From the NCBI GenBank assembly GCA_902802585.1, contig CADCMR010000002.1, positions 62,001 through 126,000 on the forward strand: a stretch of DNA of 64,000 nt, in the 5' to 3' direction. Numbering within the stretch: position 1 is the stretch's first letter; each line of letters begins with the position of its first letter. Positions 1-64,000 of the stretch are shown here, piece by piece. The position numbers were made by a program, and so were the translations under genes. The notes under the pieces are model-generated. The model was not told the origin of the DNA. It saw only the letters and a program-made list of their open reading frames with translations, and ran no database searches. Origin of the DNA: an uncultured bacterium (GTDB taxonomy: Bacteria; Verrucomicrobiota; Lentisphaeria; Victivallales; UBA1829).

Positions 1-68
1 CCGGAGCGGATGTCTGATTCGGAACACCGCCCGTTCAGGGGGACAGGTTCAAACCGGAAAGGTGGCGA

Positions 69-935
69 TTATTCCTCACCCCAGGTTTTCTGGTTCCAGG
101 TCCAGTAGCCGCTGGGTTCGCGGGAATTGACGTTTTTGCCCTTCAGGACAGTCTGTTCGGGGCGGAGATCCTGTGCATGACCGTCGATGAAGGAGTAGTT
201 CCAGGACTGGCTCACGTGCCAGGGCTTCGCCCAGTAGGTCGAGTCGCCGGCGGAGATTTCTTTCTTCGCCACGAACTCGCCGCCGAGACCGTTCTGGTCC
301 CAGTGGTGGCACAGGCTGCCGATCGTGATGGAGGAATAGGAAAAATGCTTCTGGTCGTTGAAGATGTATCCGGGGGCGCTGGAGCCGTTGGCGCCCGTGT
401 TCCAGGAGGAGTCGCAGACATAAATCATCTGGGACGGGATTTTGAACTTGGTGGTCTTCAGGACCGGACCGGTCGGGATGGACGTGGCGTTGCTCGTGCC
501 CTTCACGGAATAGACGGCGGAACGGTTGATGCCATAGGAGATTTTGGGCATGTCGAGATTGACCGCCTTCGAGTATTCGTCCGCGGGGCATTCGAACAGC
601 TTCGTGGTCATCACGCTCTTCGCCCATTTGTCTTTGTTTTTCTTATAGTCGGAGTACGGCATCTCGGCGGCGCCGCCGATCTGGTTCCAGATGATGGCGG
701 GCCAGATGTTGACGCGGTCGGACCACGCAATCGGGGTCACGTACGCGTTGAACGAGGCTGCGTACAGGTGGTTCGACTGCGCGAACTGTTTGCAGTTCGA
801 GGTGCACTGCGCCATCTTCGCCGTTCTTCTGGCGCTCTGCAGCGCGGGCAGAAGCATCGCGGCGAGGATCGCGATGATCGCGATGACGATCAGCAGCTCG
901 ATCAGGGTGAAATGTCTGGAGTAACGGGTTTTCAT
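69..935 (-). CDS. Type IV pilin-like (prepilin N-terminal) secreted protein
   Basis: The protein is 288 aa. It opens with a short basic leader, then the prepilin peptidase site and methylated helix ([20 protein letters not shown], residues about 8-27), so it should be cleaved by a PilD-type peptidase and held in the inner membrane or assembled in a pseudopilus. The rest is a soluble domain rich in Trp, Gly and Tyr (for example [16 protein letters not shown] near the end), typical of the large H-X9-DG-type pseudopilin family in Lentisphaerae and Planctomycetes. No other secretion gene is adjacent; it stands alone behind its own promoter. The role of these solitary pseudopilins is unknown; links to polysaccharide use or surface structures are only inferred. 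Confidence 0.88.
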
Positions 936-1053
936 GATGCCGTCCTTTCAAGTTGGTATTGAAAAAAATGGAATGCGCAGGAACAAGGCAAAACCACCTC
1001 GAAATCCGCCTTTCGGCAAAGATAAGGACATAGTTTGCGAATTTGTTTGCTGT

Positions 1054-1082
1054 AATATAATATTCGCATTCGCATATTTCAA
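1054..1082 (-). promoter_or_regulatory. Promoter of the pseudopilin gene
   Basis: Read on the minus strand, TTGAAA (1077-1082) is followed after 17 bp by TATATT (1054-1059). The spacer holds the direct repeat TGCGAATGCGAA. It lies about 120 bp upstream of the pseudopilin start. Confidence 0.6.
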
Positions 1083-1158
1083 GCGGGTTTCAAAGTTTTT
1101 TAACGTAAAATCGGATTTTTTCTAAATTACTTTCCCGACGCCGGCACATGAGATGCCC

Positions 1159-1316
1159 CTGCCAAAAGTCTGTGAAGCCCCAAAAACCGCAGAAGTTTCC
1201 ACAGACTCCACGCTCAAAAATGGGAACAAATCTGTTGAAAAAATGCTTGCACCCGACCCACGCTCAAAAATGGGAACAAATCTGTTGAAAAAATGCTTGC
1301 ACCCGACTTTTGGCAG
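1159..1316. repeat. 50-bp perfect tandem duplication framed by 12-bp inverted repeats
   Basis: Bases 1208-1257 and 1258-1307 are two identical 50-bp units. CTGCCAAAAGTC at 1159-1170 and its reverse complement at 1305-1316 frame the pair. The area is non-coding, between the divergent pseudopilin and dprA genes, and I see nothing else in the stretch from 1083 to 1504. It could be a small non-autonomous element or a slipped duplication. Confidence 0.75.
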
Positions 1317-1504
1317 TTCTGTCACATGACAGGTAAATAGTACAAACTTGATCATCTTGAAAAGACCGGGCTCTGCCGCTGAACCGGATGTCGGGGACAG
1401 GACGGTTGACCGATGACACGGGACGCGGTCAGCTCCAGCGGACCATTGACCGTCTCAATGCCGACACTCCGCGCGTTCGCGGAACAAAAGAAGGTTTCTT
1501 CCGT

Positions 1505-1533
1505 TTGCAAAACAGCCCATCCGGATGTATTGT
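1505..1533 (+). promoter_or_regulatory. Possible dprA promoter
   Basis: TTGCAA (1505-1510), 17 bp, TATTGT (1528-1533). The resulting leader would be very short, so transcription may also begin further upstream. Confidence 0.3.
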
Positions 1534-1556
1534 ATAGAACCGGAGGTGAAACGACT

Positions 1557-2477
1557 ATGAACGACCATGAAGCCTGCATCATTCTCAACCTGCTGATCGG
1601 GCTCGGCGGCCTTTCCGCATGGAAGAAAAACCGTGGCCTGTACATCAATAAACTCATCGATGCCATCGGCAATGCTTCATCTGTTTTCGAACTGGACGCT
1701 GCCACACTTTGCCGTGCGGAGGGCATCCGCGCAGAACATGCGGACCTCATTTGCCGCTGGCGCGAATTCGTTGACCTCGACCGAGAGCTGAAAACAGCGG
1801 AGGATGAAGGCGTAACCATTTTGTGCCGTTCCGATACCGGATACCCGTCGTCTCTGCGCAAACTCGCCAATCCCCCTCTTTGCCTCTACGTGCGCGGGAG
1901 GCTGCCTTCCGGCATCGCCGGCAGATCCGTCGCCATCGTCGGCACACGGACTCCATCGGATTCCGGCGTTCGGATGGCACGCCGGTTCTCGGAGGCGGCG
2001 AGCCGGGATGGCTGGAGCCATGGCTGGATTACGGTCAGCGGCTTGGCACTCGGCATCGACACCGCTGCGCATCTCGCCTCGGTCGAAGCAGGCGGCAGGA
2101 CGGTTGCCGTTCTCGGAAGCGGCATGAACAAACTGTATCCGCCCGAAAACCTTGAACTTGCGCGTGCGATTGTCCGTACAGGTGGCGCGGTCGTCTCCGA
2201 ATACCCCATGAACACTCAGACTACGCGATCCACACTGGCGAGACGGAACCGCATCATCGCCGGATTAGCCCGTTGTACGCTGGTGATCGAGGCCGGCGCA
2301 AAAAGCGGCGCGCTGATAACCGCCACGACGGCGCAGGAGCTGGGATGCCGCGTCTTTGCCGTGCCGGGCGACGAGGGCAATCCTTTGGCCGCCGGGTGCA
2401 ACAAACTCATACGGCAGGGTGCAACGCCCGTGACGCAATTCGAAAGCATCTTCGCCGAGATAATGATCAAGGCATGA
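1557..2477 (+). CDS. dprA: DNA-processing protein DprA/Smf
   Basis: DprA loads RecA onto incoming single-stranded DNA during natural transformation. The start at 1557 is chosen because GGAGGTGAAA lies just before it; the frame is open further upstream but without a family match. The 306-aa product has an N-terminal helical region (LIGLGGLSAW), then the Rossmann-like DprA core: VAIVGTRTPSDSG, TVSGLALGIDTAAH, VLGSGMNKLYPPEN, SEYP, RRNRIIAGLA and EAGAKSGALITA. It ends shortly after the core and lacks the C-terminal winged-helix domain found in many homologues. It stands alone between the pseudopilin and a glycosidase. Whether the host is naturally competent cannot be told from one gene. Confidence 0.9.
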   Translation: MNDHEACIILNLLIGLGGLSAWKKNRGLYINKLIDAIGNASSVFELDAATLCRAEGIRAEHADLICRWREFVDLDRELKTAEDEGVTILCRSDTGYPSSLRKLANPPLCLYVRGRLPSGIAGRSVAIVGTRTPSDSGVRMARRFSEAASRDGWSHGWITVSGLALGIDTAAHLASVEAGGRTVAVLGSGMNKLYPPENLELARAIVRTGGAVVSEYPMNTQTTRSTLARRNRIIAGLARCTLVIEAGAKSGALITATTAQELGCRVFAVPGDEGNPLAAGCNKLIRQGATPVTQFESIFAEIMIKA

Positions 2478-2561
2478 AAAAGGAGCGGGATTCCGATATA
2501 GGCCCCGCCCCCTGAAACCCGGCTCATGATGCCGGAGATATCCAATCTTCAATTCCCGGAT

Positions 2562-4478
2562 TCATTTCTTCTCGGGAACGATGACAGTCGTCTTCACGTT
2601 CGCGAGCGAGGGATCCAGGTCGCGCTCGGCGGACATGTCGAACACGGGCTCGCCATGGATGTTGAAGTGGACGCGGTGGATGGCGACGCATCTCTGGCGT
2701 CCGTTGATCGCCGTCTCGCCGTGATAAGAGATCATGAGGTTCCCGAAGTCGTCCATGAAGAACGCGTTGTGACCGGGTCCGAACTTGCCGGGGATGGAGT
2801 AGAACGAGAGGACCGGGGCCTGGCTCTTGGTCCAGGATGCGAGGTCGAGCAGGTTCGCGTTCTCGTCCGCGGTGAACAGCCCGAGCGCGTAGGTGTAGCC
2901 GCCCGCGTCGCCGCCGGAGTACGTCAGGTAGACCTTTCCGTTCGCGTTGAACGAATACGGGCCTTCGTTGTTGATAGTGCCGCGGACGTTTTCCCAGCCG
3001 TAGAGCGGACGGGAGAGCAGCACGGGTTCGGAGGTGAGCACGCCGGGGTTCTTTTCGTCGATCGTGGCGATGTACAGCATGGAGCCGGTGTCGCGCGGCG
3101 AGCCGATGCCGCGGCGGTAGGACCAGACGTAGTAGGACTTGCCGCCCGCCTTGATGTACGTCATGTCGAGGGAGATGCCGCCGTCGCCGACGCCCTTGCC
3201 GTCCATCTTCATAATCTTGACCGGGTCTTCCCAGGAGGCGGGATCGATGATGCTCGCGCCTTTCTTCAGCTTCATGTAATGGCACTGCGGTCCCCATGCG
3301 CGTCCGCCGACCGCGAAGAGGATGTAGAGGTCCTCGCCGATCACGTGGAACTCGGGAGCCCAGAAGGTCTGGATGAGCTGGCGGGCTTCATCCTTGTCGA
3401 GGATCAGGTGTTCCTTCACGCCGTCCGCGAAAAGGTCGTGCGGATTGTCGGCCTCACGCACGTACAGCCCGATGTTGTTGCGGGCGTCGGTCGTGGCGAT
3501 GAAGTAGAATTTGCCGTCCCACTTGAAGATGACGGGGTCGCCCCATGCGCGGGCGAGCGGGAACCCGTAGGACTCGTTCTGCACGGTGCCGGTGATCTCA
3601 TATTTGCCCGGTTTGGAGAAGTCCACGCCCGAGGCATCCCACTTCACGGGCTTCACGGACGTGGAGCCGTCGGAATAGACGACCTCCGCCTTCACCTTCG
3701 CAAGCTCGTCCGCCGAGCCAGCCAGGACGGTTTCCGGCACACGGGCGGCGACGGAAACGAGGTGCCCCCAGTGCTGCGCGGCGCGGTCGGCGAGGGAACG
3801 CGGCACGGAGACCGTGCTGTATCCGGTCTCGTTGTTCGGAACCATGCCTTCCGGCGCGTTGATCTCGGGTTTTTGAACCAGCCGGAACATGATCGGGCCG
3901 TCGGTTTTGCCCGGAGACTTGAAATCGGGGGTGTCCGTGCTGTAGAATTTCCCGGATGCATTTTTCCAGAAAATGCGGTAGGCGGCCCCATCCGACGTGG
4001 GCGAGACTCCGAGGAACGCCGTGACCTCTTCCTGCGTGTTCAGGTCGACCAGGATCTGTTCGGAGAAATGGATCAGGTCCGGCGAGGTCCAGAGAAGGGC
4101 TTTCCCCTTGCTCTCATCGTCCGGCGTGCCGTCTTCCTTGACCCGGACCGCCATGACGCCGTAGCCGCCGTCCTTCAACGAAAAGATGATCGGATTCTTG
4201 ACGCATTTCGGGCGGATGGTGTCTTCGGGCGAAAGCGTGCCCTTCGCGAAGAGAATGCCGTAATTCCCGTTCATGGGCGTGAAGTTCTTCCCGTCGGTGC
4301 TGCGCGCGAAGTGAACGGCCCGCGCCAGTCCGTCGGGATAGCTGTTGCGCTGGACGTCCCGGGTGTAGACCAGGATTTGCTCTTCGCCCGTTTCGTACTC
4401 CGGGAACGCGGAAACGGCGGCGGATGTGAAGAACGCGGCGGCGCAAAGCATCATGCCTGCAAAACCAAAGGATTTCAT
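2562..4478 (-). CDS. Secreted two-module glycoside hydrolase, GH43-like, with Ig-like linker
   Basis: This 638-aa protein has a signal peptide (about residues 1-24, ending VSA). An N-terminal beta-propeller-like region (ILVYTRDVQ, LLWTSPDLIHF) is followed by an Ig-like segment near residues 255-300 (VVYSDGSTSVKPVKWDASGVDFSKPG). The C-terminal part is a GH43-type five-bladed propeller: WGDPVIFKWDGKFYFIATTD carries the candidate base Asp, then FWAPEFHVIGEDLYILFAV, then NNEGPYSFNANGKVYLTYSGG with a candidate acid Glu, then GPGHNAFF. GH43 enzymes hydrolyse arabinofuranosides or xylosides. It would act in the periplasm or outside the cell. A good promoter lies just upstream. The exact substrate cannot be read. 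Confidence 0.82.
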   Translation of the reverse strand: MKSFGFAGMMLCAAAFFTSAAVSAFPEYETGEEQILVYTRDVQRNSYPDGLARAVHFARSTDGKNFTPMNGNYGILFAKGTLSPEDTIRPKCVKNPIIFSLKDGGYGVMAVRVKEDGTPDDESKGKALLWTSPDLIHFSEQILVDLNTQEEVTAFLGVSPTSDGAAYRIFWKNASGKFYSTDTPDFKSPGKTDGPIMFRLVQKPEINAPEGMVPNNETGYSTVSVPRSLADRAAQHWGHLVSVAARVPETVLAGSADELAKVKAEVVYSDGSTSVKPVKWDASGVDFSKPGKYEITGTVQNESYGFPLARAWGDPVIFKWDGKFYFIATTDARNNIGLYVREADNPHDLFADGVKEHLILDKDEARQLIQTFWAPEFHVIGEDLYILFAVGGRAWGPQCHYMKLKKGASIIDPASWEDPVKIMKMDGKGVGDGGISLDMTYIKAGGKSYYVWSYRRGIGSPRDTGSMLYIATIDEKNPGVLTSEPVLLSRPLYGWENVRGTINNEGPYSFNANGKVYLTYSGGDAGGYTYALGLFTADENANLLDLASWTKSQAPVLSFYSIPGKFGPGHNAFFMDDFGNLMISYHGETAINGRQRCVAIHRVHFNIHGEPVFDMSAERDLDPSLANVKTTVIVPEKK

Positions 4479-4537
4479 CTTGCTCTCCTTCTGTATCGAG
4501 ATGTTTTTTTGAGAAATAATAGGAAAAAACCTAAAAC

Positions 4538-4566
4538 ACTATAGCAGATTTCCGCCCGGATTTCAA
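4538..4566 (-). promoter_or_regulatory. Promoter of the GH43-like gene
   Basis: On the minus strand TTGAAA (4561-4566), 17 bp, TATAGT (4538-4543), about 60 bp before the start codon. Confidence 0.65.
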
Positions 4567-4640
4567 GCACAAGACCGAAAAAAAACGCATTTTCGTTACG
4601 AATAGTCCGGGCTGGGGTTCACATCGGTGTTTACGGCAAG

Positions 4641-5411
4641 TCAGAAAAACATCCCGTAGTCCAGGCACGCCGACCAGTAGTCGGTCAGCTCCGGGCGCGC
4701 CTCGGTTTCGGCGATGACCGTCGTGACCGCCGCCGACCGCCACGCCGGATCGTTCCACAGTTTCTCCAGAAACGCGCTGTCGTTGATGTCGTTTAAGCCG
4801 TAGCGCCAGTTAAGCCCGCGGTTGCCCACCACGAGCAGGATCAGCCACGCGTGATCGGCATAGGATGCCGGATTCTGGAAACGGCGCGCCATGTACGCGT
4901 CCGTGATGCCGAAAGGGAAATCCCTGCAGGTCCCGAGCGGGTCATGGGTCTGCATGAACGCCCCATGCCCGAAATAGGTGAAGAAGTATGTGACGCATTC
5001 AGCCCCCTCCGGATCGCCGCCGTACAGCTCGAAGCGTTCGGTCGCGAGGGCGAAAAGGTCGGACAGATAAAGGTTCAGGTCGTCCCATGTGCCGTCCTTG
5101 ACCAGTTCGCTGTGGAAGAAGACCGTCCACATGAGAAACTTCTTGAAAAGCTCTTCGTACTCCTCGTCGCGTGCATGCACGCATTCCCGGTAGTGCGCTG
5201 CGAGATAGCGCGTGACGTCCGGCAGATAATGGGCGGATTCGTCGTAGGTTCCGGCTGGCACCGCCCCGTGAAACAGGACCGTGAGCTCGCGGGCGTTCAG
5301 ATATTTCCCGTCCTTTTGCAGGATGCTTTTTTTCAACTCGTCGCTGAAATCCTGATAGGGATCGGACAGTTGTTTCGGTTTCGGGTACTTTGCCGCCTTG
5401 AGCTCGTGCAT
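4641..5411 (-). CDS. Unknown protein, 256 aa
   Basis: I do not recognise this protein. The start at 5411 is set by a strong GGAGG about 8 bases upstream; the frame remains open upstream inside the preceding gene but there in an unlikely composition. It has no signal peptide or membrane segment, and is mostly helical and acidic, with many aromatics (for example TWDDLNLYLSDLFALATERFELY and VTYFFTYFGHGAFM taken as short stretches). It follows the LA_2272-like lipoprotein by 44 bp and probably shares its transcript. Confidence 0.7.
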   Translation of the reverse strand: MHELKAAKYPKPKQLSDPYQDFSDELKKSILQKDGKYLNARELTVLFHGAVPAGTYDESAHYLPDVTRYLAAHYRECVHARDEEYEELFKKFLMWTVFFHSELVKDGTWDDLNLYLSDLFALATERFELYGGDPEGAECVTYFFTYFGHGAFMQTHDPLGTCRDFPFGITDAYMARRFQNPASYADHAWLILLVVGNRGLNWRYGLNDINDSAFLEKLWNDPAWRSAAVTTVIAETEARPELTDYWSACLDYGMFF

Positions 5412-5455
5412 AAAAAGCCTCCTTTTTTCAGCTTTCTTTTTCGCAGGATTCGAAT

Positions 5456-6433
5456 TCAGAACCCGACCGCCGATTCCTGTTCGCGTTCGTAAGCGCCCTT
5501 TTTGACGCTGTAATTGAAGAACAGGAAAACCGGGAGGAATCCGTTCGGGTTGATGTTCAGCAAGCCGATCTGGAACGGGCTGCCGTTGAACGTGGTGTTG
5601 AACAGCCCGATCTGAACCGGATTCCCGTCCGAGGTATTGTTGATTGCGCCGACCTGAAAGCCCTCCTTCAGCTCGAAGTTCAGGATGCCTAAGTTCAGGC
5701 ATTTTCCGAACGAATCCCCGCGGTCATGCCCCGGATATACCCCCGGATTGTATGTGATTGCCCCGATCTGCGCGCCGCGAACACCCGAACGCAGGAGCCC
5801 CCCGATCTGGCACCCGACGATTCTGCTCTCGTTGTTCGTGGAACAATCCAGTCCGATCACCTGCAGCCCGATCCCTCTTGTCCCGTAAAGATTGAAAAGG
5901 CAAACGTCAATTCCGTTGAAGTCCTTGCTCAGCGTAGAGGCTTCGACGGAAAGCCCGTTCGTTTTGCTTCCGGTTTCAAACGGAAAAACGGAAATGCCGT
6001 TCTGAGTCCCGGAACCCGGGCCGTATCCTATAAAATCCTTATAATACAGAAGCCCAGTTGAAATCCCGTTGAAGCTTGACTCCCCGCCATCTATTCCGAA
6101 TGCAAGGCCGGCTGATATTCCATAGTTTGTTCCGGCAAACCCCGATCCCAAGACCGAGGCAAAGATCCCGCATGAGTCCGTGTCCATTGTCGCCAATCCC
6201 GTGGAAAGGCCGTAGGTGGTGACATTTTCCTCCCCGAAGGGAATCAGCAGCGGACCGATCTGGAGCGGCGTGATCACGGCGCTGACCGTTTCGCCGTCGG
6301 CATTGACCACATCATGCCTGCACCCCGCGCCGAGAAACACGAAAAGCGCGGCGGCGAGGAAGAGCAGAAAAGCTCTTTTGAGAGAGGAACCCCTTACCTG
6401 TTTCTTATAGGACGTATAGGTCATATAGGTCAT
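5456..6433 (-). CDS. LA_2272-like surface repeat lipoprotein
   Basis: The 325-aa product starts with a basic stretch, a hydrophobic helix and a lipobox ending GAGC near residue 38, so it should be lipidated and probably surface- or outer-membrane-anchored. The mature part is built of short degenerate repeats of the form G-I-S-x-G-L and x-Q-I-G-x-x-N (YGISTGLA, YGISAGLA, NGISTGLL, GAQIGAITYN, PVQIGLFN, PFQIGLLN), the pattern of the leptospiral LA_2272 repeat family. These repeats likely form a beta-solenoid or barrel surface. Function is unknown. It lies 21 bp after the esterase gene and is probably in its operon. An ATG nine bases downstream is also possible as start. Confidence 0.75.
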   Translation of the reverse strand: MTYMTYTSYKKQVRGSSLKRAFLLFLAAALFVFLGAGCRHDVVNADGETVSAVITPLQIGPLLIPFGEENVTTYGLSTGLATMDTDSCGIFASVLGSGFAGTNYGISAGLAFGIDGGESSFNGISTGLLYYKDFIGYGPGSGTQNGISVFPFETGSKTNGLSVEASTLSKDFNGIDVCLFNLYGTRGIGLQVIGLDCSTNNESRIVGCQIGGLLRSGVRGAQIGAITYNPGVYPGHDRGDSFGKCLNLGILNFELKEGFQVGAINNTSDGNPVQIGLFNTTFNGSPFQIGLLNINPNGFLPVFLFFNYSVKKGAYEREQESAVGF

Positions 6434-6454
6434 ATTTATTTACGGTTCCTTTTT

Positions 6455-7474
6455 CTATTCGGCGGGCTTCGCCTCTTCCTTCTTTTCGGCGGGCTTCGAC
6501 TCTTCCTTCTTTTCGACCGGCGGCTTCCGGTTCATGTACTTGTCGCAGTATTGGAGGACCGCCTTGCGGAACGTTTCGGTGCAGTCCGGGTCGTCCCAGA
6601 GCATGTGGTTGGACTTCGGGAAATCGACGCGGATGTTCGGGACGTGATGCTGTTCCAGCGCCTTCGCCAGTTCGTCGCGGTGGATGGTCCGGACGAGCGT
6701 GTCCCGCCCGCCGTAGGCGAAGACGGTCGGCACGGTTTTTTCGTTGATGAAGTGAAGCGGAGAAAGAACGTCCGCCGCCGCCTTCAACTCGGGCGTGTCC
6801 AGCTTCTTCGGATCGACCGGAGTGCGCGCGCCGTAGCCGATCAGCATGGCGGAGATCCTGTCGCCCCAGAATTCCTTATGGAACGATACCGGGCCGACCT
6901 TGTCGAACACAAACGCGACCGGGATGGCGGATTCCGAGGCGCGGGAATAGGCGTACAGCAGCGCCAGATGCCCGCCCGCGGACGTGCCGCCGAGGGCGAG
7001 TTTCGGGGCGCGGTATCCCTCCGTCTCCAGCTGTTTTTTGAGCGCGGCGATGCACGCCGTGATCTCGTCGAGCATGGTCTTGACCGTGACCGTGTTCTTG
7101 TCCGAGATCAGGGAATAATCCATGGTGGCGGTGATGCAGCCCTGTTTGCCGTAGTATTTGCAGGCGTACGCCATGTCCCCGCGGCTTCCCTCCATCCAGG
7201 AACCGCCGTGGATCAGGAGCAGCAGCGGCGCGTCCGTCTTCGGATCGACGCATTTCGGGAGATACAGGTCGTACTTGTTCAACGCCTCCTTGCCATAGGA
7301 CTGCCCGGCGAGCACGCGCCCGTCGTCCTGGCTCCACGAGACGATATAGCCGCCCTGTTCCAGATTCTTCTGAAGGGCGTTCCGCGCACACCCGGCGCAG
7401 AACAGGAGGACGAGGCAGAGCGTGGTTAAGAAAACGATCAGAATCCGACGTGTTTTTTTACCTGACAACTTCAT
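6455..7474 (-). CDS. Lipoprotein alpha/beta-hydrolase (esterase/lipase family)
   Basis: From the start at 7474 this is a 339-aa protein with a basic, hydrophobic signal and a Cys at residue 29 (LLFCAGC), suggesting lipidation. The alpha/beta-hydrolase core shows the oxyanion motif LLIHGGSW, the nucleophile elbow GGTSAGGHLAL, the acid loop YGGRDTLV and the terminal His in FPKSNHML, as in BD-FAE and hormone-sensitive-lipase-like esterases. Such enzymes remove acetyl or feruloyl groups from plant xylan, which fits the glycosidases nearby, but the substrate is inferred. The C-terminus ends in a low-complexity Pro-Ala-Glu-Lys tail. First gene of the 7474-4641 unit. Confidence 0.82.
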   Translation of the reverse strand: MKLSGKKTRRILIVFLTTLCLVLLFCAGCARNALQKNLEQGGYIVSWSQDDGRVLAGQSYGKEALNKYDLYLPKCVDPKTDAPLLLLIHGGSWMEGSRGDMAYACKYYGKQGCITATMDYSLISDKNTVTVKTMLDEITACIAALKKQLETEGYRAPKLALGGTSAGGHLALLYAYSRASESAIPVAFVFDKVGPVSFHKEFWGDRISAMLIGYGARTPVDPKKLDTPELKAAADVLSPLHFINEKTVPTVFAYGGRDTLVRTIHRDELAKALEQHHVPNIRVDFPKSNHMLWDDPDCTETFRKAVLQYCDKYMNRKPPVEKKEESKPAEKKEEAKPAE

Positions 7475-7694
7475 GATGGTACCCGTTGTTGGTTTTTTTG
7501 TTTTGTTGTTTGTTGCGGTCGCGACGCACTGCCCCGGACACGATGGTGCGGAGTCCGGAGCAACCACGCCTTCCGCCCTGTCCCCTTGGGACCGGACTGT
7601 TTGCGAGACGTACTCCGTATGTGCCGTCGTTTTTTATACAGAATCATGCCTGAGGTTATTCAGACATTTTGATCTCATGATTGACATCCGCTTT

Positions 7695-7722
7695 ATTATA
7701 CCATAGCAACTTGCAGTGTCAG
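7695..7722 (-). promoter_or_regulatory. Promoter of the esterase/repeat-lipoprotein unit
   Basis: On the minus strand CTGACA (7717-7722), 16 bp, TATAAT (7695-7700). It overlaps the end of the upstream helicase gene and leaves a leader of about 210 nt before the esterase start; I see no further feature in that leader. Confidence 0.55.
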
Positions 7723-9809
7723 AAATCGTCCCCGCCGGGAAAGAAGCCTTTTTTTCTCATCTTCCGGCGGAGGTCCTCCAGCACCGCCTCGAATGCCGCG
7801 CGCTGTTCGTCCTCGTTCGCCTGCGGGATCAGGTCGTCCTGCGACTGAAGACGGCTGGCGAGCTCGTCCGGGAGGTCCTGCAGGAACCGCGACGGCTTAT
7901 GCAGTTCGTATTCGCCGTATTTGAAGCGCTTGCGGGCGAGCGTGAGGATGAGCTGTTCGCGGGCGCGCGTGATTGCCACGTAGCACAGACGGCGCTCCTC
8001 CTCGACCCCTCGCGACGACTCCTCCATGGCGCGTTCGTGCGGAAACAGCCCCTCCTCCATGCCGATCACGAAGACGATGGGAAATTCCAGCCCCTTCGCG
8101 GCGTGGACGGTGGAGAAGACCGGCGCGTTGCGGTTGTCCTCGTCGTCATTTTTCGTGCGGTCGGAATCATCCATGAGGGAGAATTTCTCCAGCAGGTCAC
8201 CGAGCGCGAGCGGCTCGCTTCCGGGCGGCTGGTTGTATTCAAGCTGCGAAATGGAGTTGATGAATTCCAGCACGTTTTCCTGGCGCGTCTTCGCCTCTTC
8301 CGTGTCGCGGTAGATTTTCAGGAATCCGTTCAGATAGCCGACCTCGTCCAGGTAGTCCGTGACCTTTTCCGCGAGACCGCCGGGCGTGCTGAACGCTTCG
8401 CGTGCCTTCCGGACCGCGGACGCGAGATTCGCCGCCGAGTTCGCGGCGGCTTTCGTGACGGACTCGGAGAACGCGGATTCGGACAGGAGTTCCTGCATCG
8501 GCGTGGACGCCGCTTTCCGCAGGTTGCGCAGACGCATGACAGCCTTGTCGCCGATCCCGCGCGGAGGCACGCCGATCACACGCAGCAGGCTCTGGTCGTC
8601 GCGCTTGTTCAGCACGAGTTTCAGGTATGCCACGGCGTCCTTGATCTCCTTGCGCTGGAAGAACTCCTGACCGCCGATGATCCGCGGGCGGATGTTGTGC
8701 GCGTGGAACGTCTGCTCCAACGTACGCGAGAGGTAGTTCGAGCGGTACAGCACCGCGAAATCCCGGTAGCAGTAGTCCGGATTGGCGGCGATGATGTGCT
8801 CCATCATGTTGTAGACGAATTCCGCCTCGGCGTCGCCGTCCTCCAGCTGCGCGAGCCTGATCTCCTCGCCGTCTCCCCTGGTCGACCACAGGCTCTTGTC
8901 GAACCGCGCGCCGTTGTGGGAGATGACGCTGTTCGCGGCGCGGAGGATGTTGTTGGTGGAACGATAGTTCTGTTCGAGCTTTATCTCTCGCGCGCCGGGG
9001 AAATAGGTCGGGAAGTTGAGGATGTTTCCGACGTCTGCGCCGCGCCACGCATAGATGCTCTGGTCGTCGTCGCCGACCACGCAGATGTTCTGCCGGAACT
9101 GCGTGAGGTACTGGAGCAACTTGAGCTGGGCGGCGTTGGTGTCCTGGTACTCGTCGACCAGCAGGTAGCGGTATCTGTCCTGGTAGCGCGCCAGACACTC
9201 CGGCTGCTCCTTGAATATCTTCAGGACCAGCAGAAGCAGGTCGTCGAAATCCAGCGCGTTCTGGAGTTCGAGAATCTGCTGGTAGCGTTCGTAAATCGCA
9301 AGGTACGCGTCGTTGCCGCCCGAGGTCACGTCGGCGGGAAATTCCATCCGGTTCTTGCAGCGGCCGATGAACGCGGCAACGTCCTTCGCGGGGATTTCAT
9401 CCTTGCCGAATCCGAGCTCGGCGGACGCCTGCTTGATGATGCCGATCTGGTCGCTTTCGTCGAGGATGCTGTACTGCGAGTTGTAATTGCCCGCGAACGC
9501 GATGTCGCGCCGCAGGATGCGCGCGCAGAACGAGTGGAACGTACCGAGCGTGACCTTGTCGGCGGCCGCGCCGGGGACCATCGCCGCCACGCGTTCGCGC
9601 ATCTCCGCCGCGGCCTTGTTCGTGAAGGTCATGCCCGCGATCTGTTCCGGCGGGATGCCCTCCTCGATCATGTGCGCGATGCGGGACGTGATGACGCGCG
9701 TCTTGCCCGTGCCCGCGCCAGCAAGCACAAGGAGCGGTCCCTCGATCTGAAGGACCGCCTCCTTCTGTTCCGGGTTCAGCCCGGACAGGCAGTCGCGCAT
9801 GATCGGCAT
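7719..9809 (-). CDS. UvrD/PcrA/Rep-family ATP-dependent DNA helicase
   Basis: This is a 696-aa superfamily 1A 3'-5' helicase for repair or replication-fork processing. Visible motifs are the Q-motif LNPEQKEAV (11-19), Walker A AGAGTGKT (30-37), motif Ia FTNKAAAEM, GTFHSFCARIL, motif II LLVDEYQDTN, motif III VGDDDQSIYAWRGA, motif IV LEQNYRST, motif V TVHAAKGLEFPIVFV and motif VI RRLCYVAITRA. It is slightly shorter than E. coli UvrD (720 aa) and lacks the long PcrA/UvrD Tudor tail in recognisable form, so the subfamily is left open. It starts 15 bp after purO and is likely cotranscribed with lysS and purO. Confidence 0.95.
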   Translation of the reverse strand: MPIMRDCLSGLNPEQKEAVLQIEGPLLVLAGAGTGKTRVITSRIAHMIEEGIPPEQIAGMTFTNKAAAEMRERVAAMVPGAAADKVTLGTFHSFCARILRRDIAFAGNYNSQYSILDESDQIGIIKQASAELGFGKDEIPAKDVAAFIGRCKNRMEFPADVTSGGNDAYLAIYERYQQILELQNALDFDDLLLLVLKIFKEQPECLARYQDRYRYLLVDEYQDTNAAQLKLLQYLTQFRQNICVVGDDDQSIYAWRGADVGNILNFPTYFPGAREIKLEQNYRSTNNILRAANSVISHNGARFDKSLWSTRGDGEEIRLAQLEDGDAEAEFVYNMMEHIIAANPDYCYRDFAVLYRSNYLSRTLEQTFHAHNIRPRIIGGQEFFQRKEIKDAVAYLKLVLNKRDDQSLLRVIGVPPRGIGDKAVMRLRNLRKAASTPMQELLSESAFSESVTKAAANSAANLASAVRKAREAFSTPGGLAEKVTDYLDEVGYLNGFLKIYRDTEEAKTRQENVLEFINSISQLEYNQPPGSEPLALGDLLEKFSLMDDSDRTKNDDEDNRNAPVFSTVHAAKGLEFPIVFVIGMEEGLFPHERAMEESSRGVEEERRLCYVAITRAREQLILTLARKRFKYGEYELHKPSRFLQDLPDELASRLQSQDDLIPQANEDEQRAAFEAVLEDLRRKMRKKGFFPGGDDF

Positions 9810-9824
9810 GGAAAAAACTCTCTC

Positions 9825-10460
9825 TTACGCGTCCTGCGCCGCCAGCTGGAACGTGAGACCGTCCCAGACGGCGGACGCCGCGGTCACGGCGTTCTCGAAT
9901 TCGGCGAAACGTCCGCCGCCGATCACGTAGGAGCAGATTGCCGGGGCGTCGGCGGCGTCGAACTTGTCGTCCACATTGTCGCCGCACGGATGGTCAAGCG
10001 TGTAGGTGGAGACAAAACGGAGCTCGCCGGGGACGCAGGGATATTCGCGAACCAGGATGGCGTCGCAACGGACGATGCCGAGTACGAGCTTGCCCGCCTT
10101 GGCGTCAACCGCGGCCGCCACGCGGGGCGTGTTCAGCTGATCCTTTTCATAGTCCATCGCGAGCAGACAGGATGCGAACGCGTCGCGCAGCGGCACGCCC
10201 ATGGCGATCTTTTCGATGATCGGATCGGTCTGGGAACCGTTCGTGGCGAGGGCGACCGCGCCGGAGAGGCGGATGCAGTTGTAGGCGATGTAGGGGTTCT
10301 TCGACAGGTCGCTTTCGAAGCCCGCGCGGGGCAGGATGGCGATCTTGCCGGTGATGAGCTTGGCGCTGCGGTTCGGGAAGGAACGGGAGGAGACACGGTA
10401 GGCGGCGCAGGGTTTGCCGTCGCGGGTCATGCCGGCACAGACGATTCGTCCGAGATACAT
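9825..10460 (-). CDS. purO: IMP cyclohydrolase, archaeal PurO type
   Basis: PurO closes the FAICAR ring to give IMP, the last step of purine synthesis; most bacteria use the PurH C-terminal bifunctional protein instead. The 211-aa sequence matches the archaeal family in length and signature: the MYLGRIV start, AAYRVSSRSFPNR (residues 19-31), KNPYIAYNCIRL, and the ATNGSQTD motif. The second half is less conserved (LVREYPCVPGEL, SYVIGGGR). Being between lysS and a helicase tells little about regulation. Sequence identity to archaeal PurO is recalled, not computed. Whether a PurH is also present elsewhere is unknown. Confidence 0.85.
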   Translation of the reverse strand: MYLGRIVCAGMTRDGKPCAAYRVSSRSFPNRSAKLITGKIAILPRAGFESDLSKNPYIAYNCIRLSGAVALATNGSQTDPIIEKIAMGVPLRDAFASCLLAMDYEKDQLNTPRVAAAVDAKAGKLVLGIVRCDAILVREYPCVPGELRFVSTYTLDHPCGDNVDDKFDAADAPAICSYVIGGGRFAEFENAVTAASAVWDGLTFQLAAQDA

Positions 10461-10529
10461 GGTCGTTGTCCTTTCAGATTATCAAAAAAGTTATCAAATG
10501 ATTGGGAAATGCGTGAGGTGGAAACAGGC

Positions 10530-12029
10530 TCAGTTCTGGCGCGGCTTGAGCTGCGGGAAGAGCACGACGTCGCGAATGGACTCCGTGCCGGTCAGGAGCA
10601 TCACGAGGCGGTCCACGCCGATGCCCATGCCGCCCGCCGGAGGCATGCCGTATTCGAGCGCGGTGAGGAAGTCCTCGTCGACCGCCTGCGCCGGATCCTT
10701 GCCGGAGAGCGTGACCTGCTCCATGAAGCGTTTACGCTGGTCGATCGGGTCGTTGAGCTCGGAATAGCCGGGGGAGATTTCCTGCCCGTTGATCTCAAGC
10801 TCGTACACGTCCACGCTTTCGGGGTCGTCGGCGCACTTCTTGGCGAGCGGAACGAGTTCGGCGGGGAGGCGCGTCACGAAGGTCGGCTGGATGAGCGTGT
10901 GCTCGATCAGCTTCTCGTAGACTTCGTGCGTGATTTCGAGGTCGGTCCAGTCGGGCATCACCTGCGCGCCGAGTTCCTTCGCGATTTTGTATTTCTCTTC
11001 GCGCGGGAGCTCGAACCAGTCCTGGCGGCCCGTACGCTCGCGGACGAGTTCGCGGTACGGGGCGCGACGCCACGGGCGTTCCAGGTTGATGACCTTGTCG
11101 CCGGGAAGTTTGATCTGGAGCGTGCCGAACACCTTCTGCGCGATGGTCGTGACCATGCTCTCGATGAGCTCCATCATGGTCTCGCAGTTGCCGAACGCCT
11201 GGTAAATCTCGATCATGGTGAACTCGGGATTGTGACGGCGGTCGATGCCTTCGTTGCGGAAATTGCGGTTCAGCTCGTACACTTTCTCGAATCCACCGAC
11301 CAGGAGGCGCTTCAGGTAGAGTTCCGGCGCGATGCGCATGTACATGTCGCAGTCCAGGGCGTTGTAATGCGTCTTGAACGGCGTGGCGGCGGCGCCGCCG
11401 GGGATGTACTGGAGCATCGGGGTCTCGACCTCCAGGAAACCGCGCGATTCCAGGAAGTTGCGGATTTCGCGGATGATCTGGATGCGCTTGAGGAAGAGGG
11501 AACGGCTTTCGTCGTTCATGATGAGGTCGAGGTAACGCTGGCGGTAGCGCTGTTCCATGTCGGTCAGACCGTGGAACTTCTCCGGCAGCGGACGCAGGGA
11601 CTTCGACAGCATCGTGTAGGACTGCATCTTCAGCGTGATCTCGCCGGTCTTCGTCACGAACATGTGACCGGTTGCGGCGATCAGGTCGCCCGGATCGAGG
11701 CGCTTGAAGCGTTTGTACTCCTCCTCGCCGAGCATGTCGCGCTGGGCGTACAACTGGAGACTGCCGTGCTGGTCCTTGATGTGCAGGAACGTCGCCTTGC
11801 CCATCACGCGGAACGTCATGATGCGGCCCGCGACAGTCACGAGTTCGGTGTTCTCCACGTCCGGCACGTATTTCGCGCGCGCTTCGGTCGTCGGGATGAT
11901 GTTGTCCACGAAGACGCCGTACGGGGCGATGCCCGCCGCACGGAGTTCTTCGGCTTTCGCCTTGCGCTGGGTGAAAATGTCGTCGAGCTGTTTCTGCTCG
12001 GCTTCTGCGGAGATGATTTCGTCGGACAT
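10530..12029 (-). CDS. lysS: Lysyl-tRNA synthetase, class II
   Basis: LysRS charges tRNA-Lys in the cytoplasm. The start at 12029 (MSDEIIS) follows GAAGGAAA and gives 499 aa, the normal bacterial length. The N-terminal OB-fold anticodon-binding domain contains VTVAGRIMTFRVMGKATFLHI; the class II core has MEQRYRQRYLDLI, motif 2 NRNFRNEGIDRRHNPEFTM and motif 3 MGIGVDRLVMLL near the C-terminus. It is the first gene of a lysS-purO-uvrD unit, with a clear promoter about 45 bp upstream. Confidence 0.97.
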   Translation of the reverse strand: MSDEIISAEAEQKQLDDIFTQRKAKAEELRAAGIAPYGVFVDNIIPTTEARAKYVPDVENTELVTVAGRIMTFRVMGKATFLHIKDQHGSLQLYAQRDMLGEEEYKRFKRLDPGDLIAATGHMFVTKTGEITLKMQSYTMLSKSLRPLPEKFHGLTDMEQRYRQRYLDLIMNDESRSLFLKRIQIIREIRNFLESRGFLEVETPMLQYIPGGAAATPFKTHYNALDCDMYMRIAPELYLKRLLVGGFEKVYELNRNFRNEGIDRRHNPEFTMIEIYQAFGNCETMMELIESMVTTIAQKVFGTLQIKLPGDKVINLERPWRRAPYRELVRERTGRQDWFELPREEKYKIAKELGAQVMPDWTDLEITHEVYEKLIEHTLIQPTFVTRLPAELVPLAKKCADDPESVDVYELEINGQEISPGYSELNDPIDQRKRFMEQVTLSGKDPAQAVDEDFLTALEYGMPPAGGMGIGVDRLVMLLTGTESIRDVVLFPQLKPRQN

Positions 12030-12071
12030 GGTCGTTTCCTTCGTCAAAAGATGGGAATTAGCGGAAAATAT

Positions 12072-12100
12072 AATATACACCTTGAGCACTGTTTTTTCAA
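12072..12100 (-). promoter_or_regulatory. Promoter of lysS-purO-uvrD
   Basis: On the minus strand TTGAAA (12095-12100), 17 bp, TATATT (12072-12077). Confidence 0.6.
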
Positions 12101-12172
12101 GGAAAAAACATGCCCCGGCGCGACCTTCCCGCGCTCATTTTCCGGCATATACCGTTGTAGCATGGACAAAGG

Positions 12173-13603
12173 TTATTCCAGCGCGTTTTCCGGCGTGCTG
12201 GTCGCTTCCTCAATATCCCCCCGGAGCTGTTCTATGACGCGCTGAAGCCCGGCATGGTCATTGCGGTTGTTCAGCTCCATCAGGAGATACAGCATGGCGT
12301 ATTCCCGCCCGTAGACGCGGTCCATGAAGAATTGCGTGAGCGCCGAGTTCGGCGAGGTCCGCCAGCAGAACACGAACGCATTGGCGAGGAAACCGTTTTT
12401 GAAATGGTTCGGCAGGGCGTTCTTCGGCGTGCTTGAGCCCTCGTACCCGGCGTTCCACGGATTCATCACGCCCACAGCGGCGAACACCACGCCCCACAGC
12501 AGCGACAGGCGGAACACCTTCCAGCGTTTCAGGCGCGGACGCGGACGCCCGAACCAGACCGCGACGTAGTACAGCAGTACGGGCGCGAACGGGATCAGGA
12601 ACCGGTATCCGTAGCACCAGCCGCCGTAATCCGAGGTGCCGATGACATAAAGGAAGACAGCTGCAAGCATTGAAATCATCATGTACACGAAGACCCGGTC
12701 GCGGCGCATCCGCTCCGAAGCACAGGCGAACCCGGCGAACAGCAGCGCCGGCATATACAGGAAGAAACCCTCGAACCCGAACAGGATGTTGAACGCGTAC
12801 GCCAGGTAGTTTTTCTCCGTGAACGAAGGTTTGTGCGTGAAAAGGTACAGAGGCAGCGGCGAACCGTAGGACATCATGTTCATCCCCGCCTCAAGCAGGA
12901 TCATCAGCCCCGCGCCCGCGGCGTACATCAGGGCGTTTTCGGTCCGGCGCGGCGAAACCGAGTTCAGCACAAAAACAAACACAGCGATTCCCAGCACGCC
13001 GCCCGTAACGAACTCCAGGTTCAGGATCAGCCCGGCCAGGATGCCCGCCAGGAACGCGCGCAGACGCGTCAAGCCGGTCTCCTCGCAGCGTTCCAGCAGC
13101 AGGACCAGCCCCATCAGCACAGCCGCGCACACCGTGTGGTTGTTCAGCGTGACTGCGTAGGACAGCACGAGCGTGGAGACGACCGACAGCACGGACATCG
13201 CGATCCGGTATTCCTCCGGCACCCGCGGACGCCGCCCCAGCCCGACGTAGAAAAACCATCCGGTGAGGCAGGAAAAGATGAAGGTCAGCACGCCCGTCAG
13301 GTAAACCGCGCGGTAATAATCCCCCTCCAGATAGCGCACGCCGAACCATTTCAGCACGCATCCCCATGCAATCGCGCAGAATGTCAGCAGAAGCGGCTTG
13401 TCGCCGTAAAAATGCCCGTCGCGTTCGCATTTGTCCGGCGTCGTGAAAAAACTGTCGTCGATCGCGAACGTACCGCGTTCCAGCACGGATTCCACCGTCG
13501 AATACCGCGACGTCTCAATTCCGACGTGCGTGACGTCGTGTTTCGCCAGCAGGAAGGCAAATGCGCTCGAAACGATCAGGAATATCAGGAAGCGGAGTTT
13601 CAT
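12173..13603 (-). CDS. Polytopic membrane protein, possible GT-C/PMT-like glycosyltransferase
   Basis: This protein of about 476 aa has roughly ten hydrophobic helices. After the first helix a periplasmic loop carries SRYSTVESVLERGTFAID and FYGDKPLLLTF, a layout seen in bacterial membrane proteins loosely related to PMT/ArnT glycosyltransferases, which use lipid-linked sugars. A GWCYGYRFLIPFAPVLLYY stretch near residue 340 also recalls such proteins. I see no clear catalytic DE motif, so the enzyme role is only a suggestion. The start is uncertain: 13603 gives a compact N-terminus, and an ATG at 13630 is equally possible; neither has a good ribosome site. Confidence 0.7.
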   Translation of the reverse strand: MKLRFLIFLIVSSAFAFLLAKHDVTHVGIETSRYSTVESVLERGTFAIDDSFFTTPDKCERDGHFYGDKPLLLTFCAIAWGCVLKWFGVRYLEGDYYRAVYLTGVLTFIFSCLTGWFFYVGLGRRPRVPEEYRIAMSVLSVVSTLVLSYAVTLNNHTVCAAVLMGLVLLLERCEETGLTRLRAFLAGILAGLILNLEFVTGGVLGIAVFVFVLNSVSPRRTENALMYAAGAGLMILLEAGMNMMSYGSPLPLYLFTHKPSFTEKNYLAYAFNILFGFEGFFLYMPALLFAGFACASERMRRDRVFVYMMISMLAAVFLYVIGTSDYGGWCYGYRFLIPFAPVLLYYVAVWFGRPRPRLKRWKVFRLSLLWGVVFAAVGVMNPWNAGYEGSSTPKNALPNHFKNGFLANAFVFCWRTSPNSALTQFFMDRVYGREYAMLYLLMELNNRNDHAGLQRVIEQLRGDIEEATSTPENALE

Positions 13604-13718
13604 GGGGAGCAAGAAAATGCCGGAGAACATCCCGGCGGGACCGGTTCAGGCCAGATGTCTTGCACCCGGCGGGATCCCGCGTATGTTTTCCGGCGGAAAC
13701 GATGAGGGAGCAATGGAA

Positions 13719-14645
13719 TCAGAACCAGTCCCGGTTCCAGTTGTTATTATTGTTGTTCCGGTTGTTGTTATTCTGCTGGTTCCGGTTGTTGTTATTGTTG
13801 TTCCGGTTGTTATTGTTCTGCTGGTTCCGGTTGTTGTTATTGTTGTTATTATTGTTCTGGTTGTTATTGTTCTTGTTCTGGTTATTGTTGTTCTGGTTGC
13901 GCTGCTGACGGGTCATATTGCCCGCTTCGGACGGAGTGAGCAGCGTGAGCTCGATCCGCTCGGTGTTCTTGGTGAGGACGGCGCTGGTACGGGTCACCTC
14001 TTCAAGCTTGTAGCCGTTCACGGTGGTGTCGCCGACCTTCAGGTGCTGGCGGAACACGTTGTTCGCGGAAATCGAGGGGCTGCCGCCCACGATGACGATC
14101 TCCTTCGGCTCCTTGTCCCCGTCCGTCTTCGTCTCGGTTTTCTCCTCGCCCGCCTCCTCCGCTTCCGCCGCCGCGGCCGCCTTCTTCTTCGGATCGGTCA
14201 CGCGGTTCGAGGACAACGCGTACTGTTCGTATTCCTTCTGCTGAAGCGCCTTCAGCTGCTGCTGGGAATTGCCCTGAAGCCGCTGGAGGATGATCGCGCC
14301 GAGCGAATCGCCGATCACATACGTGCCGACCAGGCTCATGTCCGCGCGGATCTGCTGGTTGTTCCGCTGAGCGGTCTTGTTCGCGGGCGCCTCGGGCACG
14401 CGTTCCGTTTTAAAAATGTTATTCTCCAGGACCGCGGCGATCTTCTGTTCCGTCACTTCCGGCGAATCCAGCGGGTTTTTCTCCACACGCTTCACGTTCG
14501 CTGTGGTCCTTTTGTGTTCCAGCTTGGCGGGCGTGAATTTTTTCGACGTCGAGGCAAACGTAAGCGGCTCGCTGGAATAGGTCCAGGCGAGATGTGCGAC
14601 AGCTGCGACAAGAATGACGTTCAGAGCGATCAGCATTAATTTCAT
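13719..14645 (-). CDS. GspC-like inner-membrane protein with Asn-rich tail
   Basis: The start at 14645 has AAGGAG upstream and gives 308 aa. One N-terminal membrane helix (about 3-20) is followed by a periplasmic linker and a beta-rich segment SLVGTYVIGDSLGAIIL, like the HR domain of type II secretion protein GspC/PulC. A second segment (NVFRQHLKVGDTTVNGYKLEEVTRTSAVLT) resembles the region linking HR to PDZ in that family. The final 63 residues contain 42 Asn, with a 15-aa unit (RNQQNNNNRNNNNNN) present twice. No other Gsp gene is adjacent. GspC normally links the inner-membrane platform to the secretin; that role here is inferred. Confidence 0.7.
   Translation of the reverse strand: MKLMLIALNVILVAAVAHLAWTYSSEPLTFASTSKKFTPAKLEHKRTTANVKRVEKNPLDSPEVTEQKIAAVLENNIFKTERVPEAPANKTAQRNNQQIRADMSLVGTYVIGDSLGAIILQRLQGNSQQQLKALQQKEYEQYALSSNRVTDPKKKAAAAAEAEEAGEEKTETKTDGDKEPKEIVIVGGSPSISANNVFRQHLKVGDTTVNGYKLEEVTRTSAVLTKNTERIELTLLTPSEAGNMTRQQRNQNNNNQNKNNNNQNNNNNNNNNRNQQNNNNRNNNNNNRNQQNNNNRNNNNNNWNRDWF
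13735..13900. repeat. Low-complexity Asn-codon repeat within the GspC-like gene
   Basis: On the plus strand this reads as runs of GTTGTTATT, encoding poly-Asn on the other strand. A 45-bp unit is present in two near-identical tandem copies. The tract is prone to length change by replication slippage. Confidence 0.8.
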
Positions 14646-14691
14646 AGCGGAGGACTCCTTGGAAGGGGCGGTTCTGATTGGTGCTTGCAAC

Positions 14692-14719
14692 AATATATCA
14701 CGCCAAAAGAAAAATGCAA
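14692..14719 (-). promoter_or_regulatory. Promoter of the GspC-like gene
   Basis: On the minus strand TTGCAT (14714-14719), 16 bp, TATATT (14692-14697), about 45 bp before the start codon. Confidence 0.6.
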
Positions 14720-14792
14720 ACCAGTTTGGCGTTTTGAACGATTATTTTTCTAAATTTTTTTGATTCTTATCCACATTCGAAGTGATTGTAAC

Positions 14793-14833
14793 GAAAACCC
14801 CGGCCGTCCGCGTTTTCCGCGACCCGACCGGGG
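14793..14833 (-). terminator. Rho-independent terminator of glnN
   Basis: On the minus strand CCCCGGTC pairs with GGCCGGGG (one G-T pair), followed by TTTTCGTT, about 35 bp after the glnN stop. Confidence 0.65.
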
Positions 14834-14865
14834 GAATTTCTGTTTTGAGCTGAACTGGCTGAATA

Positions 14866-17001
14866 TCAGTACACGAACAGCATTTCACGGTACTTCGGCA
14901 GCGGCCAGCTCTCGTCGGAGACGTTCTTCTCGATGGAGTCAACCGTCACGCGCAGATCCGCCATCGCGGCAAGGATTTCCTCATGGAGTCCGCCGAGCGC
15001 CTTGCGGAGGGCGTCGATCTTCGCCTTGAGTTCGTCGAGCTTCGCGCCGAGGGCATCGGCGGAACCGGACAGCGCTTTCACGCCGGTCTTCAGTCCGACG
15101 GACTTGCCCGCGGCCGCCGCGGCGGCGAGCTTGGCGTATTCCTGCACGACGGCGGGATAAATCATGCTCGTGGCGATCTCAAGCGCGACTTCGCCCTCAA
15201 TGTGAATTCTGCGGTGGTAGTCCTCCAGGAAGACCTCATAACGGGATTCCAGCTCGCGCTTCGTGTAGACGTGATACTTCTCGAACATCTTCACGTTGGC
15301 GGGCGCGGTGAGGCAGCGGAGCGCGTCCATCGTGGTCTTGGCGTTCGGCAGACCGCGCTTCGCGGCTTCCTTCAGCCAGTTGTCGGCATAGCCGTCGCCG
15401 TTGAAGATGATCCGCTTGTGCGTGCGGATGATCTTGCGGAGCTCCTTCTGCAGACCGTCGTGGAATTCCTTCTTCGGAAGCTTTTCCAGAACGGACGCAA
15501 TGCGCTCGAACGATTCGGAGATGATCACGTTCAGGACGGTATTCGGACCGGCGCAGGACTGGCTGGAGCCGGGCGCGCGGAACTCGAACTTGTTCCCGGT
15601 GAACGCGAACGGGCTGGTGCGGTTGCGGTCGGTGGCATCCTTCGGGAGCGGCGGGAGCGTGTCGACGCCGATGCGCATGGCGCCCGCGGTGCGGCTGGTC
15701 TTAACCTCGTTGTGCTCAAGCTGGTCGATCACGTCCGCGAGCTGGTCGCCAAGGTACATGGAGATGACAGCGGGCGGAGCCTCGTTCGCGCCGAGGCGGT
15801 GGTCGTTGCCGGCTCCGGTCACGGTGGCGCGGAGCAGGTCGGCGTGCTTGTCGATCGCCTCGATAATCGCGCAAAGCACGGTCAGGAAGATGGCGTTCTG
15901 GCGCGGATCGCTGCCCGGATTGAGCAGGTTGGTCTTGCCGTAGGAAACTGCCCAGTTGTTGTGCTTGCCGGAACCGTTCACGCCTGCGAACGGCTTTTCA
16001 TGGAGCAGGCAGACGAATCCGTAGCGGTCGGCGACCTGGCGGAGCACTTCCATGATGAGCATGTTGTGATCGCATGCGAGGTTGACTTCCTCGAACATCG
16101 GGGCGAGCTCGAACTGGGCGGGCGCGACTTCATTGTGGCGCGTCTTCGCCGGGATTCCGAGCTTCCAGAGCTCATTCTCGACTTCGGTCATGAAGTTCAG
16201 CACACGCATCTTGATGGACCCGAAATAGTGGTCTTCGAGCTGCTGGTGCTTCGCCGGAGGCGCACCGAACACGGTCCGTCCGGTCTGGACGAGGTCCGGG
16301 CGCATGAGGTAGAAATGCTTGTCGATGAGGAAATACTCCTGCTCGGCGCCGAGCGTGATCTCGACCTTCTCCTCGGGCAGATTGAAGCACTTCATGAGGC
16401 GCTTCGTCGCGACGGACAGCGCCTGCATGGAACGCAGCAGCGGGGTCTTCTTGTCGAGCGCTTCGCCGGTGTATGCGCAGAACGCCGTCGGAATGCACAG
16501 CGTGGCGCCGTTGCCGTGGCGCTTGATGAACGCCGGGCTGGTCGGATCCCATGCCGTGTAGCCGCGCGCCTCGAACGTTGAACGGATGCCGCCCGACGGG
16601 AAGCTGGAGGCGTCCGGTTCGCCGACAATCAGGTTCTTGCCGGAGAAGGACTGGATGGGCTTGCCGTCCTTGATTTCGAGGAAAGCGTCGTGTTTTTCGG
16701 CGGTCGATCCGGTCAGCGGCTGGAACCAGTGCGTGTAGTGCGTCGCGCCGCGTTCGAGCGCCCATTTCTTCATGGCGTGCGCCACGTCGGCGGCGATTTC
16801 CACGTCCAGCGGCGCGCCGGTCTCGATGGTCGCGAGCAGCTTGCCGCAGATCTCCTTCGGCAGGTACTCGCGCATGGAGGCGGCGTCGAAGACGTCTTCC
16901 GCGTAATTGTGATCGGGTTCGATGGGGGCCGCGGGCGCGGGTTCCGTTCCCGGAAGCTCCGCGACTGCGTTGATCGCGTTGATCCTGTTCAGATAGCTCA
17001 T
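14866..17001 (-). CDS. glnN: Glutamine synthetase type III
   Basis: GlnN joins ammonia and glutamate at the cost of ATP. The start at 17001 follows AAGGAG and gives 711 aa, the length of the large GSIII family. Diagnostic GSIII stretches are visible: IQSFSGKNLIVGEPDASSFP, GGIRSTFEARGYTAWDPTSP, LGAEQEYFLID, the glutamate-site HNEVAPAQFELAP, NGSGKHNNWA, GAGNDHRLGANEAPPA and NRTSPFAFTGNKFEFR. It is a single-gene unit with its own terminator. An inverted repeat and a candidate promoter lie upstream, so nitrogen control is plausible but not shown. Confidence 0.96.
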   Translation of the reverse strand: MSYLNRINAINAVAELPGTEPAPAAPIEPDHNYAEDVFDAASMREYLPKEICGKLLATIETGAPLDVEIAADVAHAMKKWALERGATHYTHWFQPLTGSTAEKHDAFLEIKDGKPIQSFSGKNLIVGEPDASSFPSGGIRSTFEARGYTAWDPTSPAFIKRHGNGATLCIPTAFCAYTGEALDKKTPLLRSMQALSVATKRLMKCFNLPEEKVEITLGAEQEYFLIDKHFYLMRPDLVQTGRTVFGAPPAKHQQLEDHYFGSIKMRVLNFMTEVENELWKLGIPAKTRHNEVAPAQFELAPMFEEVNLACDHNMLIMEVLRQVADRYGFVCLLHEKPFAGVNGSGKHNNWAVSYGKTNLLNPGSDPRQNAIFLTVLCAIIEAIDKHADLLRATVTGAGNDHRLGANEAPPAVISMYLGDQLADVIDQLEHNEVKTSRTAGAMRIGVDTLPPLPKDATDRNRTSPFAFTGNKFEFRAPGSSQSCAGPNTVLNVIISESFERIASVLEKLPKKEFHDGLQKELRKIIRTHKRIIFNGDGYADNWLKEAAKRGLPNAKTTMDALRCLTAPANVKMFEKYHVYTKRELESRYEVFLEDYHRRIHIEGEVALEIATSMIYPAVVQEYAKLAAAAAAGKSVGLKTGVKALSGSADALGAKLDELKAKIDALRKALGGLHEEILAAMADLRVTVDSIEKNVSDESWPLPKYREMLFVY

Positions 17002-17080
17002 ACTGTCCAACTCCTTGGGTTGTTGAGGTTGTTTGCCGTTTTTCAAGCATTTCCCGTGCCAACTTCGTTTCAGGCTGACA

Positions 17081-17112
17081 CCGGATTTCCGGTTTTACAT
17101 AAAACGTAAACC
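17081..17112. promoter_or_regulatory. Inverted repeats in the glnN leader (candidate operator)
   Basis: CCGGATTTCCGG (17081-17092) is a perfect 12-bp inverted repeat, directly followed by GGTTTTAC-N7-GTAAACC (17091-17112). They lie 80-110 bp upstream of the glnN start. The rest of the 17113-17568 gap holds only the weak glnN promoter below and the GH31 upstream region; I see no gene in it. Confidence 0.35.
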
Positions 17113-17204
17113 TTTCGACCCGATTCACATTTTTTGTAAAGAAACGCGCCTCCCGGACGTCGAAACGGCATGGTTTTCCGGCAGAAACCTCGGACATATC
17201 ATAA

Positions 17205-17232
17205 TAATATACCTCGCTTTTACAGGATTTCC
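17205..17232 (-). promoter_or_regulatory. Candidate glnN promoter
   Basis: On the minus strand TGGAAA, 16 bp, TATATT, about 205 bp before the glnN start. The -35 box is weak. Confidence 0.35.
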
Positions 17233-17502
17233 AGTGGCGCTTGGATGCTTTTTTCGTCTTTCTTTCCATCTTTTCATCCGCAAATGGCACGGACTTGTTC
17301 TTTTCGCGTGAAAATGGCACGCATCATGCTTTATTCCTTTTGTCCGACGCCGATCCGCCGCAGGAGACTTCCACCGCACCCGCGGGAAGCTTTTTTGAAC
17401 AGGGATTCCGCCTTTATTCTCCCGTTCGCCCCGAACCGGAACAGCGGCACGGACCCGACGGCTCCGCTCTTTTCCGTGTTTTTGGGCGGAGTCGTCTTTT
17501 TT

Positions 17503-17597
17503 AACGTTCTTATAACGTTCAGGAATCAGGATTATTTCAGATAATAGCGGATTTTTTCGGACATCTATTTGACTTTATTCTTAGCGCGTGATAGTGT
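17503..17597 (+). promoter_or_regulatory. GH31 promoter region with repeated motifs
   Basis: TTGACT (17569-17574), 17 bp, TAGTGT (17592-17597) is a fair promoter. Just upstream are a direct repeat AACGTTC-N4-AACGTTC (17503-17520) and an inverted repeat ATTAT-N5-ATAAT (17531-17545), possible binding sites for a regulator. Confidence 0.45.
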
Positions 17598-17673
17598 TAA
17601 GAAAAGAAACGATCACCAAGTCAAAACACGTTCAAATCAACTCAACTTTCCCATGAAAGGAGCCAGATTCCGT

Positions 17674-20556
17674 ATGACGTTCCGTAAAAAACAACATGTC
17701 CCCATGCCCGGATTCGTCCGGATGCGCACCGCCGCGTTCCTCTGTGCGCTCGCCGCGCTCGCGGCGGGGACCGTGTCCGCCGACGACGCGTTCGAGTACA
17801 GGGCCACTGACGCCGGACTTCAGATCAAGGCGGGAAACCTCACGAAGAACATTGAGGTCTTCGGCGACAAAGGGCAGACGCTCCGCGTGACCTCGAACCT
17901 GAACGGCGTCTCCCACGCGAAGCACCCGAGCATCTCCGTCATCGCGAAGCCCGGCAAGGCTGATTTCAAGCTCAAGCAGGATTCGGCGGATGCAGCCACG
18001 TTCACTTCGCAGTCCATCACGGTCAAGGTCGAAAAGAGCACCGGATCGCTGACGTTCACGCGTCCGAACGGCAAGGTCATCCTCGCCGAGAAGTCCGGCG
18101 TCCGCCCCGAAATCAAGGAGGTCACGATCTCCGACGCCCCGACCTACGAGGTTAAACAGACCTTCACGCTCCAGCCGAACGAAGCCGTCTACGGGCTCGG
18201 CCAGGCGATCCGCCCCTTCCTGAACTACCGCGGGCAGGAAATCCTCATCGTCCAAGCGAACATCCCCGCCTACTCGAACGTGCTCACATCGTCCAACGGC
18301 TACGGCATCCTGTGGGACATCAGCTCGCAGTCCGTTTTCAAGGACGACGCGAACGGCATGTCCATCTGGTCGGAAAGCGCGCCCGCCGGCATCGACTACT
18401 ACCTCATGACCGGCAACAGCCTCGACGACGTCGTCACGCAGTACCGCGAGCTCACCGGCGACGCCCCGATGTTCCCGCGCCAGGCGTACGGCTTCTTCAT
18501 GAGCAAGGAACGCTACAGCACGCAGAAGGAGCTGATCGGCATGGTCGAAACCTTCCGCAACAACCACTACCCGCTCGACTTCATCGTGCAGGACTGGCAG
18601 TACTGGACCGACAAGCCCGGCAACTGGACCAGCATGACCTGGGACCCGGAACGTTACCCCGATCCGAAGGCGATGTGCGACACCATCCACAACGACCTCC
18701 ACGCGAAGGTCCTGATCTCCATCTGGCCGACCGTCGGCCTGGACTGCGACCTGGGACGCGAGCTTAAATCGAAGAATCTCCTGTTCGACCCGCCGCACTG
18801 GATCCGCCAGGGTCGCGTGTACGATGCCTACAGCCAAGAAGGCCGCGATATCTACTTCAAGCACGTCAAGAAGGGCCTCCTCGACGTCGGCGTCGATGCC
18901 ACCTGGATGGACGGCACAGAGGTCGAGACGCGTTCCGCCTGCCACAACCAGCGCGACATGATCCGCGACATCAAGGAGAACGGCATCAACGCCATGGGCG
19001 ACTTCACGCGCTACCTGAACTGCTACACGCTCCTCACCACCAAGGGCTGCTACGAAGGCCAGCGCGCCTCCTCCGACAAGCGCGTCTTCACCCTCACCCG
19101 TTCCGCCTGGGCCGGCCAGCAGCGCTTCGCCGCCCTCTCCTGGTCAGGCGATACCACATCCAGCTGGGCGCGCCTCAAGGAAGACATCGTCGGCGGTCTC
19201 TCCGCCTCGCTCTCCGGCCTGCCCTACTGGACCCAGGACACCGGCGGATTCTTCTCCGGCGGATTCCGCGGCATCGACAACCCCGAATACCAGGAGCTGC
19301 TCGCCCGCTGGAACCAGTTCGCGGTCTTCAACCCGGTCTACCGCTGGCACGGCACGGGCTTCAGCAAGGAGCCGTGGCGCTTCAAGGACATCGCACCCGA
19401 GGCGTACAACTCCTACCTCTCCGGCGCGAAGCTCCGCTACCGCATGATGCCCTACGTCTACAGCCTCGCTTGGATGACCACGCAGGACCACTACACCATG
19501 ACCCGCCCGATCATCATGGACTTCCCGGACACCCCCGGCGCGACCACGAATGAAGCGCAGTTCATGTTCGGTCCCTCCATGCTCGTCCAGCCGATCACCC
19601 GTTCCCTGCGCCAGGCCACGCGTCCGCGTCCCCCGGTCATCGACGCATCCGCGCTCACCACGCCCGACGGCGAACCCGGCGTGAAGATCGAATATTTCAA
19701 CGACGAACGTCTCCGCAACAAGGTCAGCACCTCCGTCGAAAAGGTCGTCGACCTCTCCTGGCCCGGTCCGCCCCTCGTGGAATGGCCCCAGGGTCTCCGC
19801 AACGGCGACCACTTCTCCGCCCGCCTCACCGGCTTCATCACCGCGCCCGAGGACGGCAAGTATGAGATCGGCGTCTCCGGCGACGACGGATTCCGGCTAT
19901 GGCTCGACGGCAAACTGGTCGTCGAGGACTGGAACTCGGCGGACGCCCGCTACAAATCCACCGACGTCGAGCTGAAGAAAGGCCAGAAGGTCCAATTCCG
20001 CCTCGACTACTACCAGAACCTCTACACGCGTGAGCTCAAACTCTGCTGGAGGACCCCGGAAGAGCTGAAGAAGTACGCCGCGGACCATGACGATTCCGCC
20101 GTCGAGGTCAAACTCCCCGTCGGCGCCAAGTGGTATGACTACTTCACCAACGAGCTCATCGACGGCGGCAAGACCGTCAGCCGCGCCTGCCCGCTGGACC
20201 AGTTCCCGTTCTTCATCAAGGCCGGCAGCATCATCCCGTTCAACGGCGAGGATACCGAGTACGCCACGCAGAAGACCGCCGCCCCGATGGAAATCCGCGT
20301 CTACCCCGGCAAGGACGCCGCGTTCACCCTGCATGAGGACGACAATGAGACCTACGCCTACGAAAAAGGCCAGTTCTCCGACATCGCCTTCTCCTGGGAC
20401 GACGCCTCCTCCACGCTCAAGATCGGACGCCGCAAAGGCTCCTATCCCGGCATGGAACCCTCCCGCGCATTCCGCGTCACCGTCGTGCGCGACGGCAAGG
20501 TCTCCGAAGGCAAGACCGTGAACTACAGCGGGACCGAGCTCTCCGTGAAACTCTAA
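17674..20556 (+). CDS. Secreted GH31 alpha-glycosidase (alpha-xylosidase-like) with inserted PA14 domain
   Basis: The start at 17674 has AAAGGAG upstream and gives a 960-aa protein with a signal peptide ending about residue 34 (AAGTVSA). The GH31 N-terminal beta domain is followed by the barrel (YGFFMSKERYSTQKEL, LDFIVQDWQYWTD). The likely nucleophile is D413 in TWMDGTE and the acid/base D493 in SWSGDTTSSW. After MFGPSMLVQPIT a PA14 domain is inserted (about residues 665-800; KIEYFNDERLR, GKYEIGVSGDDGFRLWLDG). The sheet then resumes (WYDYFTNELIDGG, FPFFIKAGSIIPF) and ends in a DUF5110-like domain. It probably releases xylose from xyloglucan oligosaccharides, or another alpha-linked sugar. A GH43 gene follows 270 bp downstream. 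Confidence 0.9.
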   Translation: MTFRKKQHVPMPGFVRMRTAAFLCALAALAAGTVSADDAFEYRATDAGLQIKAGNLTKNIEVFGDKGQTLRVTSNLNGVSHAKHPSISVIAKPGKADFKLKQDSADAATFTSQSITVKVEKSTGSLTFTRPNGKVILAEKSGVRPEIKEVTISDAPTYEVKQTFTLQPNEAVYGLGQAIRPFLNYRGQEILIVQANIPAYSNVLTSSNGYGILWDISSQSVFKDDANGMSIWSESAPAGIDYYLMTGNSLDDVVTQYRELTGDAPMFPRQAYGFFMSKERYSTQKELIGMVETFRNNHYPLDFIVQDWQYWTDKPGNWTSMTWDPERYPDPKAMCDTIHNDLHAKVLISIWPTVGLDCDLGRELKSKNLLFDPPHWIRQGRVYDAYSQEGRDIYFKHVKKGLLDVGVDATWMDGTEVETRSACHNQRDMIRDIKENGINAMGDFTRYLNCYTLLTTKGCYEGQRASSDKRVFTLTRSAWAGQQRFAALSWSGDTTSSWARLKEDIVGGLSASLSGLPYWTQDTGGFFSGGFRGIDNPEYQELLARWNQFAVFNPVYRWHGTGFSKEPWRFKDIAPEAYNSYLSGAKLRYRMMPYVYSLAWMTTQDHYTMTRPIIMDFPDTPGATTNEAQFMFGPSMLVQPITRSLRQATRPRPPVIDASALTTPDGEPGVKIEYFNDERLRNKVSTSVEKVVDLSWPGPPLVEWPQGLRNGDHFSARLTGFITAPEDGKYEIGVSGDDGFRLWLDGKLVVEDWNSADARYKSTDVELKKGQKVQFRLDYYQNLYTRELKLCWRTPEELKKYAADHDDSAVEVKLPVGAKWYDYFTNELIDGGKTVSRACPLDQFPFFIKAGSIIPFNGEDTEYATQKTAAPMEIRVYPGKDAAFTLHEDDNETYAYEKGQFSDIAFSWDDASSTLKIGRRKGSYPGMEPSRAFRVTVVRDGKVSEGKTVNYSGTELSVKL

Positions 20557-20572
20557 CGCCTATATGCGAAAA

Positions 20573-20661
20573 CGTGCGCGAGCAAAAGCCGCGCACAACT
20601 ACAGTGGAGGACATGTCCTCCCGGTCCGGGTTGTCATTGATCCAATGATGCCCGGACCGCT
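20573..20661 (+). other. Palindrome and hairpins after the GH31 gene
   Basis: Three structures follow the stop codon. GTGCGCG pairs with CGCGCAC; GGAGGACATGTCCTCC (20606-20621) is a perfect 16-bp palindrome; CGGTCCGGG (20622-20630) pairs with CCCGGACCG (20651-20659), with an inner TCATTG/CAATGA stem. There is no clean T-run, so termination is possible but not certain. Confidence 0.5.
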
Positions 20662-20826
20662 TTATGTAACGTCGGACTGCTTTTCCCTCAAACCGAGTTT
20701 GAACAAATAGTATATATTTTTGAATAAATCCGGCATACCATTCCCGCGCACGCAGGTTATATTATTCGTCAACATTAGTTTCGGTTTTTCACATTTTCTA
20801 ACCTTAACAAATCGGAAAGGTTCACT

Positions 20827-22587
20827 ATGAAACACACCTTCGCACTCCTGGCGCTCGCCGCCGCCGTCTGCTGCTCCGCGGCATGCGCCACGGCCGACGA
20901 CGCCACGGCCGCCGCCGACAACAGCAAGCAGGCCCCCCTCAACCCCATCATCTGGGCGGACGTCCCCGACGTCTCCGTCCTCCGTGTGGGCGACACCTAC
21001 TACATGACCAGCACCACCATGCACATGAACCCGGGCGTACCCGTGATGATGTCCAAGGACCTGGTGAACTGGGAGATCGTCAGCTACTGCTACGACGACC
21101 TGCTGGACGACGACCTGCCGCAGAACGTGAAGAACCGCCTCACGCTCTCCAACGGCCAGAACGAATACGGCAACGGCACCTGGGCGAGCTGCATCCGCTA
21201 CAAGGACGGTACGTTCTACGTCTCCTCCTTCTCCCAGCCCACGAACAAGACCTACATCTGGACCAGCAAGGATCCGACCAAGGGCGACTGGAAGCGCATC
21301 GCCACGCTCCCGCGCTATCACGACCACACCCTCGTGCTTGACAACGACGGCCGCAACTACATGATTTTCGACGGCGGCGACCGCAAGATCGTCGAACTCT
21401 CCGCCGACCTCAAATCGGTCAAGCAGGACAGCGACGTCAGCCCCGGCGGCAGACCGAAACTCCTCATCTCCCGCGCGGACACCGCCCGTGACGCCGGAAA
21501 CACCGGCAGCCTCCTCGAAGGCTCCCAGATGCACCTGATCAACGGCAAGTACTACCTCTTCAACATCGGCTGGCCGTCCGTCCGCAGCGTCTACTGCGCC
21601 CGCGCCGACAAGATCACCGGCCCCTATGAATCCAAGCTCGTCTATCAGTGCGAAGGCATCGCCCAGGGCGGCCTCGTCGACACCCCGGACGGAAAATGGT
21701 ACGCCATGATCTTCGGCGACCGCGGCGGCGTCGGACGCATCCCGTTCCTCGTCCCCGTGACCTGGAAAGACGGCTGGCCGATGATCGGCACCGACGGCGA
21801 CGGCAAGACGCTGCCCGCCCTCCCGATCAACGTGAAGCATCCCGCCATCCCGAAGTGCGTAGCCTCCGACGAGTTCAACCGCAAGTCCGGCGACCGCGAC
21901 CTCCCGCTCGTCTGGCAGTGGAACCACATCCCGGTCAAATCCCTCTGGAGCCTCACCGACCGCAAAGGCTGGATCCGCTTCAAGACCGGCGACGTCGTGA
22001 ACTCCCTTGAAAAAGCCAAAAACACGCTCACGCAGCGCGTGTTCGGCCCCACCTCCACCGCCGAGATCAAGATCGACACCAAGAACATGAAGGACGGCGA
22101 CTATGCCGGCCTCTCCTCCTTCCAGTCCCAGTGGGGCTTCGTCGGCGTCAAGGCGGCCGACGGCAAGAAGACCATCGTCATGTGCACCCCGGCCGGCGGC
22201 GGTCGCGGCGGTCGCGGCGGGCGTCCCGGACAGGGCCCGCAGCAGCAGCCCCAGCAGCCCCAGCAGGCCATGAACGAGATCGCCTCCGTCCCGCTCGACG
22301 GCGACATCGCCTACCTCCGCGTCGAGGTCGACGTTGCTCCGGTCGGCGCCCCCGCCTCTGACGAATACAAGCTCAACGTCCGCAGAAAAGACCAGTCCTT
22401 CTTCTACTACAGCAAGGACGGCAAGACCTGGACGCGCATCGGCAACGCCATCAACATGCCCTACAGTATGCCGCACTTCATGGGCTACCGTTTCGGCATC
22501 TTCAACTTCGCCACGAAGACCGCCGGCGGCTTCGTCGACGTCGACTACTTCCGCCTCGGCACCGACCTCTCCCCCGAGAGCAAGTGA
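20827..22587 (+). CDS. GH43 glycosidase lipoprotein with C-terminal concanavalin A-like domain
   Basis: This 586-aa protein has a signal with a lipobox-like CSAAC near residue 20, and so may be membrane-anchored. The GH43 propeller begins NPIIWADVPDVSVLRVGDTYYMT (shown as a short landmark: WADVPDVSVL) with the candidate base Asp, and has LLEGSQMHLINGKYYLF with the acid Glu and QGGLVDTPDGKWY. The second half (from about residue 345, DEFNRKSGD) matches the beta-sandwich typical of GH43 beta-xylosidases. That sandwich is interrupted by a Gly-Arg/Gln-Pro tract (GGRGGRGGRPG then QQQPQQPQQ). Likely a beta-xylosidase or arabinofuranosidase working with the upstream GH31. Confidence 0.88.
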   Translation: MKHTFALLALAAAVCCSAACATADDATAAADNSKQAPLNPIIWADVPDVSVLRVGDTYYMTSTTMHMNPGVPVMMSKDLVNWEIVSYCYDDLLDDDLPQNVKNRLTLSNGQNEYGNGTWASCIRYKDGTFYVSSFSQPTNKTYIWTSKDPTKGDWKRIATLPRYHDHTLVLDNDGRNYMIFDGGDRKIVELSADLKSVKQDSDVSPGGRPKLLISRADTARDAGNTGSLLEGSQMHLINGKYYLFNIGWPSVRSVYCARADKITGPYESKLVYQCEGIAQGGLVDTPDGKWYAMIFGDRGGVGRIPFLVPVTWKDGWPMIGTDGDGKTLPALPINVKHPAIPKCVASDEFNRKSGDRDLPLVWQWNHIPVKSLWSLTDRKGWIRFKTGDVVNSLEKAKNTLTQRVFGPTSTAEIKIDTKNMKDGDYAGLSSFQSQWGFVGVKAADGKKTIVMCTPAGGGRGGRGGRPGQGPQQQPQQPQQAMNEIASVPLDGDIAYLRVEVDVAPVGAPASDEYKLNVRRKDQSFFYYSKDGKTWTRIGNAINMPYSMPHFMGYRFGIFNFATKTAGGFVDVDYFRLGTDLSPESK

Positions 22588-22619
22588 TCCGAAGCTGAAC
22601 GAATACAGCTTGTGACTTC

Positions 22620-22656
22620 GGCCGGGCTCCGTTTTCCGCGGGGCCCGACCTTTTTG
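22620..22656 (+). terminator. Rho-independent terminator of the GH43 gene
   Basis: A 12-bp stem (22620-22631 with 22639-22650, one mismatch, one G-T pair) with a TTTTCCG loop is followed by TTTTTG. Confidence 0.8.
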
Positions 22657-22748
22657 TACCATAAAAAGATTGATCCTGTTTGTTTTTCGGAAAAAAAGAT
22701 GTATAGTAGAGGTCAGGAGAACAATCAACCGAAGGAACCGAACGGGAA

Positions 22749-23672
22749 ATGAGCAAAGACAAGAAAAGCGGATATGGTCTGACGCTGTTTATAAGCTTGT
22801 TTATGCTCGTACCGATGGTCCTTGCCTTCATTTTCATTTACAGGAAAGTGTCCTCGAATGGACCATGGCTGTATTATTCCGCATTTTTCCTGATCGGAAT
22901 CACGCCCCGGCTGATCCTGCTCTTCCTGAAACTTCTGTTCGGTTCGGAGTCGGAGCTTCATGGAAACGCGGAGGCGGGAGTTTCGCTTGGGCCGTTGTTT
23001 TATGGCGTTATCTTTTATTTCCCGGTCGAACTCATATTTTTTAAATCGCTTTCCTTATATCTGGAAGAATACCCGAGCTACCACTTCCACTTCGGATGGA
23101 ACGCCGTTTTGTTCCTTTTCCTGATCGTTCTGGTTCAGGCGGGGATGCGCATGTATCAGGATGCCATGGATATTCCGCACCAATTCCGCCGTCTGTATCG
23201 TGCCGTTTACAACCGTGATGGCTGGTTCCCTTACAGTTATTACGGTTCGGGAGAGGTGATAGCTTCGACCTACTGCATGCCGCGCGGCAGGAAATATCAG
23301 GAAGTCGGGATCGTATTAATCGAAAGGCGCAAGAAAGAGAAATACAAAACGGAAGAGGATTATTTGAGCGGACGAGGCGGGTTCCTGTTCACGCCCTTGT
23401 TTCTAATCCGGTCATCGACCGCGATCCGGCCGCCCGCGATCCGGTACGATGGTCCGGAATATATGCGCGAGGGTCCGATCACACTTCAGTTCATGGGCGA
23501 CGGCGCCGCTCTTATCAAGCACTACGAGGCAAACCGGAGCTTCAACCGATATGTCTATTTTTTCCGGCTCCGCAAGTTCCTGCGGCTTCCGTCCGGCTAC
23601 CGGAAAAGCTTCCTGCTCCGCCTGGCTTATTACGGGTTCCGTCCCGTCCTCGTGCCCAAGAAAGACCTCTGA
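22749..23672 (+). CDS. Unknown membrane protein, 307 aa
   Basis: I do not recognise a family. The first 135 residues contain about four hydrophobic helices (LTLFISLFMLVPMVLAFIF, LYYSAFFLIGITPRLILLF, LFYGVIFYFPVELIFF, AVLFLFLIVLVQAG). The remaining half is soluble, basic and aromatic, with REGPITLQFMGDGAALIKHY and a C-terminus ending VLVPKKDL, probably cytoplasmic. The gene is lower in G+C than its neighbours, which could mean recent acquisition. It is flanked by a terminator upstream and a strong promoter downstream, so it looks like a single-gene unit. Confidence 0.72.
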   Translation: MSKDKKSGYGLTLFISLFMLVPMVLAFIFIYRKVSSNGPWLYYSAFFLIGITPRLILLFLKLLFGSESELHGNAEAGVSLGPLFYGVIFYFPVELIFFKSLSLYLEEYPSYHFHFGWNAVLFLFLIVLVQAGMRMYQDAMDIPHQFRRLYRAVYNRDGWFPYSYYGSGEVIASTYCMPRGRKYQEVGIVLIERRKKEKYKTEEDYLSGRGGFLFTPLFLIRSSTAIRPPAIRYDGPEYMREGPITLQFMGDGAALIKHYEANRSFNRYVYFFRLRKFLRLPSGYRKSFLLRLAYYGFRPVLVPKKDL

Positions 23673-23837
23673 ACCGTTGTTTTTCATCACTTCGCCGCCG
23701 GGCGCCATGAATCGGAGTCCAGTTTTTTATTCCACACAGATCGTTTCGACAAACCAAAATCAACGGTCATTCTTATAATTCGAAAGTTCAAAAATATCAT
23801 TTTTCGGAATTTTTTCGGTTTTTTTTCGCATTCGAGC

Positions 23838-23866
23838 TTGCATTTTATGCGAATATGCTGTATAAT
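23838..23866 (+). promoter_or_regulatory. Strong promoter of the envelope lipoprotein operon
   Basis: TTGCAT (23838-23843), 17 bp, TATAAT (23861-23866). The leader to the first gene is about 130 nt. The rest of the gap from 23673 holds no gene I can see. Confidence 0.75.
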
Positions 23867-24002
23867 AATTCAGGACGTGCGAGCGCGACATGCCGCACGC
23901 CGCCAGAGTTTACGCGCCGACCGCCGCGGATGATCTTTTTTCCGGCAGGCGGCTTCCGAAGACAACATCCAGGCACCCGAACACAAGGAGGCTTGAAACA
24001 CC

Positions 24003-25172
24003 ATGAAGAAACTGTTTATCACTGCATTGACAGTGGCTGTGCTGGCGCTCGTCGCGGCATCGCAATGCACCGCGGAGTCAGACCGGACGATTGAGACGGA
24101 AAACGAAAAGAAGACCACGACCACGACAACCACGACGACCGTGATCACGGAGACGGTCAAAACGAAGGCAAAGGAAAAGCCCGCCTGGAAGCCGTTCAAG
24201 GTCTGTGTGCTGGACTTCACCTCGATCGACATTTCCGGACAGGTCCGGTTCCTCGACGGAAAAAACAGCCCGATCGTCATCCCGCCGCAGAACACGCTGA
24301 ACACAGCCGACCACCAGACCATCAACTCGATCATGCAGGGCTACGTCCGCATGATTGACGCGTGGGACAACAGCTGGACGAACTCGGCGAACCGCGAGGC
24401 CCAGGTCGACGACAACGTCTTCACGCGCCAGAAGGCGATCGACCTGTACAACACGATCGTGAAGGGCGCGCCGCGCCCGATGGTGATCGGAGCGGAGTAC
24501 CTGAGCGCGTACCTTGGCAAGCACAACGACGTCTTCGGGACCATGGACGTCTCGCAGGTCGCCGCCGCCATGCAGAAGCTCCAGGCGCAGCCTGATTTCC
24601 CGCGCGATTTCATGCTCCGCATCGCGAAGGAGACCGGAGCCACGCACCTGATCTATGGCACCGTCTCCGACATCCACAGCAAGACCCGTTCGTTCACAGG
24701 CTACGGGATCAGCACCAACACCACCACGTACGAGCTGGACGTCACGATCAAGATGATCGACCTCGCGGCGCAGCACTCCGTTTACAGCAACGTCTACACG
24801 GGCAGCTACCGCGAACAGCGCCCGGTCAGCAACGACGCGTTCGACAACAACATCTTCCTGTCGCTTATGAAGTCCGCGCTGGAACAGGCCGCCGAGGACC
24901 TCTACGACGTCTGCAAGGAAGGCCGCAAGAACAAAGTGACTGTCACGCCCATGCCGTACATGGTCACGGTCACGCCGACCGGCGGAGCTGATTTCAAGGC
25001 GTCGCAGGCCACAGTCTATGCCGACGGCATCGTCGTCGGCGCGGGCGGCGAGGCGTTCCCGCTCCCCGAAGGCACGCACAAGATTGAGATCAAGGCGGAC
25101 GGATACCAGACCAAGACGCTCACGCTGGACGTGAAGTCCGACCAGGCCGTCACCACCACCATGGAACGCTAA
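24003..25172 (+). CDS. Exported CsgG-like protein with C-terminal PEGA domain
   Basis: A 389-aa protein with a signal peptide (about 1-24, ending AASQCTA; the Cys at 22 could be lipidated). A Thr run (nine in a row near residue 40) forms a linker. The body resembles the CsgG/curli-assembly-type fold: KVCVLDFTSIDISGQ, MLRIAKETGATHLIYGTVSDI and TYELDVTIKMIDLAAQHSVYSN. The C-terminal 75 residues form a PEGA domain (VTPTGGADFKASQATVYADG, LPEGTHKIEIKADGYQ), a small beta fold common on envelope proteins. It opens a six-gene co-directional operon. True curli subunit genes are absent, so a general envelope role is more likely than curli secretion. Confidence 0.75.
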   Translation: MKKLFITALTVAVLALVAASQCTAESDRTIETENEKKTTTTTTTTTVITETVKTKAKEKPAWKPFKVCVLDFTSIDISGQVRFLDGKNSPIVIPPQNTLNTADHQTINSIMQGYVRMIDAWDNSWTNSANREAQVDDNVFTRQKAIDLYNTIVKGAPRPMVIGAEYLSAYLGKHNDVFGTMDVSQVAAAMQKLQAQPDFPRDFMLRIAKETGATHLIYGTVSDIHSKTRSFTGYGISTNTTTYELDVTIKMIDLAAQHSVYSNVYTGSYREQRPVSNDAFDNNIFLSLMKSALEQAAEDLYDVCKEGRKNKVTVTPMPYMVTVTPTGGADFKASQATVYADGIVVGAGGEAFPLPEGTHKIEIKADGYQTKTLTLDVKSDQAVTTTMER

Positions 25173-25190
25173 CCGGAAAGGATGACCGCA

Positions 25191-26381
25191 ATGAACTTCA
25201 AGAAACTCATCACCGCTTTTGCCTGCGTCGTCCTGTCCGTCGGCGCATTCGCCGCCGATAAGCTCGCCGTCGCCGAACCCGTCGGAAAGGGCGGCGTGCC
25301 CGCTGGCGACATCGAAGCCTTCTGGGGCATCCTGGAATCCTCGATCCAGTCCGACGAATACACGCTGGTCTCCCGCGGCGCGCTGAAACAGATGCTCACG
25401 GAAATCGGACTCACGACCAGTTCCGACCTTGTGAACCTGAACTCCAGGCAGAAGGCAAAGCTCGGCGAAGTCGAGGGCGTGAAATACATCCTCGTCTCCG
25501 AGATCAGCAAATTCGGCTCGCGCCTGAACTGCACCATGCGCATCCTCGACGCAACCACGGGCGAAATCGACCAGGCGCGCACCGCGAACATGCGCGTGAA
25601 GGACCTCGACGAACTCGCCGACCAGATCGAATCCGCCCTGCAGAAGCTCCTGTCCGACGACAAGTCGCTCCACCGTTCCGCGATCCTCGCCCCGGTCATC
25701 AAGGTCACCGCGCCCGGTTACCTCGCCGACGACTTCAACGTCCGACTTGAGAACGAGATGCTCGACAAGGGGCTGCGCCTCCAGAACCTCCAGTCCGTGG
25801 CGAAGATCCTGAAGAAAAACGACATGGACAATCTGAACGAGCTGGAGCCGAAGCTGTACGCCAAGGTCGGAAAACTCCTCGAAGTCGAAATGCTCCTTCA
25901 GGCGACAATCACCCGTTTCGAGATCGAAAAGATCGCCTACAACGTCGCCGAGACCGGCGCCAGCGGATTCCGCTACATCGGCAACATCGAGGGAAGCGTC
26001 CGCATCATCTCCGCCCAGACCGGCGAAACGCTCGGCAGCGTCCCGTTCGACGAACGCGTCGACTTCCGCACGATTCCGATCTCGACGCGCCGCGACTGGA
26101 CCGTCGACGACTACGGCAAGCACCTCATCCGCACCGTCATCCCGCAGAAGGTCATCCCCGGCATCATGAAGTCCCCGGCGTTCAAGGACAAGAATCCGCC
26201 GACTGCCGAAGCGGTGGAAAAAAAGCCCGAAGCGGCGGAGAAGAAAGCTCCCCCGGAGAAACCCGCCGGCGAAGCAAGGCCGCCCGTAAAGTCCTCCGGA
26301 TTCATCGGCGTTGACCAGCTCCTGAAAAAGGCGGCGGAAGGCGCCGACCCCACGATTGAACTCGAAAGCGTCTCCGAATAA
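25191..26381 (+). CDS. Exported CsgG-related protein
   Basis: The start at 25191 is preferred, since GGAAAGG sits 9 bases before it; an ATG at 25182 overlaps that site. The 396-aa product has a Sec signal peptide (about 1-21, ending GAFA). It resembles CsgG/TolB-N-type envelope proteins: KLAVAEPVGKGGV, YTLVSRGALKQMLTEIGL, VEGVKYILVSEISKFG and RILDATTGEIDQ. A second, similar half follows from about residue 165 (ILAPVIKVTAPGYLADDF, AKVGKLLEVEMLLQATI), suggesting duplication. The C-terminal part is Pro-Ala-Lys-Glu rich. Function is not known. Confidence 0.72.
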   Translation: MNFKKLITAFACVVLSVGAFAADKLAVAEPVGKGGVPAGDIEAFWGILESSIQSDEYTLVSRGALKQMLTEIGLTTSSDLVNLNSRQKAKLGEVEGVKYILVSEISKFGSRLNCTMRILDATTGEIDQARTANMRVKDLDELADQIESALQKLLSDDKSLHRSAILAPVIKVTAPGYLADDFNVRLENEMLDKGLRLQNLQSVAKILKKNDMDNLNELEPKLYAKVGKLLEVEMLLQATITRFEIEKIAYNVAETGASGFRYIGNIEGSVRIISAQTGETLGSVPFDERVDFRTIPISTRRDWTVDDYGKHLIRTVIPQKVIPGIMKSPAFKDKNPPTAEAVEKKPEAAEKKAPPEKPAGEARPPVKSSGFIGVDQLLKKAAEGADPTIELESVSE

Positions 26382-26385
26382 CGCC

Positions 26386-27924
26386 ATGAACATCCGCCGT
26401 TTCCTCTTCATCCTCTCGCACAACATCCTCCCCGCTGTCGCGGCCGGCGTCATCCTCGTCGGCTGCTCCAGCGTCGTGAACTCGCACAAGCAGAAGGAGG
26501 ACATGATGGCGGACTACCTGGAGGGCGACAACGAGGGCGCGCTGGACGAGATCGAGTACAAGCTCCGCGAACCGGCGTGGTACAACTCCTCGGTCGTCGG
26601 CACCGGCGACGAGCTGATGTGGCGGCTGGAAGCCGGCAGCATGAACTTCCACCTCGGCAACTTCGAGGAGTGCATCGAACAGCTCAGGATCGCCGAGGAC
26701 ATGATCAACGACTACGACGAACGCGCCGAAGTCAGCGCGCGCGACCTCGGCGCCGAAACCGGGGCCGCCCTGACCAACCTCAACGCCCTACCCTACCGCG
26801 GGTACTGCCGCGACCGCATCGCGCTCGCAGTCTACAAGGCGCTGGCTTACCTCGGAAAAGGCGACGAAGAAGCGTTCCACGCCCAGATCCGACGTCTGCG
26901 CAACGAGCAGAAGAAGGTCCAGGACGACTACAGCAAGTTCTTCGAGCAGGAGAAGGCGCGCCTCGAGGAGGACAAGGCGAAGAATCCCGACGAGGCGAAG
27001 AAGACCGAGTCGCTGGGAAGCATCGAGAAGCTTTCCGGAAGCCCGGACAACGCCGCGTTCAAGGCCAACATGGCGAAGGTCAAAAAGGTCGCGAACAAAG
27101 GCTACGGGAACTTCCTCAACCCCGCCGCGATCTTCCTCTCCGGGCTCGGATCCATCCGTGACGGCGAATACGACAACGCCCGTATCGACTTCCGCCACCT
27201 CAGCGAAGCCATGCCGAACAATCCCCTGTTCCGCCAGTATTACGTCACGGTCCTGAAGAAGGCGGAGCGGGAAATTCCCGAAAACCTCGCCGACGTCCAG
27301 CCGTTCGATTTCCCGCTGGACCGGGACTGCGTGTTCGTGGTCTTCGCGAACGGACGGACCGCGGCGCTTGAGCAAAGCGCCATCTACTTCCCGGTCATGA
27401 CCGCATGGCCCGAGTGCGCGTTCTACGACGCGCCCTTCCAGAACCTCGAAGCCGAAGCCGGAGGAAAGAAATACAGCTCCATGATCCTCGCCGACATGGA
27501 CGGCATCCTCGCGCAGGAATATGAGGAGCGCCTCCCCGGCATGATCGCGCGTATCGTCCTGAACACACTCATCAAGGATGGCGCCTACTACGCCGGACTC
27601 GCCGTGATCGCCGCGCAGAAGGACATGGACCCCGCGGTCCAGGCCGCCGCGCTCGCGACCGTCGCCATCGGCGGAGCCGCCTACCGTGCTGCAATGAACA
27701 CCGCCGACACGCGCAGCTGGGAGATCCTGCCGAAGGAATTCCAGCTCACGCAGTTCCCGATGCCGACGGACCGGAAGGTCGATCTCAAACTCAACCTGAA
27801 CGGCGGAATGGTGGTTTCCAAAGAACTTCGGCTCCCGGACGACTGCAGGTCCGCCATCATCTTCGTCGACGCACCCAGCGTGCAGAACGTGGCGTTCCAC
27901 GTCCTGCCGATCAAATCCAAATAA
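26386..27924 (+). CDS. COG3014-like lipoprotein with TPR-like helical region
   Basis: The start at 26386 lies 4 bases after the previous stop and gives 512 aa. The signal has a lipobox (VILVGCSS, Cys near 27). An N-terminal TPR-like segment (YKLREPAWYNSS, WRLEAGSMNFHLGNFEECIEQLRIAEDM taken in short pieces) leads into a long charged coiled coil (KKVQDDYSKFFEQEKARLEE). A C-terminal beta-rich region ends IIFVDAPSVQNVAFHVLP. The layout matches the COG3014 family, which in proteobacteria neighbours LpoB- and YcfL-like genes, as it does here. The molecular role is unknown. Confidence 0.7.
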   Translation: MNIRRFLFILSHNILPAVAAGVILVGCSSVVNSHKQKEDMMADYLEGDNEGALDEIEYKLREPAWYNSSVVGTGDELMWRLEAGSMNFHLGNFEECIEQLRIAEDMINDYDERAEVSARDLGAETGAALTNLNALPYRGYCRDRIALAVYKALAYLGKGDEEAFHAQIRRLRNEQKKVQDDYSKFFEQEKARLEEDKAKNPDEAKKTESLGSIEKLSGSPDNAAFKANMAKVKKVANKGYGNFLNPAAIFLSGLGSIRDGEYDNARIDFRHLSEAMPNNPLFRQYYVTVLKKAEREIPENLADVQPFDFPLDRDCVFVVFANGRTAALEQSAIYFPVMTAWPECAFYDAPFQNLEAEAGGKKYSSMILADMDGILAQEYEERLPGMIARIVLNTLIKDGAYYAGLAVIAAQKDMDPAVQAAALATVAIGGAAYRAAMNTADTRSWEILPKEFQLTQFPMPTDRKVDLKLNLNGGMVVSKELRLPDDCRSAIIFVDAPSVQNVAFHVLPIKSK

Positions 27925-27935
27925 GGAGAACAACC

Positions 27936-28394
27936 ATGAAGAAAATATGCCTGGTCGGATGCTTCGCCGCGGCGCTCGCGCTCGCCGCCTGCCAGAACTC
28001 CGTGAACACGATCGAAAACGCGGACAAGACCATGACGCCGAACACCGTCAGCGACACCCGTTTCGTGACCGACGGCTTCCTGAAGAGACGCCTCGCGCTC
28101 CAGAGCCTCACGCTGGGACAGACCGCCGACGGCTACAAGCGCGCGCAGGTCGAAGTCACGAACGTCCGAACCGGCGTCGCCGCGCAGTTCTGGAGCAGCA
28201 TCACGCGTGAAAACCCGTACCACATCCGCTACCGCTTCACCTGGTTCACCGAGGACGGCATGGCGGTGAACCACACGGTCCTCGCCGACTGGCAGGACGC
28301 CGTCATCATCCCCGGAGAGACGCTCTTTCTCCAGTCCGTCGCCCCGAACAAGAACTGCAGCGATTTCAAAATCAGCCTCAAAGAGGCAGACTAA
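27936..28394 (+). CDS. YcfL-like (DUF1425) lipoprotein
   Basis: A 152-aa lipoprotein with the lipobox LALAAC (Cys near 20). The mature domain matches YcfL in size and pattern: LTLGQTADGYKRAQVEVTN, YHIRYRFTWFTEDGM and GETLFLQSVAPN, ending in a short beta strand KISLKEAD. In E. coli ycfL precedes lpoB, the same order as here, with 18 bp between the genes. Its function is unresolved; a helper role in wall synthesis is inferred from the context. Confidence 0.8.
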   Translation: MKKICLVGCFAAALALAACQNSVNTIENADKTMTPNTVSDTRFVTDGFLKRRLALQSLTLGQTADGYKRAQVEVTNVRTGVAAQFWSSITRENPYHIRYRFTWFTEDGMAVNHTVLADWQDAVIIPGETLFLQSVAPNKNCSDFKISLKEAD

Positions 28395-28412
28395 CCATAA
28401 AGGACACAGCAC

Positions 28413-29060
28413 ATGAACGCACGTTTTCTGATCCTCGGTCTTTCCGCCGCCGGAGCCCTCGCGCTCGCCGCGTGTGAAAGCAATAACACCGTCATCTACG
28501 ACCCAGCCACCACCAAGACCGGGCTCCGCGCCACCAGGACGGTCTCCAGCGAGGAAATGCGCGAAGTCACCGTCGCCGCCGTCCAGGAGGCCATGACCAA
28601 CACCAAGTTTACGTCCTTCCTCAGGAAATACAGGCAGGAAGTCGGCGATCCGGACGCCTGCCCCATCCTGAAACTCGACAAGACCATCAACAACACCGAC
28701 GATCCCGACCTGAATACTTCCGAGATCACCGACATGCTCTTCGAGGAACTGCTGAATGCCGGAAAGGTCGAAGTCACCATGGCGGAAGGCACGGGCCGCA
28801 CCCAGGCGATCGCCGCCTCCCGCGACCTCGAATACGACGAGAACTTCGACCAGAGCACCGTCGCGAAACGCGGCACGCTCCAGGCGGCGCGCCTCGTCCT
28901 CCGCCCGAAAGTCACGTCCAACTCCGTGAGCGACGGAGGCAAACAGGCCGTGACCCGCACCTTCGTGCTGGAAATGGCGGACGTGCAGACCGGGCTGGTC
29001 ATGTGGCGCTTCACCAAGCAGCTCGCGTTCATGAAGAAGAAAAGCTCCGTCGGCTGGTAA
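28413..29060 (+). CDS. lpoB: Penicillin-binding protein activator LpoB-like lipoprotein
   Basis: LpoB is an outer-membrane lipoprotein that reaches through peptidoglycan to stimulate the glycosyltransferase PBP1b in E. coli. This 215-aa protein has a lipobox (LALAACES), then an LpoB-type core: EEMREVTVAAVQEAMTN, CPILKLDKTINNTDDPDLNT, ITDMLFEELLNAGKVEV and a final strand pair ending VQTGLVMWRFTKQLAF with the common SSVGW end. The partner PBP is not in the window. The disordered linker that spans the periplasm in E. coli is short or absent here. Confidence 0.85.
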   Translation: MNARFLILGLSAAGALALAACESNNTVIYDPATTKTGLRATRTVSSEEMREVTVAAVQEAMTNTKFTSFLRKYRQEVGDPDACPILKLDKTINNTDDPDLNTSEITDMLFEELLNAGKVEVTMAEGTGRTQAIAASRDLEYDENFDQSTVAKRGTLQAARLVLRPKVTSNSVSDGGKQAVTRTFVLEMADVQTGLVMWRFTKQLAFMKKKSSVGW

Positions 29061-29106
29061 TCCGGTTCCGGTTTTCATTCGTCGCATTGAAAGATGCCGC
29101 TCCTCC

Positions 29107-29130
29107 GCTCCGTGTTGTATGGCACGGAGC
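29107..29130 (+). other. Stem-loop between lpoB and the last operon gene
   Basis: GCTCCGTG pairs perfectly with CACGGAGC across an 8-nt loop. No T-run follows. It may trim or dampen the transcript before the final gene. Confidence 0.45.
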
Positions 29131-29172
29131 CATGCGCGACGCATCTGAATCACAGATAAGGAGATTCATCCC

Positions 29173-29940
29173 ATGCGCAACTTCATCCTCTCCGCGGCGC
29201 TCGCCGCGACGGCGCTCGCCCTGAGCGCATGCACCAACATCGCCAAGTTCGACTACGGCGCCGCCCCCGGCACGCTGGCGAAACTCCGCGAGCCCGGTTC
29301 CGCTAGGAAATCCGTCGCCGTCATGCCGTTCATGGATCAGCGCGGCGTGAAGTATTACGACCCCGCCCAGGCGGACCTCGCCGCCGACCGCCCCGCAGGC
29401 GACCACGGCTCCTTCTTCCTCGGCTTCATCCCGCTCATGCCGTACGGCTACGTCGAAAAGGAACAGCCCGAGAACAGCGAAGACTTCGTTTCGCTCGGAC
29501 GCTTCCATTTCGACGTCCAGAACGACCTCGCCGCCGCCGCGATCGCGAGCCTGAAGAGCTCCGGTCTCTTTTCGAATGTCGCGAAGGCGAACAATGCCGC
29601 GCAGGCCGCGGACGCCGACTACATCTGGCGCGGCTCCGTGACCAGCACGTTCTACCGCGGACGCATGTTCTCCTACGGCATCACCTACTGCTTCTCGCAC
29701 ATCCTGTGGATCGTGGGCATCCCGAGCGGAAGCTCCACCAACGAGCTCGGAGTGAAGTTCGAGCTGGTGGACCGCGCCAGCGGCGAAGTCGTCTGGGAAT
29801 ACAGCTATCTTAACAGCGACTATCTCAACCACTGGATCTATGCGCGCGTCGGCAAGGACGTCAGCATCTATCCGCGCCTGATGAAGGAAGCCATGAACAG
29901 CGCGCTGTACAAGCTCTCGCAGGACATGCCCGACCTGTGA
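29173..29940 (+). CDS. Envelope lipoprotein, last gene of the LpoB operon
   Basis: A 255-aa lipoprotein with lipobox LALSAC near residue 19. It has an N-terminal KSVAVMPFMDQRGVKYYDP segment like the start of CsgG/LpoB-type domains, then FLGFIPLMPYGYVEKEQPE, then repeated beta-strand segments (DADYIWRGSVTSTFYRG, LGVKFELVDRASGEVVWEY). The latter resemble GNA1162/DUF799-type envelope lipoproteins, but I cannot assign it firmly. It sits 112 bp after lpoB, with a stem-loop in between, and is followed by two terminators. Confidence 0.72.
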   Translation: MRNFILSAALAATALALSACTNIAKFDYGAAPGTLAKLREPGSARKSVAVMPFMDQRGVKYYDPAQADLAADRPAGDHGSFFLGFIPLMPYGYVEKEQPENSEDFVSLGRFHFDVQNDLAAAAIASLKSSGLFSNVAKANNAAQAADADYIWRGSVTSTFYRGRMFSYGITYCFSHILWIVGIPSGSSTNELGVKFELVDRASGEVVWEYSYLNSDYLNHWIYARVGKDVSIYPRLMKEAMNSALYKLSQDMPDL

Positions 29941-29975
29941 TCTCCCTAGTTCAGAACATTTGACAGACACGATTT

Positions 29976-30020
29976 CGCCCCCGGAATCCAACCTGGATCG
30001 CCGGGGGCGTTTCGTTTCTT
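29976..30020 (+). terminator. Terminator of the envelope operon (first)
   Basis: CGCCCCCGG (29976-29984) pairs with CCGGGGGCG (30001-30009), with an inner ATCC/GGAT pair, followed by a T-rich tract. Confidence 0.85.
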
Positions 30021-30027
30021 CGTTTTG

Positions 30028-30067
30028 AGGAAACAGCCTCAACATGCGGTAAGGCTGTTTCCTTTTT
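30028..30067 (+). terminator. Terminator of the envelope operon (second)
   Basis: A perfect 12-bp stem, AGGAAACAGCCT (30028-30039) with its complement at 30052-30063, 12-nt loop, followed by TTTT. A backup to the first. Confidence 0.8.
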
Positions 30068-30073
30068 GCTGGC

Positions 30074-33000
30074 TTACAGCGAGGCAAGGACGCCCTGCGT
30101 GCGCATGGCTTCCGTCTCGAACACCGATTCCGCGGTGCTTTCGAGGAACGATCCCGACGCGGCATATTCCTTGAACAGCGCGGAACCGTCGTCGCCGAAC
30201 TTGAGCGTGATCTGGTCGACGGAAACGCCGGAGAACCTGACGCTGTTCGCGCCGTCGGTGTAGGTGAGCGTCGCTTCGTCCCAGTGGAAAAGATCGCCTG
30301 TTTCAAACCACAGCGTGACCGTTCCGCCCGCGGACTGGGAGATTACGTCGGCGCCCCAGTTCCCGCCGAACGCAAAGATATCGTTTCCGCCGCCGCCCGC
30401 GAGCTTATCGTCGCCCGCGCCGCCCGCGATCAAGTCATCGCCCGTTCCGCCGGTGATCCGGTCGTTCCCCGCGTCGCCGAACAGCCGGTTGCCGCCCTCG
30501 GCTCCCCAGAGCACGTCGTTGCCCGCGCCGCCGCGCACGGTCATCCCTGCGAGTTCGGCGGTGTAGCGGTCGCTGGTCATATCGACCACGTCCGCGCCCG
30601 CGCCCGCGCGGATTTCGCGGATGAGGCTGAGACGCGCGGCATCGCCGTACTCGGAATAGATGTCGTCCATGAAGAGCGCGTCGCCGTTGTTGCAGTCGGA
30701 GAGATACAGGATGTTCGCGTCGGAATCCGACCCGGTGAACGTGTCGCGGATGCGGTTCTTGCCCGTGATGCTCGCGACCTCGCCCGTCACGGTGTTCTTT
30801 GCCTGGTAGCGCGAACTCCAAAGGTCGTTCGCGGAGACAGTCGCGAAGAAGACGTCCGAACGGCTGTTTGCATTGGATACGACCTGGCGCGGCGAGCTTT
30901 CCGCGGACGTCCACGAGGAGGACTCCTTCGTGAATTCATTCCCCGCCTCCGTCACTTGGCAGGAATACGCGCCCGACGCGGAAACGACGTCGAACGCCTG
31001 ACCGTCCGTGGCGATGCGGATCGCGCCGTCAAATGTGTCATCCTGCGCGATCTCGACCCAGTAGTCCGAGCCAGTGGAGGCGCCGCACCACGCAATGACC
31101 GAAGCGTCGTTCGAGACCTCGGGAACGAGAAGCCGCATGATCTGATGGACGATCGTCAGCACGCCGTCGTCCGCCTGGCGCAGACGCAGCAGCCAGTTGT
31201 CCCCGATGACCGCAAGGTCGTTCCCGAGAGCGCCGTCCTTCAGCGTGAAGACATCGGACAGGGCTTCGTCATCATGCTTGATTGACAGACTGCCCGTAAA
31301 CGTCCCGGCGGTCGAGGCGAACGTCGCGATGGCGGGTCCGCCCATCAGGGGGGACCAGCATTTGACAAGATAGGTCCCGCTGCCGCTGAACGCGCCGAGG
31401 TCGCTGACCACGGGATTGTATCCAAGTCCGACGTTGAACGTGATCTTTCCTTCGTTCACGACCGCCGCATTGAGCGTGTTCACGCCAGCGAACGCCAGCG
31501 AGCCGTTGTTGTACACGGTATCGGACGAAGTCGCGAGGACGATGTTTTCGAGCTTCATGTTTCCGCCGTTCCAGACCGCGCCGCCCTCCTTGGCGGAATT
31601 GCCGCTGAACGTGCTGCCGCTGACCGTAACGACGCCCGAGGAGGTTGGATCGATCCAGAGCGCACCGCCCTGCTCCGTCGTTTCGCCGCCGTTCCCGGTA
31701 AATACGCAGCCGCTGACGGCAAGCGAAACGGACGCATACGAATAGGAAATGGCTCCGCCGAAAGCGGCGGTGTTGGAATCGAACACCGCGCCCGATACCG
31801 TTGCCGCTGTATTGCCGGAATCCCACACGGCGATCGCACCGCCGTCATTGCCCGCGCTGTTCGCAGTAAACGTGCCGCCGGTCACGCTCAACGGACCGAA
31901 ACACTGGCAGACCGCGCCGCCGCCCCAGCCCGCCGTGTTGCCGGAGAAATCCGTGTCGGCGATGCTCGTCATGTCCGAAATCCCGGTCTGGATGTAGATG
32001 CCGCCGCCATAGCTCGCGGCGTTGTCGGCGAACGTCGCGCCGGAAACCGTCAGATTCGCGGTGTCGGAACTGCCGAAGTCGATGAACGTGGCGATCGCGC
32101 CGCCCTGCACCGCGCTGTTCGAGCTGAACGTACCGCCGGTCACGGTCATGCTGCCGTTTTTCGTGTTTGCGACCGCGCCGCCGAACGACGTCCAGGAGTT
32201 CGTTCCGGTATCAATGACGCTGTTCCCGCTGAAAACCGAATCGGCGACAGTCATGGTTGCGTAGTTGTAGATTGCGCCGCCCTGGTAGTCGGCGCTGTTC
32301 GTGTCGAACACGCAGCCCTCGACCGCGGCAGTGCTCACGGCGTTTTTGTACGTGTCATTGAAGATCGCGCCGCCGCTCCGGGAGAAGTTCCCGCTGAACG
32401 TGCTGCCGAAGATCGTCGCGGTCGCACCGTTGTGGAGCTCGATCGCGCCGCCGCCCGGCGCATAATCCTTGGCGAAATCGGGATCGCCTTCGGTCGAGTT
32501 GCCGACGAACAGCGTCCCGGTCACGGTCATCGTGCCCGCGTTCTGCTGGATCGCGCCGCCGAAATACGCAATATTGCCGGAGAACGTGCCCCCGGTGACG
32601 GTGTTATTCGAGTACATCAGCGCCAGCGCGCCGCCCGCCGCTCCGGTCACAAAAGACGGGGCAACCGTCGAACCTTCCACGGGGAGCTCCATGCCGTCCG
32701 CATGGTTGCCGGAGAACACGCTGTCCTGCACGGAGAGCGTGCCGCCGTAGGTCTCGATTGCACCGCCGTGCCCGGCATAGCCGTTCAGCGGGTTCACCGT
32801 ACAGCCGGAGAACGTGGCGCCGGTAAGGAGGATCGCGCCCGGTCCGTTCGGCGTGTAGTCCGCGGACGACAGGCATGCGCCCGCGCCGTACCACCCGAAC
32901 GCGTTTTCGCAGACCGGGGATCCGCTCAGCGTGCCGCCGTTGATGTTGATTTTGGCGATTTTGCCGCCCTCGTCGACCTCGACCAGACCGTCCGCGTACA

Positions 33001-33196
33001 CTTCGATCCCGGTAAACGACGCGTCTTTTCCGACATACGCGGTATCATAGTCGCATTGATCGACATATTCGGCATCGACGATTGCCGTATACGTGCCGAT
33101 GTTCACGCCGCTGACCGAGGGCTCTTCCACCTTGATCGTGCCGTCCAGAGACAGGCGCACGAAGCCGTCTTTGAATTTTGTGTCTACAACTGCCAT
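30074..33196 (-). CDS. Giant Pmp-type beta-helix protein with RTX repeats
   Basis: The start at 33196 has GAAAGGA upstream and gives 1040 aa beginning MAVVDTKFKDGF with no signal peptide. Residues about 100-600 hold many chlamydial-Pmp-like repeats of the type FSGN followed by GGAI (SGNFSRSGGAIFND, DNAASYGGGIYIQ, ANSAGNDGGAIAV), expected to fold as a right-handed beta-helix. Near residues 880-945 are nonapeptide RTX repeats (GGAGNDVLWG, GDAGNDRITGG, GGAGDDKLAGG) that bind calcium. The tail ends GVLASL. RTX proteins are exported by type I systems through an uncleaved C-terminal signal, which fits the lack of an N-terminal signal. A secreted or surface adhesin is likely; no type I exporter gene is in the window. 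Confidence 0.85.
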   Translation of the reverse strand: MAVVDTKFKDGFVRLSLDGTIKVEEPSVSGVNIGTYTAIVDAEYVDQCDYDTAYVGKDASFTGIEVYADGLVEVDEGGKIAKININGGTLSGSPVCENAFGWYGAGACLSSADYTPNGPGAILLTGATFSGCTVNPLNGYAGHGGAIETYGGTLSVQDSVFSGNHADGMELPVEGSTVAPSFVTGAAGGALALMYSNNTVTGGTFSGNIAYFGGAIQQNAGTMTVTGTLFVGNSTEGDPDFAKDYAPGGGAIELHNGATATIFGSTFSGNFSRSGGAIFNDTYKNAVSTAAVEGCVFDTNSADYQGGAIYNYATMTVADSVFSGNSVIDTGTNSWTSFGGAVANTKNGSMTVTGGTFSSNSAVQGGAIATFIDFGSSDTANLTVSGATFADNAASYGGGIYIQTGISDMTSIADTDFSGNTAGWGGGAVCQCFGPLSVTGGTFTANSAGNDGGAIAVWDSGNTAATVSGAVFDSNTAAFGGAISYSYASVSLAVSGCVFTGNGGETTEQGGALWIDPTSSGVVTVSGSTFSGNSAKEGGAVWNGGNMKLENIVLATSSDTVYNNGSLAFAGVNTLNAAVVNEGKITFNVGLGYNPVVSDLGAFSGSGTYLVKCWSPLMGGPAIATFASTAGTFTGSLSIKHDDEALSDVFTLKDGALGNDLAVIGDNWLLRLRQADDGVLTIVHQIMRLLVPEVSNDASVIAWCGASTGSDYWVEIAQDDTFDGAIRIATDGQAFDVVSASGAYSCQVTEAGNEFTKESSSWTSAESSPRQVVSNANSRSDVFFATVSANDLWSSRYQAKNTVTGEVASITGKNRIRDTFTGSDSDANILYLSDCNNGDALFMDDIYSEYGDAARLSLIREIRAGAGADVVDMTSDRYTAELAGMTVRGGAGNDVLWGAEGGNRLFGDAGNDRITGGTGDDLIAGGAGDDKLAGGGGNDIFAFGGNWGADVISQSAGGTVTLWFETGDLFHWDEATLTYTDGANSVRFSGVSVDQITLKFGDDGSALFKEYAASGSFLESTAESVFETEAMRTQGVLASL
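30360..30560 (-). repeat. RTX nonapeptide repeat block
   Basis: This part of the gene encodes about five to six GGxGxDxLxG-type repeats in tandem, the calcium-binding beta-roll of RTX proteins. Confidence 0.8.
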
Positions 33197-33460
33197 GCTT
33201 GCGGTCCTTTCTTGTGTTTGCGCAGGAACGCAGGCACGACGGACACAGCGGACCGCAGCCCGTTCATACCGCCCATGCGGCGGAAAAACGGACTGTCCGC
33301 GATGCCTTCCCTGTCTTGTGTTCCGGGCACAATTCCGCCTTCGGCGGAGGGAACTTGAACGGAGCGGGGATCTGGCTCGCCGCACCATGCGGCTCACAGT
33401 TGCGCGACAGTCCGTGAATTTCACACGGTTCACCCGGATTCCGTCCGGTTAAAGATGTTT
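33197..33460 (-). other. Long 5' leader of the Pmp/RTX gene
   Basis: About 265 nt lie between the promoter and the start codon. The leader holds small hairpins such as CCGCC-TTC-GGCGG (near 33340) but no convincing small gene. A long leader suggests post-transcriptional control. Confidence 0.4.
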
Positions 33461-33467
33461 GCTGATT

Positions 33468-33496
33468 AATATACCATGGAGACAGAGTTTTTTCAA
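33468..33496 (-). promoter_or_regulatory. Promoter of the Pmp/RTX gene
   Basis: On the minus strand TTGAAA (33491-33496), 17 bp, TATATT (33468-33473). The remaining gap to 33726, downstream of cysE, shows no gene. Confidence 0.65.
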
Positions 33497-33726
33497 GTCG
33501 GTCCATCCGTTTTTTTTCCTCATCCCGTTCAACAACCTGTCCATTGCATTGAAGGGCATGGCTTGGCTTTTCCCGAAGATTCCGCGACTGCGTTTTTTCT
33601 GTGAGTCGCGATAACGCCCGGACTGTTGCGCCGGAGCGCAGCCGGACACCGCTGCGGCGGAGACAGGTTCGGAGGTGTTCACAGACGCATGTTCCTGTTC
33701 ATCCATCAGCAAGTCCTGCGCGTGAA

Positions 33727-34662
33727 TTACGGGCGTGGCTTCGTCTCGCAGGTCAGGTCGGGCTTCGCGATGGTGATGCGCGTGCCCGGATCGGTCGAAT
33801 GCGTGAGCCAGACATTGCCGCCGATCACGGAGCCTTTTCCGATCACGACCGCGCCGAGGATAGTCGCGCCGGCGTAGATCGTGACGTTGTCCTCGATCGT
33901 CGGATGGCGTTTCGCGCCCTTGATGATCATGCCGCAGGCGTCCTTCGGGAACGACAGCGCGCCGAGCGTGACGCCCTGGTACAGCTTCACGTTGTCGCCG
34001 ATCTCGGCGGTTTCGCCGATCACGACGCCAGTGCCGTGGTCGATAAAGAACGCGCGGCCGATCTTCGCGCCGGGATGGATGTCGATCCCGGTGATGCGGT
34101 GGGCGTATTCGCTCATCATGCGCGGGATCATGGGGACTTTGCGCGTGAAGAGCGCGTGGGCGATGCGGTGGATGGTGACCGCGCGCAGCCCGGGGTAACT
34201 CATGATGACTTCCTGTTTATTGCGGGCGGCGGGGTCGCCCTCGTAGGCGGCCTGCACGTCGGTCTTCATGACATCGCGGATGCCGGGCAGTTCGGCGAGG
34301 ACTTCGCCCGCCACGCTCGCCGCGCGTGCCTTGCAGTCGCAGTTTTCGTCGGCGGTCCTGCAGGTGTAGCGGAACACGCGGCAGAGAAGATCGGTCAGGG
34401 AGTGGTGGGACCGGATGAGCAGGTCGCCGACGGAGAACCGGATGGTGTCGGCGGATTCCGCCTCGCGTTCGGCGAATCCAGGGAAGATCAGCTCAATCAG
34501 GTCGTGCAGGAGTTCCAGGATCTCGGCCTCGCGGGGCAGGTTCAGCCCCTCGGAGTGGTTCACCCCGATCCCGTCGGCATACGAGGCGCACAGGCGTTCG
34601 ACCAGATCATCGATCTGAGCGGGTCCGGGCGACTGCGGCTGATTTTTCGGGCAGGTTTTCAT
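33727..34662 (-). CDS. cysE: Serine O-acetyltransferase
   Basis: CysE makes O-acetylserine from serine and acetyl-CoA, the entry to cysteine synthesis. This 311-aa protein has an extended helical N-terminus of the EpsC/SatA type, the helical SAT domain ([20 protein letters not shown] near residue 140), and a left-handed beta-helix with hexapeptide repeats: [26 protein letters not shown] carries the catalytic His (DHGT), then [26 protein letters not shown] and GNVWLTHS. The start is supported by AAAGGA upstream. It seems to be transcribed alone or with yicC 69 bp before it; no cysK is near. Confidence 0.92.
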
Positions 34663-34731
34663 GAGGTCGTTCCTTTCTGAAGTTTAGCGGAAAGAGGCGG
34701 GGGTTCGATGTGCACCCCACGTGCGCAAAAA

Positions 34732-35607
34732 TCATTCGATGTTCTGGATCTGCTCGCGGACTTTTTCCAGCCCGGTCTTCATCTCCACCACGAGCGGGGA
34801 AATCTCGGCGGTCCCCGCCTTGTTCCCGAGCGTGTTGATCTCGCGGAACATCTCCTGCATGAGGAAATCGAGGGAGCGTCCGGGGGAATCTCCGGCAGCG
34901 AGCGAACGGAAATGGCTGAAATGGGCGTCGAGGCGCGTCAGCTCCTCGGTCACGTCCAGGCGGTCGGCGAAGATCACGAATTCGCGGAGCATGCGTTCGT
35001 CGTCGGCCTCGGCGTTGAATCCGGCGTCCTTCAGGCGTTCGCGCATCCGTGCGGCCTGCTGTTCGGGCAGACCGGGCGTGAGCGTCCGTATTTTCGCGAC
35101 GATCGCCTCGAATTCGGCGATGCGGGCGAGGATGTCGCGTTCGAGCGCGGTGCCCTCGGTGCGGCGCATTTCGATGTGACGGTCCAGCGCTTCGTCGAAC
35201 ACGCCGAGCAGGAACGTCTCGAATTCCGGGTTCGAGCCGAGCACGGAAACGGGAACCACAACGCCCGGCACCGCCAGAATCTGGCTGATGTTCAGGGATG
35301 CGTCCAGGCCGTTCTTCTCGGCGGCGGCGCGCGCTTCCCGGATCACGGTGTTCAGGAACGCGTGGTCGATGCGGGAGGCGGCGGGGGCATCCTCCAGGTA
35401 GTTCAGTTCGGCGCGGACCATGATGGAGCCGCGGGCGAGGCGTTTCGCGAGGCGGGCGCGCAGGACGCCTTCGTGGATCGCCAGTTCCTTCGGCAGCGAG
35501 AACTTCGCGTCGAACTGCTTGCGGTTCACGGACGAAATCTCGAAGCGGAGCGCCACGCCGTGGTCGACGCCTTCGGCGCGGCCGAATCCTGTCATGCTGT
35601 TCATCAT
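34732..35607 (-). CDS. yicC: YicC-family protein (endoribonuclease)
   Basis: The 291-aa protein begins MMNSMTGFGRAE, the hallmark of the YicC family (YicC_N), and ends with the DUF1732 C-terminal signature: KAGTAEISPLVVEMKTGLEKVREQIQNIE (last part only: VVEMKTGLEKVREQIQNIE). The middle includes EISSVNRKQFDAK and RSLDFLMQEMFREINT, both conserved. YicC homologues are stress-induced and have been reported to be RNases that influence sRNA turnover. It lies 18 bp after the next upstream lipoprotein gene, so may share a transcript with it and with cysE. Confidence 0.92.
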   Translation of the reverse strand: MMNSMTGFGRAEGVDHGVALRFEISSVNRKQFDAKFSLPKELAIHEGVLRARLAKRLARGSIMVRAELNYLEDAPAASRIDHAFLNTVIREARAAAEKNGLDASLNISQILAVPGVVVPVSVLGSNPEFETFLLGVFDEALDRHIEMRRTEGTALERDILARIAEFEAIVAKIRTLTPGLPEQQAARMRERLKDAGFNAEADDERMLREFVIFADRLDVTEELTRLDAHFSHFRSLAAGDSPGRSLDFLMQEMFREINTLGNKAGTAEISPLVVEMKTGLEKVREQIQNIE

Positions 35608-35625
35608 ACGCGGGCGGACCTCACA

Positions 35626-36549
35626 TCAATGATAGATGAACGCCCCGCCTTCCGGCGACCGCTCGTAGCCGGGCCGGTCAAACGCGTTGCGGACCGGATC
35701 GGACTGGGCGGGAAAGACGAGCTCCCGCGCGGCAACCTTCTTCGGAATGGCGTCGATCTCTTCTCGCGTCAGACGCGCGCCGTCGAGCTTGGAGACTTCC
35801 ATCAGCTCCGCCGTGCGCAGCTTCCACCCGGAGAACGTGCCGGATTTGGAGAACCCGGTCACGACGATGCACTGAAGCGGATCGTCCGCCTGCCACATGA
35901 GGGAAAGCTGGGTGTACCCCGATTCCGACGGCTTTTTTCCTTCCCGTTCGCTCAGGTACTCCTCCCAGGAGGAAAGCTTTTCCGGATCCGATTCCTCCGG
36001 ATCGACCGGAAGGCACGTGTAGACCGTCTCCGGTTTTTCGAAGCGGACGCGGTTGAGTTCGGCGGTGGTAAGATAGGGCATGTTGTTCCGGACGAACGTG
36101 GATGCCGTGCTGGTCGCGCTCTGGAGCCCCACATCGCCGGGATCATAGCGTTTTACAATCACGCGGTACGGCTCCCAGAACATCATGGAGCGTTCGCCCT
36201 CGCCCGCGACCACGACGCGCGCCCCGAGGTCCGGCGGATTCCAGACCACGCAGCTGTGCATCAGGTCGTGCTGCGGCGCGACGGGGAAACGGCGCACATC
36301 GTCGATCTCAAGGTGGCCGCTGTTTCCCGCGTTCAGCGGGGTGACGTAGCGGGGATAGATGATGTTTTCATAGATTTCCGGCTGCGTGAACCGGATGAAA
36401 TTGCGCTGGTTGTCCGACAGCCCTTTCAGGTTGTTCAGGGCGTAAGTGCGCGCACGCTCCACGGCGTTTTTTGTGTAGTCCGTCCGGCATCCCGTCAGGA
36501 CAGCCACCGCGGCGATCATCATAAATATGTTCAGCAAAAAGCGTTTCAT
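35626..36549 (-). CDS. Unknown lipoprotein, 307 aa
   Basis: The start at 36549 has AGGAAA upstream. The signal ends in a lipobox AVLTGC (Cys near 21). I do not recognise the mature protein, which has no repeats or extra membrane segments. Landmarks are NNLKGLSDNQRNFIRFTQPE, LMHSCVVWNPPDLGARVVVAGEGER (in pieces), MPYLTTAELNRVRFEKPE and LSLMWQADDPLQCIVVTG. It has its own promoter and is followed by yicC. A role in the outer membrane near BamA is possible, but there is no direct evidence. Confidence 0.75.
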   Translation of the reverse strand: MKRFLLNIFMMIAAVAVLTGCRTDYTKNAVERARTYALNNLKGLSDNQRNFIRFTQPEIYENIIYPRYVTPLNAGNSGHLEIDDVRRFPVAPQHDLMHSCVVWNPPDLGARVVVAGEGERSMMFWEPYRVIVKRYDPGDVGLQSATSTASTFVRNNMPYLTTAELNRVRFEKPETVYTCLPVDPEESDPEKLSSWEEYLSEREGKKPSESGYTQLSLMWQADDPLQCIVVTGFSKSGTFSGWKLRTAELMEVSKLDGARLTREEIDAIPKKVAARELVFPAQSDPVRNAFDRPGYERSPEGGAFIYH

Positions 36550-36642
36550 AAATGGTTTCCTGTGTCGTTGCGTGCGCCGGACAGAGAAATCCGGCACGGG
36601 AGAGCCGTCCGGTTTTCCGCGCGCCGCTATCTTGAATAGAAT

Positions 36643-36670
36643 AATATAACCTCTTTTTTTTATCCTGCAA
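36643..36670 (-). promoter_or_regulatory. Promoter of the 36549 lipoprotein
   Basis: On the minus strand TTGCAG (36665-36670), 16 bp, TATATT (36643-36648). Confidence 0.5.
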
Positions 36671-36738
36671 GGAAAAAATGGAAAAAGAACGGAAAACTTT
36701 GCGGATTTTCCCGAAGCAGGAGGAACCGACAAACGGAA

Positions 36739-36769
36739 GCGGCGGCCGGAACATTTCCGATGCCGCCGC
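36739..36769 (-). terminator. Possible terminator after bamA
   Basis: GCGGCGG pairs with CCGCCGC around an inner GGAA/TTCC stem, about 25-55 bp after the bamA stop; the following tract is only moderately T-rich on the minus strand. Confidence 0.45.
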
Positions 36770-36793
36770 GCAAATTCCGTTTTCAGCTTTCCG

Positions 36794-39154
36794 TCAACGC
36801 CCGAGCGGCGAGAAGGAGAAGCCCATGTTGAAGTGGAAACGCAGCTTTCTGGAAACGCCTTCCTGGTTGCAGACGATCGGGTACGCCAGGTCCAGGCGGA
36901 TCGGCATGTTGATGCCCGGCACCATGATGCGGAGGCCGTAGCCGACGCCGACGTTCGGCTGGGAGATCGGACCGAAATGAGCGCTGGTGGCGTCGCCGAC
37001 GTCGCAGAAGACCGCGCCGCGCAGGAACTTGTAAATCGGGTGGGACAGCTCCGCGGTGAAGAGGTACATGAATTCGCCGCCGTAGTTGTCGTCGTTGTTG
37101 TCCACGGGACCGATGCTGCGGTACGGGAAGCCGCGCACGGAGTCGCCGCCGCCCAGGAAATACCGGTCGTACAGAGGCACCATGTCGCCGTTGAACGTTC
37201 CCATCGTGCCGATCTTCGCGCCTGTGGTCAGGACGAACCAGTCGTGCAGGAACGGGAAGTAGTTGACGGCGCGCAGTTCGAACTTGTAATAGTCGTTGCT
37301 GGCGCCGAGCGCACGCGTAGTGAGGGAGGTGTACGCGCCGATGTCGTAGCCGGAGGTCGGGTTCGTGGCGCTGTCGCGCGTGTCGCGGTTCAGAGACAGG
37401 AAGACGCGTCCGACGCGGCTGCCACCCTTGAAGTCCTGGAAGATCGGCCCCATCTTCTTGTCCATGTCGAGGATGCGCACATATTCGAACGTGTAGCCCG
37501 CGGTGACGGACGTGAATTCGTCGAAGATGCGTTTCGTGAGCGACGTGGTGAGACCGAGCCGCTGTTCGTTCCAGTCTTCATACAGCACCTCGCGCCAGTA
37601 GCCGGAGATGTCGAAGCGGAGCGGGATGCCGAAGAGGTACGGCTCCGTGAAATCAGTCTGCACATCGAAATGCTCGATGCCGACGAGGGCGCCGATCCGG
37701 AGGCGCTGTCCGCCGCCGGTAAACCAGTTCTTCGGGTCAGTGATGTCCATGTTGGAGTGCCACAACTGGATCGACCCGGCGAGACCGTCGGAATCGCTCC
37801 ATCCGAATCCGAGGTTGCCGCCGAGGAACTGCTTTTCCTCGACGTTCACGTAGACGTCCTTCTTGCCCGGCTCGGGCGAATCCATGGACAGAATCTCCAC
37901 GCCGTCGCCGTCGCCGCCCGCGGACTGGAAATACCCCATGCCCATCAGGCGGCTCTTGCCGATGTCAAGCAGTTCCTTGTCGAGCAGGTCGTCCGTCTCG
38001 AACGGCAGTTCGCGGCGGATCACGTAGTCCTTGGTCCAGCGGTTGCCGGAGATGTAGACCTCGCCGATCGTGTACTGCGTACCCTCCTGGATCTCGTATT
38101 CCACATCCACGGAATGCGTGCTGTAGTCGGGATAGCGCACCGCGCGCGCCTGGAAGTCCGCGAATCCGAGCGGGGAATACTTCGCCTCCAGCGCCTTCAG
38201 GTCGCGGTCCTCGCGGGAGCTGCTGTACACGTCCTCTTCGCGGGCGGAAAGCAGGTGCATCAGCTCCTCCTCCGGGAACTCGTGCGCGCCGAGGATGCGG
38301 ATGCTGTTGATGAAGTAAGGATCGCCCTCCTCCACCACGAATTTCACGTCGACCAGCTCGGGATCGTCCTCGTGTTCGGTCACGACCACGTCGGTCACTT
38401 TGAAATCGAGGTAGCCCTTCTGCCAGTAGAGTTCACGCAGGCGCAACTTGTCGCGCGTGACGAAATCCTTGTCGTAAAGCCCGAAGTTCGGCGGCAGCCC
38501 CATCCAGGTCCACGGCATGAACGAAAGCCACTTGGCGCTTCCCAGGAAATACCGCGTTTCCAGCAGGTCCTTCACGTCGGACGGCTTGTAGACCTCCATC
38601 CCCTCGAACTCGACATTGTCGATCCGCACGCGCAGGTGTTCAGCGATGTTGAAGATCACCTTCACGCTGCTTTCGCCGTCCGCCTCCGGGAAGGAATCGA
38701 TCTGCGCCTCGGTGTATCCCTTTTCCTCATAGAATTTCCGCAGTTCGCGCGTGGATTCGATCAGGAGGGCGTCGTTCAGGGGCATGTCCGTGCGGAGCTT
38801 CACGAGCTTCATCAGCTCGGCGTCGCTGAACTTGCGGTTGCCCTTGAACGAGATTTCGGACACGTTCATCTTCGCGGAGATTTTGAAAATGACTTCCTTG
38901 TTTCCGTTCGGCAGGTCCTTCGACTCGGAAACGACATCGGCGAACATGCCAAGCGCGAACAGGCGGCGCACGTCCTCGTTGATCGTGCGTTCGTTGTACG
39001 GCATTCCAGCTTTCGTCTGCGTGTTCATCTCGAAGATGTCTTCGGAAAATGGATACGCGCCCTGCTGCTGGAAAATGACCCGGTCGACACTCTGACCGAA
39101 CGCGGATGCGGCAACCACCATTGCCAGCACTGTCACAAGCCGTTTGTATTTCAT
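36794..39154 (-). CDS. bamA: Outer membrane protein assembly factor BamA
   Basis: BamA inserts beta-barrel proteins into the outer membrane; its presence shows that this is a diderm cell. The start at 39154 (GGAGA upstream) gives 786 aa with a signal peptide ending SAFGQ. Five POTRA domains can be followed: KISAKMNVSEISFKGNRKFSD, VRIDNVEFEGMEVYKPSD, YFINSIRILGAHEFPEEE and YTIGEVYISGNRWTKDYVIRRE mark starts of several. The C-terminal barrel has the lid motif SVRGFPYRSIGP and the YLFGIPLRFDISGY strand. It starts 30 bp after the dnaB stop, an uncommon pairing, and could be the last gene of the long prs-dnaB run. Confidence 0.94.
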   Translation of the reverse strand: MKYKRLVTVLAMVVAASAFGQSVDRVIFQQQGAYPFSEDIFEMNTQTKAGMPYNERTINEDVRRLFALGMFADVVSESKDLPNGNKEVIFKISAKMNVSEISFKGNRKFSDAELMKLVKLRTDMPLNDALLIESTRELRKFYEEKGYTEAQIDSFPEADGESSVKVIFNIAEHLRVRIDNVEFEGMEVYKPSDVKDLLETRYFLGSAKWLSFMPWTWMGLPPNFGLYDKDFVTRDKLRLRELYWQKGYLDFKVTDVVVTEHEDDPELVDVKFVVEEGDPYFINSIRILGAHEFPEEELMHLLSAREEDVYSSSREDRDLKALEAKYSPLGFADFQARAVRYPDYSTHSVDVEYEIQEGTQYTIGEVYISGNRWTKDYVIRRELPFETDDLLDKELLDIGKSRLMGMGYFQSAGGDGDGVEILSMDSPEPGKKDVYVNVEEKQFLGGNLGFGWSDSDGLAGSIQLWHSNMDITDPKNWFTGGGQRLRIGALVGIEHFDVQTDFTEPYLFGIPLRFDISGYWREVLYEDWNEQRLGLTTSLTKRIFDEFTSVTAGYTFEYVRILDMDKKMGPIFQDFKGGSRVGRVFLSLNRDTRDSATNPTSGYDIGAYTSLTTRALGASNDYYKFELRAVNYFPFLHDWFVLTTGAKIGTMGTFNGDMVPLYDRYFLGGGDSVRGFPYRSIGPVDNNDDNYGGEFMYLFTAELSHPIYKFLRGAVFCDVGDATSAHFGPISQPNVGVGYGLRIMVPGINMPIRLDLAYPIVCNQEGVSRKLRFHFNMGFSFSPLGR

Positions 39155-39183
39155 GTTTCGTTCTCCGGGATATGTCAACGTGT

Positions 39184-40824
39184 TCAGGATTCCGGTTCCG
39201 TTTTCTGTTTCATGGACGCCGGAATGTCCTTTTCACCGTATTTATGGGTAAGCGGACGGAATTCCATCAGGCTCGGGAAGAAGAGCACCTTCACCTCGCC
39301 GGTCTTTCCGTTACGGTTTTTTTCGACTAAAAGCAGCGACTCCACCCCGGACCGGGCGGCTTCGCGGTTCGTCTCCTTTGCCTCGTCGCGGTCGCGGTGC
39401 AGGAAGACCACCACGTCCGCGTCCTGCTCGATGGAGCCGGATTCGCGCAGGTTGCTCAGCCGGGGGCGCGCCGTCTTGTTGTTCGGCGTCTTCTCGACTT
39501 CGCGGTTCAGCTGGGACAGCACAAGGACCGGGACATCCAGGTCCTTGGCGAGTTTTTTGATTCCGCCGGAAATGGCGGACACTTCCACCTGGCGGCCGTC
39601 GCGCGACGCGATGTCGCCCGCGCGCATCAACTGCAGGTAGTCGATGATGACCAGGTCCAGACCGCCCTCGGATTCCTTCAGCTTTCGCGCCTTCGCGCGG
39701 AGCTCGAATATGGACAGACCGCCGGTCGGATCGATATAAAGTCTTGCGCCTGCCAGAGCCTTCGCGCCGGCGGTAAGCCTGTTCGTCTCCTCAATATTGA
39801 ACGTCCCGTCGGAAATGGACGACAGGGAGACCTTCGATTCCGTGCAGAGGAGACGCTGCGCGACCTGTTCCGCGCTCATTTCGAGAGAAAAGAACGCGAC
39901 GCTTTTGCGTTCCTTGTTCACAGGCTGCTGCTCCGGATCCTTGATGCGTTCATCCGGCACGTTCCGCATCGCGATGTTGCGCGCGATGTTCAGCGCCAGC
40001 GCGGTCTTTCCGATGGACGGGCGGGCGGCGAGCACGACCATTTCCTGTTTTTTCAGGCCGCCGCCAAGCAGTTTGTCGAGTTCGGGGTATCCGGTCGGGA
40101 TGCCCGGTTCGATTTCCCGGTTCATGAGGGCGACGAAATGATTGAGCGCCCCCATGACGAGTTCGCCGATGCTTTTGATCTCGGAGCGGTGGAAATCGTT
40201 GCGGACGGCGAAGAAGGACTGCTCGACCCCGTCCAGGAGTTCATGGATCTCCCTTCCGCCGGGATCCCGGCAGAGCTGGAGCGCGGACGTGCAGGCGTTG
40301 ATCATTTCACGCAGCATCGCCCACTGGCGCAGGATGCCGCACCAGTTTTCCACGTTTGCGACGCTTCCGATGGACGCCTGGATGTCCAGAAGCGCTTCGA
40401 CGCCGCCGACCATTTCGAGCTTGCCGGAGCGACGCAGGTTATCCTCGACCGAAAGCAGGTCGGGCGAGTCGTTGGGAGACTTGCTCTTGACCTCCAGGAT
40501 GCTCTGGTAGATTGCGGCATGCTTCGGGTCGCGGAACATGATTTTTGCGTTCCGTGCGAAGAGGGACGAATCGCCGTCGGGGGCGTTCTTTCCCTGCGCC
40601 GGCGTCCGGAACTGCACACCGAGCATCGAGGCGACGGTGTTCGTGCAGTCGGGATCGGACAGGATGCACGCGAGCACGGAGCGTTCCACCTCGTAGTCCG
40701 CGTAGTCCGCAGTCTGCGGGATGGCGTTTGGATTTGATGAAGCGGCCGAAACGGCGTTCCGGGAAGAATCCTCCCCGGAATCAGCCGCCCCGGCGCCTTG
40801 TGCATGATCGAAACGATCAGGCAT
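39184..40824 (-). CDS. dnaB: Replicative DNA helicase DnaB
   Basis: A 546-aa hexameric replicative helicase. The N-terminal collar domain contains DYEVERSVLACILSDPD; it is preceded by about 40 disordered residues. The RecA-like motor has Walker A AARPSIGKTALAL, SVAFFSLEMSAEQVAQRL, Walker B LDLVIIDYLQLM, LSQLNREVEK and the arginine-finger/sensor region EQDADVVVFLHRD. The length is a little above the usual 450-500 aa, due to the N-terminal extension and an acidic insertion (QFRTPAQGKNAPDGD). It follows rplI by 17 bp, the classic rpsF-ssb-rpsR-rplI-dnaB order. Confidence 0.95.
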   Translation of the reverse strand: MPDRFDHAQGAGAADSGEDSSRNAVSAASSNPNAIPQTADYADYEVERSVLACILSDPDCTNTVASMLGVQFRTPAQGKNAPDGDSSLFARNAKIMFRDPKHAAIYQSILEVKSKSPNDSPDLLSVEDNLRRSGKLEMVGGVEALLDIQASIGSVANVENWCGILRQWAMLREMINACTSALQLCRDPGGREIHELLDGVEQSFFAVRNDFHRSEIKSIGELVMGALNHFVALMNREIEPGIPTGYPELDKLLGGGLKKQEMVVLAARPSIGKTALALNIARNIAMRNVPDERIKDPEQQPVNKERKSVAFFSLEMSAEQVAQRLLCTESKVSLSSISDGTFNIEETNRLTAGAKALAGARLYIDPTGGLSIFELRAKARKLKESEGGLDLVIIDYLQLMRAGDIASRDGRQVEVSAISGGIKKLAKDLDVPVLVLSQLNREVEKTPNNKTARPRLSNLRESGSIEQDADVVVFLHRDRDEAKETNREAARSGVESLLLVEKNRNGKTGEVKVLFFPSLMEFRPLTHKYGEKDIPASMKQKTEPES

Positions 40825-40841
40825 GAATCACCCCCGGCGCA

Positions 40842-41297
40842 TCAGGCGGCGCCGACGACCTTGATCGTTGCGACGGCGGTGACGTTCTGGTGGAGCTTGA
40901 TGTCGACCTTGAACTCGCCGATCGTGCGGATGGGGGAATCCAGACGGATCTTGTTGATATTGACCTTGACGTCCATCGACGCGAGCTTCTCGAAGATGGT
41001 GCGTTCGGAGACGGAGCCGAAGAGGTGACCGTCTTCGGAGGCCTGCATCGGGATCGTGATGTCGAGGGTGGCAATCTTGGCGGAGAGCGCCTGCGCGGCC
41101 TCAAGGTCGGCTTTGCGCTTCGCTTCGATCTTTTCCTTGCGGGCTTCGAGCTGACGGAGCACGCCGGTGGACGCGATGGTCGCGAATCCGCGCGGGATCA
41201 GGTAGTTGCGGGCATAGCCGGCGGCGACGTGAACTTCTTCGCCGGCGAGGCCGAGGTCTTCAACGTCCTGCAGAAGGATCAGTTTGACATGTGCCAT
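40842..41297 (-). CDS. rplI: 50S ribosomal protein bL9
   Basis: The 151-aa protein has the bL9 N-terminal domain (LILLQDVEDLGLAGEEVHVA, GYARNYLIPRGFA), the long connecting helix (LEARKEKIEAKRKADLEAAQ) and the C-terminal globular domain (SASEDGHLFGSV-like stretch). A good AAAGGAAA ribosome site is present. It is cotranscribed with rpsR and dnaB. Confidence 0.96.
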   Translation of the reverse strand: MAHVKLILLQDVEDLGLAGEEVHVAAGYARNYLIPRGFATIASTGVLRQLEARKEKIEAKRKADLEAAQALSAKIATLDITIPMQASEDGHLFGSVSERTIFEKLASMDVKVNINKIRLDSPIRTIGEFKVDIKLHQNVTAVATIKVVGAA

Positions 41298-41328
41298 GGT
41301 TGAGTTTCCTTTGCTGATGGGTTCCGGC

Positions 41329-41565
41329 TCAGAGAGCCACGCTGATGATACGGGCGCGCTTCAGGGCCGTGCTGAGCATCTTCTGATGGTTCAGGCAGGT
41401 GCCGGTGATGCGGCGGGGAAGGATGCGGCCTTTTTCGGTCTGGAAACGGCGGAGCTGTTCCCCGTCCTTGAAGTCGATGTAGTTCACGTGATTCTCGCAG
41501 AATCTGCAGATCTTCGCTTTGTTGGTGCGACGCTTCGCGTGGCGTCTTTTCTGTTGCATTGCCAT
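41329..41565 (-). CDS. rpsR: 30S ribosomal protein bS18
   Basis: A 78-aa basic protein with CRFCENHVNYIDFKD and GRILPRRITGTCLNHQKML, the bS18 signatures. It binds bS6 in the 30S platform, and rpsF is two genes upstream. The Shine-Dalgarno region is weak; an ATG two codons downstream is an alternative start. Confidence 0.96.
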   Translation of the reverse strand: MAMQQKRRHAKRRTNKAKICRFCENHVNYIDFKDGEQLRRFQTEKGRILPRRITGTCLNHQKMLSTALKRARIISVAL

Positions 41566-41602
41566 ATTGTGTCTCGTTTGTTAGTTGGTTGGGTTGGATT
41601 GG

Positions 41603-42214
41603 TCAGAAGGGAATGTCATCCACGTTTTCGAGCGGGTCCGGACCGGAATCCGCCATGCCGCCCTGCCCGGGCTGCATGTTCGGAGCCGGATTGTACGGCG
41701 GCTCCTCGAACTGCTGCCGGCGGTAGGGCTGCCCCTGCGGAGCGCGGTTCTGGTAGCCGCCGCTCTGCGGCTGGTAGCCGCCCTGGGACGGGTAGCCGCC
41801 CTGCTGGCGCGGGGCGCGCTGCTGGTAGCCGTCGTCTTCCGGCGGCATTTCGCCGGGCACGCCGCCCTGGTCGTCGCGGCGTCCGGAGAGGAACTGCACG
41901 CGTTCGGCGGTCACGCGGACGCGGGAGCGCTTCTTCTGGGTGTCCTTTTCGGTCCACTGGTCATAGACCAGACGCCCTTCGATGAAGACCGTGCTGCCCT
42001 TCTGGAGAAAACGGGAGCAAGTCTCGGCCTGTTTGCCCCAAACAACGATCTCCAGGAAACATGTTTCGTCTTTCTCCTGCCCGCTCGCCTGCATGAAGCG
42101 GCGGTTGATCGCAATTCCGAACTCGCAAACGGCGGAATTGCCGCCCGTCAGATACCGGAGCTCCGGATCCCGGGTCAGATTCCCGATCAAAAGCACTTTG
42201 TTCAGAGAAGCCAT
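41603..42214 (-). CDS. ssb: Single-stranded DNA-binding protein
   Basis: A 203-aa SSB. The N-terminal OB fold (MASLNKVLLIGNLTRDPELR, CFLEIVVWGKQAETC, GSTVFIEGRLVYDQW) is followed by a long Gly/Gln/Pro/Tyr-rich disordered linker and the conserved acidic tip ENVDDIPF that recruits partner proteins. A strong GGAGG precedes the start. Its place between rpsF and rpsR is standard. Confidence 0.96.
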   Translation of the reverse strand: MASLNKVLLIGNLTRDPELRYLTGGNSAVCEFGIAINRRFMQASGQEKDETCFLEIVVWGKQAETCSRFLQKGSTVFIEGRLVYDQWTEKDTQKKRSRVRVTAERVQFLSGRRDDQGGVPGEMPPEDDGYQQRAPRQQGGYPSQGGYQPQSGGYQNRAPQGQPYRRQQFEEPPYNPAPNMQPGQGGMADSGPDPLENVDDIPF

Positions 42215-42245
42215 GTGACTCGCCTCCTTTCTTCAATCTGATTTG

Positions 42246-42611
42246 TTACTCGGCGTCGGCCGCGGGGGCCGCGGGGACCGTCGTCGCCGGTTCCGGGATC
42301 GCCAGCTTGGAGCGGACGTGTTCCGGACGGTCGTAGACGATGGAGAGGAACCGCAGGACGCGTTCATCCAGGCGGAACTCGTCGCGGAGCGTCGCTTCCT
42401 TGGCCTGTTCGACTTCAAACACGAAATCGAAATAGTAGCCGGCTTTGCGTTTCTTGATCTCGCGCGCAAAGGTCTTGCGGCCCATCGCGACGTTCTCGAT
42501 CATCTTTCCGCCCCAGCCGTTGATCAGCTGTTCGAACTGATCGGCAAAGGCCTTGCCCTCATCGTCGACTTTACGCGGGTCGAGGATGAATACTGCTTCG
42601 TACTTTTTCAA
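42246..42611 (-). CDS. rpsF: 30S ribosomal protein bS6
   Basis: A 121-aa protein with KKYEAVFILDPRKVD, FAREIKKRKAGYYFDFVFEV and DERVLRFLSIVYD, typical of bS6, and an Ala/Pro/Glu C-terminal tail. The start codon is TTG (42609-42611), placed 7 bases after a perfect GGAGG. The Shine-Dalgarno sequence sits in an inverted repeat, CACCTGGAGGTG (42617-42628), which could mask it. This may relate to S6:S18 feedback on the operon, but I cannot confirm that motif. Confidence 0.94.
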   Translation of the reverse strand: MKKYEAVFILDPRKVDDEGKAFADQFEQLINGWGGKMIENVAMGRKTFAREIKKRKAGYYFDFVFEVEQAKEATLRDEFRLDERVLRFLSIVYDRPEHVRSKLAIPEPATTVPAAPAADAE

Positions 42612-42616
42612 GACTG

Positions 42617-42628
42617 CACCTCCAGGTG
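42617..42628 (-). promoter_or_regulatory. Inverted repeat over the rpsF ribosome-binding site
   Basis: CACCTGGAGGTG can fold as a CACC/GGTG stem with a TGGA loop, or as a self-complementary duplex, hiding the GGAGG that drives the TTG start. Confidence 0.4.
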
Positions 42629-42632
42629 TTGC

Positions 42633-43286
42633 TTATTTGTTGTTTACAGACGTTTCTGTTGTTGTTTTGTTCGGTTGGCTGTCTTCGTCCGCGCTGAAGT
42701 CGCGCGGATTGTATTGGTTCATTGCCATTGCGATGCCCCGCCTCAGAATCAGGATGGCGGCTTCCGCGGCCCCGGCCAAAACCCGGTCGAACACCGCGCG
42801 CTCTTCCTCGCTGAACTCCGAAAGGACGTAGTCGATCACGTCCCCGCGGCTCTCCGCGTGTCCGACGCCGATCCGCATCCGGTGGAACCCTTCCGACCCG
42901 ATCTGTTCGATCAGAGACTTGATTCCGTTGTGCCCGGCGCTGCCGCCTCCTTTGCGGATCCGGATCCGCCCGAGGGGAATGTCCATGTCGTCATGGACCA
43001 CCAGCACCTCGTCCGGCGCGATCCCTTCGCTCCGCATCAGCGGGGCGGCAGCCTCGCCGCTCAGGTTCATGTACGTCAAAGGCGTCTGAACGATCAGCGG
43101 CGATCCGGCGTAAGTCCCCTTCCAGTAGTAGGACTGGAACCCGTGGGTCCGCTGGAAGGAACGCGGAAGTCTGGTCAGCAGGCGTTCGGCAAACATGAAT
43201 CCGGCGTTGTGGCGTGTGCCTTCGTATTTGCTGTCCGGATTTCCCAGACCGACGATGAGCCGGATCCGATGTGTCCCGTCCGCCAT
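42633..43286 (-). CDS. pth: Peptidyl-tRNA hydrolase
   Basis: Pth recycles tRNA from aborted peptidyl-tRNAs. The 217-aa protein has IVGLGNPDSKYEGTRHNAGF with the key Asn16 and catalytic His26, TPLTYMNLSGEA, LVVHDDMDIPLGRIRIRKGG and GSAGHNGIKSLIEQIGSEGF. It has a slightly longer, polar C-terminal tail than E. coli Pth. It is between rplY and rpsF, a common arrangement. Confidence 0.96.
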   Translation of the reverse strand: MADGTHRIRLIVGLGNPDSKYEGTRHNAGFMFAERLLTRLPRSFQRTHGFQSYYWKGTYAGSPLIVQTPLTYMNLSGEAAAPLMRSEGIAPDEVLVVHDDMDIPLGRIRIRKGGGSAGHNGIKSLIEQIGSEGFHRMRIGVGHAESRGDVIDYVLSEFSEEERAVFDRVLAGAAEAAILILRRGIAMAMNQYNPRDFSADEDSQPNKTTTETSVNNK

Positions 43287-43352
43287 GGTGCGCTGTCCTT
43301 TCCGTGTTCTTCCGTCCGGAGGCTCTTCCGCATCGCAAACAAAGCAGGAAGA

Positions 43353-44030
43353 TTACTCCGCTTTCTTGCGCTCGTCGCGGGCGGCGGCGCGTTCTTCGGT
43401 CTTCTTCTCGGCGATGACTTCGGGTTCGGCGGCTTCCTCGCCTTCGGCGGGAGCGGCTTCTTCTTCGGCTTCAGCGGCGGATTCATCGACTTCGGTGAAG
43501 ACGACGAGGTCGGCATGGGTCACGGCGGTGACGCCTTCCGGCATCGCGATGTCGCCGACGTGGATGATGTCGCCGAGGTTCATGCCGGAGACGTCCACGA
43601 TGATCTCTTCGGGGAGGTCCTGCGGGAGGCTTTCCACTTCGATTTCGTGGAGGTTCTGCTCAAGCAGACCGCCTGCGGAAGCGCCAGCGGGCAGAGCGTG
43701 TCCGGCGCGGACCGCGACGTGCGCCTTGATCTTCTGGTCCATGCGGATCGCCTGGAAATCCAGATGGCGGGTGCGGTTCCGGATCGGGTCATGCTGGACT
43801 TCCTTCAGCAGGACGAGCGTTTCCTTGCCGTCCTCGACGAGGGAGAGGATGTTCAGCTCGTTGCGGGAGAGCAGCTGCCATTCCGTGGCGTTCACGGAGA
43901 TGCACTTCGGCTCAATGCCCTTGCCGTAGACGATCGCGGGGATCAGTCCGGTCTTTCTCAGGCGGCGCGCGTCGTTGGTGGTACCTGCCGTACGCGCCTG
44001 CACGTTCAACACATGTTTGACTTTTGCCAT
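43353..44030 (-). CDS. rplY: 50S ribosomal protein bL25, general-stress (CTC/TL5) type
   Basis: bL25 binds 5S rRNA. The long, two-domain CTC form is seen here (225 aa): an N-terminal 5S-binding domain (ARTAGTTNDARRLRKTGLIP, VYGKGIEPKCISV, VQHDPIRNRTRHLDFQ) and a C-terminal beta domain (HEIEVESLPQDLPEEIIVDV, GDIIHVGDI). An acidic Ala/Glu tail follows, ending in a basic stretch. GAAAGGA precedes the start. It lies between prs and pth, the usual bacterial order. Confidence 0.95.
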   Translation of the reverse strand: MAKVKHVLNVQARTAGTTNDARRLRKTGLIPAIVYGKGIEPKCISVNATEWQLLSRNELNILSLVEDGKETLVLLKEVQHDPIRNRTRHLDFQAIRMDQKIKAHVAVRAGHALPAGASAGGLLEQNLHEIEVESLPQDLPEEIIVDVSGMNLGDIIHVGDIAMPEGVTAVTHADLVVFTEVDESAAEAEEEAAPAEGEEAAEPEVIAEKKTEERAAARDERKKAE

Positions 44031-44104
44031 TTTGGGTCCTTTCGTGTAATGTGTCGGTTATGTGTGGGTTGTTCGTTCGTGTTTCAGTTCAATTGCTCTT
44101 CCGC

Positions 44105-45049
44105 TCAGCGCTGGAAAAGCGAGGTAAGGGAATCGCCGTCGTGGATGCGGCGGATCGCTTCTGAGAGGAGCGGGGCGATGTCCAGCGTATGGACGCTGTC
44201 GCCCGTCAGGTCGGTCGGAACGGAGTTCGTCGTGATCAGCTCTTCGATGCAGCTGGCTTTCAGCTTCTCAAACGCCTCTTCGCGCGCCAGGAAATGCGAC
44301 ACCGCCGCGAGCACGCGGGATGCGCCTTCGCGCTTCAGGAGCTCCGCCGCCGCGCAGAGCGTGCCCGCCGTGCTGGTCATATCGTCGACCAGGACGCACG
44401 TGCGACCCTTCACGTCGCCCACCAGGTGAGACGACGCCACATGGTTCGCGTCCAGGCGGCGCTTCGCCACCACGGCGAATCCGCAGCCCAGGCGGTCGGC
44501 GAACGACTGCGCCATCTTCACGCTGCCGGAGTCGGGGGAGACGATCACGGTTTCCGAATCGGTCTTGCCGCGCAGGTACGGGATCAGCACGGAGGCGCCG
44601 TACAGGTGGTCGACCGGAATATCGAAGAACCCCTGGATCTGCTGGGAATGGAGGTCCATGGCGAGGATGCGGTTCGCGCCCGCAGTCGTCAGCAGGTTCG
44701 CGACGAGCTTGGCGGTGATCGGCACGCGCGGCTTGTCCTTGCGGTCCTGGCGGGCGTATCCGAAGAACGGGATCACCGCGGTGATTCTGGCGGCGGACGC
44801 GCGGCGGGCGGCATCCAGCATGATCAGAAGCTCCATCAGGTTTTCGTTCGTCGGATTGGACGTGGATTGGATGATGAATGCGTCCGCATTCCTCAGGGTA
44901 TCCTTGTACTGGACAAAAATTTCGCCGTCCGGGAACCGCTGCACGGTCACGTGGCCGAGCTGCTGCCCCAGGCACTGCGCGATCGATTCGGCGAGTTTCG
45001 GATGTGATGTCCCGCTGTAGAGTCGGATGTCTCTCGCGTTTCCTTCCAT
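44105..45049 (-). CDS. prs: Ribose-phosphate pyrophosphokinase
   Basis: PRPP synthase; it makes the activated ribose for nucleotide, His and Trp synthesis. The 314-aa protein has RFPDGEIFVQYKDTLRNADA, FFGYARQDRKDKPRVPITAK, AMDLHSQQIQGFFDIPVDHL and the PRPP-loop RTCVLVDDMTSTAGTL. It is the first gene of the prs-rplY-pth-rpsF-ssb-rpsR-rplI-dnaB-bamA run. A promoter about 270 bp upstream gives a long leader. Confidence 0.96.
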   Translation of the reverse strand: MEGNARDIRLYSGTSHPKLAESIAQCLGQQLGHVTVQRFPDGEIFVQYKDTLRNADAFIIQSTSNPTNENLMELLIMLDAARRASAARITAVIPFFGYARQDRKDKPRVPITAKLVANLLTTAGANRILAMDLHSQQIQGFFDIPVDHLYGASVLIPYLRGKTDSETVIVSPDSGSVKMAQSFADRLGCGFAVVAKRRLDANHVASSHLVGDVKGRTCVLVDDMTSTAGTLCAAAELLKREGASRVLAAVSHFLAREEAFEKLKASCIEELITTNSVPTDLTGDSVHTLDIAPLLSEAIRRIHDGDSLTSLFQR

Positions 45050-45317
45050 GGTGTCCTGTGTCTTTCCGTTCGTGGTTGAGGGTTGGTTGTCTCACAAATC
45101 CCCTGTCCGCGGTTCGGAAGTCGGCTGAACGCGAGTCCTTTTTTTCCGCAGCAGGAAGCAATGCTTTCCCCGCCGCGCCATGCCGGGATCATGAAAAACG
45201 AGGTGGCAAAATCGCCGGAAATCCCTGCGCATGAAAGAAAACCCCGCGGTCATGCGGATCTTGCGACCCACCGAATCCGGACAGACGGATTAAGGTTTCT
45301 GTTTCAACGTGTCATAT
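45050..45317 (-). other. Leader between prs promoter and prs
   Basis: About 265 nt of non-coding leader. I see no small gene or recognisable riboswitch in it. Confidence 0.35.
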
Positions 45318-45345
45318 AATATAGACCGTCTTTCCGGAAAATCAA
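45318..45345 (-). promoter_or_regulatory. Promoter of the prs run
   Basis: On the minus strand TTGATT (45340-45345), 16 bp, TATATT (45318-45323). Confidence 0.5.
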
Positions 45346-45483
45346 GCTGAAACCGGCTATTTTTCACTCATTTCGTGCATTTTTCGAGAAAAAACACGGT
45401 TTCGTTTTTTCGGCGTTGTTCACCATATTGAGAAAACTCCTGTTTTTTTCCACATTCTTTCCTTTTTCCACTGGATTTTTGCA

Positions 45484-45503
45484 GATAATGCTGTTACATT
45501 ATC
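45484..45503. promoter_or_regulatory. Inverted repeat upstream of the GH51 gene (candidate operator)
   Basis: GATAATG-N6-CATTATC is a perfect 7-bp inverted repeat 45 bp before the GH51 start. Its size suits a dimeric regulator. The surrounding 45346-45548 is AT-rich and otherwise empty. Confidence 0.45.
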
Positions 45504-45548
45504 GGACAAATTCCTGTTATTTCCATTTCACAACAGAAAGGTTTTGAT

Positions 45549-47546
45549 ATGAAACACAAGGCTCTCATCGGCATCACCGCCGCCGCGGCAATCCTCACCG
45601 GAGCCGCCGCGCTCAACGCGCAGAACCAGGCAGCGCCCAAGACCATGACCGGCACGCTCGACCCCGCCAAGGTCAAGTTCGACATCAGCCCCACGATGTA
45701 CGGCGTCTTCTTCGAGGACATCAACTTCGCGGCGGACGGCGGACTCTACGCCGAGCTTATCAAGAACCGCTCCTTCGAGTTCCCGAACGGACTTTCCGGC
45801 TGGGAGACGGACGGCAAGGTTCAGGTCGTCAGGGGCTCCGAGGGCGACGTCCCGTTCCCGCGCAATCCGCATTTCGCGCGCCTCACCGCCGAATCCCACC
45901 GCGACCAATGGACCGCGCTTGACAACGCCGGATTCCGCGGACTCGCCTTCGAGAAAGACAAGACCTACCATCTGACCCTGATGGCGCGCCTCGCCCCCGG
46001 CACGACGGAACCGGTCAAGTTCGACGCCGCGTTCGTCAGGGAGGACGGCACGATGGAAGCCCGCACGCCGTTCACGGTGAACAGCCGCGAATGGAAAGAA
46101 TACAAGGTCGACGTGAAGGCCGCCAGCACGCAGACGCGCGGCAAGTTCCGCCTGCTCCTCAACGGGCACAAGGGCACGGTCGACCTGGACCACATCTCGC
46201 TCTTCCCTGAAGACACGTGGAAGGGTCGCGCGAACGGCCTCCGCAACGACCTCGCACAGGCGATCGCCGACCTCAAGCCGAAAATCTTCCGGTTCCCCGG
46301 CGGCTGCATCATCGAGGGAACCACGCTTGACCAGCGCTACAACTGGAAAAACTCCGTCGGTCCGGTCGGCAACCGCCCGCTGAACGGCAACCGTTGGAAC
46401 AACACGTTCGTCGATCACCTGACCCCGGACTACTTCCAGAGCTACGGCCTCGGCTTCTTCGAGTTCTTCCAGTTCTGCGAGGACATCGGCGCGGAGCCTC
46501 TGCCCGTGCTCAACATCGGTCTCGCCTGCCAGTTCCAGAACGACGCCACCGACCTCACCGCGCAGGTCGCGCTCGACCAGCTCGGACCGTACATCCAGGA
46601 CTGCCTCGACCTCGTCGAGTTCGCGAACGGCCCCGTCACGACCACCTGGGGCAAGCTCCGCGCCGACATGGGACATCCGGAGCCGTTCAACCTGAAATAC
46701 ATGGGCATCGGCAACGAGCAGTGGGGCAAACTCTACACCGACCGCCTGCCGATCTTCCTGAAGGAAATCCGCGCGAAATGTCCCGACATCAAGATCATCG
46801 GCAGCTCCGGCCCGAACCCGGACGGCAGGGACTTCGACTACCTCTGGCCGAAGATGCGCGAGTTCAAGGCGGACCTCGTCGACGAGCACTACTACCGCGA
46901 TCCCGAGTGGTTCCTGAAGAACATCGGGCGTTATGACAAGTACGACCGCACCGGACCGAAGGTCTTCGCCGGCGAATACGCCTGCCACGACAACCCGACC
47001 AACTCCCTCCGCGCCGCCCTCTGCGAAGCCGCGTTCCTGACCGGCATCGAGCGCAACGCCGACGTCGTCCGCATGACCTCCTACGCGCCGCTCCTCGCAA
47101 ACTACTACGCGTGGCAGTGGGCGCACGACATGATCTGGTTCGACAACACCACGGTTGTGAAGACGCCGAGCTACCTTGTGCAGAAACTCTACAGCACCAA
47201 CGCCGGAACACGCACGCTCGACCTCTCCGACCTCGGCGCATTCCCCGCCGACTGCTACTGCGGCGCGGTCCTCGACGAGACCGCCGACGGCGACAGCGTC
47301 ATCGTAAAGTTCATCAACCTTGGCAAGACCGCCGTCCCGATCTCCATCAACATCCCCGGCGCCGCCGACGGCGCGGAAGTCTCCGTGGTCGGGATCAAGG
47401 GCGCGGACCTCGCGAACAAGAACGACCTCGCGAATCCCGAGCTCATTAAACAAGAGGAATCCAAGCTGAAGATCAGCGCCGGCATCCTCGAAGCCAAACA
47501 GGCTCCCTTCAGCTTCATGGTCTATCGCGTCCCGGTCAAAAAATGA
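45549..47546 (+). CDS. Secreted GH51 alpha-L-arabinofuranosidase with inserted CBM-like domain
   Basis: The enzyme removes terminal arabinose from arabinoxylan or arabinan. The 665-aa protein has a signal peptide (about 1-24, ALNAQ). MYGVFFEDINFAADGGLYAE (about 50-70) is the GH51 N-terminal signature, then a carbohydrate-binding beta-sandwich of CBM4/9 look (about 85-220), then the barrel: FPGGCIIEG, GLGFFEFFQFCEDIG, and catalytic acid/base E390 in MGIGNEQWG, followed by VDEHYYRDPEWF and nucleophile E476 in VFAGEYA. A C-terminal beta domain closes the protein. It has its own terminator and is not in an operon. Confidence 0.95.
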   Translation: MKHKALIGITAAAAILTGAAALNAQNQAAPKTMTGTLDPAKVKFDISPTMYGVFFEDINFAADGGLYAELIKNRSFEFPNGLSGWETDGKVQVVRGSEGDVPFPRNPHFARLTAESHRDQWTALDNAGFRGLAFEKDKTYHLTLMARLAPGTTEPVKFDAAFVREDGTMEARTPFTVNSREWKEYKVDVKAASTQTRGKFRLLLNGHKGTVDLDHISLFPEDTWKGRANGLRNDLAQAIADLKPKIFRFPGGCIIEGTTLDQRYNWKNSVGPVGNRPLNGNRWNNTFVDHLTPDYFQSYGLGFFEFFQFCEDIGAEPLPVLNIGLACQFQNDATDLTAQVALDQLGPYIQDCLDLVEFANGPVTTTWGKLRADMGHPEPFNLKYMGIGNEQWGKLYTDRLPIFLKEIRAKCPDIKIIGSSGPNPDGRDFDYLWPKMREFKADLVDEHYYRDPEWFLKNIGRYDKYDRTGPKVFAGEYACHDNPTNSLRAALCEAAFLTGIERNADVVRMTSYAPLLANYYAWQWAHDMIWFDNTTVVKTPSYLVQKLYSTNAGTRTLDLSDLGAFPADCYCGAVLDETADGDSVIVKFINLGKTAVPISINIPGAADGAEVSVVGIKGADLANKNDLANPELIKQEESKLKISAGILEAKQAPFSFMVYRVPVKK

Positions 47547-47580
47547 CCCGCTGAAACAAGCAGCAAAGAATCAATAAGAC

Positions 47581-47619
47581 GCCTCATGGCCTCGTCCGCG
47601 GGACCATGAGGCTTTTCTT
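47581..47619 (+). terminator. Terminator of the GH51 gene
   Basis: GCCTCATGG (47581-47589) pairs perfectly with CCATGAGGC (47604-47612), followed by TTTTCTTT. Confidence 0.8.
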
Positions 47620-47654
47620 TCGCAGGAGTGTTTTTCCGGCAAAACAGAACGATA

Positions 47655-48641
47655 TCAGCCGCAGGTAATCTTTTCCGGACGGCGCGTGATCATGCCGGTG
47701 AAAAACAATGCGAGGCTGTTCAGGATCCCGGCGGAGGCTTTCCTGCCGGAACACCCCATCGCCTCGGACGCGAACACCTCGGCGTCGGCGAAATGCAGCA
47801 GGAGTTTCAGAGGCGTCACGGATTCGCCGCCGTGCCGTCCGCAGGCTTCGTCCGCCGCGATGCACAGCTCATCCACACACGCCGCGACCGGAGCCAGGAG
47901 CGGCGCGAACGCAAGCTCCGTGACCGGCGTTTCCAGTTTCGATTCGCGAAGAAGCGGAAAAAAGCGCAGTTCCACACGGAGCGCCGGGAACACGCGCAGG
48001 TCGACTGGCTGGACTTTCACCGCGCGGCATTGAGGATCCAGCAAACGCGCGGACGCGGCGGAAATCCGACCTGTGAACTCCTCCGGCGGCAGGATGAAGC
48101 CTTTGTCGTTCCAGCCGGGCTCAGGGAGCGACAGGCTCACCGTTCCGACGGCATCGAGCGAATCCGCGAAATGCTTCGCGAGCTCGAAAACAAGTTCGGT
48201 CGAGGAGACGTCCGCCCCGATGGCTCGCAGCGTGTTTGAGACCTTCCGCGCGACAGCCGCGAGGCGTTCCCCGTTCAGAGGGAGGCGTTCGCCCAGCAGA
48301 GCGGCGATCCGGGCGTCCTGGAAACGGTCCGATTCCTCGTCGATCCGCTTCGTGCGCCCGTATGCCGCGGCGGCTTCGTCCAGTCCGACCGACTGAAGGA
48401 TGTTCGCGATCATGGCGTCGACCGCGGATGCCTTTACGTACAGCGGACCGGATTTCGGCTTCCCGGCGCGGCGCAGGGCGTATTCGACTGCGCTGACGGC
48501 GTCGCGGGCGAGCGCGTCGGACTCGGCGCCATTCCGCGGCAGGACGGACCGGATCCGGGCGGCGAGGTCGTCCGGGTCGAACGGCACGGCGCATCCGTGC
48601 GAATCCTGAAGGAAGATCGCCTGTGCGGAAAGTTCGATCAT
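47655..48641 (-). CDS. Unknown protein with an ATP-cone-like N-terminal region
   Basis: No whole-protein family is recognised for this 328-aa soluble protein. Residues about 5-98 look like a degenerate ATP-cone: FDPDDLAARIRSVLPRNG, ARDAVSAVEYALRRAG, SAVDAMIANILQSVGLDEAAAAYGR follow the pattern of the NrdR ATP-cone next door. The rest is rich in Leu/Ala with many short strands (LSLPEPGWNDKGFILPPEEF, LDPQCRAVKVQPVDLRVFP), and a C-terminus ending in a hydrophobic turn. It lies 27 bp after the ClC gene and probably in the nrdR unit. The ATP-cone reading is inference from pattern. Confidence 0.7.
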   Translation of the reverse strand: MIELSAQAIFLQDSHGCAVPFDPDDLAARIRSVLPRNGAESDALARDAVSAVEYALRRAGKPKSGPLYVKASAVDAMIANILQSVGLDEAAAAYGRTKRIDEESDRFQDARIAALLGERLPLNGERLAAVARKVSNTLRAIGADVSSTELVFELAKHFADSLDAVGTVSLSLPEPGWNDKGFILPPEEFTGRISAASARLLDPQCRAVKVQPVDLRVFPALRVELRFFPLLRESKLETPVTELAFAPLLAPVAACVDELCIAADEACGRHGGESVTPLKLLLHFADAEVFASEAMGCSGRKASAGILNSLALFFTGMITRRPEKITCG

Positions 48642-48668
48642 GGTTGGTCCGTCCTGTTCATTCCAAGG

Positions 48669-50471
48669 TCAAAAAAGTTCGGGGCGGTTTTCGATCAGGT
48701 AACGGTAGCGGTCCAGCACGCGGTGCTTGGTGACGAACCCGACGAACGTGCAGCCGCGGACCACGGGTATCTCCGTTCCCGGATGCTTCTCGAAGAGGCT
48801 GATCGCGCGGCCGAGCGTGTCGCCCGGCTTCAGCACGGCTTCCGGCGGACGCATGATATCGAAGACCAGCGCGACATCGTAGAGCGACGTTTCCAGCAGG
48901 TAATGCCGGATGTCGTCGAGCGTGACGATGCCCGCGAGCCCTCCGTCGCGGTCGAGCACGGGGAACACGTTCTGGTGCGTCTTCATGACCGAGTTCAGCA
49001 CGCTGCGCATGGAGTCGGATTCGGACAGAGGCAAATAATCTTTCTCGATCAGTTCGTCCGGGATCGCACGCGTGAGCGCGTCGGCGTCGCGCGTGCCGTC
49101 CGGGTCGCCGCCGTGGAACATGATCATCGTCTTGTAGACGTTGTGCGTGCAGAGCTTGCGGCAGACGAACGTGGAGAGGGCGGAGACGATCATCAGCGGG
49201 ATGAAGAGCTTGTAACCGCCCGTCAGCTCGGCGATCAGGAAGATGCCGGTCAGCGGCGCGTGCATCACGCCCGCCAGCACGCCGCCCATCCCGATGGCAA
49301 GGAAATTCGGTTCGCTGATGTATCCGCCCCAGGGCAGCTCAATCATATGGACGAGTTTCGAGATGGAGTAGCCCAGGAAGGCGCCGATGAACATCGACGG
49401 GGCGAAAATGCCGCCGTCCGCGCCGCTCTCCAGGCTGGAAATCGAGGTCAGCGCCTTCAGGAACACCAGCAGGAACGTCAGCAGCAGAAACACCCACGGG
49501 TTCGAGAAGATCGCCGCAAGCGGACTGCCGGAATACAGCGCATCCGGCTCGATCAGCAGACTGCGGATGAACTGGTAGCCGTCGCCTCGCAGCGCGGGAA
49601 ACATCAGGATCGCCAGATACAGGACCGCGCTGCCGATCAGACCTTTCACCCACGGATTGTCCACGCGTCCGTACTGCTTCGATATCCGCGTGTACATCTT
49701 GATCACGAAGACAGAGACGAGCCCCGCCGCCACGCCGAGGACCACGTAGTACGGCACCGCGCGCATGTTCCACTGCAGCAGGTCGAGGTACGGGCGGGGC
49801 GGATGAATCTGCTGCGACACCAGCAGCGCGGTCGCGGAGGACAGGATCAGCGGGATGATCGCAGGAATCGCGCTCGCGGTCTTCGGAAGCAGGATTTCCA
49901 TGGCGAAGAATGCCCCGGCGACCGGCGCGTTGAACATGGCGGAAATGCCCGCCGCGCCGCCGCACGACAGCAGGAGGATGCGGTTTTCATGGTTCAGGAG
50001 CAGGCTTCGCGCGACATTGCTGCCGATCGCCGCGCCGGTCTGCGCCACGGGCGCTTCCAACCCGGCGGACACGCCGAGCCCGACGCTGACGCCGCTGGTG
50101 ATGATGTGCGAGAAGGTCTTATGGAGCGGCACGGCGCCGGTTCGGTTCTTCACGCTCATGATGACGCCCGCCAGGCCGCGTTCGTATTTGCCGCGCATGA
50201 TTACCTGCGCCACGAAGACGCAGAAGAGCACGCCGAGCGCGGGCGTCGCTGGCAGCACCCAGACCGCCCACGGAACGTCCGTCGGAATCCGCGCCACCAG
50301 CGTCTGCGCGAGGTGCTCCACGGTTTTCATCAGCGCCCCCGCCACGCCGGACAGCAGACCGACCAGCACACTCAGCAGGATGATGTAGTTCTGCTCGCCG
50401 AGCGTCTTCTGAAAGGGATTGACGAGACGGAGAAAACGGCCGTGAAGCCAGGAAAAGAACGAAAAATGCAT
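48669..50471 (-). CDS. ClC-family chloride channel/antiporter with CBS pair
   Basis: The 600-aa membrane protein has about ten to twelve helices of the ClC fold followed by two CBS domains (about 465-590: VLNSVMKTHQNVFPVLDRDG, MRPPEAVLKPGDTLGRAI). The gating region reads GVSVGLGVSAGLEAPVAQTG, where the canonical GREGP is GLEAP; the gating Glu is kept but Arg and Gly are changed. GADGGIFAPSMFIGAFLG matches the conserved GGxFxP region and GVLAGVMHAPLTG is also typical. CBS domains often sense nucleotides. It lies between nrdR and the ATP-cone-like gene, with short spacers, so the three are probably cotranscribed. Confidence 0.93.
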   Translation of the reverse strand: MHFSFFSWLHGRFLRLVNPFQKTLGEQNYIILLSVLVGLLSGVAGALMKTVEHLAQTLVARIPTDVPWAVWVLPATPALGVLFCVFVAQVIMRGKYERGLAGVIMSVKNRTGAVPLHKTFSHIITSGVSVGLGVSAGLEAPVAQTGAAIGSNVARSLLLNHENRILLLSCGGAAGISAMFNAPVAGAFFAMEILLPKTASAIPAIIPLILSSATALLVSQQIHPPRPYLDLLQWNMRAVPYYVVLGVAAGLVSVFVIKMYTRISKQYGRVDNPWVKGLIGSAVLYLAILMFPALRGDGYQFIRSLLIEPDALYSGSPLAAIFSNPWVFLLLTFLLVFLKALTSISSLESGADGGIFAPSMFIGAFLGYSISKLVHMIELPWGGYISEPNFLAIGMGGVLAGVMHAPLTGIFLIAELTGGYKLFIPLMIVSALSTFVCRKLCTHNVYKTMIMFHGGDPDGTRDADALTRAIPDELIEKDYLPLSESDSMRSVLNSVMKTHQNVFPVLDRDGGLAGIVTLDDIRHYLLETSLYDVALVFDIMRPPEAVLKPGDTLGRAISLFEKHPGTEIPVVRGCTFVGFVTKHRVLDRYRYLIENRPELF

Positions 50472-50488
50472 GGCGGACAGGCTTTCTT

Positions 50489-50980
50489 TCAGACGTTCTT
50501 TCCGCCGCGGGGCGCCGTTTTGTTCGCACGGTTGCGCCCCATGCTCCGGATCTCGTCGATGAATTCGTCGATGTCCTTGAAGTCGCGGTACACGGATGCG
50601 AACCGCACGTACGCGACCTTGTCGACCTGGCGCAACGCCTCCATCGTGCGGTTACCGACCTCGCTGGACGGCACTTCGCGTTCGTAGTCCGCCTCAAGTC
50701 CGCTCGTCACCTGCGACACGACCATGTCGATCGTTTCGGGCTTCACGTCGCGTTTCCAGCACGCCTTCTCGATTCCGGCGCGGATCTTGTTCGGATCGAA
50801 ATCCTCCCGCGAGTTGTCGCGCTTCACGACCTTCAGTTCCGCCTGGATGATCTCCTCGTGCGTTGTAAACCGGTGTCCGCATGCGGTGCATTCACGGCGG
50901 CGGCGAACTGCCGCGCCGTCTTTCGAGGCACGGGAGTCGATCACGCGGTCTTCCTGGCAGCCGCAGCGTGGACAGCGCAT
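50489..50980 (-). CDS. nrdR: Transcriptional repressor NrdR
   Basis: NrdR represses ribonucleotide reductase genes according to ATP/dATP levels. The 163-aa protein has the Zn ribbon with Cys3, Cys6, Cys31 and Cys34 (MRCPRCGC, ECTACGHRF) and the ATP-cone (VVKRDNSREDFDPNKIRAGI, VGNRTMEALRQVDKVAYVRF). A short basic tail follows (GRNRANKTAPRGGKNV). No nrdA or nrdD gene is in the window. It leads the unit nrdR-clc-ATP-cone-like protein. Confidence 0.96.
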   Translation of the reverse strand: MRCPRCGCQEDRVIDSRASKDGAAVRRRRECTACGHRFTTHEEIIQAELKVVKRDNSREDFDPNKIRAGIEKACWKRDVKPETIDMVVSQVTSGLEADYEREVPSSEVGNRTMEALRQVDKVAYVRFASVYRDFKDIDEFIDEIRSMGRNRANKTAPRGGKNV

Positions 50981-51067
50981 AATGAATGTCTCCTGAAGGT
51001 GGTCGGGGTGGTTCTGCCGGGCGGACCGGGGCGGATGCGAACCGGACCGGTTACGGCGCGTTGCGCG

Positions 51068-51733
51068 TCAGTTGCGGCGCTTGGAGGACGAACTTTTTTT
51101 CTGCTGCGCCTCTTTTTCCTTGAACTTGACGTACGAGCTGTCCATCCGGTCGATCTCATACGGCGTGACATTGAGCGAGATATTGCGGAGCGTCAGCTCG
51201 CTGGACGAATCAATTGTGAACATGAGGCGGACATACCGCGCCTTCTTGTTCTCGTTGGCGAGGAAATACAGGCGGAAACGGTAGGTCTTGAACGGCTTGT
51301 CGCCGGTAACAGGCAGGATGTTGAACCCCTGGTGGCGTTCGCCGAGGAGTTCCTGGTCGGCGTCGAAGAACTCCACGCCCAGGTTGAACGACCCTTTTCC
51401 GGCAGCGTCCGCGACGACGTCGATGATGGAGTCATCCTCCACCGGATAATATCCGCAATAGTAATACATGGTCGGGCGGGAGCCCGTCCTGACCGTAAAC
51501 AGATTGGCGCGTTCATCGTACTGTTCGTGGCTCTCGTCCAGCCCGAGGTATGGCGACACGTCGAAGGACTCCGGCTTCGCGAAGAAACCGTCCTCGTGCA
51601 GGCGCCATCCGTTCGGCATCAACGCGTCTTTCTCCGTATAGAACCGGCTCACATACAGCGGCTGGGGCTCGGGCTTGTGGGCGCAGGAACAGAGGAAGCC
51701 AAGCAGAAGAACGGACAGGAGGAAATATTTCAT
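51068..51733 (-). CDS. Unknown lipoprotein, 221 aa
   Basis: The start at 51733 follows AAAGGA. The signal has a lipobox GFLCSC (Cys near 17). The mature part is beta-rich with carbohydrate-binding-like features (WRLHEDGFFAKPESFDVSPY, SFNLGVEFFDADQELLGERH, ARYVRLMFTIDSSSELTLRN), reminiscent of CBM-type sandwich domains, but not identified. The C-terminus is Ser/Lys-rich (KKSSSSKRRN). It lies 87 bp upstream of nrdR on the same strand and has its own promoter. Confidence 0.72.
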   Translation of the reverse strand: MKYFLLSVLLLGFLCSCAHKPEPQPLYVSRFYTEKDALMPNGWRLHEDGFFAKPESFDVSPYLGLDESHEQYDERANLFTVRTGSRPTMYYYCGYYPVEDDSIIDVVADAAGKGSFNLGVEFFDADQELLGERHQGFNILPVTGDKPFKTYRFRLYFLANENKKARYVRLMFTIDSSSELTLRNISLNVTPYEIDRMDSSYVKFKEKEAQQKKSSSSKRRN

Positions 51734-51788
51734 ATTGGGAATCCTTTCAATAATCGGACCGCTTTTCATTTAGAAAAATGCACCTAAA

Positions 51789-51874
51789 AATTTAACCCTG
51801 AAACGGGTGAAATGCAAGCGGATTTTGAAAAAAAGTCCTCCGGGACTTGAAAAAAAGCATTTCCGGCTTATCTT
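51789..51874. promoter_or_regulatory. Divergent promoters between the 51733 lipoprotein and the GT2 gene
   Basis: Minus strand: TTGCAT (51812-51817), 17 bp, TAAATT (51789-51794). Plus strand: TTGAAA (51847-51852), 16 bp, TATCTT (51869-51874). Confidence 0.5.
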
Positions 51875-51957
51875 ATTTACCGGATATTTGAGATATGAAA
51901 GCCCGCGCCGCCGGAAACATTCACCTGCGGCGGATGCGGTCCAACCACGGAAATGAA

Positions 51958-52674
51958 ATGCCCGAAAGAATCAAACTCTCCATCGTGATCCCGGTCTACA
52001 ACGAGGAACGGTACATCGACGCCATCCTCGAGCGGGTCAGCTCCGTACGCTTCCAGGAAGGCGTCGAGCCGGAATACATCGCCGTCGACGACCACTCCAC
52101 GGACAACACCTGGGAGCGTCTCCAGGCATGGGAGGCGCGCGGATTCAGGATCAAGCGCCATGAAGCCAACGGCGGCAAGGGCGCCGCGCTCCATACCGGA
52201 TTCGCCATGGCGACCGGCGACGTCGTCACGGTCCAGGACGCCGATTTCGAGTACAGCCCGGAGGAACTTCCCTCCGTCCTGCAGCCCATCCTCGACGGGA
52301 AGGCCGACGTCGTGTTCGGCGCACGCACATCCATCCTCCGCACCGGCGCACAGCAGGTCATGCTCTATTGGCACTCGAAGATCAACGAGTTCCTCACCAG
52401 ATTCTGCAACATGTTCTCCAACCTCGCCCTCTCCGACATGGAGTGCTGCTACAAGATGGTCCGCCGCGATCTCCTGCAGAAAATCAAGCTGAATGAAAAC
52501 CGCTTCGGATTCGAGCCGGAATTCACGCTCAAGATCGCGCGGCTCCATCCTCGCGCCTGGCAGGTCCCCGTCTCCTACGCGCCCCGAAGCTACGAGGAAG
52601 GCAAAAAGATCAACTGGAAGGACGGCGTCTCCGCGCTCCGCTGCATCGTCCAGTACGGGCTTTTCCGCCTCTGA
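51958..52674 (+). CDS. GT2 glycosyltransferase, dolichyl-phosphate-sugar synthase-like
   Basis: A GT-A fold enzyme of about 238 aa without membrane helices. Visible motifs: [33 protein letters not shown], the metal-binding [10 protein letters not shown] (DAD), and [12 protein letters not shown], matching DPM1-like GT2 enzymes that put a sugar on a polyprenyl phosphate. Candidate donor sugar is unknown. The start is uncertain: 51958 gives a family-like N-terminus, but an ATG at 51895 is in frame with an additional 21 residues. A GH43 gene follows 63 bp later. Confidence 0.85.
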
Positions 52675-52737
52675 CGCATCAAGTCAACCCCTTCGATCCG
52701 AACTCAAACGAACCATTCACCATAAGGATCCCCGACC

Positions 52738-53838
52738 ATGAAATCTACCGGTTGTCTCTTCCGCCGTGTACTCGCCTCGCTTGCAGCCGCCTCCGCGGCA
52801 TTGTTCCTCTCCGCGTCCGCCACCTCGTGCGCCTCCTGCTCCTCCGACGATTCCGACCGCATCCCCGAAGTCACGGAGGACAATTTCGGCGCGTACCTGA
52901 TGGTCTCGTTCCGCGAACAGTACCACGACATTTTCTTCGCACTCAGCAGCGACGGCTACACGTTCACCGACGTCAACGGGAACAAGCCCGTGCTCTTTGG
53001 CGTCGACCTCGCCGAACAGAAGGGCATCCGCGATCCGCACATCTTCCGCGGACCCGACGGATTCTACATGGCGGCGACCGACCTGCACATCCACGCCCAG
53101 CGCCAGGGGCTTCGCGACACCCAATGGCAGCGCGACGCCGCGAAGTACGGCTGGGGCAACAACCGCAGCCTCGTCCTGATGAAGTCGAAGGACCTCATCA
53201 ACTGGACCAGCACCAGCTTCAACGTCGCCGAAGCGTTCCCGGAACTCGGCGACATCAGCCAGGCATGGGCGCCGGAAACCGCCTACGACCCCGAAGAGGG
53301 CAAGATCTTCGTCTACTTCACCCTCGGGCTCGACGGCGGCGAACTGAAGCAGCTCTACTACGCCTATACGGACAAGGATTTCACGAAGCTCATCACCACG
53401 CCGAAACTCCTCGGATTCGACCCGCCCCAGGGATACCACTCCTACATCGACGGCGATCTCTCCTACGCAAACGGCAAGTTCCATCTCTTCGACTACGACA
53501 GCGGCATCAAGCACGCCGAATCGGACCACCTGCTCTACGGATACAAGTACGTCAGCGACGAGAACTGCGCGAAGACCGGCGGCGCGGTCGAAGCCCCGAA
53601 CGTCTGGCGCAGGATCGGCACCGACAAGTATGTCCTCATGTTCGACAACTACTCCTTCCCCAATGAAATGGCGTTCAGCGAGACTACCGACTTCCGCGAT
53701 TTCAAGAACCTCGGACGCTTCAACCAGGGCGTCATGAAGACCACGAACTTCACCGGCGCAAAGCACGGCGCGGTCATCATGCTCACCAAGGAGGAGGCCG
53801 AGGCGTTCGCAAAGTATTGCGGTCTCGAAAAATACTGA
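52738..53838 (+). CDS. GH43 glycosidase, lipoprotein
   Basis: A 366-aa single-domain GH43 protein with a signal whose lipobox-like Cys cluster (SATSCASC near residue 30) suggests anchoring. The five-bladed propeller carries the base in IRDPHIFRGPDGFYMAATD, the second acidic site near ISQAWAPETAYDPEEGKI, and the acid Glu in GGAVEAPNVWRRIG. HSYIDGDLSYANGKFHLF is another conserved blade. It likely cleaves arabinose or xylose side chains. The adjoining GT2 gene upstream is probably cotranscribed, though biosynthetic and degradative functions are an odd pair. Confidence 0.85.
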   Translation: MKSTGCLFRRVLASLAAASAALFLSASATSCASCSSDDSDRIPEVTEDNFGAYLMVSFREQYHDIFFALSSDGYTFTDVNGNKPVLFGVDLAEQKGIRDPHIFRGPDGFYMAATDLHIHAQRQGLRDTQWQRDAAKYGWGNNRSLVLMKSKDLINWTSTSFNVAEAFPELGDISQAWAPETAYDPEEGKIFVYFTLGLDGGELKQLYYAYTDKDFTKLITTPKLLGFDPPQGYHSYIDGDLSYANGKFHLFDYDSGIKHAESDHLLYGYKYVSDENCAKTGGAVEAPNVWRRIGTDKYVLMFDNYSFPNEMAFSETTDFRDFKNLGRFNQGVMKTTNFTGAKHGAVIMLTKEEAEAFAKYCGLEKY

Positions 53839-53866
53839 CCCCGCCGCTTCAGGACTGAAAGCTCCG

Positions 53867-53906
53867 CGCGGAGACGGTTTCCAACGACCGTTTCCGCGTT
53901 TTCTTT
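53867..53906 (+). terminator. Terminator of the GH43 gene
   Basis: A 12-bp stem (53867-53878 with 53887-53898, one G-T pair) is followed by TTTTCTTT. Confidence 0.8.
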
Positions 53907-53941
53907 CTGCCTTCTTTATCACTCGAAAACTCGTTTTCCGC

Positions 53942-53970
53942 TTGAAAAACACCTGTTTCCGGTGTAAATT
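53942..53970 (+). promoter_or_regulatory. Promoter of dxs
   Basis: TTGAAA (53942-53947), 17 bp, TAAATT (53965-53970). An ACACC-N7-GGTGT inverted repeat lies inside the spacer. Confidence 0.55.
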
Positions 53971-54024
53971 AATTGATTACTTTTTTCCGCCGCACAGGAA
54001 ACTGAACTCATTCACGTCAAATCC

Positions 54025-55893
54025 ATGGAAAAACTCCTCCAGCGCATCCATTCTCCGGAAGACCTCCGGAAACTCACGGGCAAGGAACTCACAGCCCTGC
54101 CCGCGGAAATCCGCGAACGGATCATCGACGTGGTTTCCAAAAACGGCGGGCACCTCGCCCCGAACCTCGGCACGGTCGAACTCACCATCGCCCTCCACAT
54201 GGTGTTTCACGCCCCCGAGGACAAGATCCTGTGGGACGTCAGCCACCAGGCGTACACGCACAAGCTCCTGACCGGACGCGAAGACAGGTTCGACACGCTC
54301 CGGCAGAAGGGCGGCATCAGCGGATTCACCAAGATCGACGAATCCCCCTACGACTGCTTCGGCTCCGGACACTCCGGCACCGCCCTCTCCGCCGCCATGG
54401 GATTCGAGGTCGCCGACCATCTCCTGAAAAAAGAGGGACGCGTGGTCGCAATCGTCGGCGACGGCGCGCTCACCAACGGCATCACTTTCGAGGCGCTGAA
54501 CAACCTCCGCTCCACCTGCCGCGGTCTGATCCTGATCGTGAACGACAATAAGATGTCCATCGCGCGCAGCACCGGCGCCATCTCCCGCATTCTGAACAGG
54601 ATCATCACCGCCAAGCTCTACAACCGCACGAAGACCGCGCTGAAATATTTCCTCCGCATCTTCCCGCACGGCGAAAACATGATCGGCGGCATCCGCGGAC
54701 TTGAAAGCTCCCTGAAAAGCCTGCTCGTGCCCGGCGTGTTCTTCGAGGAAATGGGCATCCGCTACATCGGACCCGTGAACGGACACAACCTCGTCGAGCT
54801 GATTCGCACGCTCCGCCGCGTGAAGGACAACGACCTGCCCGTAATCGTCCATGTGATCACCGAGAAGGGACGCGGCTGCAAGTTCGCGAACGAGGACCCC
54901 GAGCTTTTCCACGGCATCGGCAAGTTCAACCCGGAAACAGGCGAGCTGATCCGCAGCGCCGATGCGAAACCGACATTCTCCGCCGTCTTCGGCAAGTCCC
55001 TGGAAAAACTCGCCGCGCAGGACCCGAAGCTCGTCACAGTCGCCGCCGCCATGGCGCTCGGCTGCGGCATCCCCCACGAATTCATCCGCAAATACCGCGA
55101 ACGCTTCTTCGACGTCGGAATCGCCGAGGAGCACGCCATCGCGTTCGCCGCCGGGCTCGCCGCAAACGGCTGCCACCCCGTCGCCGCCATCTACGCCACC
55201 TTCTCCCAGCGCGCCCTCGACTGCCTCTTCCACGACGTCGGGCTCCAGAATCTCCCGGTCCTCCTCTGCGAAGACCGCGCCGGACTCGTCGAAGACGGCC
55301 CCACGCACCACGGCATCTACGATGTGTCGTTCCTGCGCGCCATCCCGAACATGGCAATCCTGATGCCCGCGAACGAGGACGAGCTCCCCATGATGATGGA
55401 GGTCGCGCTGAAACACCCCTGCCCCGCCGTCATCCGCTACCCGAAGGGAAATTCCGGACGTCCCGTGGGCGATCCCGCGCCCGCCCCCATCGAATGGGGC
55501 AAGGCCGCCGTCGTCCGCGAAGGCTCCGACCTCTCATTCTGGTGCGCCGGCCGCGAAATCTACACCGCCATGGCGGCCGCCGACATCCTGGAGAAAAAAC
55601 ATGGTCTCCGCGCCGCCGTCGTGAACGTGCGTTTCCTGAAGCCGTTCGACGCCGCGCTCTTCAAGCAGTATCTCAACAAGCCCGTCGTCACGATCGAGGA
55701 CCATGTGAAGCAGGGCGGTCTGGCATCCATCGCCGCCGAACTCGCCGCGGGCAACGGCTGTCCCGCACTGCTCTCCTACGGCTGGGACGCCGACGAGATC
55801 ATCCCGCACGGCTCCACGGCGAAAATCCGCGAGGAACACGGCTTCACGCCCGAGGCTATCGCCGAAGCCGCCGCGAAACGCCTCGCAAAATAG
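54025..55893 (+). CDS. dxs: 1-deoxy-D-xylulose-5-phosphate synthase
   Basis: Dxs condenses pyruvate and glyceraldehyde-3-phosphate, the first step of the MEP isoprenoid pathway (used for undecaprenyl and quinones). The 622 aa is the full usual length. Visible motifs: GGHLAPNLGTVELTIALH, GISGFTKIDESPYD, the thiamine-binding AIVGDGALTNGITFEALNN, then VNDNKMSIARSTGA, KGRGCKFANEDP, the second-domain FFDVGIAEEHAIAFAAGLA, and a transketolase C-terminal domain with DHVKQGGLASIAAELA. No good Shine-Dalgarno is visible before the chosen start. Confidence 0.96.
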   Translation: MEKLLQRIHSPEDLRKLTGKELTALPAEIRERIIDVVSKNGGHLAPNLGTVELTIALHMVFHAPEDKILWDVSHQAYTHKLLTGREDRFDTLRQKGGISGFTKIDESPYDCFGSGHSGTALSAAMGFEVADHLLKKEGRVVAIVGDGALTNGITFEALNNLRSTCRGLILIVNDNKMSIARSTGAISRILNRIITAKLYNRTKTALKYFLRIFPHGENMIGGIRGLESSLKSLLVPGVFFEEMGIRYIGPVNGHNLVELIRTLRRVKDNDLPVIVHVITEKGRGCKFANEDPELFHGIGKFNPETGELIRSADAKPTFSAVFGKSLEKLAAQDPKLVTVAAAMALGCGIPHEFIRKYRERFFDVGIAEEHAIAFAAGLAANGCHPVAAIYATFSQRALDCLFHDVGLQNLPVLLCEDRAGLVEDGPTHHGIYDVSFLRAIPNMAILMPANEDELPMMMEVALKHPCPAVIRYPKGNSGRPVGDPAPAPIEWGKAAVVREGSDLSFWCAGREIYTAMAAADILEKKHGLRAAVVNVRFLKPFDAALFKQYLNKPVVTIEDHVKQGGLASIAAELAAGNGCPALLSYGWDADEIIPHGSTAKIREEHGFTPEAIAEAAAKRLAK

Positions 55894-55934
55894 CCCTCCG
55901 TGCGCAAGTTTTTTCTTTTTTTTGGAAAAAGAGT

Positions 55935-55962
55935 TTGCATTTTCTCTCTGGCGCATTATATT
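55935..55962 (+). promoter_or_regulatory. Promoter of the AIDA/FG-GAP gene
   Basis: TTGCAT (55935-55940), 16 bp, TATATT (55957-55962). Confidence 0.6.
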
Positions 55963-56048
55963 GTAGGTATTAACTAAAGGATTACCATTTTTTTGAACTG
56001 AAGCGACACGATGAGATTTGCCGGGACATCCGATCTTTCTTTATTTAT

Positions 56049-56186
56049 GCCTTGTTTGGACAAGGCGGGTTCAGTCCTATCAGGACGCAGGATCCGGTCC
56101 CGTGTTTCTTCTTTCTCCTCGTTCTTACGTTGCACCTCCCATGCCGACCGGCATCCGGAGGCTTTTTTACGTCCTGGTTACAGGAC
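56049..56186 (+). promoter_or_regulatory. Hairpin-rich 5' leader of the AIDA/FG-GAP gene
   Basis: Between promoter and start (about 275 nt) are four perfect small hairpins: GCCTTG-N6-CAAGGC (56049-56066), GTCCT-ATC-AGGAC (56074-56086), ATGCCG-AC-CGGCAT (56141-56154) and GTCCTG-GTTA-CAGGAC (56171-56186). No riboswitch class is recognised. Confidence 0.5.
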
Positions 56187-56247
56187 AACAGACATCGGCA
56201 TTTCTATTTTTTATTCCATAACAACCAAGAAAGGATGACCAATCCCA

Positions 56248-59200
56248 ATGGCTATCTACATCTCCAGCGGCGTAACCAGCGGAATGATCCTGACCAGCAA
56301 CACTGCCTATGTCACGGACACCGGCTCGGCGGTCGAAACCATCATGAACAATGACGGCAGGATGCACCTCTCCTCCGGGGGAAGTGCGTACGACACCACG
56401 ATCAATTCCGGCGGCACCCTGTTTGTTTCATCCGGAGGCAACGCGAGAGACACCACAGTCAATTCCGGCGGCAATTTCTACGTCTACAACTGGGCGACCA
56501 GCGCAACGGCCAATTCCGGCGGCAAAATCCGCGTCTATACCTACGGCTGGGCGAACAGCCTTACGATCCAAGACGGCGGCCTGCTCGACATCTGGAACAG
56601 TGGCCACGCGAGCAATGTAGTCGCCTACGGCAGCGTCCTGATCTCGTCCGGCGGCACGGCGGCCGGGCTCGAACTCATGTCCGGCGGTACCCTGACGATT
56701 ATCCGCGGCGCGCTCTCCAACGCGACCTTGACCGATGCACACGCGAACGCCTACATTGGCGCCGTAATCAACAGCATCACGGTCAGTTCCGGCGGCGTCA
56801 TCACGCTCTCCGACTGCGTCATGTCCAATTCGGAGATCGCCTCCGGCGGGTCCGTCCTCGTCCACTCCGGCGGAACCGCAAACTTTACCGAGCTTCGGAA
56901 GACGGAAACGGATTCCAGCGGCGGATTCATGCTGATTTCCGGCGGCACGGCGAACAACACCACGGTCGCCGCGGTCACAAAAACGGCAATCCAGGTTCTC
57001 CCGGGCGTGTATCTCACGAATGGCGGACAGCTGATCTACTCCGGCGGCGTCGCAAACGATACCGAAGTCAATTCCGAAGGCGTCGTCTGGGTCGCCGTAG
57101 GCGGCAGCCTGAACAACGCGAAGATCGACTCCTACGGATCGGCGGTCGTCTTCTCCGGCGGCACTGCGGTCAGCACCACCATCCTGCCTGTCTCAAGCAA
57201 CTATGACACCGAGCCCGGCAACAGCGGCGGAAATCTTGTGGTCCAGGGCGTCGCGAACATCATTGCGCTCAATACAAACGGAATTGTCAGAGTCGTCTCC
57301 GGCGGCGTCGCGGGCAGCACCACGGTCACTTCCGGAAGTCTTTTGATCGAAAGCGGCGGCGTCGCGAACAACACCATAATGTCCGCCGGCAGCATGACGA
57401 TCTCCGCCGGCGGCGTCGCGAACGGCATCGCGTACAACAGCCGGTGCAGAGGCAGCATGTATATTTTTGGCGGCGTCGCGAACAACGTGACGATCGACGA
57501 ACGCGGCGATGCCAGAATCTACATCAGCTCCGGCGGCATATTGAACGGCCTCACGGCGCTCGACGAATGCCAAATCTCCGGCAACTTCGCCACTTTGAAC
57601 AGCGTCACGTTCAATTATTCCCGTTGTTCGGCGACGATCTTTTCCGGCGCGGCAAACGACACGGTACTCAACGCCGGAAGCATGGAGGTACGGTTCGGGG
57701 GGGTGGTGAGCAACACCATGATCACAGGCGGCACCATGAACATCGGGTATACCTCCGCGACCGACACAACGGTCACAGGGTATGGGAAGTTCATCGTCCA
57801 GGACCGCAACTGCGTTCTGTCCGGCACCACGGTCACAGACACGGCGAAATCTTCGGCCGGCACGCGTGTTTATTACTCCGGCGGCGTGACAATTTCCGGC
57901 GGCACGGCGTACGACACCACGGTCGAGTCCGGCGGCTATCTTGAAACGGTCAGCAACTACATCGTATTGAGCAGCACCACGGTCAACACCGACGGCCTGA
58001 TCAAAATCAGGGGCGGCACGGCATATTACACGGCGGTCGAAAACGCGACCTTCGAACTCGACGGCGGTTCGGCGTTTTTCACCGAGGTCACAAGCGGTTC
58101 CTTCAACATCTCCGGCGGCGCGGCGAGCAACACCACGCTCACAGGCGGATCCATGACACTCTCCGGCGGCTCGATGAGCGGCACCACGGTCCAATCCGGC
58201 GGCGTGGCGCTCCTCTCCAGGGGCTATGCGTCGAATACCACGCTCATCGGCGGCGGCAGCATGGTCATGCTCTCCTCCGCATTCGCAACATCCACTACGG
58301 TCAGCGACTACGGCCAGATGTACCTCTCCTCCGGTTCTGCGGTCAACGTCCTGGTCGACGGCGGGTACGTCTCGGTCTTCTACGGAACCCTGACCAGCGC
58401 CACCGTTACCGGCGGCGCCATCCGGGTCATCGAAGCCCCCGGCATAGTCTCAAGCGCCGTCGTCAAGGGAGAGGGCAGCATGACCGTTTCCTCCGGCGGA
58501 CGTGCGAGGGTAATTACCCTCGAGTCGGGCGGTGTTCTGATCGTGGCGGGGAGCAAATCCATCGCCGGAGATGTTGAAATCCAGTCCGGCGGTCTTGCGG
58601 TTATCTCCTCCGGCGGAACGGGATCCATGTTTGAGCTGAAGAAAGACGCACTTATGTACGTCTACCGGGGAGGGACTGTCGCCGGCCTGCGTGTCTCCTC
58701 CGGCGCCGAGATCCGCTTCTATGGCGATCTGAACACCTCGGATTCCACCTTGATCACCTACAGTTCCGTCATCTCCTCCGGCGCAAAGATCACCGGCATC
58801 CTGAACATCACCGAGAGCGGCAAGCTTAACATCTCCTCCGGCGCCATCCTGGACTTCAACATCTCCGGGATCACAAGCGGCACCGACGTCGCGATCGTCC
58901 GCGGGTTCGACAATATCGGCATGACCGACAGAAACGTCATCTACACGCTCACGGTCGACGGCGCACAGACGTCCGGTGCCTACGTGCTCGCCGACAATGT
59001 GCGTTCCTTCTACGAATCGAATACGATCTCCGTGCGCGGGACTACCGGAGAAACCCTCGGAACGCTCTCGGTCGGCCAGGCGGTCAATATCGGAGACGCC
59101 ACCTACACGCTGACCTATGCGGACAGTATCCTGTCCGTTACCGTCGACGCGCCCGAACCCGGCCCCGGTCCGGGACCTGGACCCGGACCCTCCCCGTCCC

Positions 59201-60123
59201 CGTACGTAATCTCCGATTTCTTCCCGGGATGCTTCGCGGGCGGCACGCAGGCGATGCTCGGCGTGGAACGCCTTGAGCCAACCGGCCTGGGCCTCGGCGG
59301 CATGGTCGACATCTACAGCAACGGCGCGGCATGGGACGGCGTCCTCACGCTCGATCCGGGCTGGGAGGTCTACGGCGTCGGCGACTTCAACGCCGACGGA
59401 CGCGACGATTTCGTGCGCGTCAACTACGAAGGCTACGTGGTCGGCGAAATGAGCCTCACCAACGTTGTCAACGAAGACATCTTCGTCCCGCAGGTTCTGA
59501 ACTACCTGACCCCCGGCTGGGACATCCTCGGCGTCGGCGACTTCAGCGGAAACGGCTCCGCCGACATCCTGATCGCCAACCCGACCGGCGCGTCCGACAC
59601 CGTCGGTCTGCTCGGTTACTGGGAGAGCGGCGTCACCTGGACCCTCATCAACGGCTACTCCGCGGAGTGGGAATGCGTCTCCACCGGCGACTTCAACGGC
59701 GACGGCAAGTGCGATATGCTCTGGCGCAACTGCTTCGTCGGCGACGACAGCCAGACCTACAACGCCTATTGCACCTGGATCATGGATGATCCCGTCGACT
59801 GGCGCATGGTCAGCGTGGCCAATCCAAGCGAATGGGATTTCCTCTGCTCCGGCGATTTCGACGGCGACCAGATGAACGACATCGCCATGATCAACGGTGA
59901 GGGCATCGTGGGCATCTGGGGCGTGGAAGACGGGTATCTGAGCTCGTGGTCCATCCTCAGCGCGGTCGACCGTTCCACCTGGATGCTCGCGGGCGTCGGC
60001 GACTTCAACGGCGACGGCACGGACGATATCGCGTGGTACAACACCGATACCAGACTCGCAGGCTACTGGCAGATCGAAAACAAGGAGCTCGCCTCCTGGC
60101 AGAACATCGCCACCCTGTCGTAA
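56248..60123 (+). CDS. Giant AIDA-type strand-loop-strand repeat protein with FG-GAP/VCBS propeller
   Basis: A 1291-aa protein beginning MAIYISSGVTSGM with no signal peptide. Residues about 20-880 are degenerate repeats of roughly 19 aa built on SSGGxAxxTTVxSGG (VSSGGNARDTTVNSGG, ISGGTANNTTVAAV), the passenger repeat of AIDA-I autotransporters, which forms a beta-solenoid and is a known target of heptosylation in that family. A Pro-Gly linker (PGPGPGPGPG, about 968-987) precedes five FG-GAP-like units with calcium motifs (VGDFNADGRDDFVRVN, VGDFSGNGSADILI, TGDFNGDGKCDMLW, SGDFDGDQMNDIAM, VGDFNGDGTDDIAWYN). No autotransporter barrel is present, so it is not a classical type V protein; its export route is unknown. 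Confidence 0.86.
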   Translation: MAIYISSGVTSGMILTSNTAYVTDTGSAVETIMNNDGRMHLSSGGSAYDTTINSGGTLFVSSGGNARDTTVNSGGNFYVYNWATSATANSGGKIRVYTYGWANSLTIQDGGLLDIWNSGHASNVVAYGSVLISSGGTAAGLELMSGGTLTIIRGALSNATLTDAHANAYIGAVINSITVSSGGVITLSDCVMSNSEIASGGSVLVHSGGTANFTELRKTETDSSGGFMLISGGTANNTTVAAVTKTAIQVLPGVYLTNGGQLIYSGGVANDTEVNSEGVVWVAVGGSLNNAKIDSYGSAVVFSGGTAVSTTILPVSSNYDTEPGNSGGNLVVQGVANIIALNTNGIVRVVSGGVAGSTTVTSGSLLIESGGVANNTIMSAGSMTISAGGVANGIAYNSRCRGSMYIFGGVANNVTIDERGDARIYISSGGILNGLTALDECQISGNFATLNSVTFNYSRCSATIFSGAANDTVLNAGSMEVRFGGVVSNTMITGGTMNIGYTSATDTTVTGYGKFIVQDRNCVLSGTTVTDTAKSSAGTRVYYSGGVTISGGTAYDTTVESGGYLETVSNYIVLSSTTVNTDGLIKIRGGTAYYTAVENATFELDGGSAFFTEVTSGSFNISGGAASNTTLTGGSMTLSGGSMSGTTVQSGGVALLSRGYASNTTLIGGGSMVMLSSAFATSTTVSDYGQMYLSSGSAVNVLVDGGYVSVFYGTLTSATVTGGAIRVIEAPGIVSSAVVKGEGSMTVSSGGRARVITLESGGVLIVAGSKSIAGDVEIQSGGLAVISSGGTGSMFELKKDALMYVYRGGTVAGLRVSSGAEIRFYGDLNTSDSTLITYSSVISSGAKITGILNITESGKLNISSGAILDFNISGITSGTDVAIVRGFDNIGMTDRNVIYTLTVDGAQTSGAYVLADNVRSFYESNTISVRGTTGETLGTLSVGQAVNIGDATYTLTYADSILSVTVDAPEPGPGPGPGPGPSPSPYVISDFFPGCFAGGTQAMLGVERLEPTGLGLGGMVDIYSNGAAWDGVLTLDPGWEVYGVGDFNADGRDDFVRVNYEGYVVGEMSLTNVVNEDIFVPQVLNYLTPGWDILGVGDFSGNGSADILIANPTGASDTVGLLGYWESGVTWTLINGYSAEWECVSTGDFNGDGKCDMLWRNCFVGDDSQTYNAYCTWIMDDPVDWRMVSVANPSEWDFLCSGDFDGDQMNDIAMINGEGIVGIWGVEDGYLSSWSILSAVDRSTWMLAGVGDFNGDGTDDIAWYNTDTRLAGYWQIENKELASWQNIATLS
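56330..58890 (+). repeat. AIDA-type repeat block
   Basis: Codons for SSGG/SGG recur roughly every 57 bp, visible in the DNA as many TCCGGCGGC-type copies. The units are diverged at the DNA level, not recent duplicates. Confidence 0.75.
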
Positions 60124-60151
60124 TCTCCAGCAACGGACAACAACATGATAA

Positions 60152-60189
60152 GCCTCCGTCCCCTCGCTGGTGGCGGGGGCTTTTCTTTT
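60152..60189 (+). terminator. Terminator of the AIDA/FG-GAP gene
   Basis: GCCTCCG pairs with CGGGGGC (one G-T pair), followed by TTTTCTTTT. Confidence 0.7.
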
Positions 60190-60264
60190 CCCCGTCCCCT
60201 CACCCGTCTTTCATGATCGAATGCCATGCACTTCATAAAAAACATTCTTTTTCGTGCTTTCAAC

Positions 60265-60292
60265 TGGAATTTTCAGGAAAACGTGCTAAAGT
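60265..60292 (+). promoter_or_regulatory. Possible tRNA-Gln promoter
   Basis: CGTGC directly precedes TAAAGT (60287-60292); the -35 (TGGAAT, 60265-60270) is weak. The same CGTGCTA core precedes the tRNA-Gly promoter. Confidence 0.35.
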
Positions 60293-60310
60293 AAATGACG
60301 CTGTTTTCGT

Positions 60311-60384
60311 AACCCTGTGGTGTAATGGCAGCACAAGTGGTTTTGGTCCACTTAGTTCAGGTTCGAGTCCTGACAGGGTTGCCA
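60311..60384 (+). tRNA. tRNA-Gln (anticodon TTG), CCA encoded
   Basis: A full cloverleaf: acceptor stem AACCCTG/CAGGGTT, D arm GTGT/GCAC, anticodon stem AGTGG/CCACT with loop TTTTGGT (anticodon TTG, reading CAA), T arm TCAGG-TTCGAGT-CCTGA, discriminator G and genomic CCA. Confidence 0.95.
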
Positions 60385-60393
60385 CACACGGTG

Positions 60394-60565
60394 TGTGCCG
60401 AGCAGTGTGCGGCTACGCTCGCACACGAGGCGAATGCCTCGACTTGGGCAGTGCCCAGCTACGCTCGCACACGGAGGACAAGGCATCCAGCAGTGCCCGG
60501 CTACGCTCGGGAACATGCTGCGTGCCCTGATACAATACGCGGCTTCCGCTCGCACACGGACAGCA
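60394..60565 (+). repeat. Degenerate hairpin repeats between the tRNAs
   Basis: Four copies of a core GGCTACGCTCGCACAC (or close variants, begins about 60411, 60457, 60499, 60541) recur every 42-46 bp, and CAGTGCC often precedes it. GTGTGCG and CGCACAC pair around the first core, and GAGGCGAATGCCTC and GGGCAGTGCCC form smaller hairpins. REP-like by appearance. Downstream to 60635 nothing else is seen. Confidence 0.65.
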
Positions 60566-60635
60566 GAGAAAGCTTTGTTTTCCGCTTCGAATCAATCCGA
60601 AACAAGTTTTTTTGAAAAAAATGTGCGTTCCGAGC

Positions 60636-60663
60636 TTGATTTTTGCGGAATGCGTGCTAGATT
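60636..60663 (+). promoter_or_regulatory. Promoter of tRNA-Gly
   Basis: TTGATT (60636-60641), 16 bp, TAGATT (60658-60663), with CGTGC just before the -10 box. Confidence 0.55.
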
Positions 60664-60679
60664 AAATAACATGCCAGAT

Positions 60680-60754
60680 GCGGGCGTAGCTCAGTGGTAG
60701 AGCGTCACGTTGCCAACGTGATTGTCGAGGGTCCGACTCCCTTCGCCCGCTCCA
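60680..60754 (+). tRNA. tRNA-Gly (anticodon GCC), CCA encoded
   Basis: Acceptor stem GCGGGCG/CGCCCGC, anticodon stem TCACG/CGTGA with loop TTGCCAA (anticodon GCC), T discriminator and genomic CCA. The T loop reads TCCGACT, with C where U55 is normally found, and the T stem is GAGGG/CCCTT with a G-T pair. Confidence 0.93.
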
Positions 60755-60786
60755 TTCTTTTTAAACGACCAGAAGGAGCCACGCGC

Positions 60787-61230
60787 ATGAAGAAATCCCT
60801 GCACATCGTTTCCCTTTCGCTCGCGCTTCTCGCTCCCTTTTTCCTCGCTTCCTGCGCCGACACATGGTTCGACTGGCGAAACAGGGATAATCCGCCTCCG
60901 GACACGCCCGCGTTCGATCCGCCGCCGGGAAATCCCGAGCCGGATGAGACCGTCGTGCTCACGAACGACCAGCTCATCAGCTCCGCCACGCAGTCGCTGA
61001 TCCTCGCGCTCACGCGCAAGGGGCTCACTGGAACCGGCATGTACAGTCCGCAGAATTCCATCTACGCCGACCGCGTGATGCGTTCGCTGATCACCGAAGG
61101 CATCGTCACGAACGGCTCCGACTACTGCCTGGTCGTCTCCGGCCCTACCGACGACGGCTTCGACATCGTCGTCTCGAAGGAGCTTCACGGCGATCCGGTC
61201 GTCCATATCACGAAGAAGCGCCGCCAGTGA
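60787..61230 (+). CDS. Small unknown lipoprotein, 147 aa
   Basis: The start at 60787 has AAGGAG 8 bases upstream; it begins 33 bp after tRNA-Gly and may be read through from it. A signal with a lipobox LASCAD (Cys near 22) precedes a Pro-rich linker (DNPPPDTPAFDPPPGNPEPD), then a compact alpha/beta domain (TNDQLISSATQSLILALTRKG, SDYCLVVSGPTDDGFDIVVS). I do not recognise it. Confidence 0.78.
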   Translation: MKKSLHIVSLSLALLAPFFLASCADTWFDWRNRDNPPPDTPAFDPPPGNPEPDETVVLTNDQLISSATQSLILALTRKGLTGTGMYSPQNSIYADRVMRSLITEGIVTNGSDYCLVVSGPTDDGFDIVVSKELHGDPVVHITKKRRQ

Positions 61231-61272
61231 GGCGGAATCCGCCATGGTTCCCCCATTGATTCTTCCCCCGCC

Positions 61273-61767
61273 ATGACCGCCGCCGAACGCAACGCCATGC
61301 TGACCGCGGAGGACGCCGTCCTCCTGCGCGACTGCGAGTTCATCACGCAGAAAGGCACGGGAAACGGCGGCCAGAAGATCAACAAGACCTCGTCCGCCGT
61401 GCGCCTGCGGCACCGTCCGACCGGGATCGCCGTGTCCGCGAACGAGGAACGCAGCCAGGCGAAAAACCGTCACATCGCCCTGCGGAAACTCCGGTACGAG
61501 ATCGCGCGGCGCGTCCATGCCGAGCCGTCCGCCGCGGATGGTTTCACCGTGCTCCCCTCCCCTTCGCCCGCCAACCATGCCCGCCTCATCCTGTGGACGG
61601 CAGCGCTGTTTGACAGGCTTGCGGCGTCGGGATTCGACCTCGCGCAAACCGCCGGTCACTGTGGCGTTAGCGTGTCCCAGCTCGAACGCGCCATGCGGAA
61701 ATATCCGCACGTCTGGCGGAGCTGGTCCGAGGCAAAACAGAAAAATGGCGGCGAAGCTCAAATCTGA
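61273..61767 (+). CDS. Release-factor-like protein with GGQ motif
   Basis: The 164-aa protein contains the class I release factor catalytic motif GTGNGGQKINKTSSAVRL (GGQ at 32-34), which hydrolyses peptidyl-tRNA in the ribosome, and the following RHRPTGIAV/RSQAKNR segment typical of RF1-type domains. It lacks the codon-recognition domains of RF1/RF2 and, unlike ArfB, has no basic tail; instead the C-terminal half resembles a helix-turn-helix (FDLAQTAGHCGVSVSQLERA). A rescue role for stalled ribosomes is possible but not shown. Similar small RF-like genes occur in the PVC group. Confidence 0.82.
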   Translation: MTAAERNAMLTAEDAVLLRDCEFITQKGTGNGGQKINKTSSAVRLRHRPTGIAVSANEERSQAKNRHIALRKLRYEIARRVHAEPSAADGFTVLPSPSPANHARLILWTAALFDRLAASGFDLAQTAGHCGVSVSQLERAMRKYPHVWRSWSEAKQKNGGEAQI

Positions 61768-61813
61768 AGAGCATCCGCCGCCGGGACTGGCGTTTAGTTC
61801 TTTTGAACAGGAT

Positions 61814-62488
61814 TTACGGATTGTAAATCAGAGGACCGGTGCCGTCGCCGCCGGAATAACCAGGCGCATCACGGAAGGAACTTCCGCCGGATGCATTGCC
61901 GGCGCGCACGGAACGCGGCGTGATGATGATCGGCTCTTGTGCCTTCTGGACCTTGGGCGCTTCCGCGGGTTCCGGCTGAATGGACAGGGGTTCCGGTTCG
62001 ATGGACTTCGGCTGTTCCGCTGGACGTTGCGTCGGACGTTCCGCCGGACGCTCCGCCGGACGTTCTGCCGGACGCTCTGCCGGACGTTCCGCCGGCGGCG
62101 GGTTGTCCTGCGGGCGCTTCTTTGCGGAAGGTTCCGTGCTTCCCGGTTTAGGCTGAGGTCTGGGCTGAGGTTGCGGCTGCGGTTTCTCAGGAGCCAGCGT
62201 GCCGATCATGGGTTGCTGACCTTTTTTGTCGGGTGCCAGCGTACCGATCATGGATTGCTGACCTTTTCTGTCAGGCGCCAGCGTACCGATCATGGATTGC
62301 TGACCTTTTCTGTCGGGCGCCAGCGTACCGATGATATTGGTCCCGCCCCACTCTTTCTTCGCAGGCTGGGGCTGCGGTTTGGGCGGCGGCTGAGGGCGTG
62401 AAGCGCCGGCATAGAGGGATTCCGTCGCGACGCCGAGCAGGCACACGGTCAAAACGACCGCGACAAAACGTTTCAGAGGCAGATTCAT
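61814..62488 (-). CDS. Exported Pro/Gln-rich repeat protein
   Basis: A 224-aa protein with a Sec signal (about 1-27, LYAGA). Residues about 48-105 hold four near-identical 14-aa units (IGTLAPDRKGQQSM), and about 125-165 hold the tetrapeptide AERP repeated about five times. The rest is Pro/Gln-rich and disordered, ending GYSGGDGTGPLIYNP. Family and function are unknown. The DNA repeats are nearly exact, so length can vary quickly between strains. A perfect-looking promoter precedes it. Confidence 0.78.
   Translation of the reverse strand: MNLPLKRFVAVVLTVCLLGVATESLYAGASRPQPPPKPQPQPAKKEWGGTNIIGTLAPDRKGQQSMIGTLAPDRKGQQSMIGTLAPDKKGQQPMIGTLAPEKPQPQPQPRPQPKPGSTEPSAKKRPQDNPPPAERPAERPAERPAERPAERPTQRPAEQPKSIEPEPLSIQPEPAEAPKVQKAQEPIIITPRSVRAGNASGGSSFRDAPGYSGGDGTGPLIYNP
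62023..62095 (-). repeat. 12-bp tandem repeat within the 61814 gene
   Basis: About six copies of a 12-bp unit (close to CGTTCTGCCGGA on the plus strand) encode the AERP repeats. Confidence 0.75.
62193..62336 (-). repeat. 42-bp tandem repeat within the 61814 gene
   Basis: Units begin at 62193, 62235, 62277 and 62319, nearly identical and in frame, encoding the IGTLAP units. Confidence 0.85.
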
Positions 62489-62589
62489 AGGTTCCTCCTT
62501 GAAAATAAGTTCATTCCCGTGCGCGGAAACCGTTTTTCGCTTTATTCCATTTCACACGGAAAAGGTTGTGTTCAATACGTCACTCTAAC

Positions 62590-62618
62590 AATTTACATCT
62601 CTGAATTGTTTTTGTCAA
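62590..62618 (-). promoter_or_regulatory. Promoter of the 61814 gene
   Basis: On the minus strand TTGACA (62613-62618), 17 bp, TAAATT (62590-62595). Confidence 0.65.
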
Positions 62619-62813
62619 GCCGTTTTCATAAAAAAAAACGGAAAAAGCCTCCGGACAGGACGCCGGATTCGACGAAGGCTGTCCCGCCACTCCGAGGGCA
62701 GAACAATCGTTTCCGTCTGTGCCGCTTTCGAGGATTGTCAGAGAGGCGGGAAAATGATATTCTCCTCATCATTTCGGTCTCTCAAAAAAATCCGAAAAAA
62801 ACGTTTTTGTGCC

Positions 62814-62841
62814 TTGACATCGACTAAAACCGTGCTATAGT
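62814..62841 (+). promoter_or_regulatory. Strong promoter of the 63092 gene
   Basis: TTGACA (62814-62819), 16 bp, TATAGT (62836-62841), with CGTGC just before the -10 box. The stretch between the two opposed promoters (62619-62813) shows nothing. Confidence 0.75.
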
Positions 62842-63091
62842 ATTATTCGGAAACTGAACAATTAGGTCTTTGTTCCAGTTCTTTCATGAAAGAGCGAATG
62901 ATTAAAGGGCAGCTCTATTGATTCGGACGGATGGAGTTTCAGCAGACAGGCAAACAGGACGACGCAGGAAGATTTGAGCGTGTTTACCTCAATGTAACCG
63001 CAGGAAAGCTTCCCAACTGGAATTTGCCCGGATGCGAAAGTCCGCCGGAAACCAATAATAGATCGCCCTAACACAGAAAGGACCCCCGAAA
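62842..63091 (+). other. Long 5' leader of the 63092 gene
   Basis: About 240 nt without a credible gene; contains GC-rich structured parts such as TGCGAAAGTCCGCCGG. It may be a regulatory leader or carry a small RNA, but no known class is recognised. Confidence 0.35.
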
Positions 63092-63553
63092 ATGAAGAAA
63101 GCAACCCTCGCAATCCTGACCATGTGTGTGCTGATGACCACAGCTCATGCGCAAACTGTTATTGTGGAAAGAAGGCCCGGTCTTCTCACCGACCTCGTCG
63201 ACGTGGCGGGCGCGCTGCTCACGCTGCCCATCGCCGTTGCGGAAGGCGTCGCGCTGGGCGCCGCGGAAACAGCCGATGCAATCCTGACCGGCACGACGAC
63301 CGTTTACACCACGCCCGCCCCCGTCTATGTCGCCCCCGCTCCAGCGCCGGTTGTCGTCGCCCCCGCGCCGGTTGTCGTCGCCCCAGCGCCGGTTGTCGTC
63401 GCCCCCGCGCCGGTTGTCGTCGCCCCCGCGCCGGTTCAGACCACGACAACGGTCACCAGGACAGTCACCACCACGAGAACCACGACCGTGACACGTCCGG
63501 CGTATCAAGTCGTTGTTCCCCGTCGGCGTGTCATCCGGTATCGCTACTGGTAA
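63092..63553 (+). CDS. Small exported protein with VVVAPAP repeats
   Basis: A 153-aa protein with a Sec signal (MKKATLAILTMCVLMTTAHA, about 1-20). A short hydrophobic region (LTDLVDVAGALLTLPIAVAEG) is followed by five tandem seven-residue units (PAPVVVA) and a Thr/Arg stretch (TTVTRTVTTTRTTTVTRP), ending with a basic aromatic RRRVIRYRYW. Some short glycine/proline-rich envelope proteins look like this, but I recognise no family. It has a strong promoter, a long leader and a terminator, so it is likely an abundant transcript. Confidence 0.78.
   Translation: MKKATLAILTMCVLMTTAHAQTVIVERRPGLLTDLVDVAGALLTLPIAVAEGVALGAAETADAILTGTTTVYTTPAPVYVAPAPAPVVVAPAPVVVAPAPVVVAPAPVVVAPAPVQTTTTVTRTVTTTRTTTVTRPAYQVVVPRRRVIRYRYW
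63331..63437 (+). repeat. 21-bp tandem repeat within the 63092 gene
   Basis: About five near-identical copies of a 21-bp unit encode the PAPVVVA repeats. Confidence 0.8.
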
Positions 63554-63589
63554 AACAAAAAACGCCCGTTTTCAGGCGGATCATCTTCC

Positions 63590-63627
63590 ATCCTGCACAA
63601 GGCAATCCCCTGTGCAGGATTTTTATT
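63590..63627 (+). terminator. Terminator of the 63092 gene
   Basis: ATCCTGCACA (63590-63599) pairs perfectly with TGTGCAGGAT (63611-63620), followed by TTTTATT. It overlaps the end of the convergent uppP gene. Confidence 0.85.
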
Positions 63628-64000
63628 CTATCGTGCCCGTTTCGATTTCAACAACGGGAGCATCGGGTTCCATTTCCTTTTCAATCTTCACGACGCCGCA
63701 GAAGAACAGGATCAGCAGGATGGCGCCGAGCACGATGCGATACCAGCCGAAAAGCTTGAAGTCGTGCTTTTTCACATAGTCCATGAACCACGCAATCACG
63801 CCCCACGCCACAAAGAACGCGGTCACGAAGCCGATCGCGAGCGCGATCCACTGTGGTCCGGTGAGGTGCGCCCCGCCCTTCACCATCTTCAAAAGCGAAG
63901 CCCCGAACATCGTCGGGATCGCCAGGAAGAACGAAAATTCGGCGGCGCACGCGCGCGAGCACCCGAGGCACATCGCGCCGAGGATCGTCACGGCGGAACG
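63623..64000 (-). CDS. uppP: Undecaprenyl-diphosphatase UppP/BacA, 3' part only (cut by window edge)
   Basis: UppP removes a phosphate from undecaprenyl diphosphate, recycling the lipid carrier for wall synthesis. Only the C-terminal 125 residues are in the window; the frame continues past 64000. Reading from the edge, [20 protein letters not shown] followed by [18 protein letters not shown] matches the conserved [17 protein letters not shown] block of BacA. Then come three membrane helices ([35 protein letters not shown]) and a short acidic tail. An apparent start at 63991 is a GTG Val inside the conserved block, not the real start. Confidence 0.88.

What the first reader, a model, noticed from the sequence alone, without database searches (positions are those of the whole stretch)
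24003..29940. Six-gene envelope operon pairing LpoB, YcfL and COG3014-like proteins with two CsgG-like proteins
One strong promoter (23838-23866) and two tandem terminators bound six co-directional genes. All six products are exported and at least four carry lipoboxes. The ycfL-lpoB order matches E. coli, where LpoB activates PBP1b, but two CsgG-like proteins (one with a PEGA domain), a TPR/coiled-coil lipoprotein and a further lipoprotein are added, and no curli subunit is present. This looks like an enlarged wall-synthesis control complex for a diderm PVC bacterium. The genes are seen; the joint function is inference.
Basis: partly seen in the sequence, partly recalled or inferred. Interest (0 to 1): 0.62.

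Follow-up and report, generated by a model that had tools for sequence, protein, structure and literature searches.

The report
Conserved outer-membrane LpoB–YcfL–COG3014 operon
A gut bacterium carries an operon of exported envelope proteins, four of them lipoproteins, that recurs across a whole phylum; it includes a relative of E. coli's cell-wall activator LpoB, yet most bacteria that keep it lack the class of enzyme LpoB switches on, so the set probably does something older and different.

Summary
Six co-directional genes (24003-29940) lie behind a conserved promoter and end at two tandem terminators. The last four encode lipoproteins; the first two have ordinary secretion signals. Families: LpoB/CsgG-fold with PEGA (P1), tandem CsgG-fold (P2), COG3014-like TPR lipoprotein (P3), YcfL/DUF1425 (P4), LpoB (P5), diverged LpoB-like (P6).

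P1-P5 is a phylum-wide module; P6 is local. The P3-YcfL-LpoB core also occurs in Planctomycetota, Azospirillum, Aeromonas and Methyloprofundus.

The wall-synthesis reading fails its main test. In 288 Verrucomicrobiota genomes LpoB goes with P3 (165 both, 17 and 5 alone), not with class A PBPs: 130 of 182 LpoB genomes have no GT51 domain, while 287 of 288 have FtsW/RodA. The own genome has one class A PBP, without the UB2H domain that LpoB docks on. P3-linked LpoBs have a short tether (median 61 residues from lipid Cys to the conserved NxT; E. coli 90).

Best reading: an ancient outer-membrane-anchored periplasmic complex of TolB-N/FlgT/LpoB-fold subunits with a TPR lipoprotein. E. coli ycfL-lpoB looks like a remnant co-opted for PBP1b. 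The molecular task is inferred, not shown.

The parts
23838..23866 (+). Promoter TTGCAT-N17-TATAAT of the operon
   Evidence: Only TTG-N20-TATAAT in the 64 kb window; conserved upstream of P1 in six same-genus genomes
24003..25172 (+). P1: exported LpoB/CsgG-fold protein with C-terminal PEGA domain, type I signal peptide
   Evidence: PEGA 21.6 bits, cut-off 20.8; hhalign to P2, P5 and P6 97/94/93% with deep alignments and 77/13/90% with strict ones, reversed-sequence controls under 1%; orthologues with PEGA across the phylum
25191..26381 (+). P2: exported protein with two tandem TolB-N/FlgT/CsgG-fold domains (residues 21-160 and 157-336) and a disordered tail; no lipobox
   Evidence: CsgG PF03783 25.0 bits; AlphaFold2 model pLDDT 76; VIA-align Z 14.7 FlgT, 13.5 GNA1162, 13.1 PelC, 11.7 CsgG, 11.2 LpoB
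26386..27924 (+). P3: COG3014-like lipoprotein, TPR-like superhelix (33-305) plus C-terminal beta domain interrupted by a long Ala/Gly-rich helical hairpin (371-437)
   Evidence: AlphaFold2 model pLDDT 86.6, pTM 0.86; best PDB matches are TPR proteins only; present in 170 of 288 phylum genomes
27936..28394 (+). P4: YcfL family lipoprotein (DUF1425)
   Evidence: PF07233 48.4 bits, cut-off 28.3
28413..29060 (+). P5: LpoB family lipoprotein with a short tether
   Evidence: PF13036 81.3 bits, cut-off 22.3; TIGR02722 94.6 bits, under its cut-off 110.55; Cys-to-NxT 72 residues including an in-domain insertion, against 90 in E. coli
29173..29940 (+). P6: diverged LpoB-like lipoprotein, found only in near relatives
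   Evidence: hhalign to P5 95-96% probability; absent from most distant loci
29976..30009 (+). First intrinsic terminator, 9-nt arms
30028..30063 (+). Second terminator, 12-nt perfect arms then T-run; lies between the operon and a converging gene, so it may serve both strands

Best explanation
The operon encodes an outer-membrane-anchored periplasmic complex. P3 (TPR lipoprotein), P4 (YcfL) and P5 (short-tethered LpoB) form the ancestral core at the inner face of the outer membrane. P1 and P2 are soluble periplasmic subunits of the same TolB-N/FlgT/LpoB fold, which in FlgT, PelC and CsgG builds rings or oligomers at the outer membrane. P6 is a recent extra subunit. The complex does not work by activating a class A PBP. 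It most likely serves outer-membrane assembly, export or outer membrane-to-wall attachment. E. coli LpoB is a derived member that lost P3, gained a long tether and was co-opted to activate PBP1b. Shown here: families, fold, co-conservation, gene order, tether length, absence of UB2H and usually of class A PBP. Inferred: physical complex, oligomerisation, cellular task, direction of evolution.
For: LpoB and P3 co-occur in 165 of 288 phylum genomes (17 and 5 alone; Fisher p 1.7e-52, relatedness ignored) and at family level 41 vs 3 vs 0 vs 18. In the class of Methyloprofundus, 37 of 39 genomes with a strong LpoB have P3 and only one P3 genome lacks LpoB. In 71 P3 loci with enough downstream sequence LpoB follows in 67 and YcfL in 62; 50 of 69 with enough upstream sequence have at least one P1/P2-like gene and 42 have two. 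P3-YcfL-LpoB in Azospirillum, Aeromonas, Methyloprofundus and Planctomycetota. LpoB against GT51: 52 both, 130 LpoB only, 52 GT51 only. Complete genomes of Lentisphaerae WC36 and zth2 have P3 and LpoB but no GT51. Own PBP lacks UB2H. Tether 61 residues median in 26 gammaproteobacterial and 144 PVC sequences, against 90 in E. coli. P2 fold matches.
Against: No interaction, localisation or phenotype data. Strict-alignment homology of P1 and P2 to P5 is weak. A few PVC LpoBs show Cys-to-NxT distances of 86-91 in an automatic count. LpoB, P3 and P1/P2 are not adjacent in every genome; in one lineage (for example G226, G235, G158) LpoB lies elsewhere.
Confidence: 0.5

Rival explanations
1. It is a wall-synthesis control complex: P5 activates the host's class A PBP as E. 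coli LpoB activates PBP1b, with the other subunits as regulators.
For: Pfam LpoB well above cut-off, all 26 sampled members hit the TIGR02722 LpoB model; ycfL-lpoB order as in E. coli; the own genome does have one class A PBP.
Against: That PBP is GT51 + transpeptidase without UB2H; UB2H hits in the genome are UvrB/Mfd; most LpoB-bearing relatives have no GT51; short tether; TIGR02722 cut-off not reached by the window protein.
Confidence: 0.1
2. The module regulates another wall enzyme (SEDS-bPBP pair or a hydrolase) from the outer membrane.
For: FtsW/RodA in 287 of 288 genomes, so a target exists wherever the module does; TPR lipoproteins such as LpoP and CpoB and LpoB-fold proteins are known PBP regulators (PMC7267771).
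Against: No wall gene recurs next to the module in the flank clustering; the module is absent from about 40% of genomes that have SEDS proteins.
Confidence: 0.2
3. The proteins form an outer-membrane export channel or its periplasmic collar, CsgG- or PelC-like.
For: P2 resembles PelC, CsgG and FlgT; several subunits of one ring-forming fold.
Against: P2 has no lipobox and is much shorter per domain than CsgG; no curli or exopolysaccharide gene recurs in the flanks.
Confidence: 0.15
4. Co-transcribed but functionally separate envelope lipoproteins.
For: No interaction data; fold families are generic.
Against: Gene order and co-occurrence kept across two classes of distant bacteria.
Confidence: 0.05

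Closest known systems
E. coli ycfL-lpoB (b1104-b1105)
   Same: DUF1425 followed directly by LpoB; same LpoB domain family
   Different: E. coli has no P3, P1, P2 or P6 beside it; its LpoB has a tether about 30 residues longer and lacks the conserved C-terminal tail (9 against 17 residues after the invariant Trp); its partner PBP1b has UB2H (PMC3060616)
P3-YcfL-LpoB clusters of Azospirillum TSH100, Aeromonas caviae and Methyloprofundus
   Same: Same three genes in the same order, same short LpoB tether
   Different: Two upstream PEGA and CsgG-fold genes usually absent or placed downstream (Azospirillum has a DUF6844 gene and one LpoB-fold gene after lpoB); unannotated as a system
FlgT (Vibrio flagellar T-ring protein)
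   Same: Middle domain is the closest structural match of P2 domain 2, Z 14.7; ancestral P2 also carries a FlgT_C-like domain
   Different: No flagellar gene in the operon; the window's P2 has lost the C-terminal domain and gained a second N-terminal one
CsgG curli channel
   Same: Fold; PF03783 above cut-off for P2
   Different: No lipobox, no curli genes, closer in fold to FlgT, GNA1162 and PelC
GNA1162 / DUF799 lipoprotein of Neisseria
   Same: Second best structural match of P2, Z 13.5, 115 residues at 2.0 A
   Different: GNA1162 is a lipoprotein; no sequence-level match found

Membership tests
LpoB (peptidoglycan synthase activator) | LpoB domain (PF13036) above curated cut-off | tested here: met
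   81.3 bits against 22.3
LpoB (peptidoglycan synthase activator) | NCBIfam equivalog TIGR02722 at its trusted cut-off | tested here: not met
   94.6 bits against 110.55 for the window protein; all 26 sampled relatives match the model at E 1e-5 or better
LpoB (peptidoglycan synthase activator) | Outer-membrane lipoprotein signal | tested here: met
   Lipobox LAAC at residue 21, +2 residue E; outer-membrane sorting itself not testable
LpoB (peptidoglycan synthase activator) | Long disordered tether that reaches PBP1b across the wall | tested here: not met
   Cys-to-NxT about 60 residues in P3-linked LpoBs (72 here with an in-domain insertion) against 90 in E. coli
LpoB (peptidoglycan synthase activator) | Cognate class A PBP with UB2H docking domain in the genome | tested here: not met
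   One GT51 PBP without UB2H; UB2H hits are UvrB/Mfd; genome 92.9% complete, 13 same-genus genomes agree
LpoB (peptidoglycan synthase activator) | Stimulates PBP1b activity | not testable with these tools
   Needs biochemistry
YcfL | DUF1425 domain next to lpoB | tested here: met
   48.4 bits against 28.3; adjacent genes; same in E. coli
COG3014 | Membership of the COG itself | not testable with these tools
   No COG library; P3 homologues sit beside annotated YcfL and LpoB in Azospirillum, which fits
CsgG channel | CsgG fold / PF03783 | tested here: met
   25.0 bits against 20.8; Z 11.7 to CsgG
CsgG channel | Lipidated N-terminus | tested here: not met
   Type I signal in P2 of the window and nearly all relatives
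CsgG channel | Transmembrane beta-hairpins forming the barrel | tested here: inconclusive
   P2 domain 2 is about 180 residues and aligns to 157 of 248 CsgG residues; hairpins were not examined atom by atom
CsgG channel | Curli subunit or accessory genes in the operon | tested here: not met
   None among the six genes by Pfam or NCBIfam

The most novel reading that the evidence does not exclude
LpoB's role as PBP1b activator is a late co-option. The ancestral and still prevalent form is a short-tethered subunit of a conserved outer-membrane complex (COG3014-like TPR lipoprotein, YcfL, LpoB, FlgT/CsgG-fold partners) that works in bacteria without class A PBPs, and most proteins now auto-named 'penicillin-binding protein activator LpoB' outside enterobacteria are misnamed.
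Probability: 0.5. Interest if true: 0.75.

Novelty: new variant of a known kind. Interest (0 to 1): 0.55.

Why it matters
LpoB was described as restricted to enterobacteria and recently evolved together with UB2H (PMC3060616, using a 100-bit cut-off). The domain family instead runs through Verrucomicrobiota, Planctomycetota and Proteobacteria in one gene order. In Verrucomicrobiota most genomes that carry it have no class A PBP. That makes the origin of a textbook outer-membrane regulator testable, gives YcfL a context, warns against the automatic name 'PBP activator', and points at an uncharacterised envelope complex in hundreds of species.

Tried and rejected
COG3014 gave no paper in the held library, and COG3014+LpoB together none. 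Papers on YcfL were incidental. PDB sequence searches with P2 and P6 gave nothing. UB2H hits in relatives first looked like possible PBP1b but are UvrB and Mfd. A search for other recurrent neighbours found none across distant families apart from a small exported protein next to P3 in eight loci. PDB comparison of P3 gave only TPR matches; its C-terminal beta/helical-hairpin part was barely tested by that list, so no claim of a new fold is made. The first hhalign run mixed borderline members between families; the strict rerun is weaker for P1-P5 and P2-P5 and both are reported. 'of' does not take locus handles.

Full report
What is there. The window is contig 2, 62001-126000, of a 2.6 Mb draft genome. 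Same-genus contigs match ruminant-gut Lentisphaeria records by length (for example RUG12414, RUG12541, RGIG3616), so this is a rumen-type lentisphaerial bacterium (inference). Six genes run 24003-29940. Spacing, promoter and terminators support one transcription unit; the 112-nt gap before P6 leaves room for a separate signal. The promoter has a perfect -10 and a poor -35, so 'strong' is too strong a word, but it is unique in the window and conserved in the genus.

The proteins. P4 is YcfL (DUF1425) and P5 is LpoB by Pfam. P2 passes the CsgG cut-off and P1 the PEGA cut-off. Profile comparison links P1, P2, P5 and P6 to one another and not to P3 or P4, where only signal peptides match. With deep alignments the probabilities are 93-97% except P2-P6 (29%). 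With strict alignments P5-P6 (95%), P1-P6 (90%) and P1-P2 (77%) stand; P2-P5 falls to 35% and P1-P5 to 13%; reversed-sequence controls are under 1%. A model of P2 shows two tandem domains: the first like TolB's N-terminal domain (Z 11.7), the second like FlgT's middle domain (14.7), GNA1162 (13.5), PelC (13.1), CsgG (11.7) and LpoB (11.2). The alignment shows that most relatives have one such domain plus a C-terminal FlgT_C-like part that the window lineage lost. P3 models well (pLDDT 86.6): a TPR-like superhelix, then a beta domain split by an Ala/Gly-rich helical hairpin. Only its TPR part finds solved relatives.

Conservation. Maps of 80 loci from the phylum and 80 named loci show P1-P2-P3-P4-P5 again and again, with P6 confined to near relatives and extra LpoB copies in some lineages. 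The trio P3-YcfL-LpoB also occurs in Azospirillum, where PGAP names YcfL and LpoB but leaves P3 'hypothetical', in Aeromonas, in Methyloprofundus and in two Planctomycetota.

Test of the wall-synthesis idea. In E. coli LpoB works by binding the UB2H domain of PBP1b, reaching it with a long disordered tether, and the source paper held both LpoB and UB2H to be recent and enterobacterial (PMC3060616, PMC6220978). Three results speak against transfer of that mechanism. First, the own genome's single class A PBP has GT51 and transpeptidase domains, a weak PBP1C-like tail and no UB2H; apparent UB2H hits are UvrB and Mfd. Second, in 288 genomes of the phylum LpoB is present in 182, P3 in 170, GT51 in 104, FtsW/RodA in 287. 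LpoB and P3 coincide (165 both), LpoB and GT51 do not (52 both, 130 LpoB only, 52 GT51 only, odds ratio 0.42); 28 families have LpoB in the majority and GT51 in none, and eight have the reverse. These counts ignore relatedness, but the family-level table says the same. Two closed lentisphaerial genomes, WC36 and zth2, carry LpoB and P3 and no GT51. That some PVC bacteria lack class A PBPs is known (PMC8406291); that LpoB stays is the new part. Third, in the class of Methyloprofundus (194 genomes) 37 of 39 strong LpoB genomes have P3, while UB2H is in 110 genomes and only weakly associated: 29 of 39 LpoB genomes have it, 81 UB2H genomes have no LpoB (the 'strong' threshold E<1e-20 was set after seeing the list). 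P3-linked LpoBs keep a median of 61 residues from lipidated Cys to the conserved NxT in 26 gammaproteobacterial and 144 PVC sequences, against 90 in E. coli, and keep a C-terminal tail that E. coli lacks. Gammaproteobacteria with P3, LpoB and UB2H together may still use LpoB as an activator; this was not tested.

Reading. The most economical account is an old outer-membrane-anchored complex of P3, YcfL and LpoB, extended in PVC bacteria by two soluble relatives of FlgT/CsgG type, one with a PEGA domain. E. coli ycfL-lpoB would be what is left after P3 was lost and LpoB retuned to PBP1b. Complex formation, ring formation and the cellular task are inference from fold relatives and co-conservation. 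I put 0.5 on this account, 0.2 on control of other wall enzymes, 0.15 on an export role and 0.1 on class A PBP activation.

Novelty. All parts belong to known fold families, and the core trio can be seen in public annotation of Azospirillum, so this is a new variant of a known kind. No paper on the cluster was found in the held library, which misses most subscription journals.

Noticed in passing
window 30074-33433 (-): Large surface protein with Chlamydia PMP-type repeats and RTX calcium-binding nonapeptides converges on the operon's terminator; conserved at this spot in the genus.
   Followed up: partly
window 17569-22587 (+), 45549-47540 (+): Plant-fibre genes: GH31 with PA14 insert, GH43 beta-xylosidase type, alpha-L-arabinofuranosidase with CBM.
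   Followed up: no
window 22749-23669 (+): 307-aa membrane protein just upstream of the promoter, no family in Pfam or NCBIfam.
   Followed up: no
P3 residues 371-437 (window about 27496-27696): Long Ala/Gly-rich helical hairpin inserted in the beta domain, followed by the near-invariant motif NTADxRxWxxLP; could pack against membrane or line an assembly.
   Followed up: no
L125:11411-12121 (-) and seven other loci: A small exported protein of unknown function sits about 10 nt from P3 in eight loci of more distant families.
   Followed up: no
L075:4530-6351 (-), L076:4925-6865 (-): Three tandem LpoB-like genes before P6 in one genus, suggesting P6 arose by LpoB duplication.
   Followed up: no
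L142:7391-8734 (+): DUF6844 protein directly after lpoB in the Azospirillum cluster, a possible extra partner.
   Followed up: no
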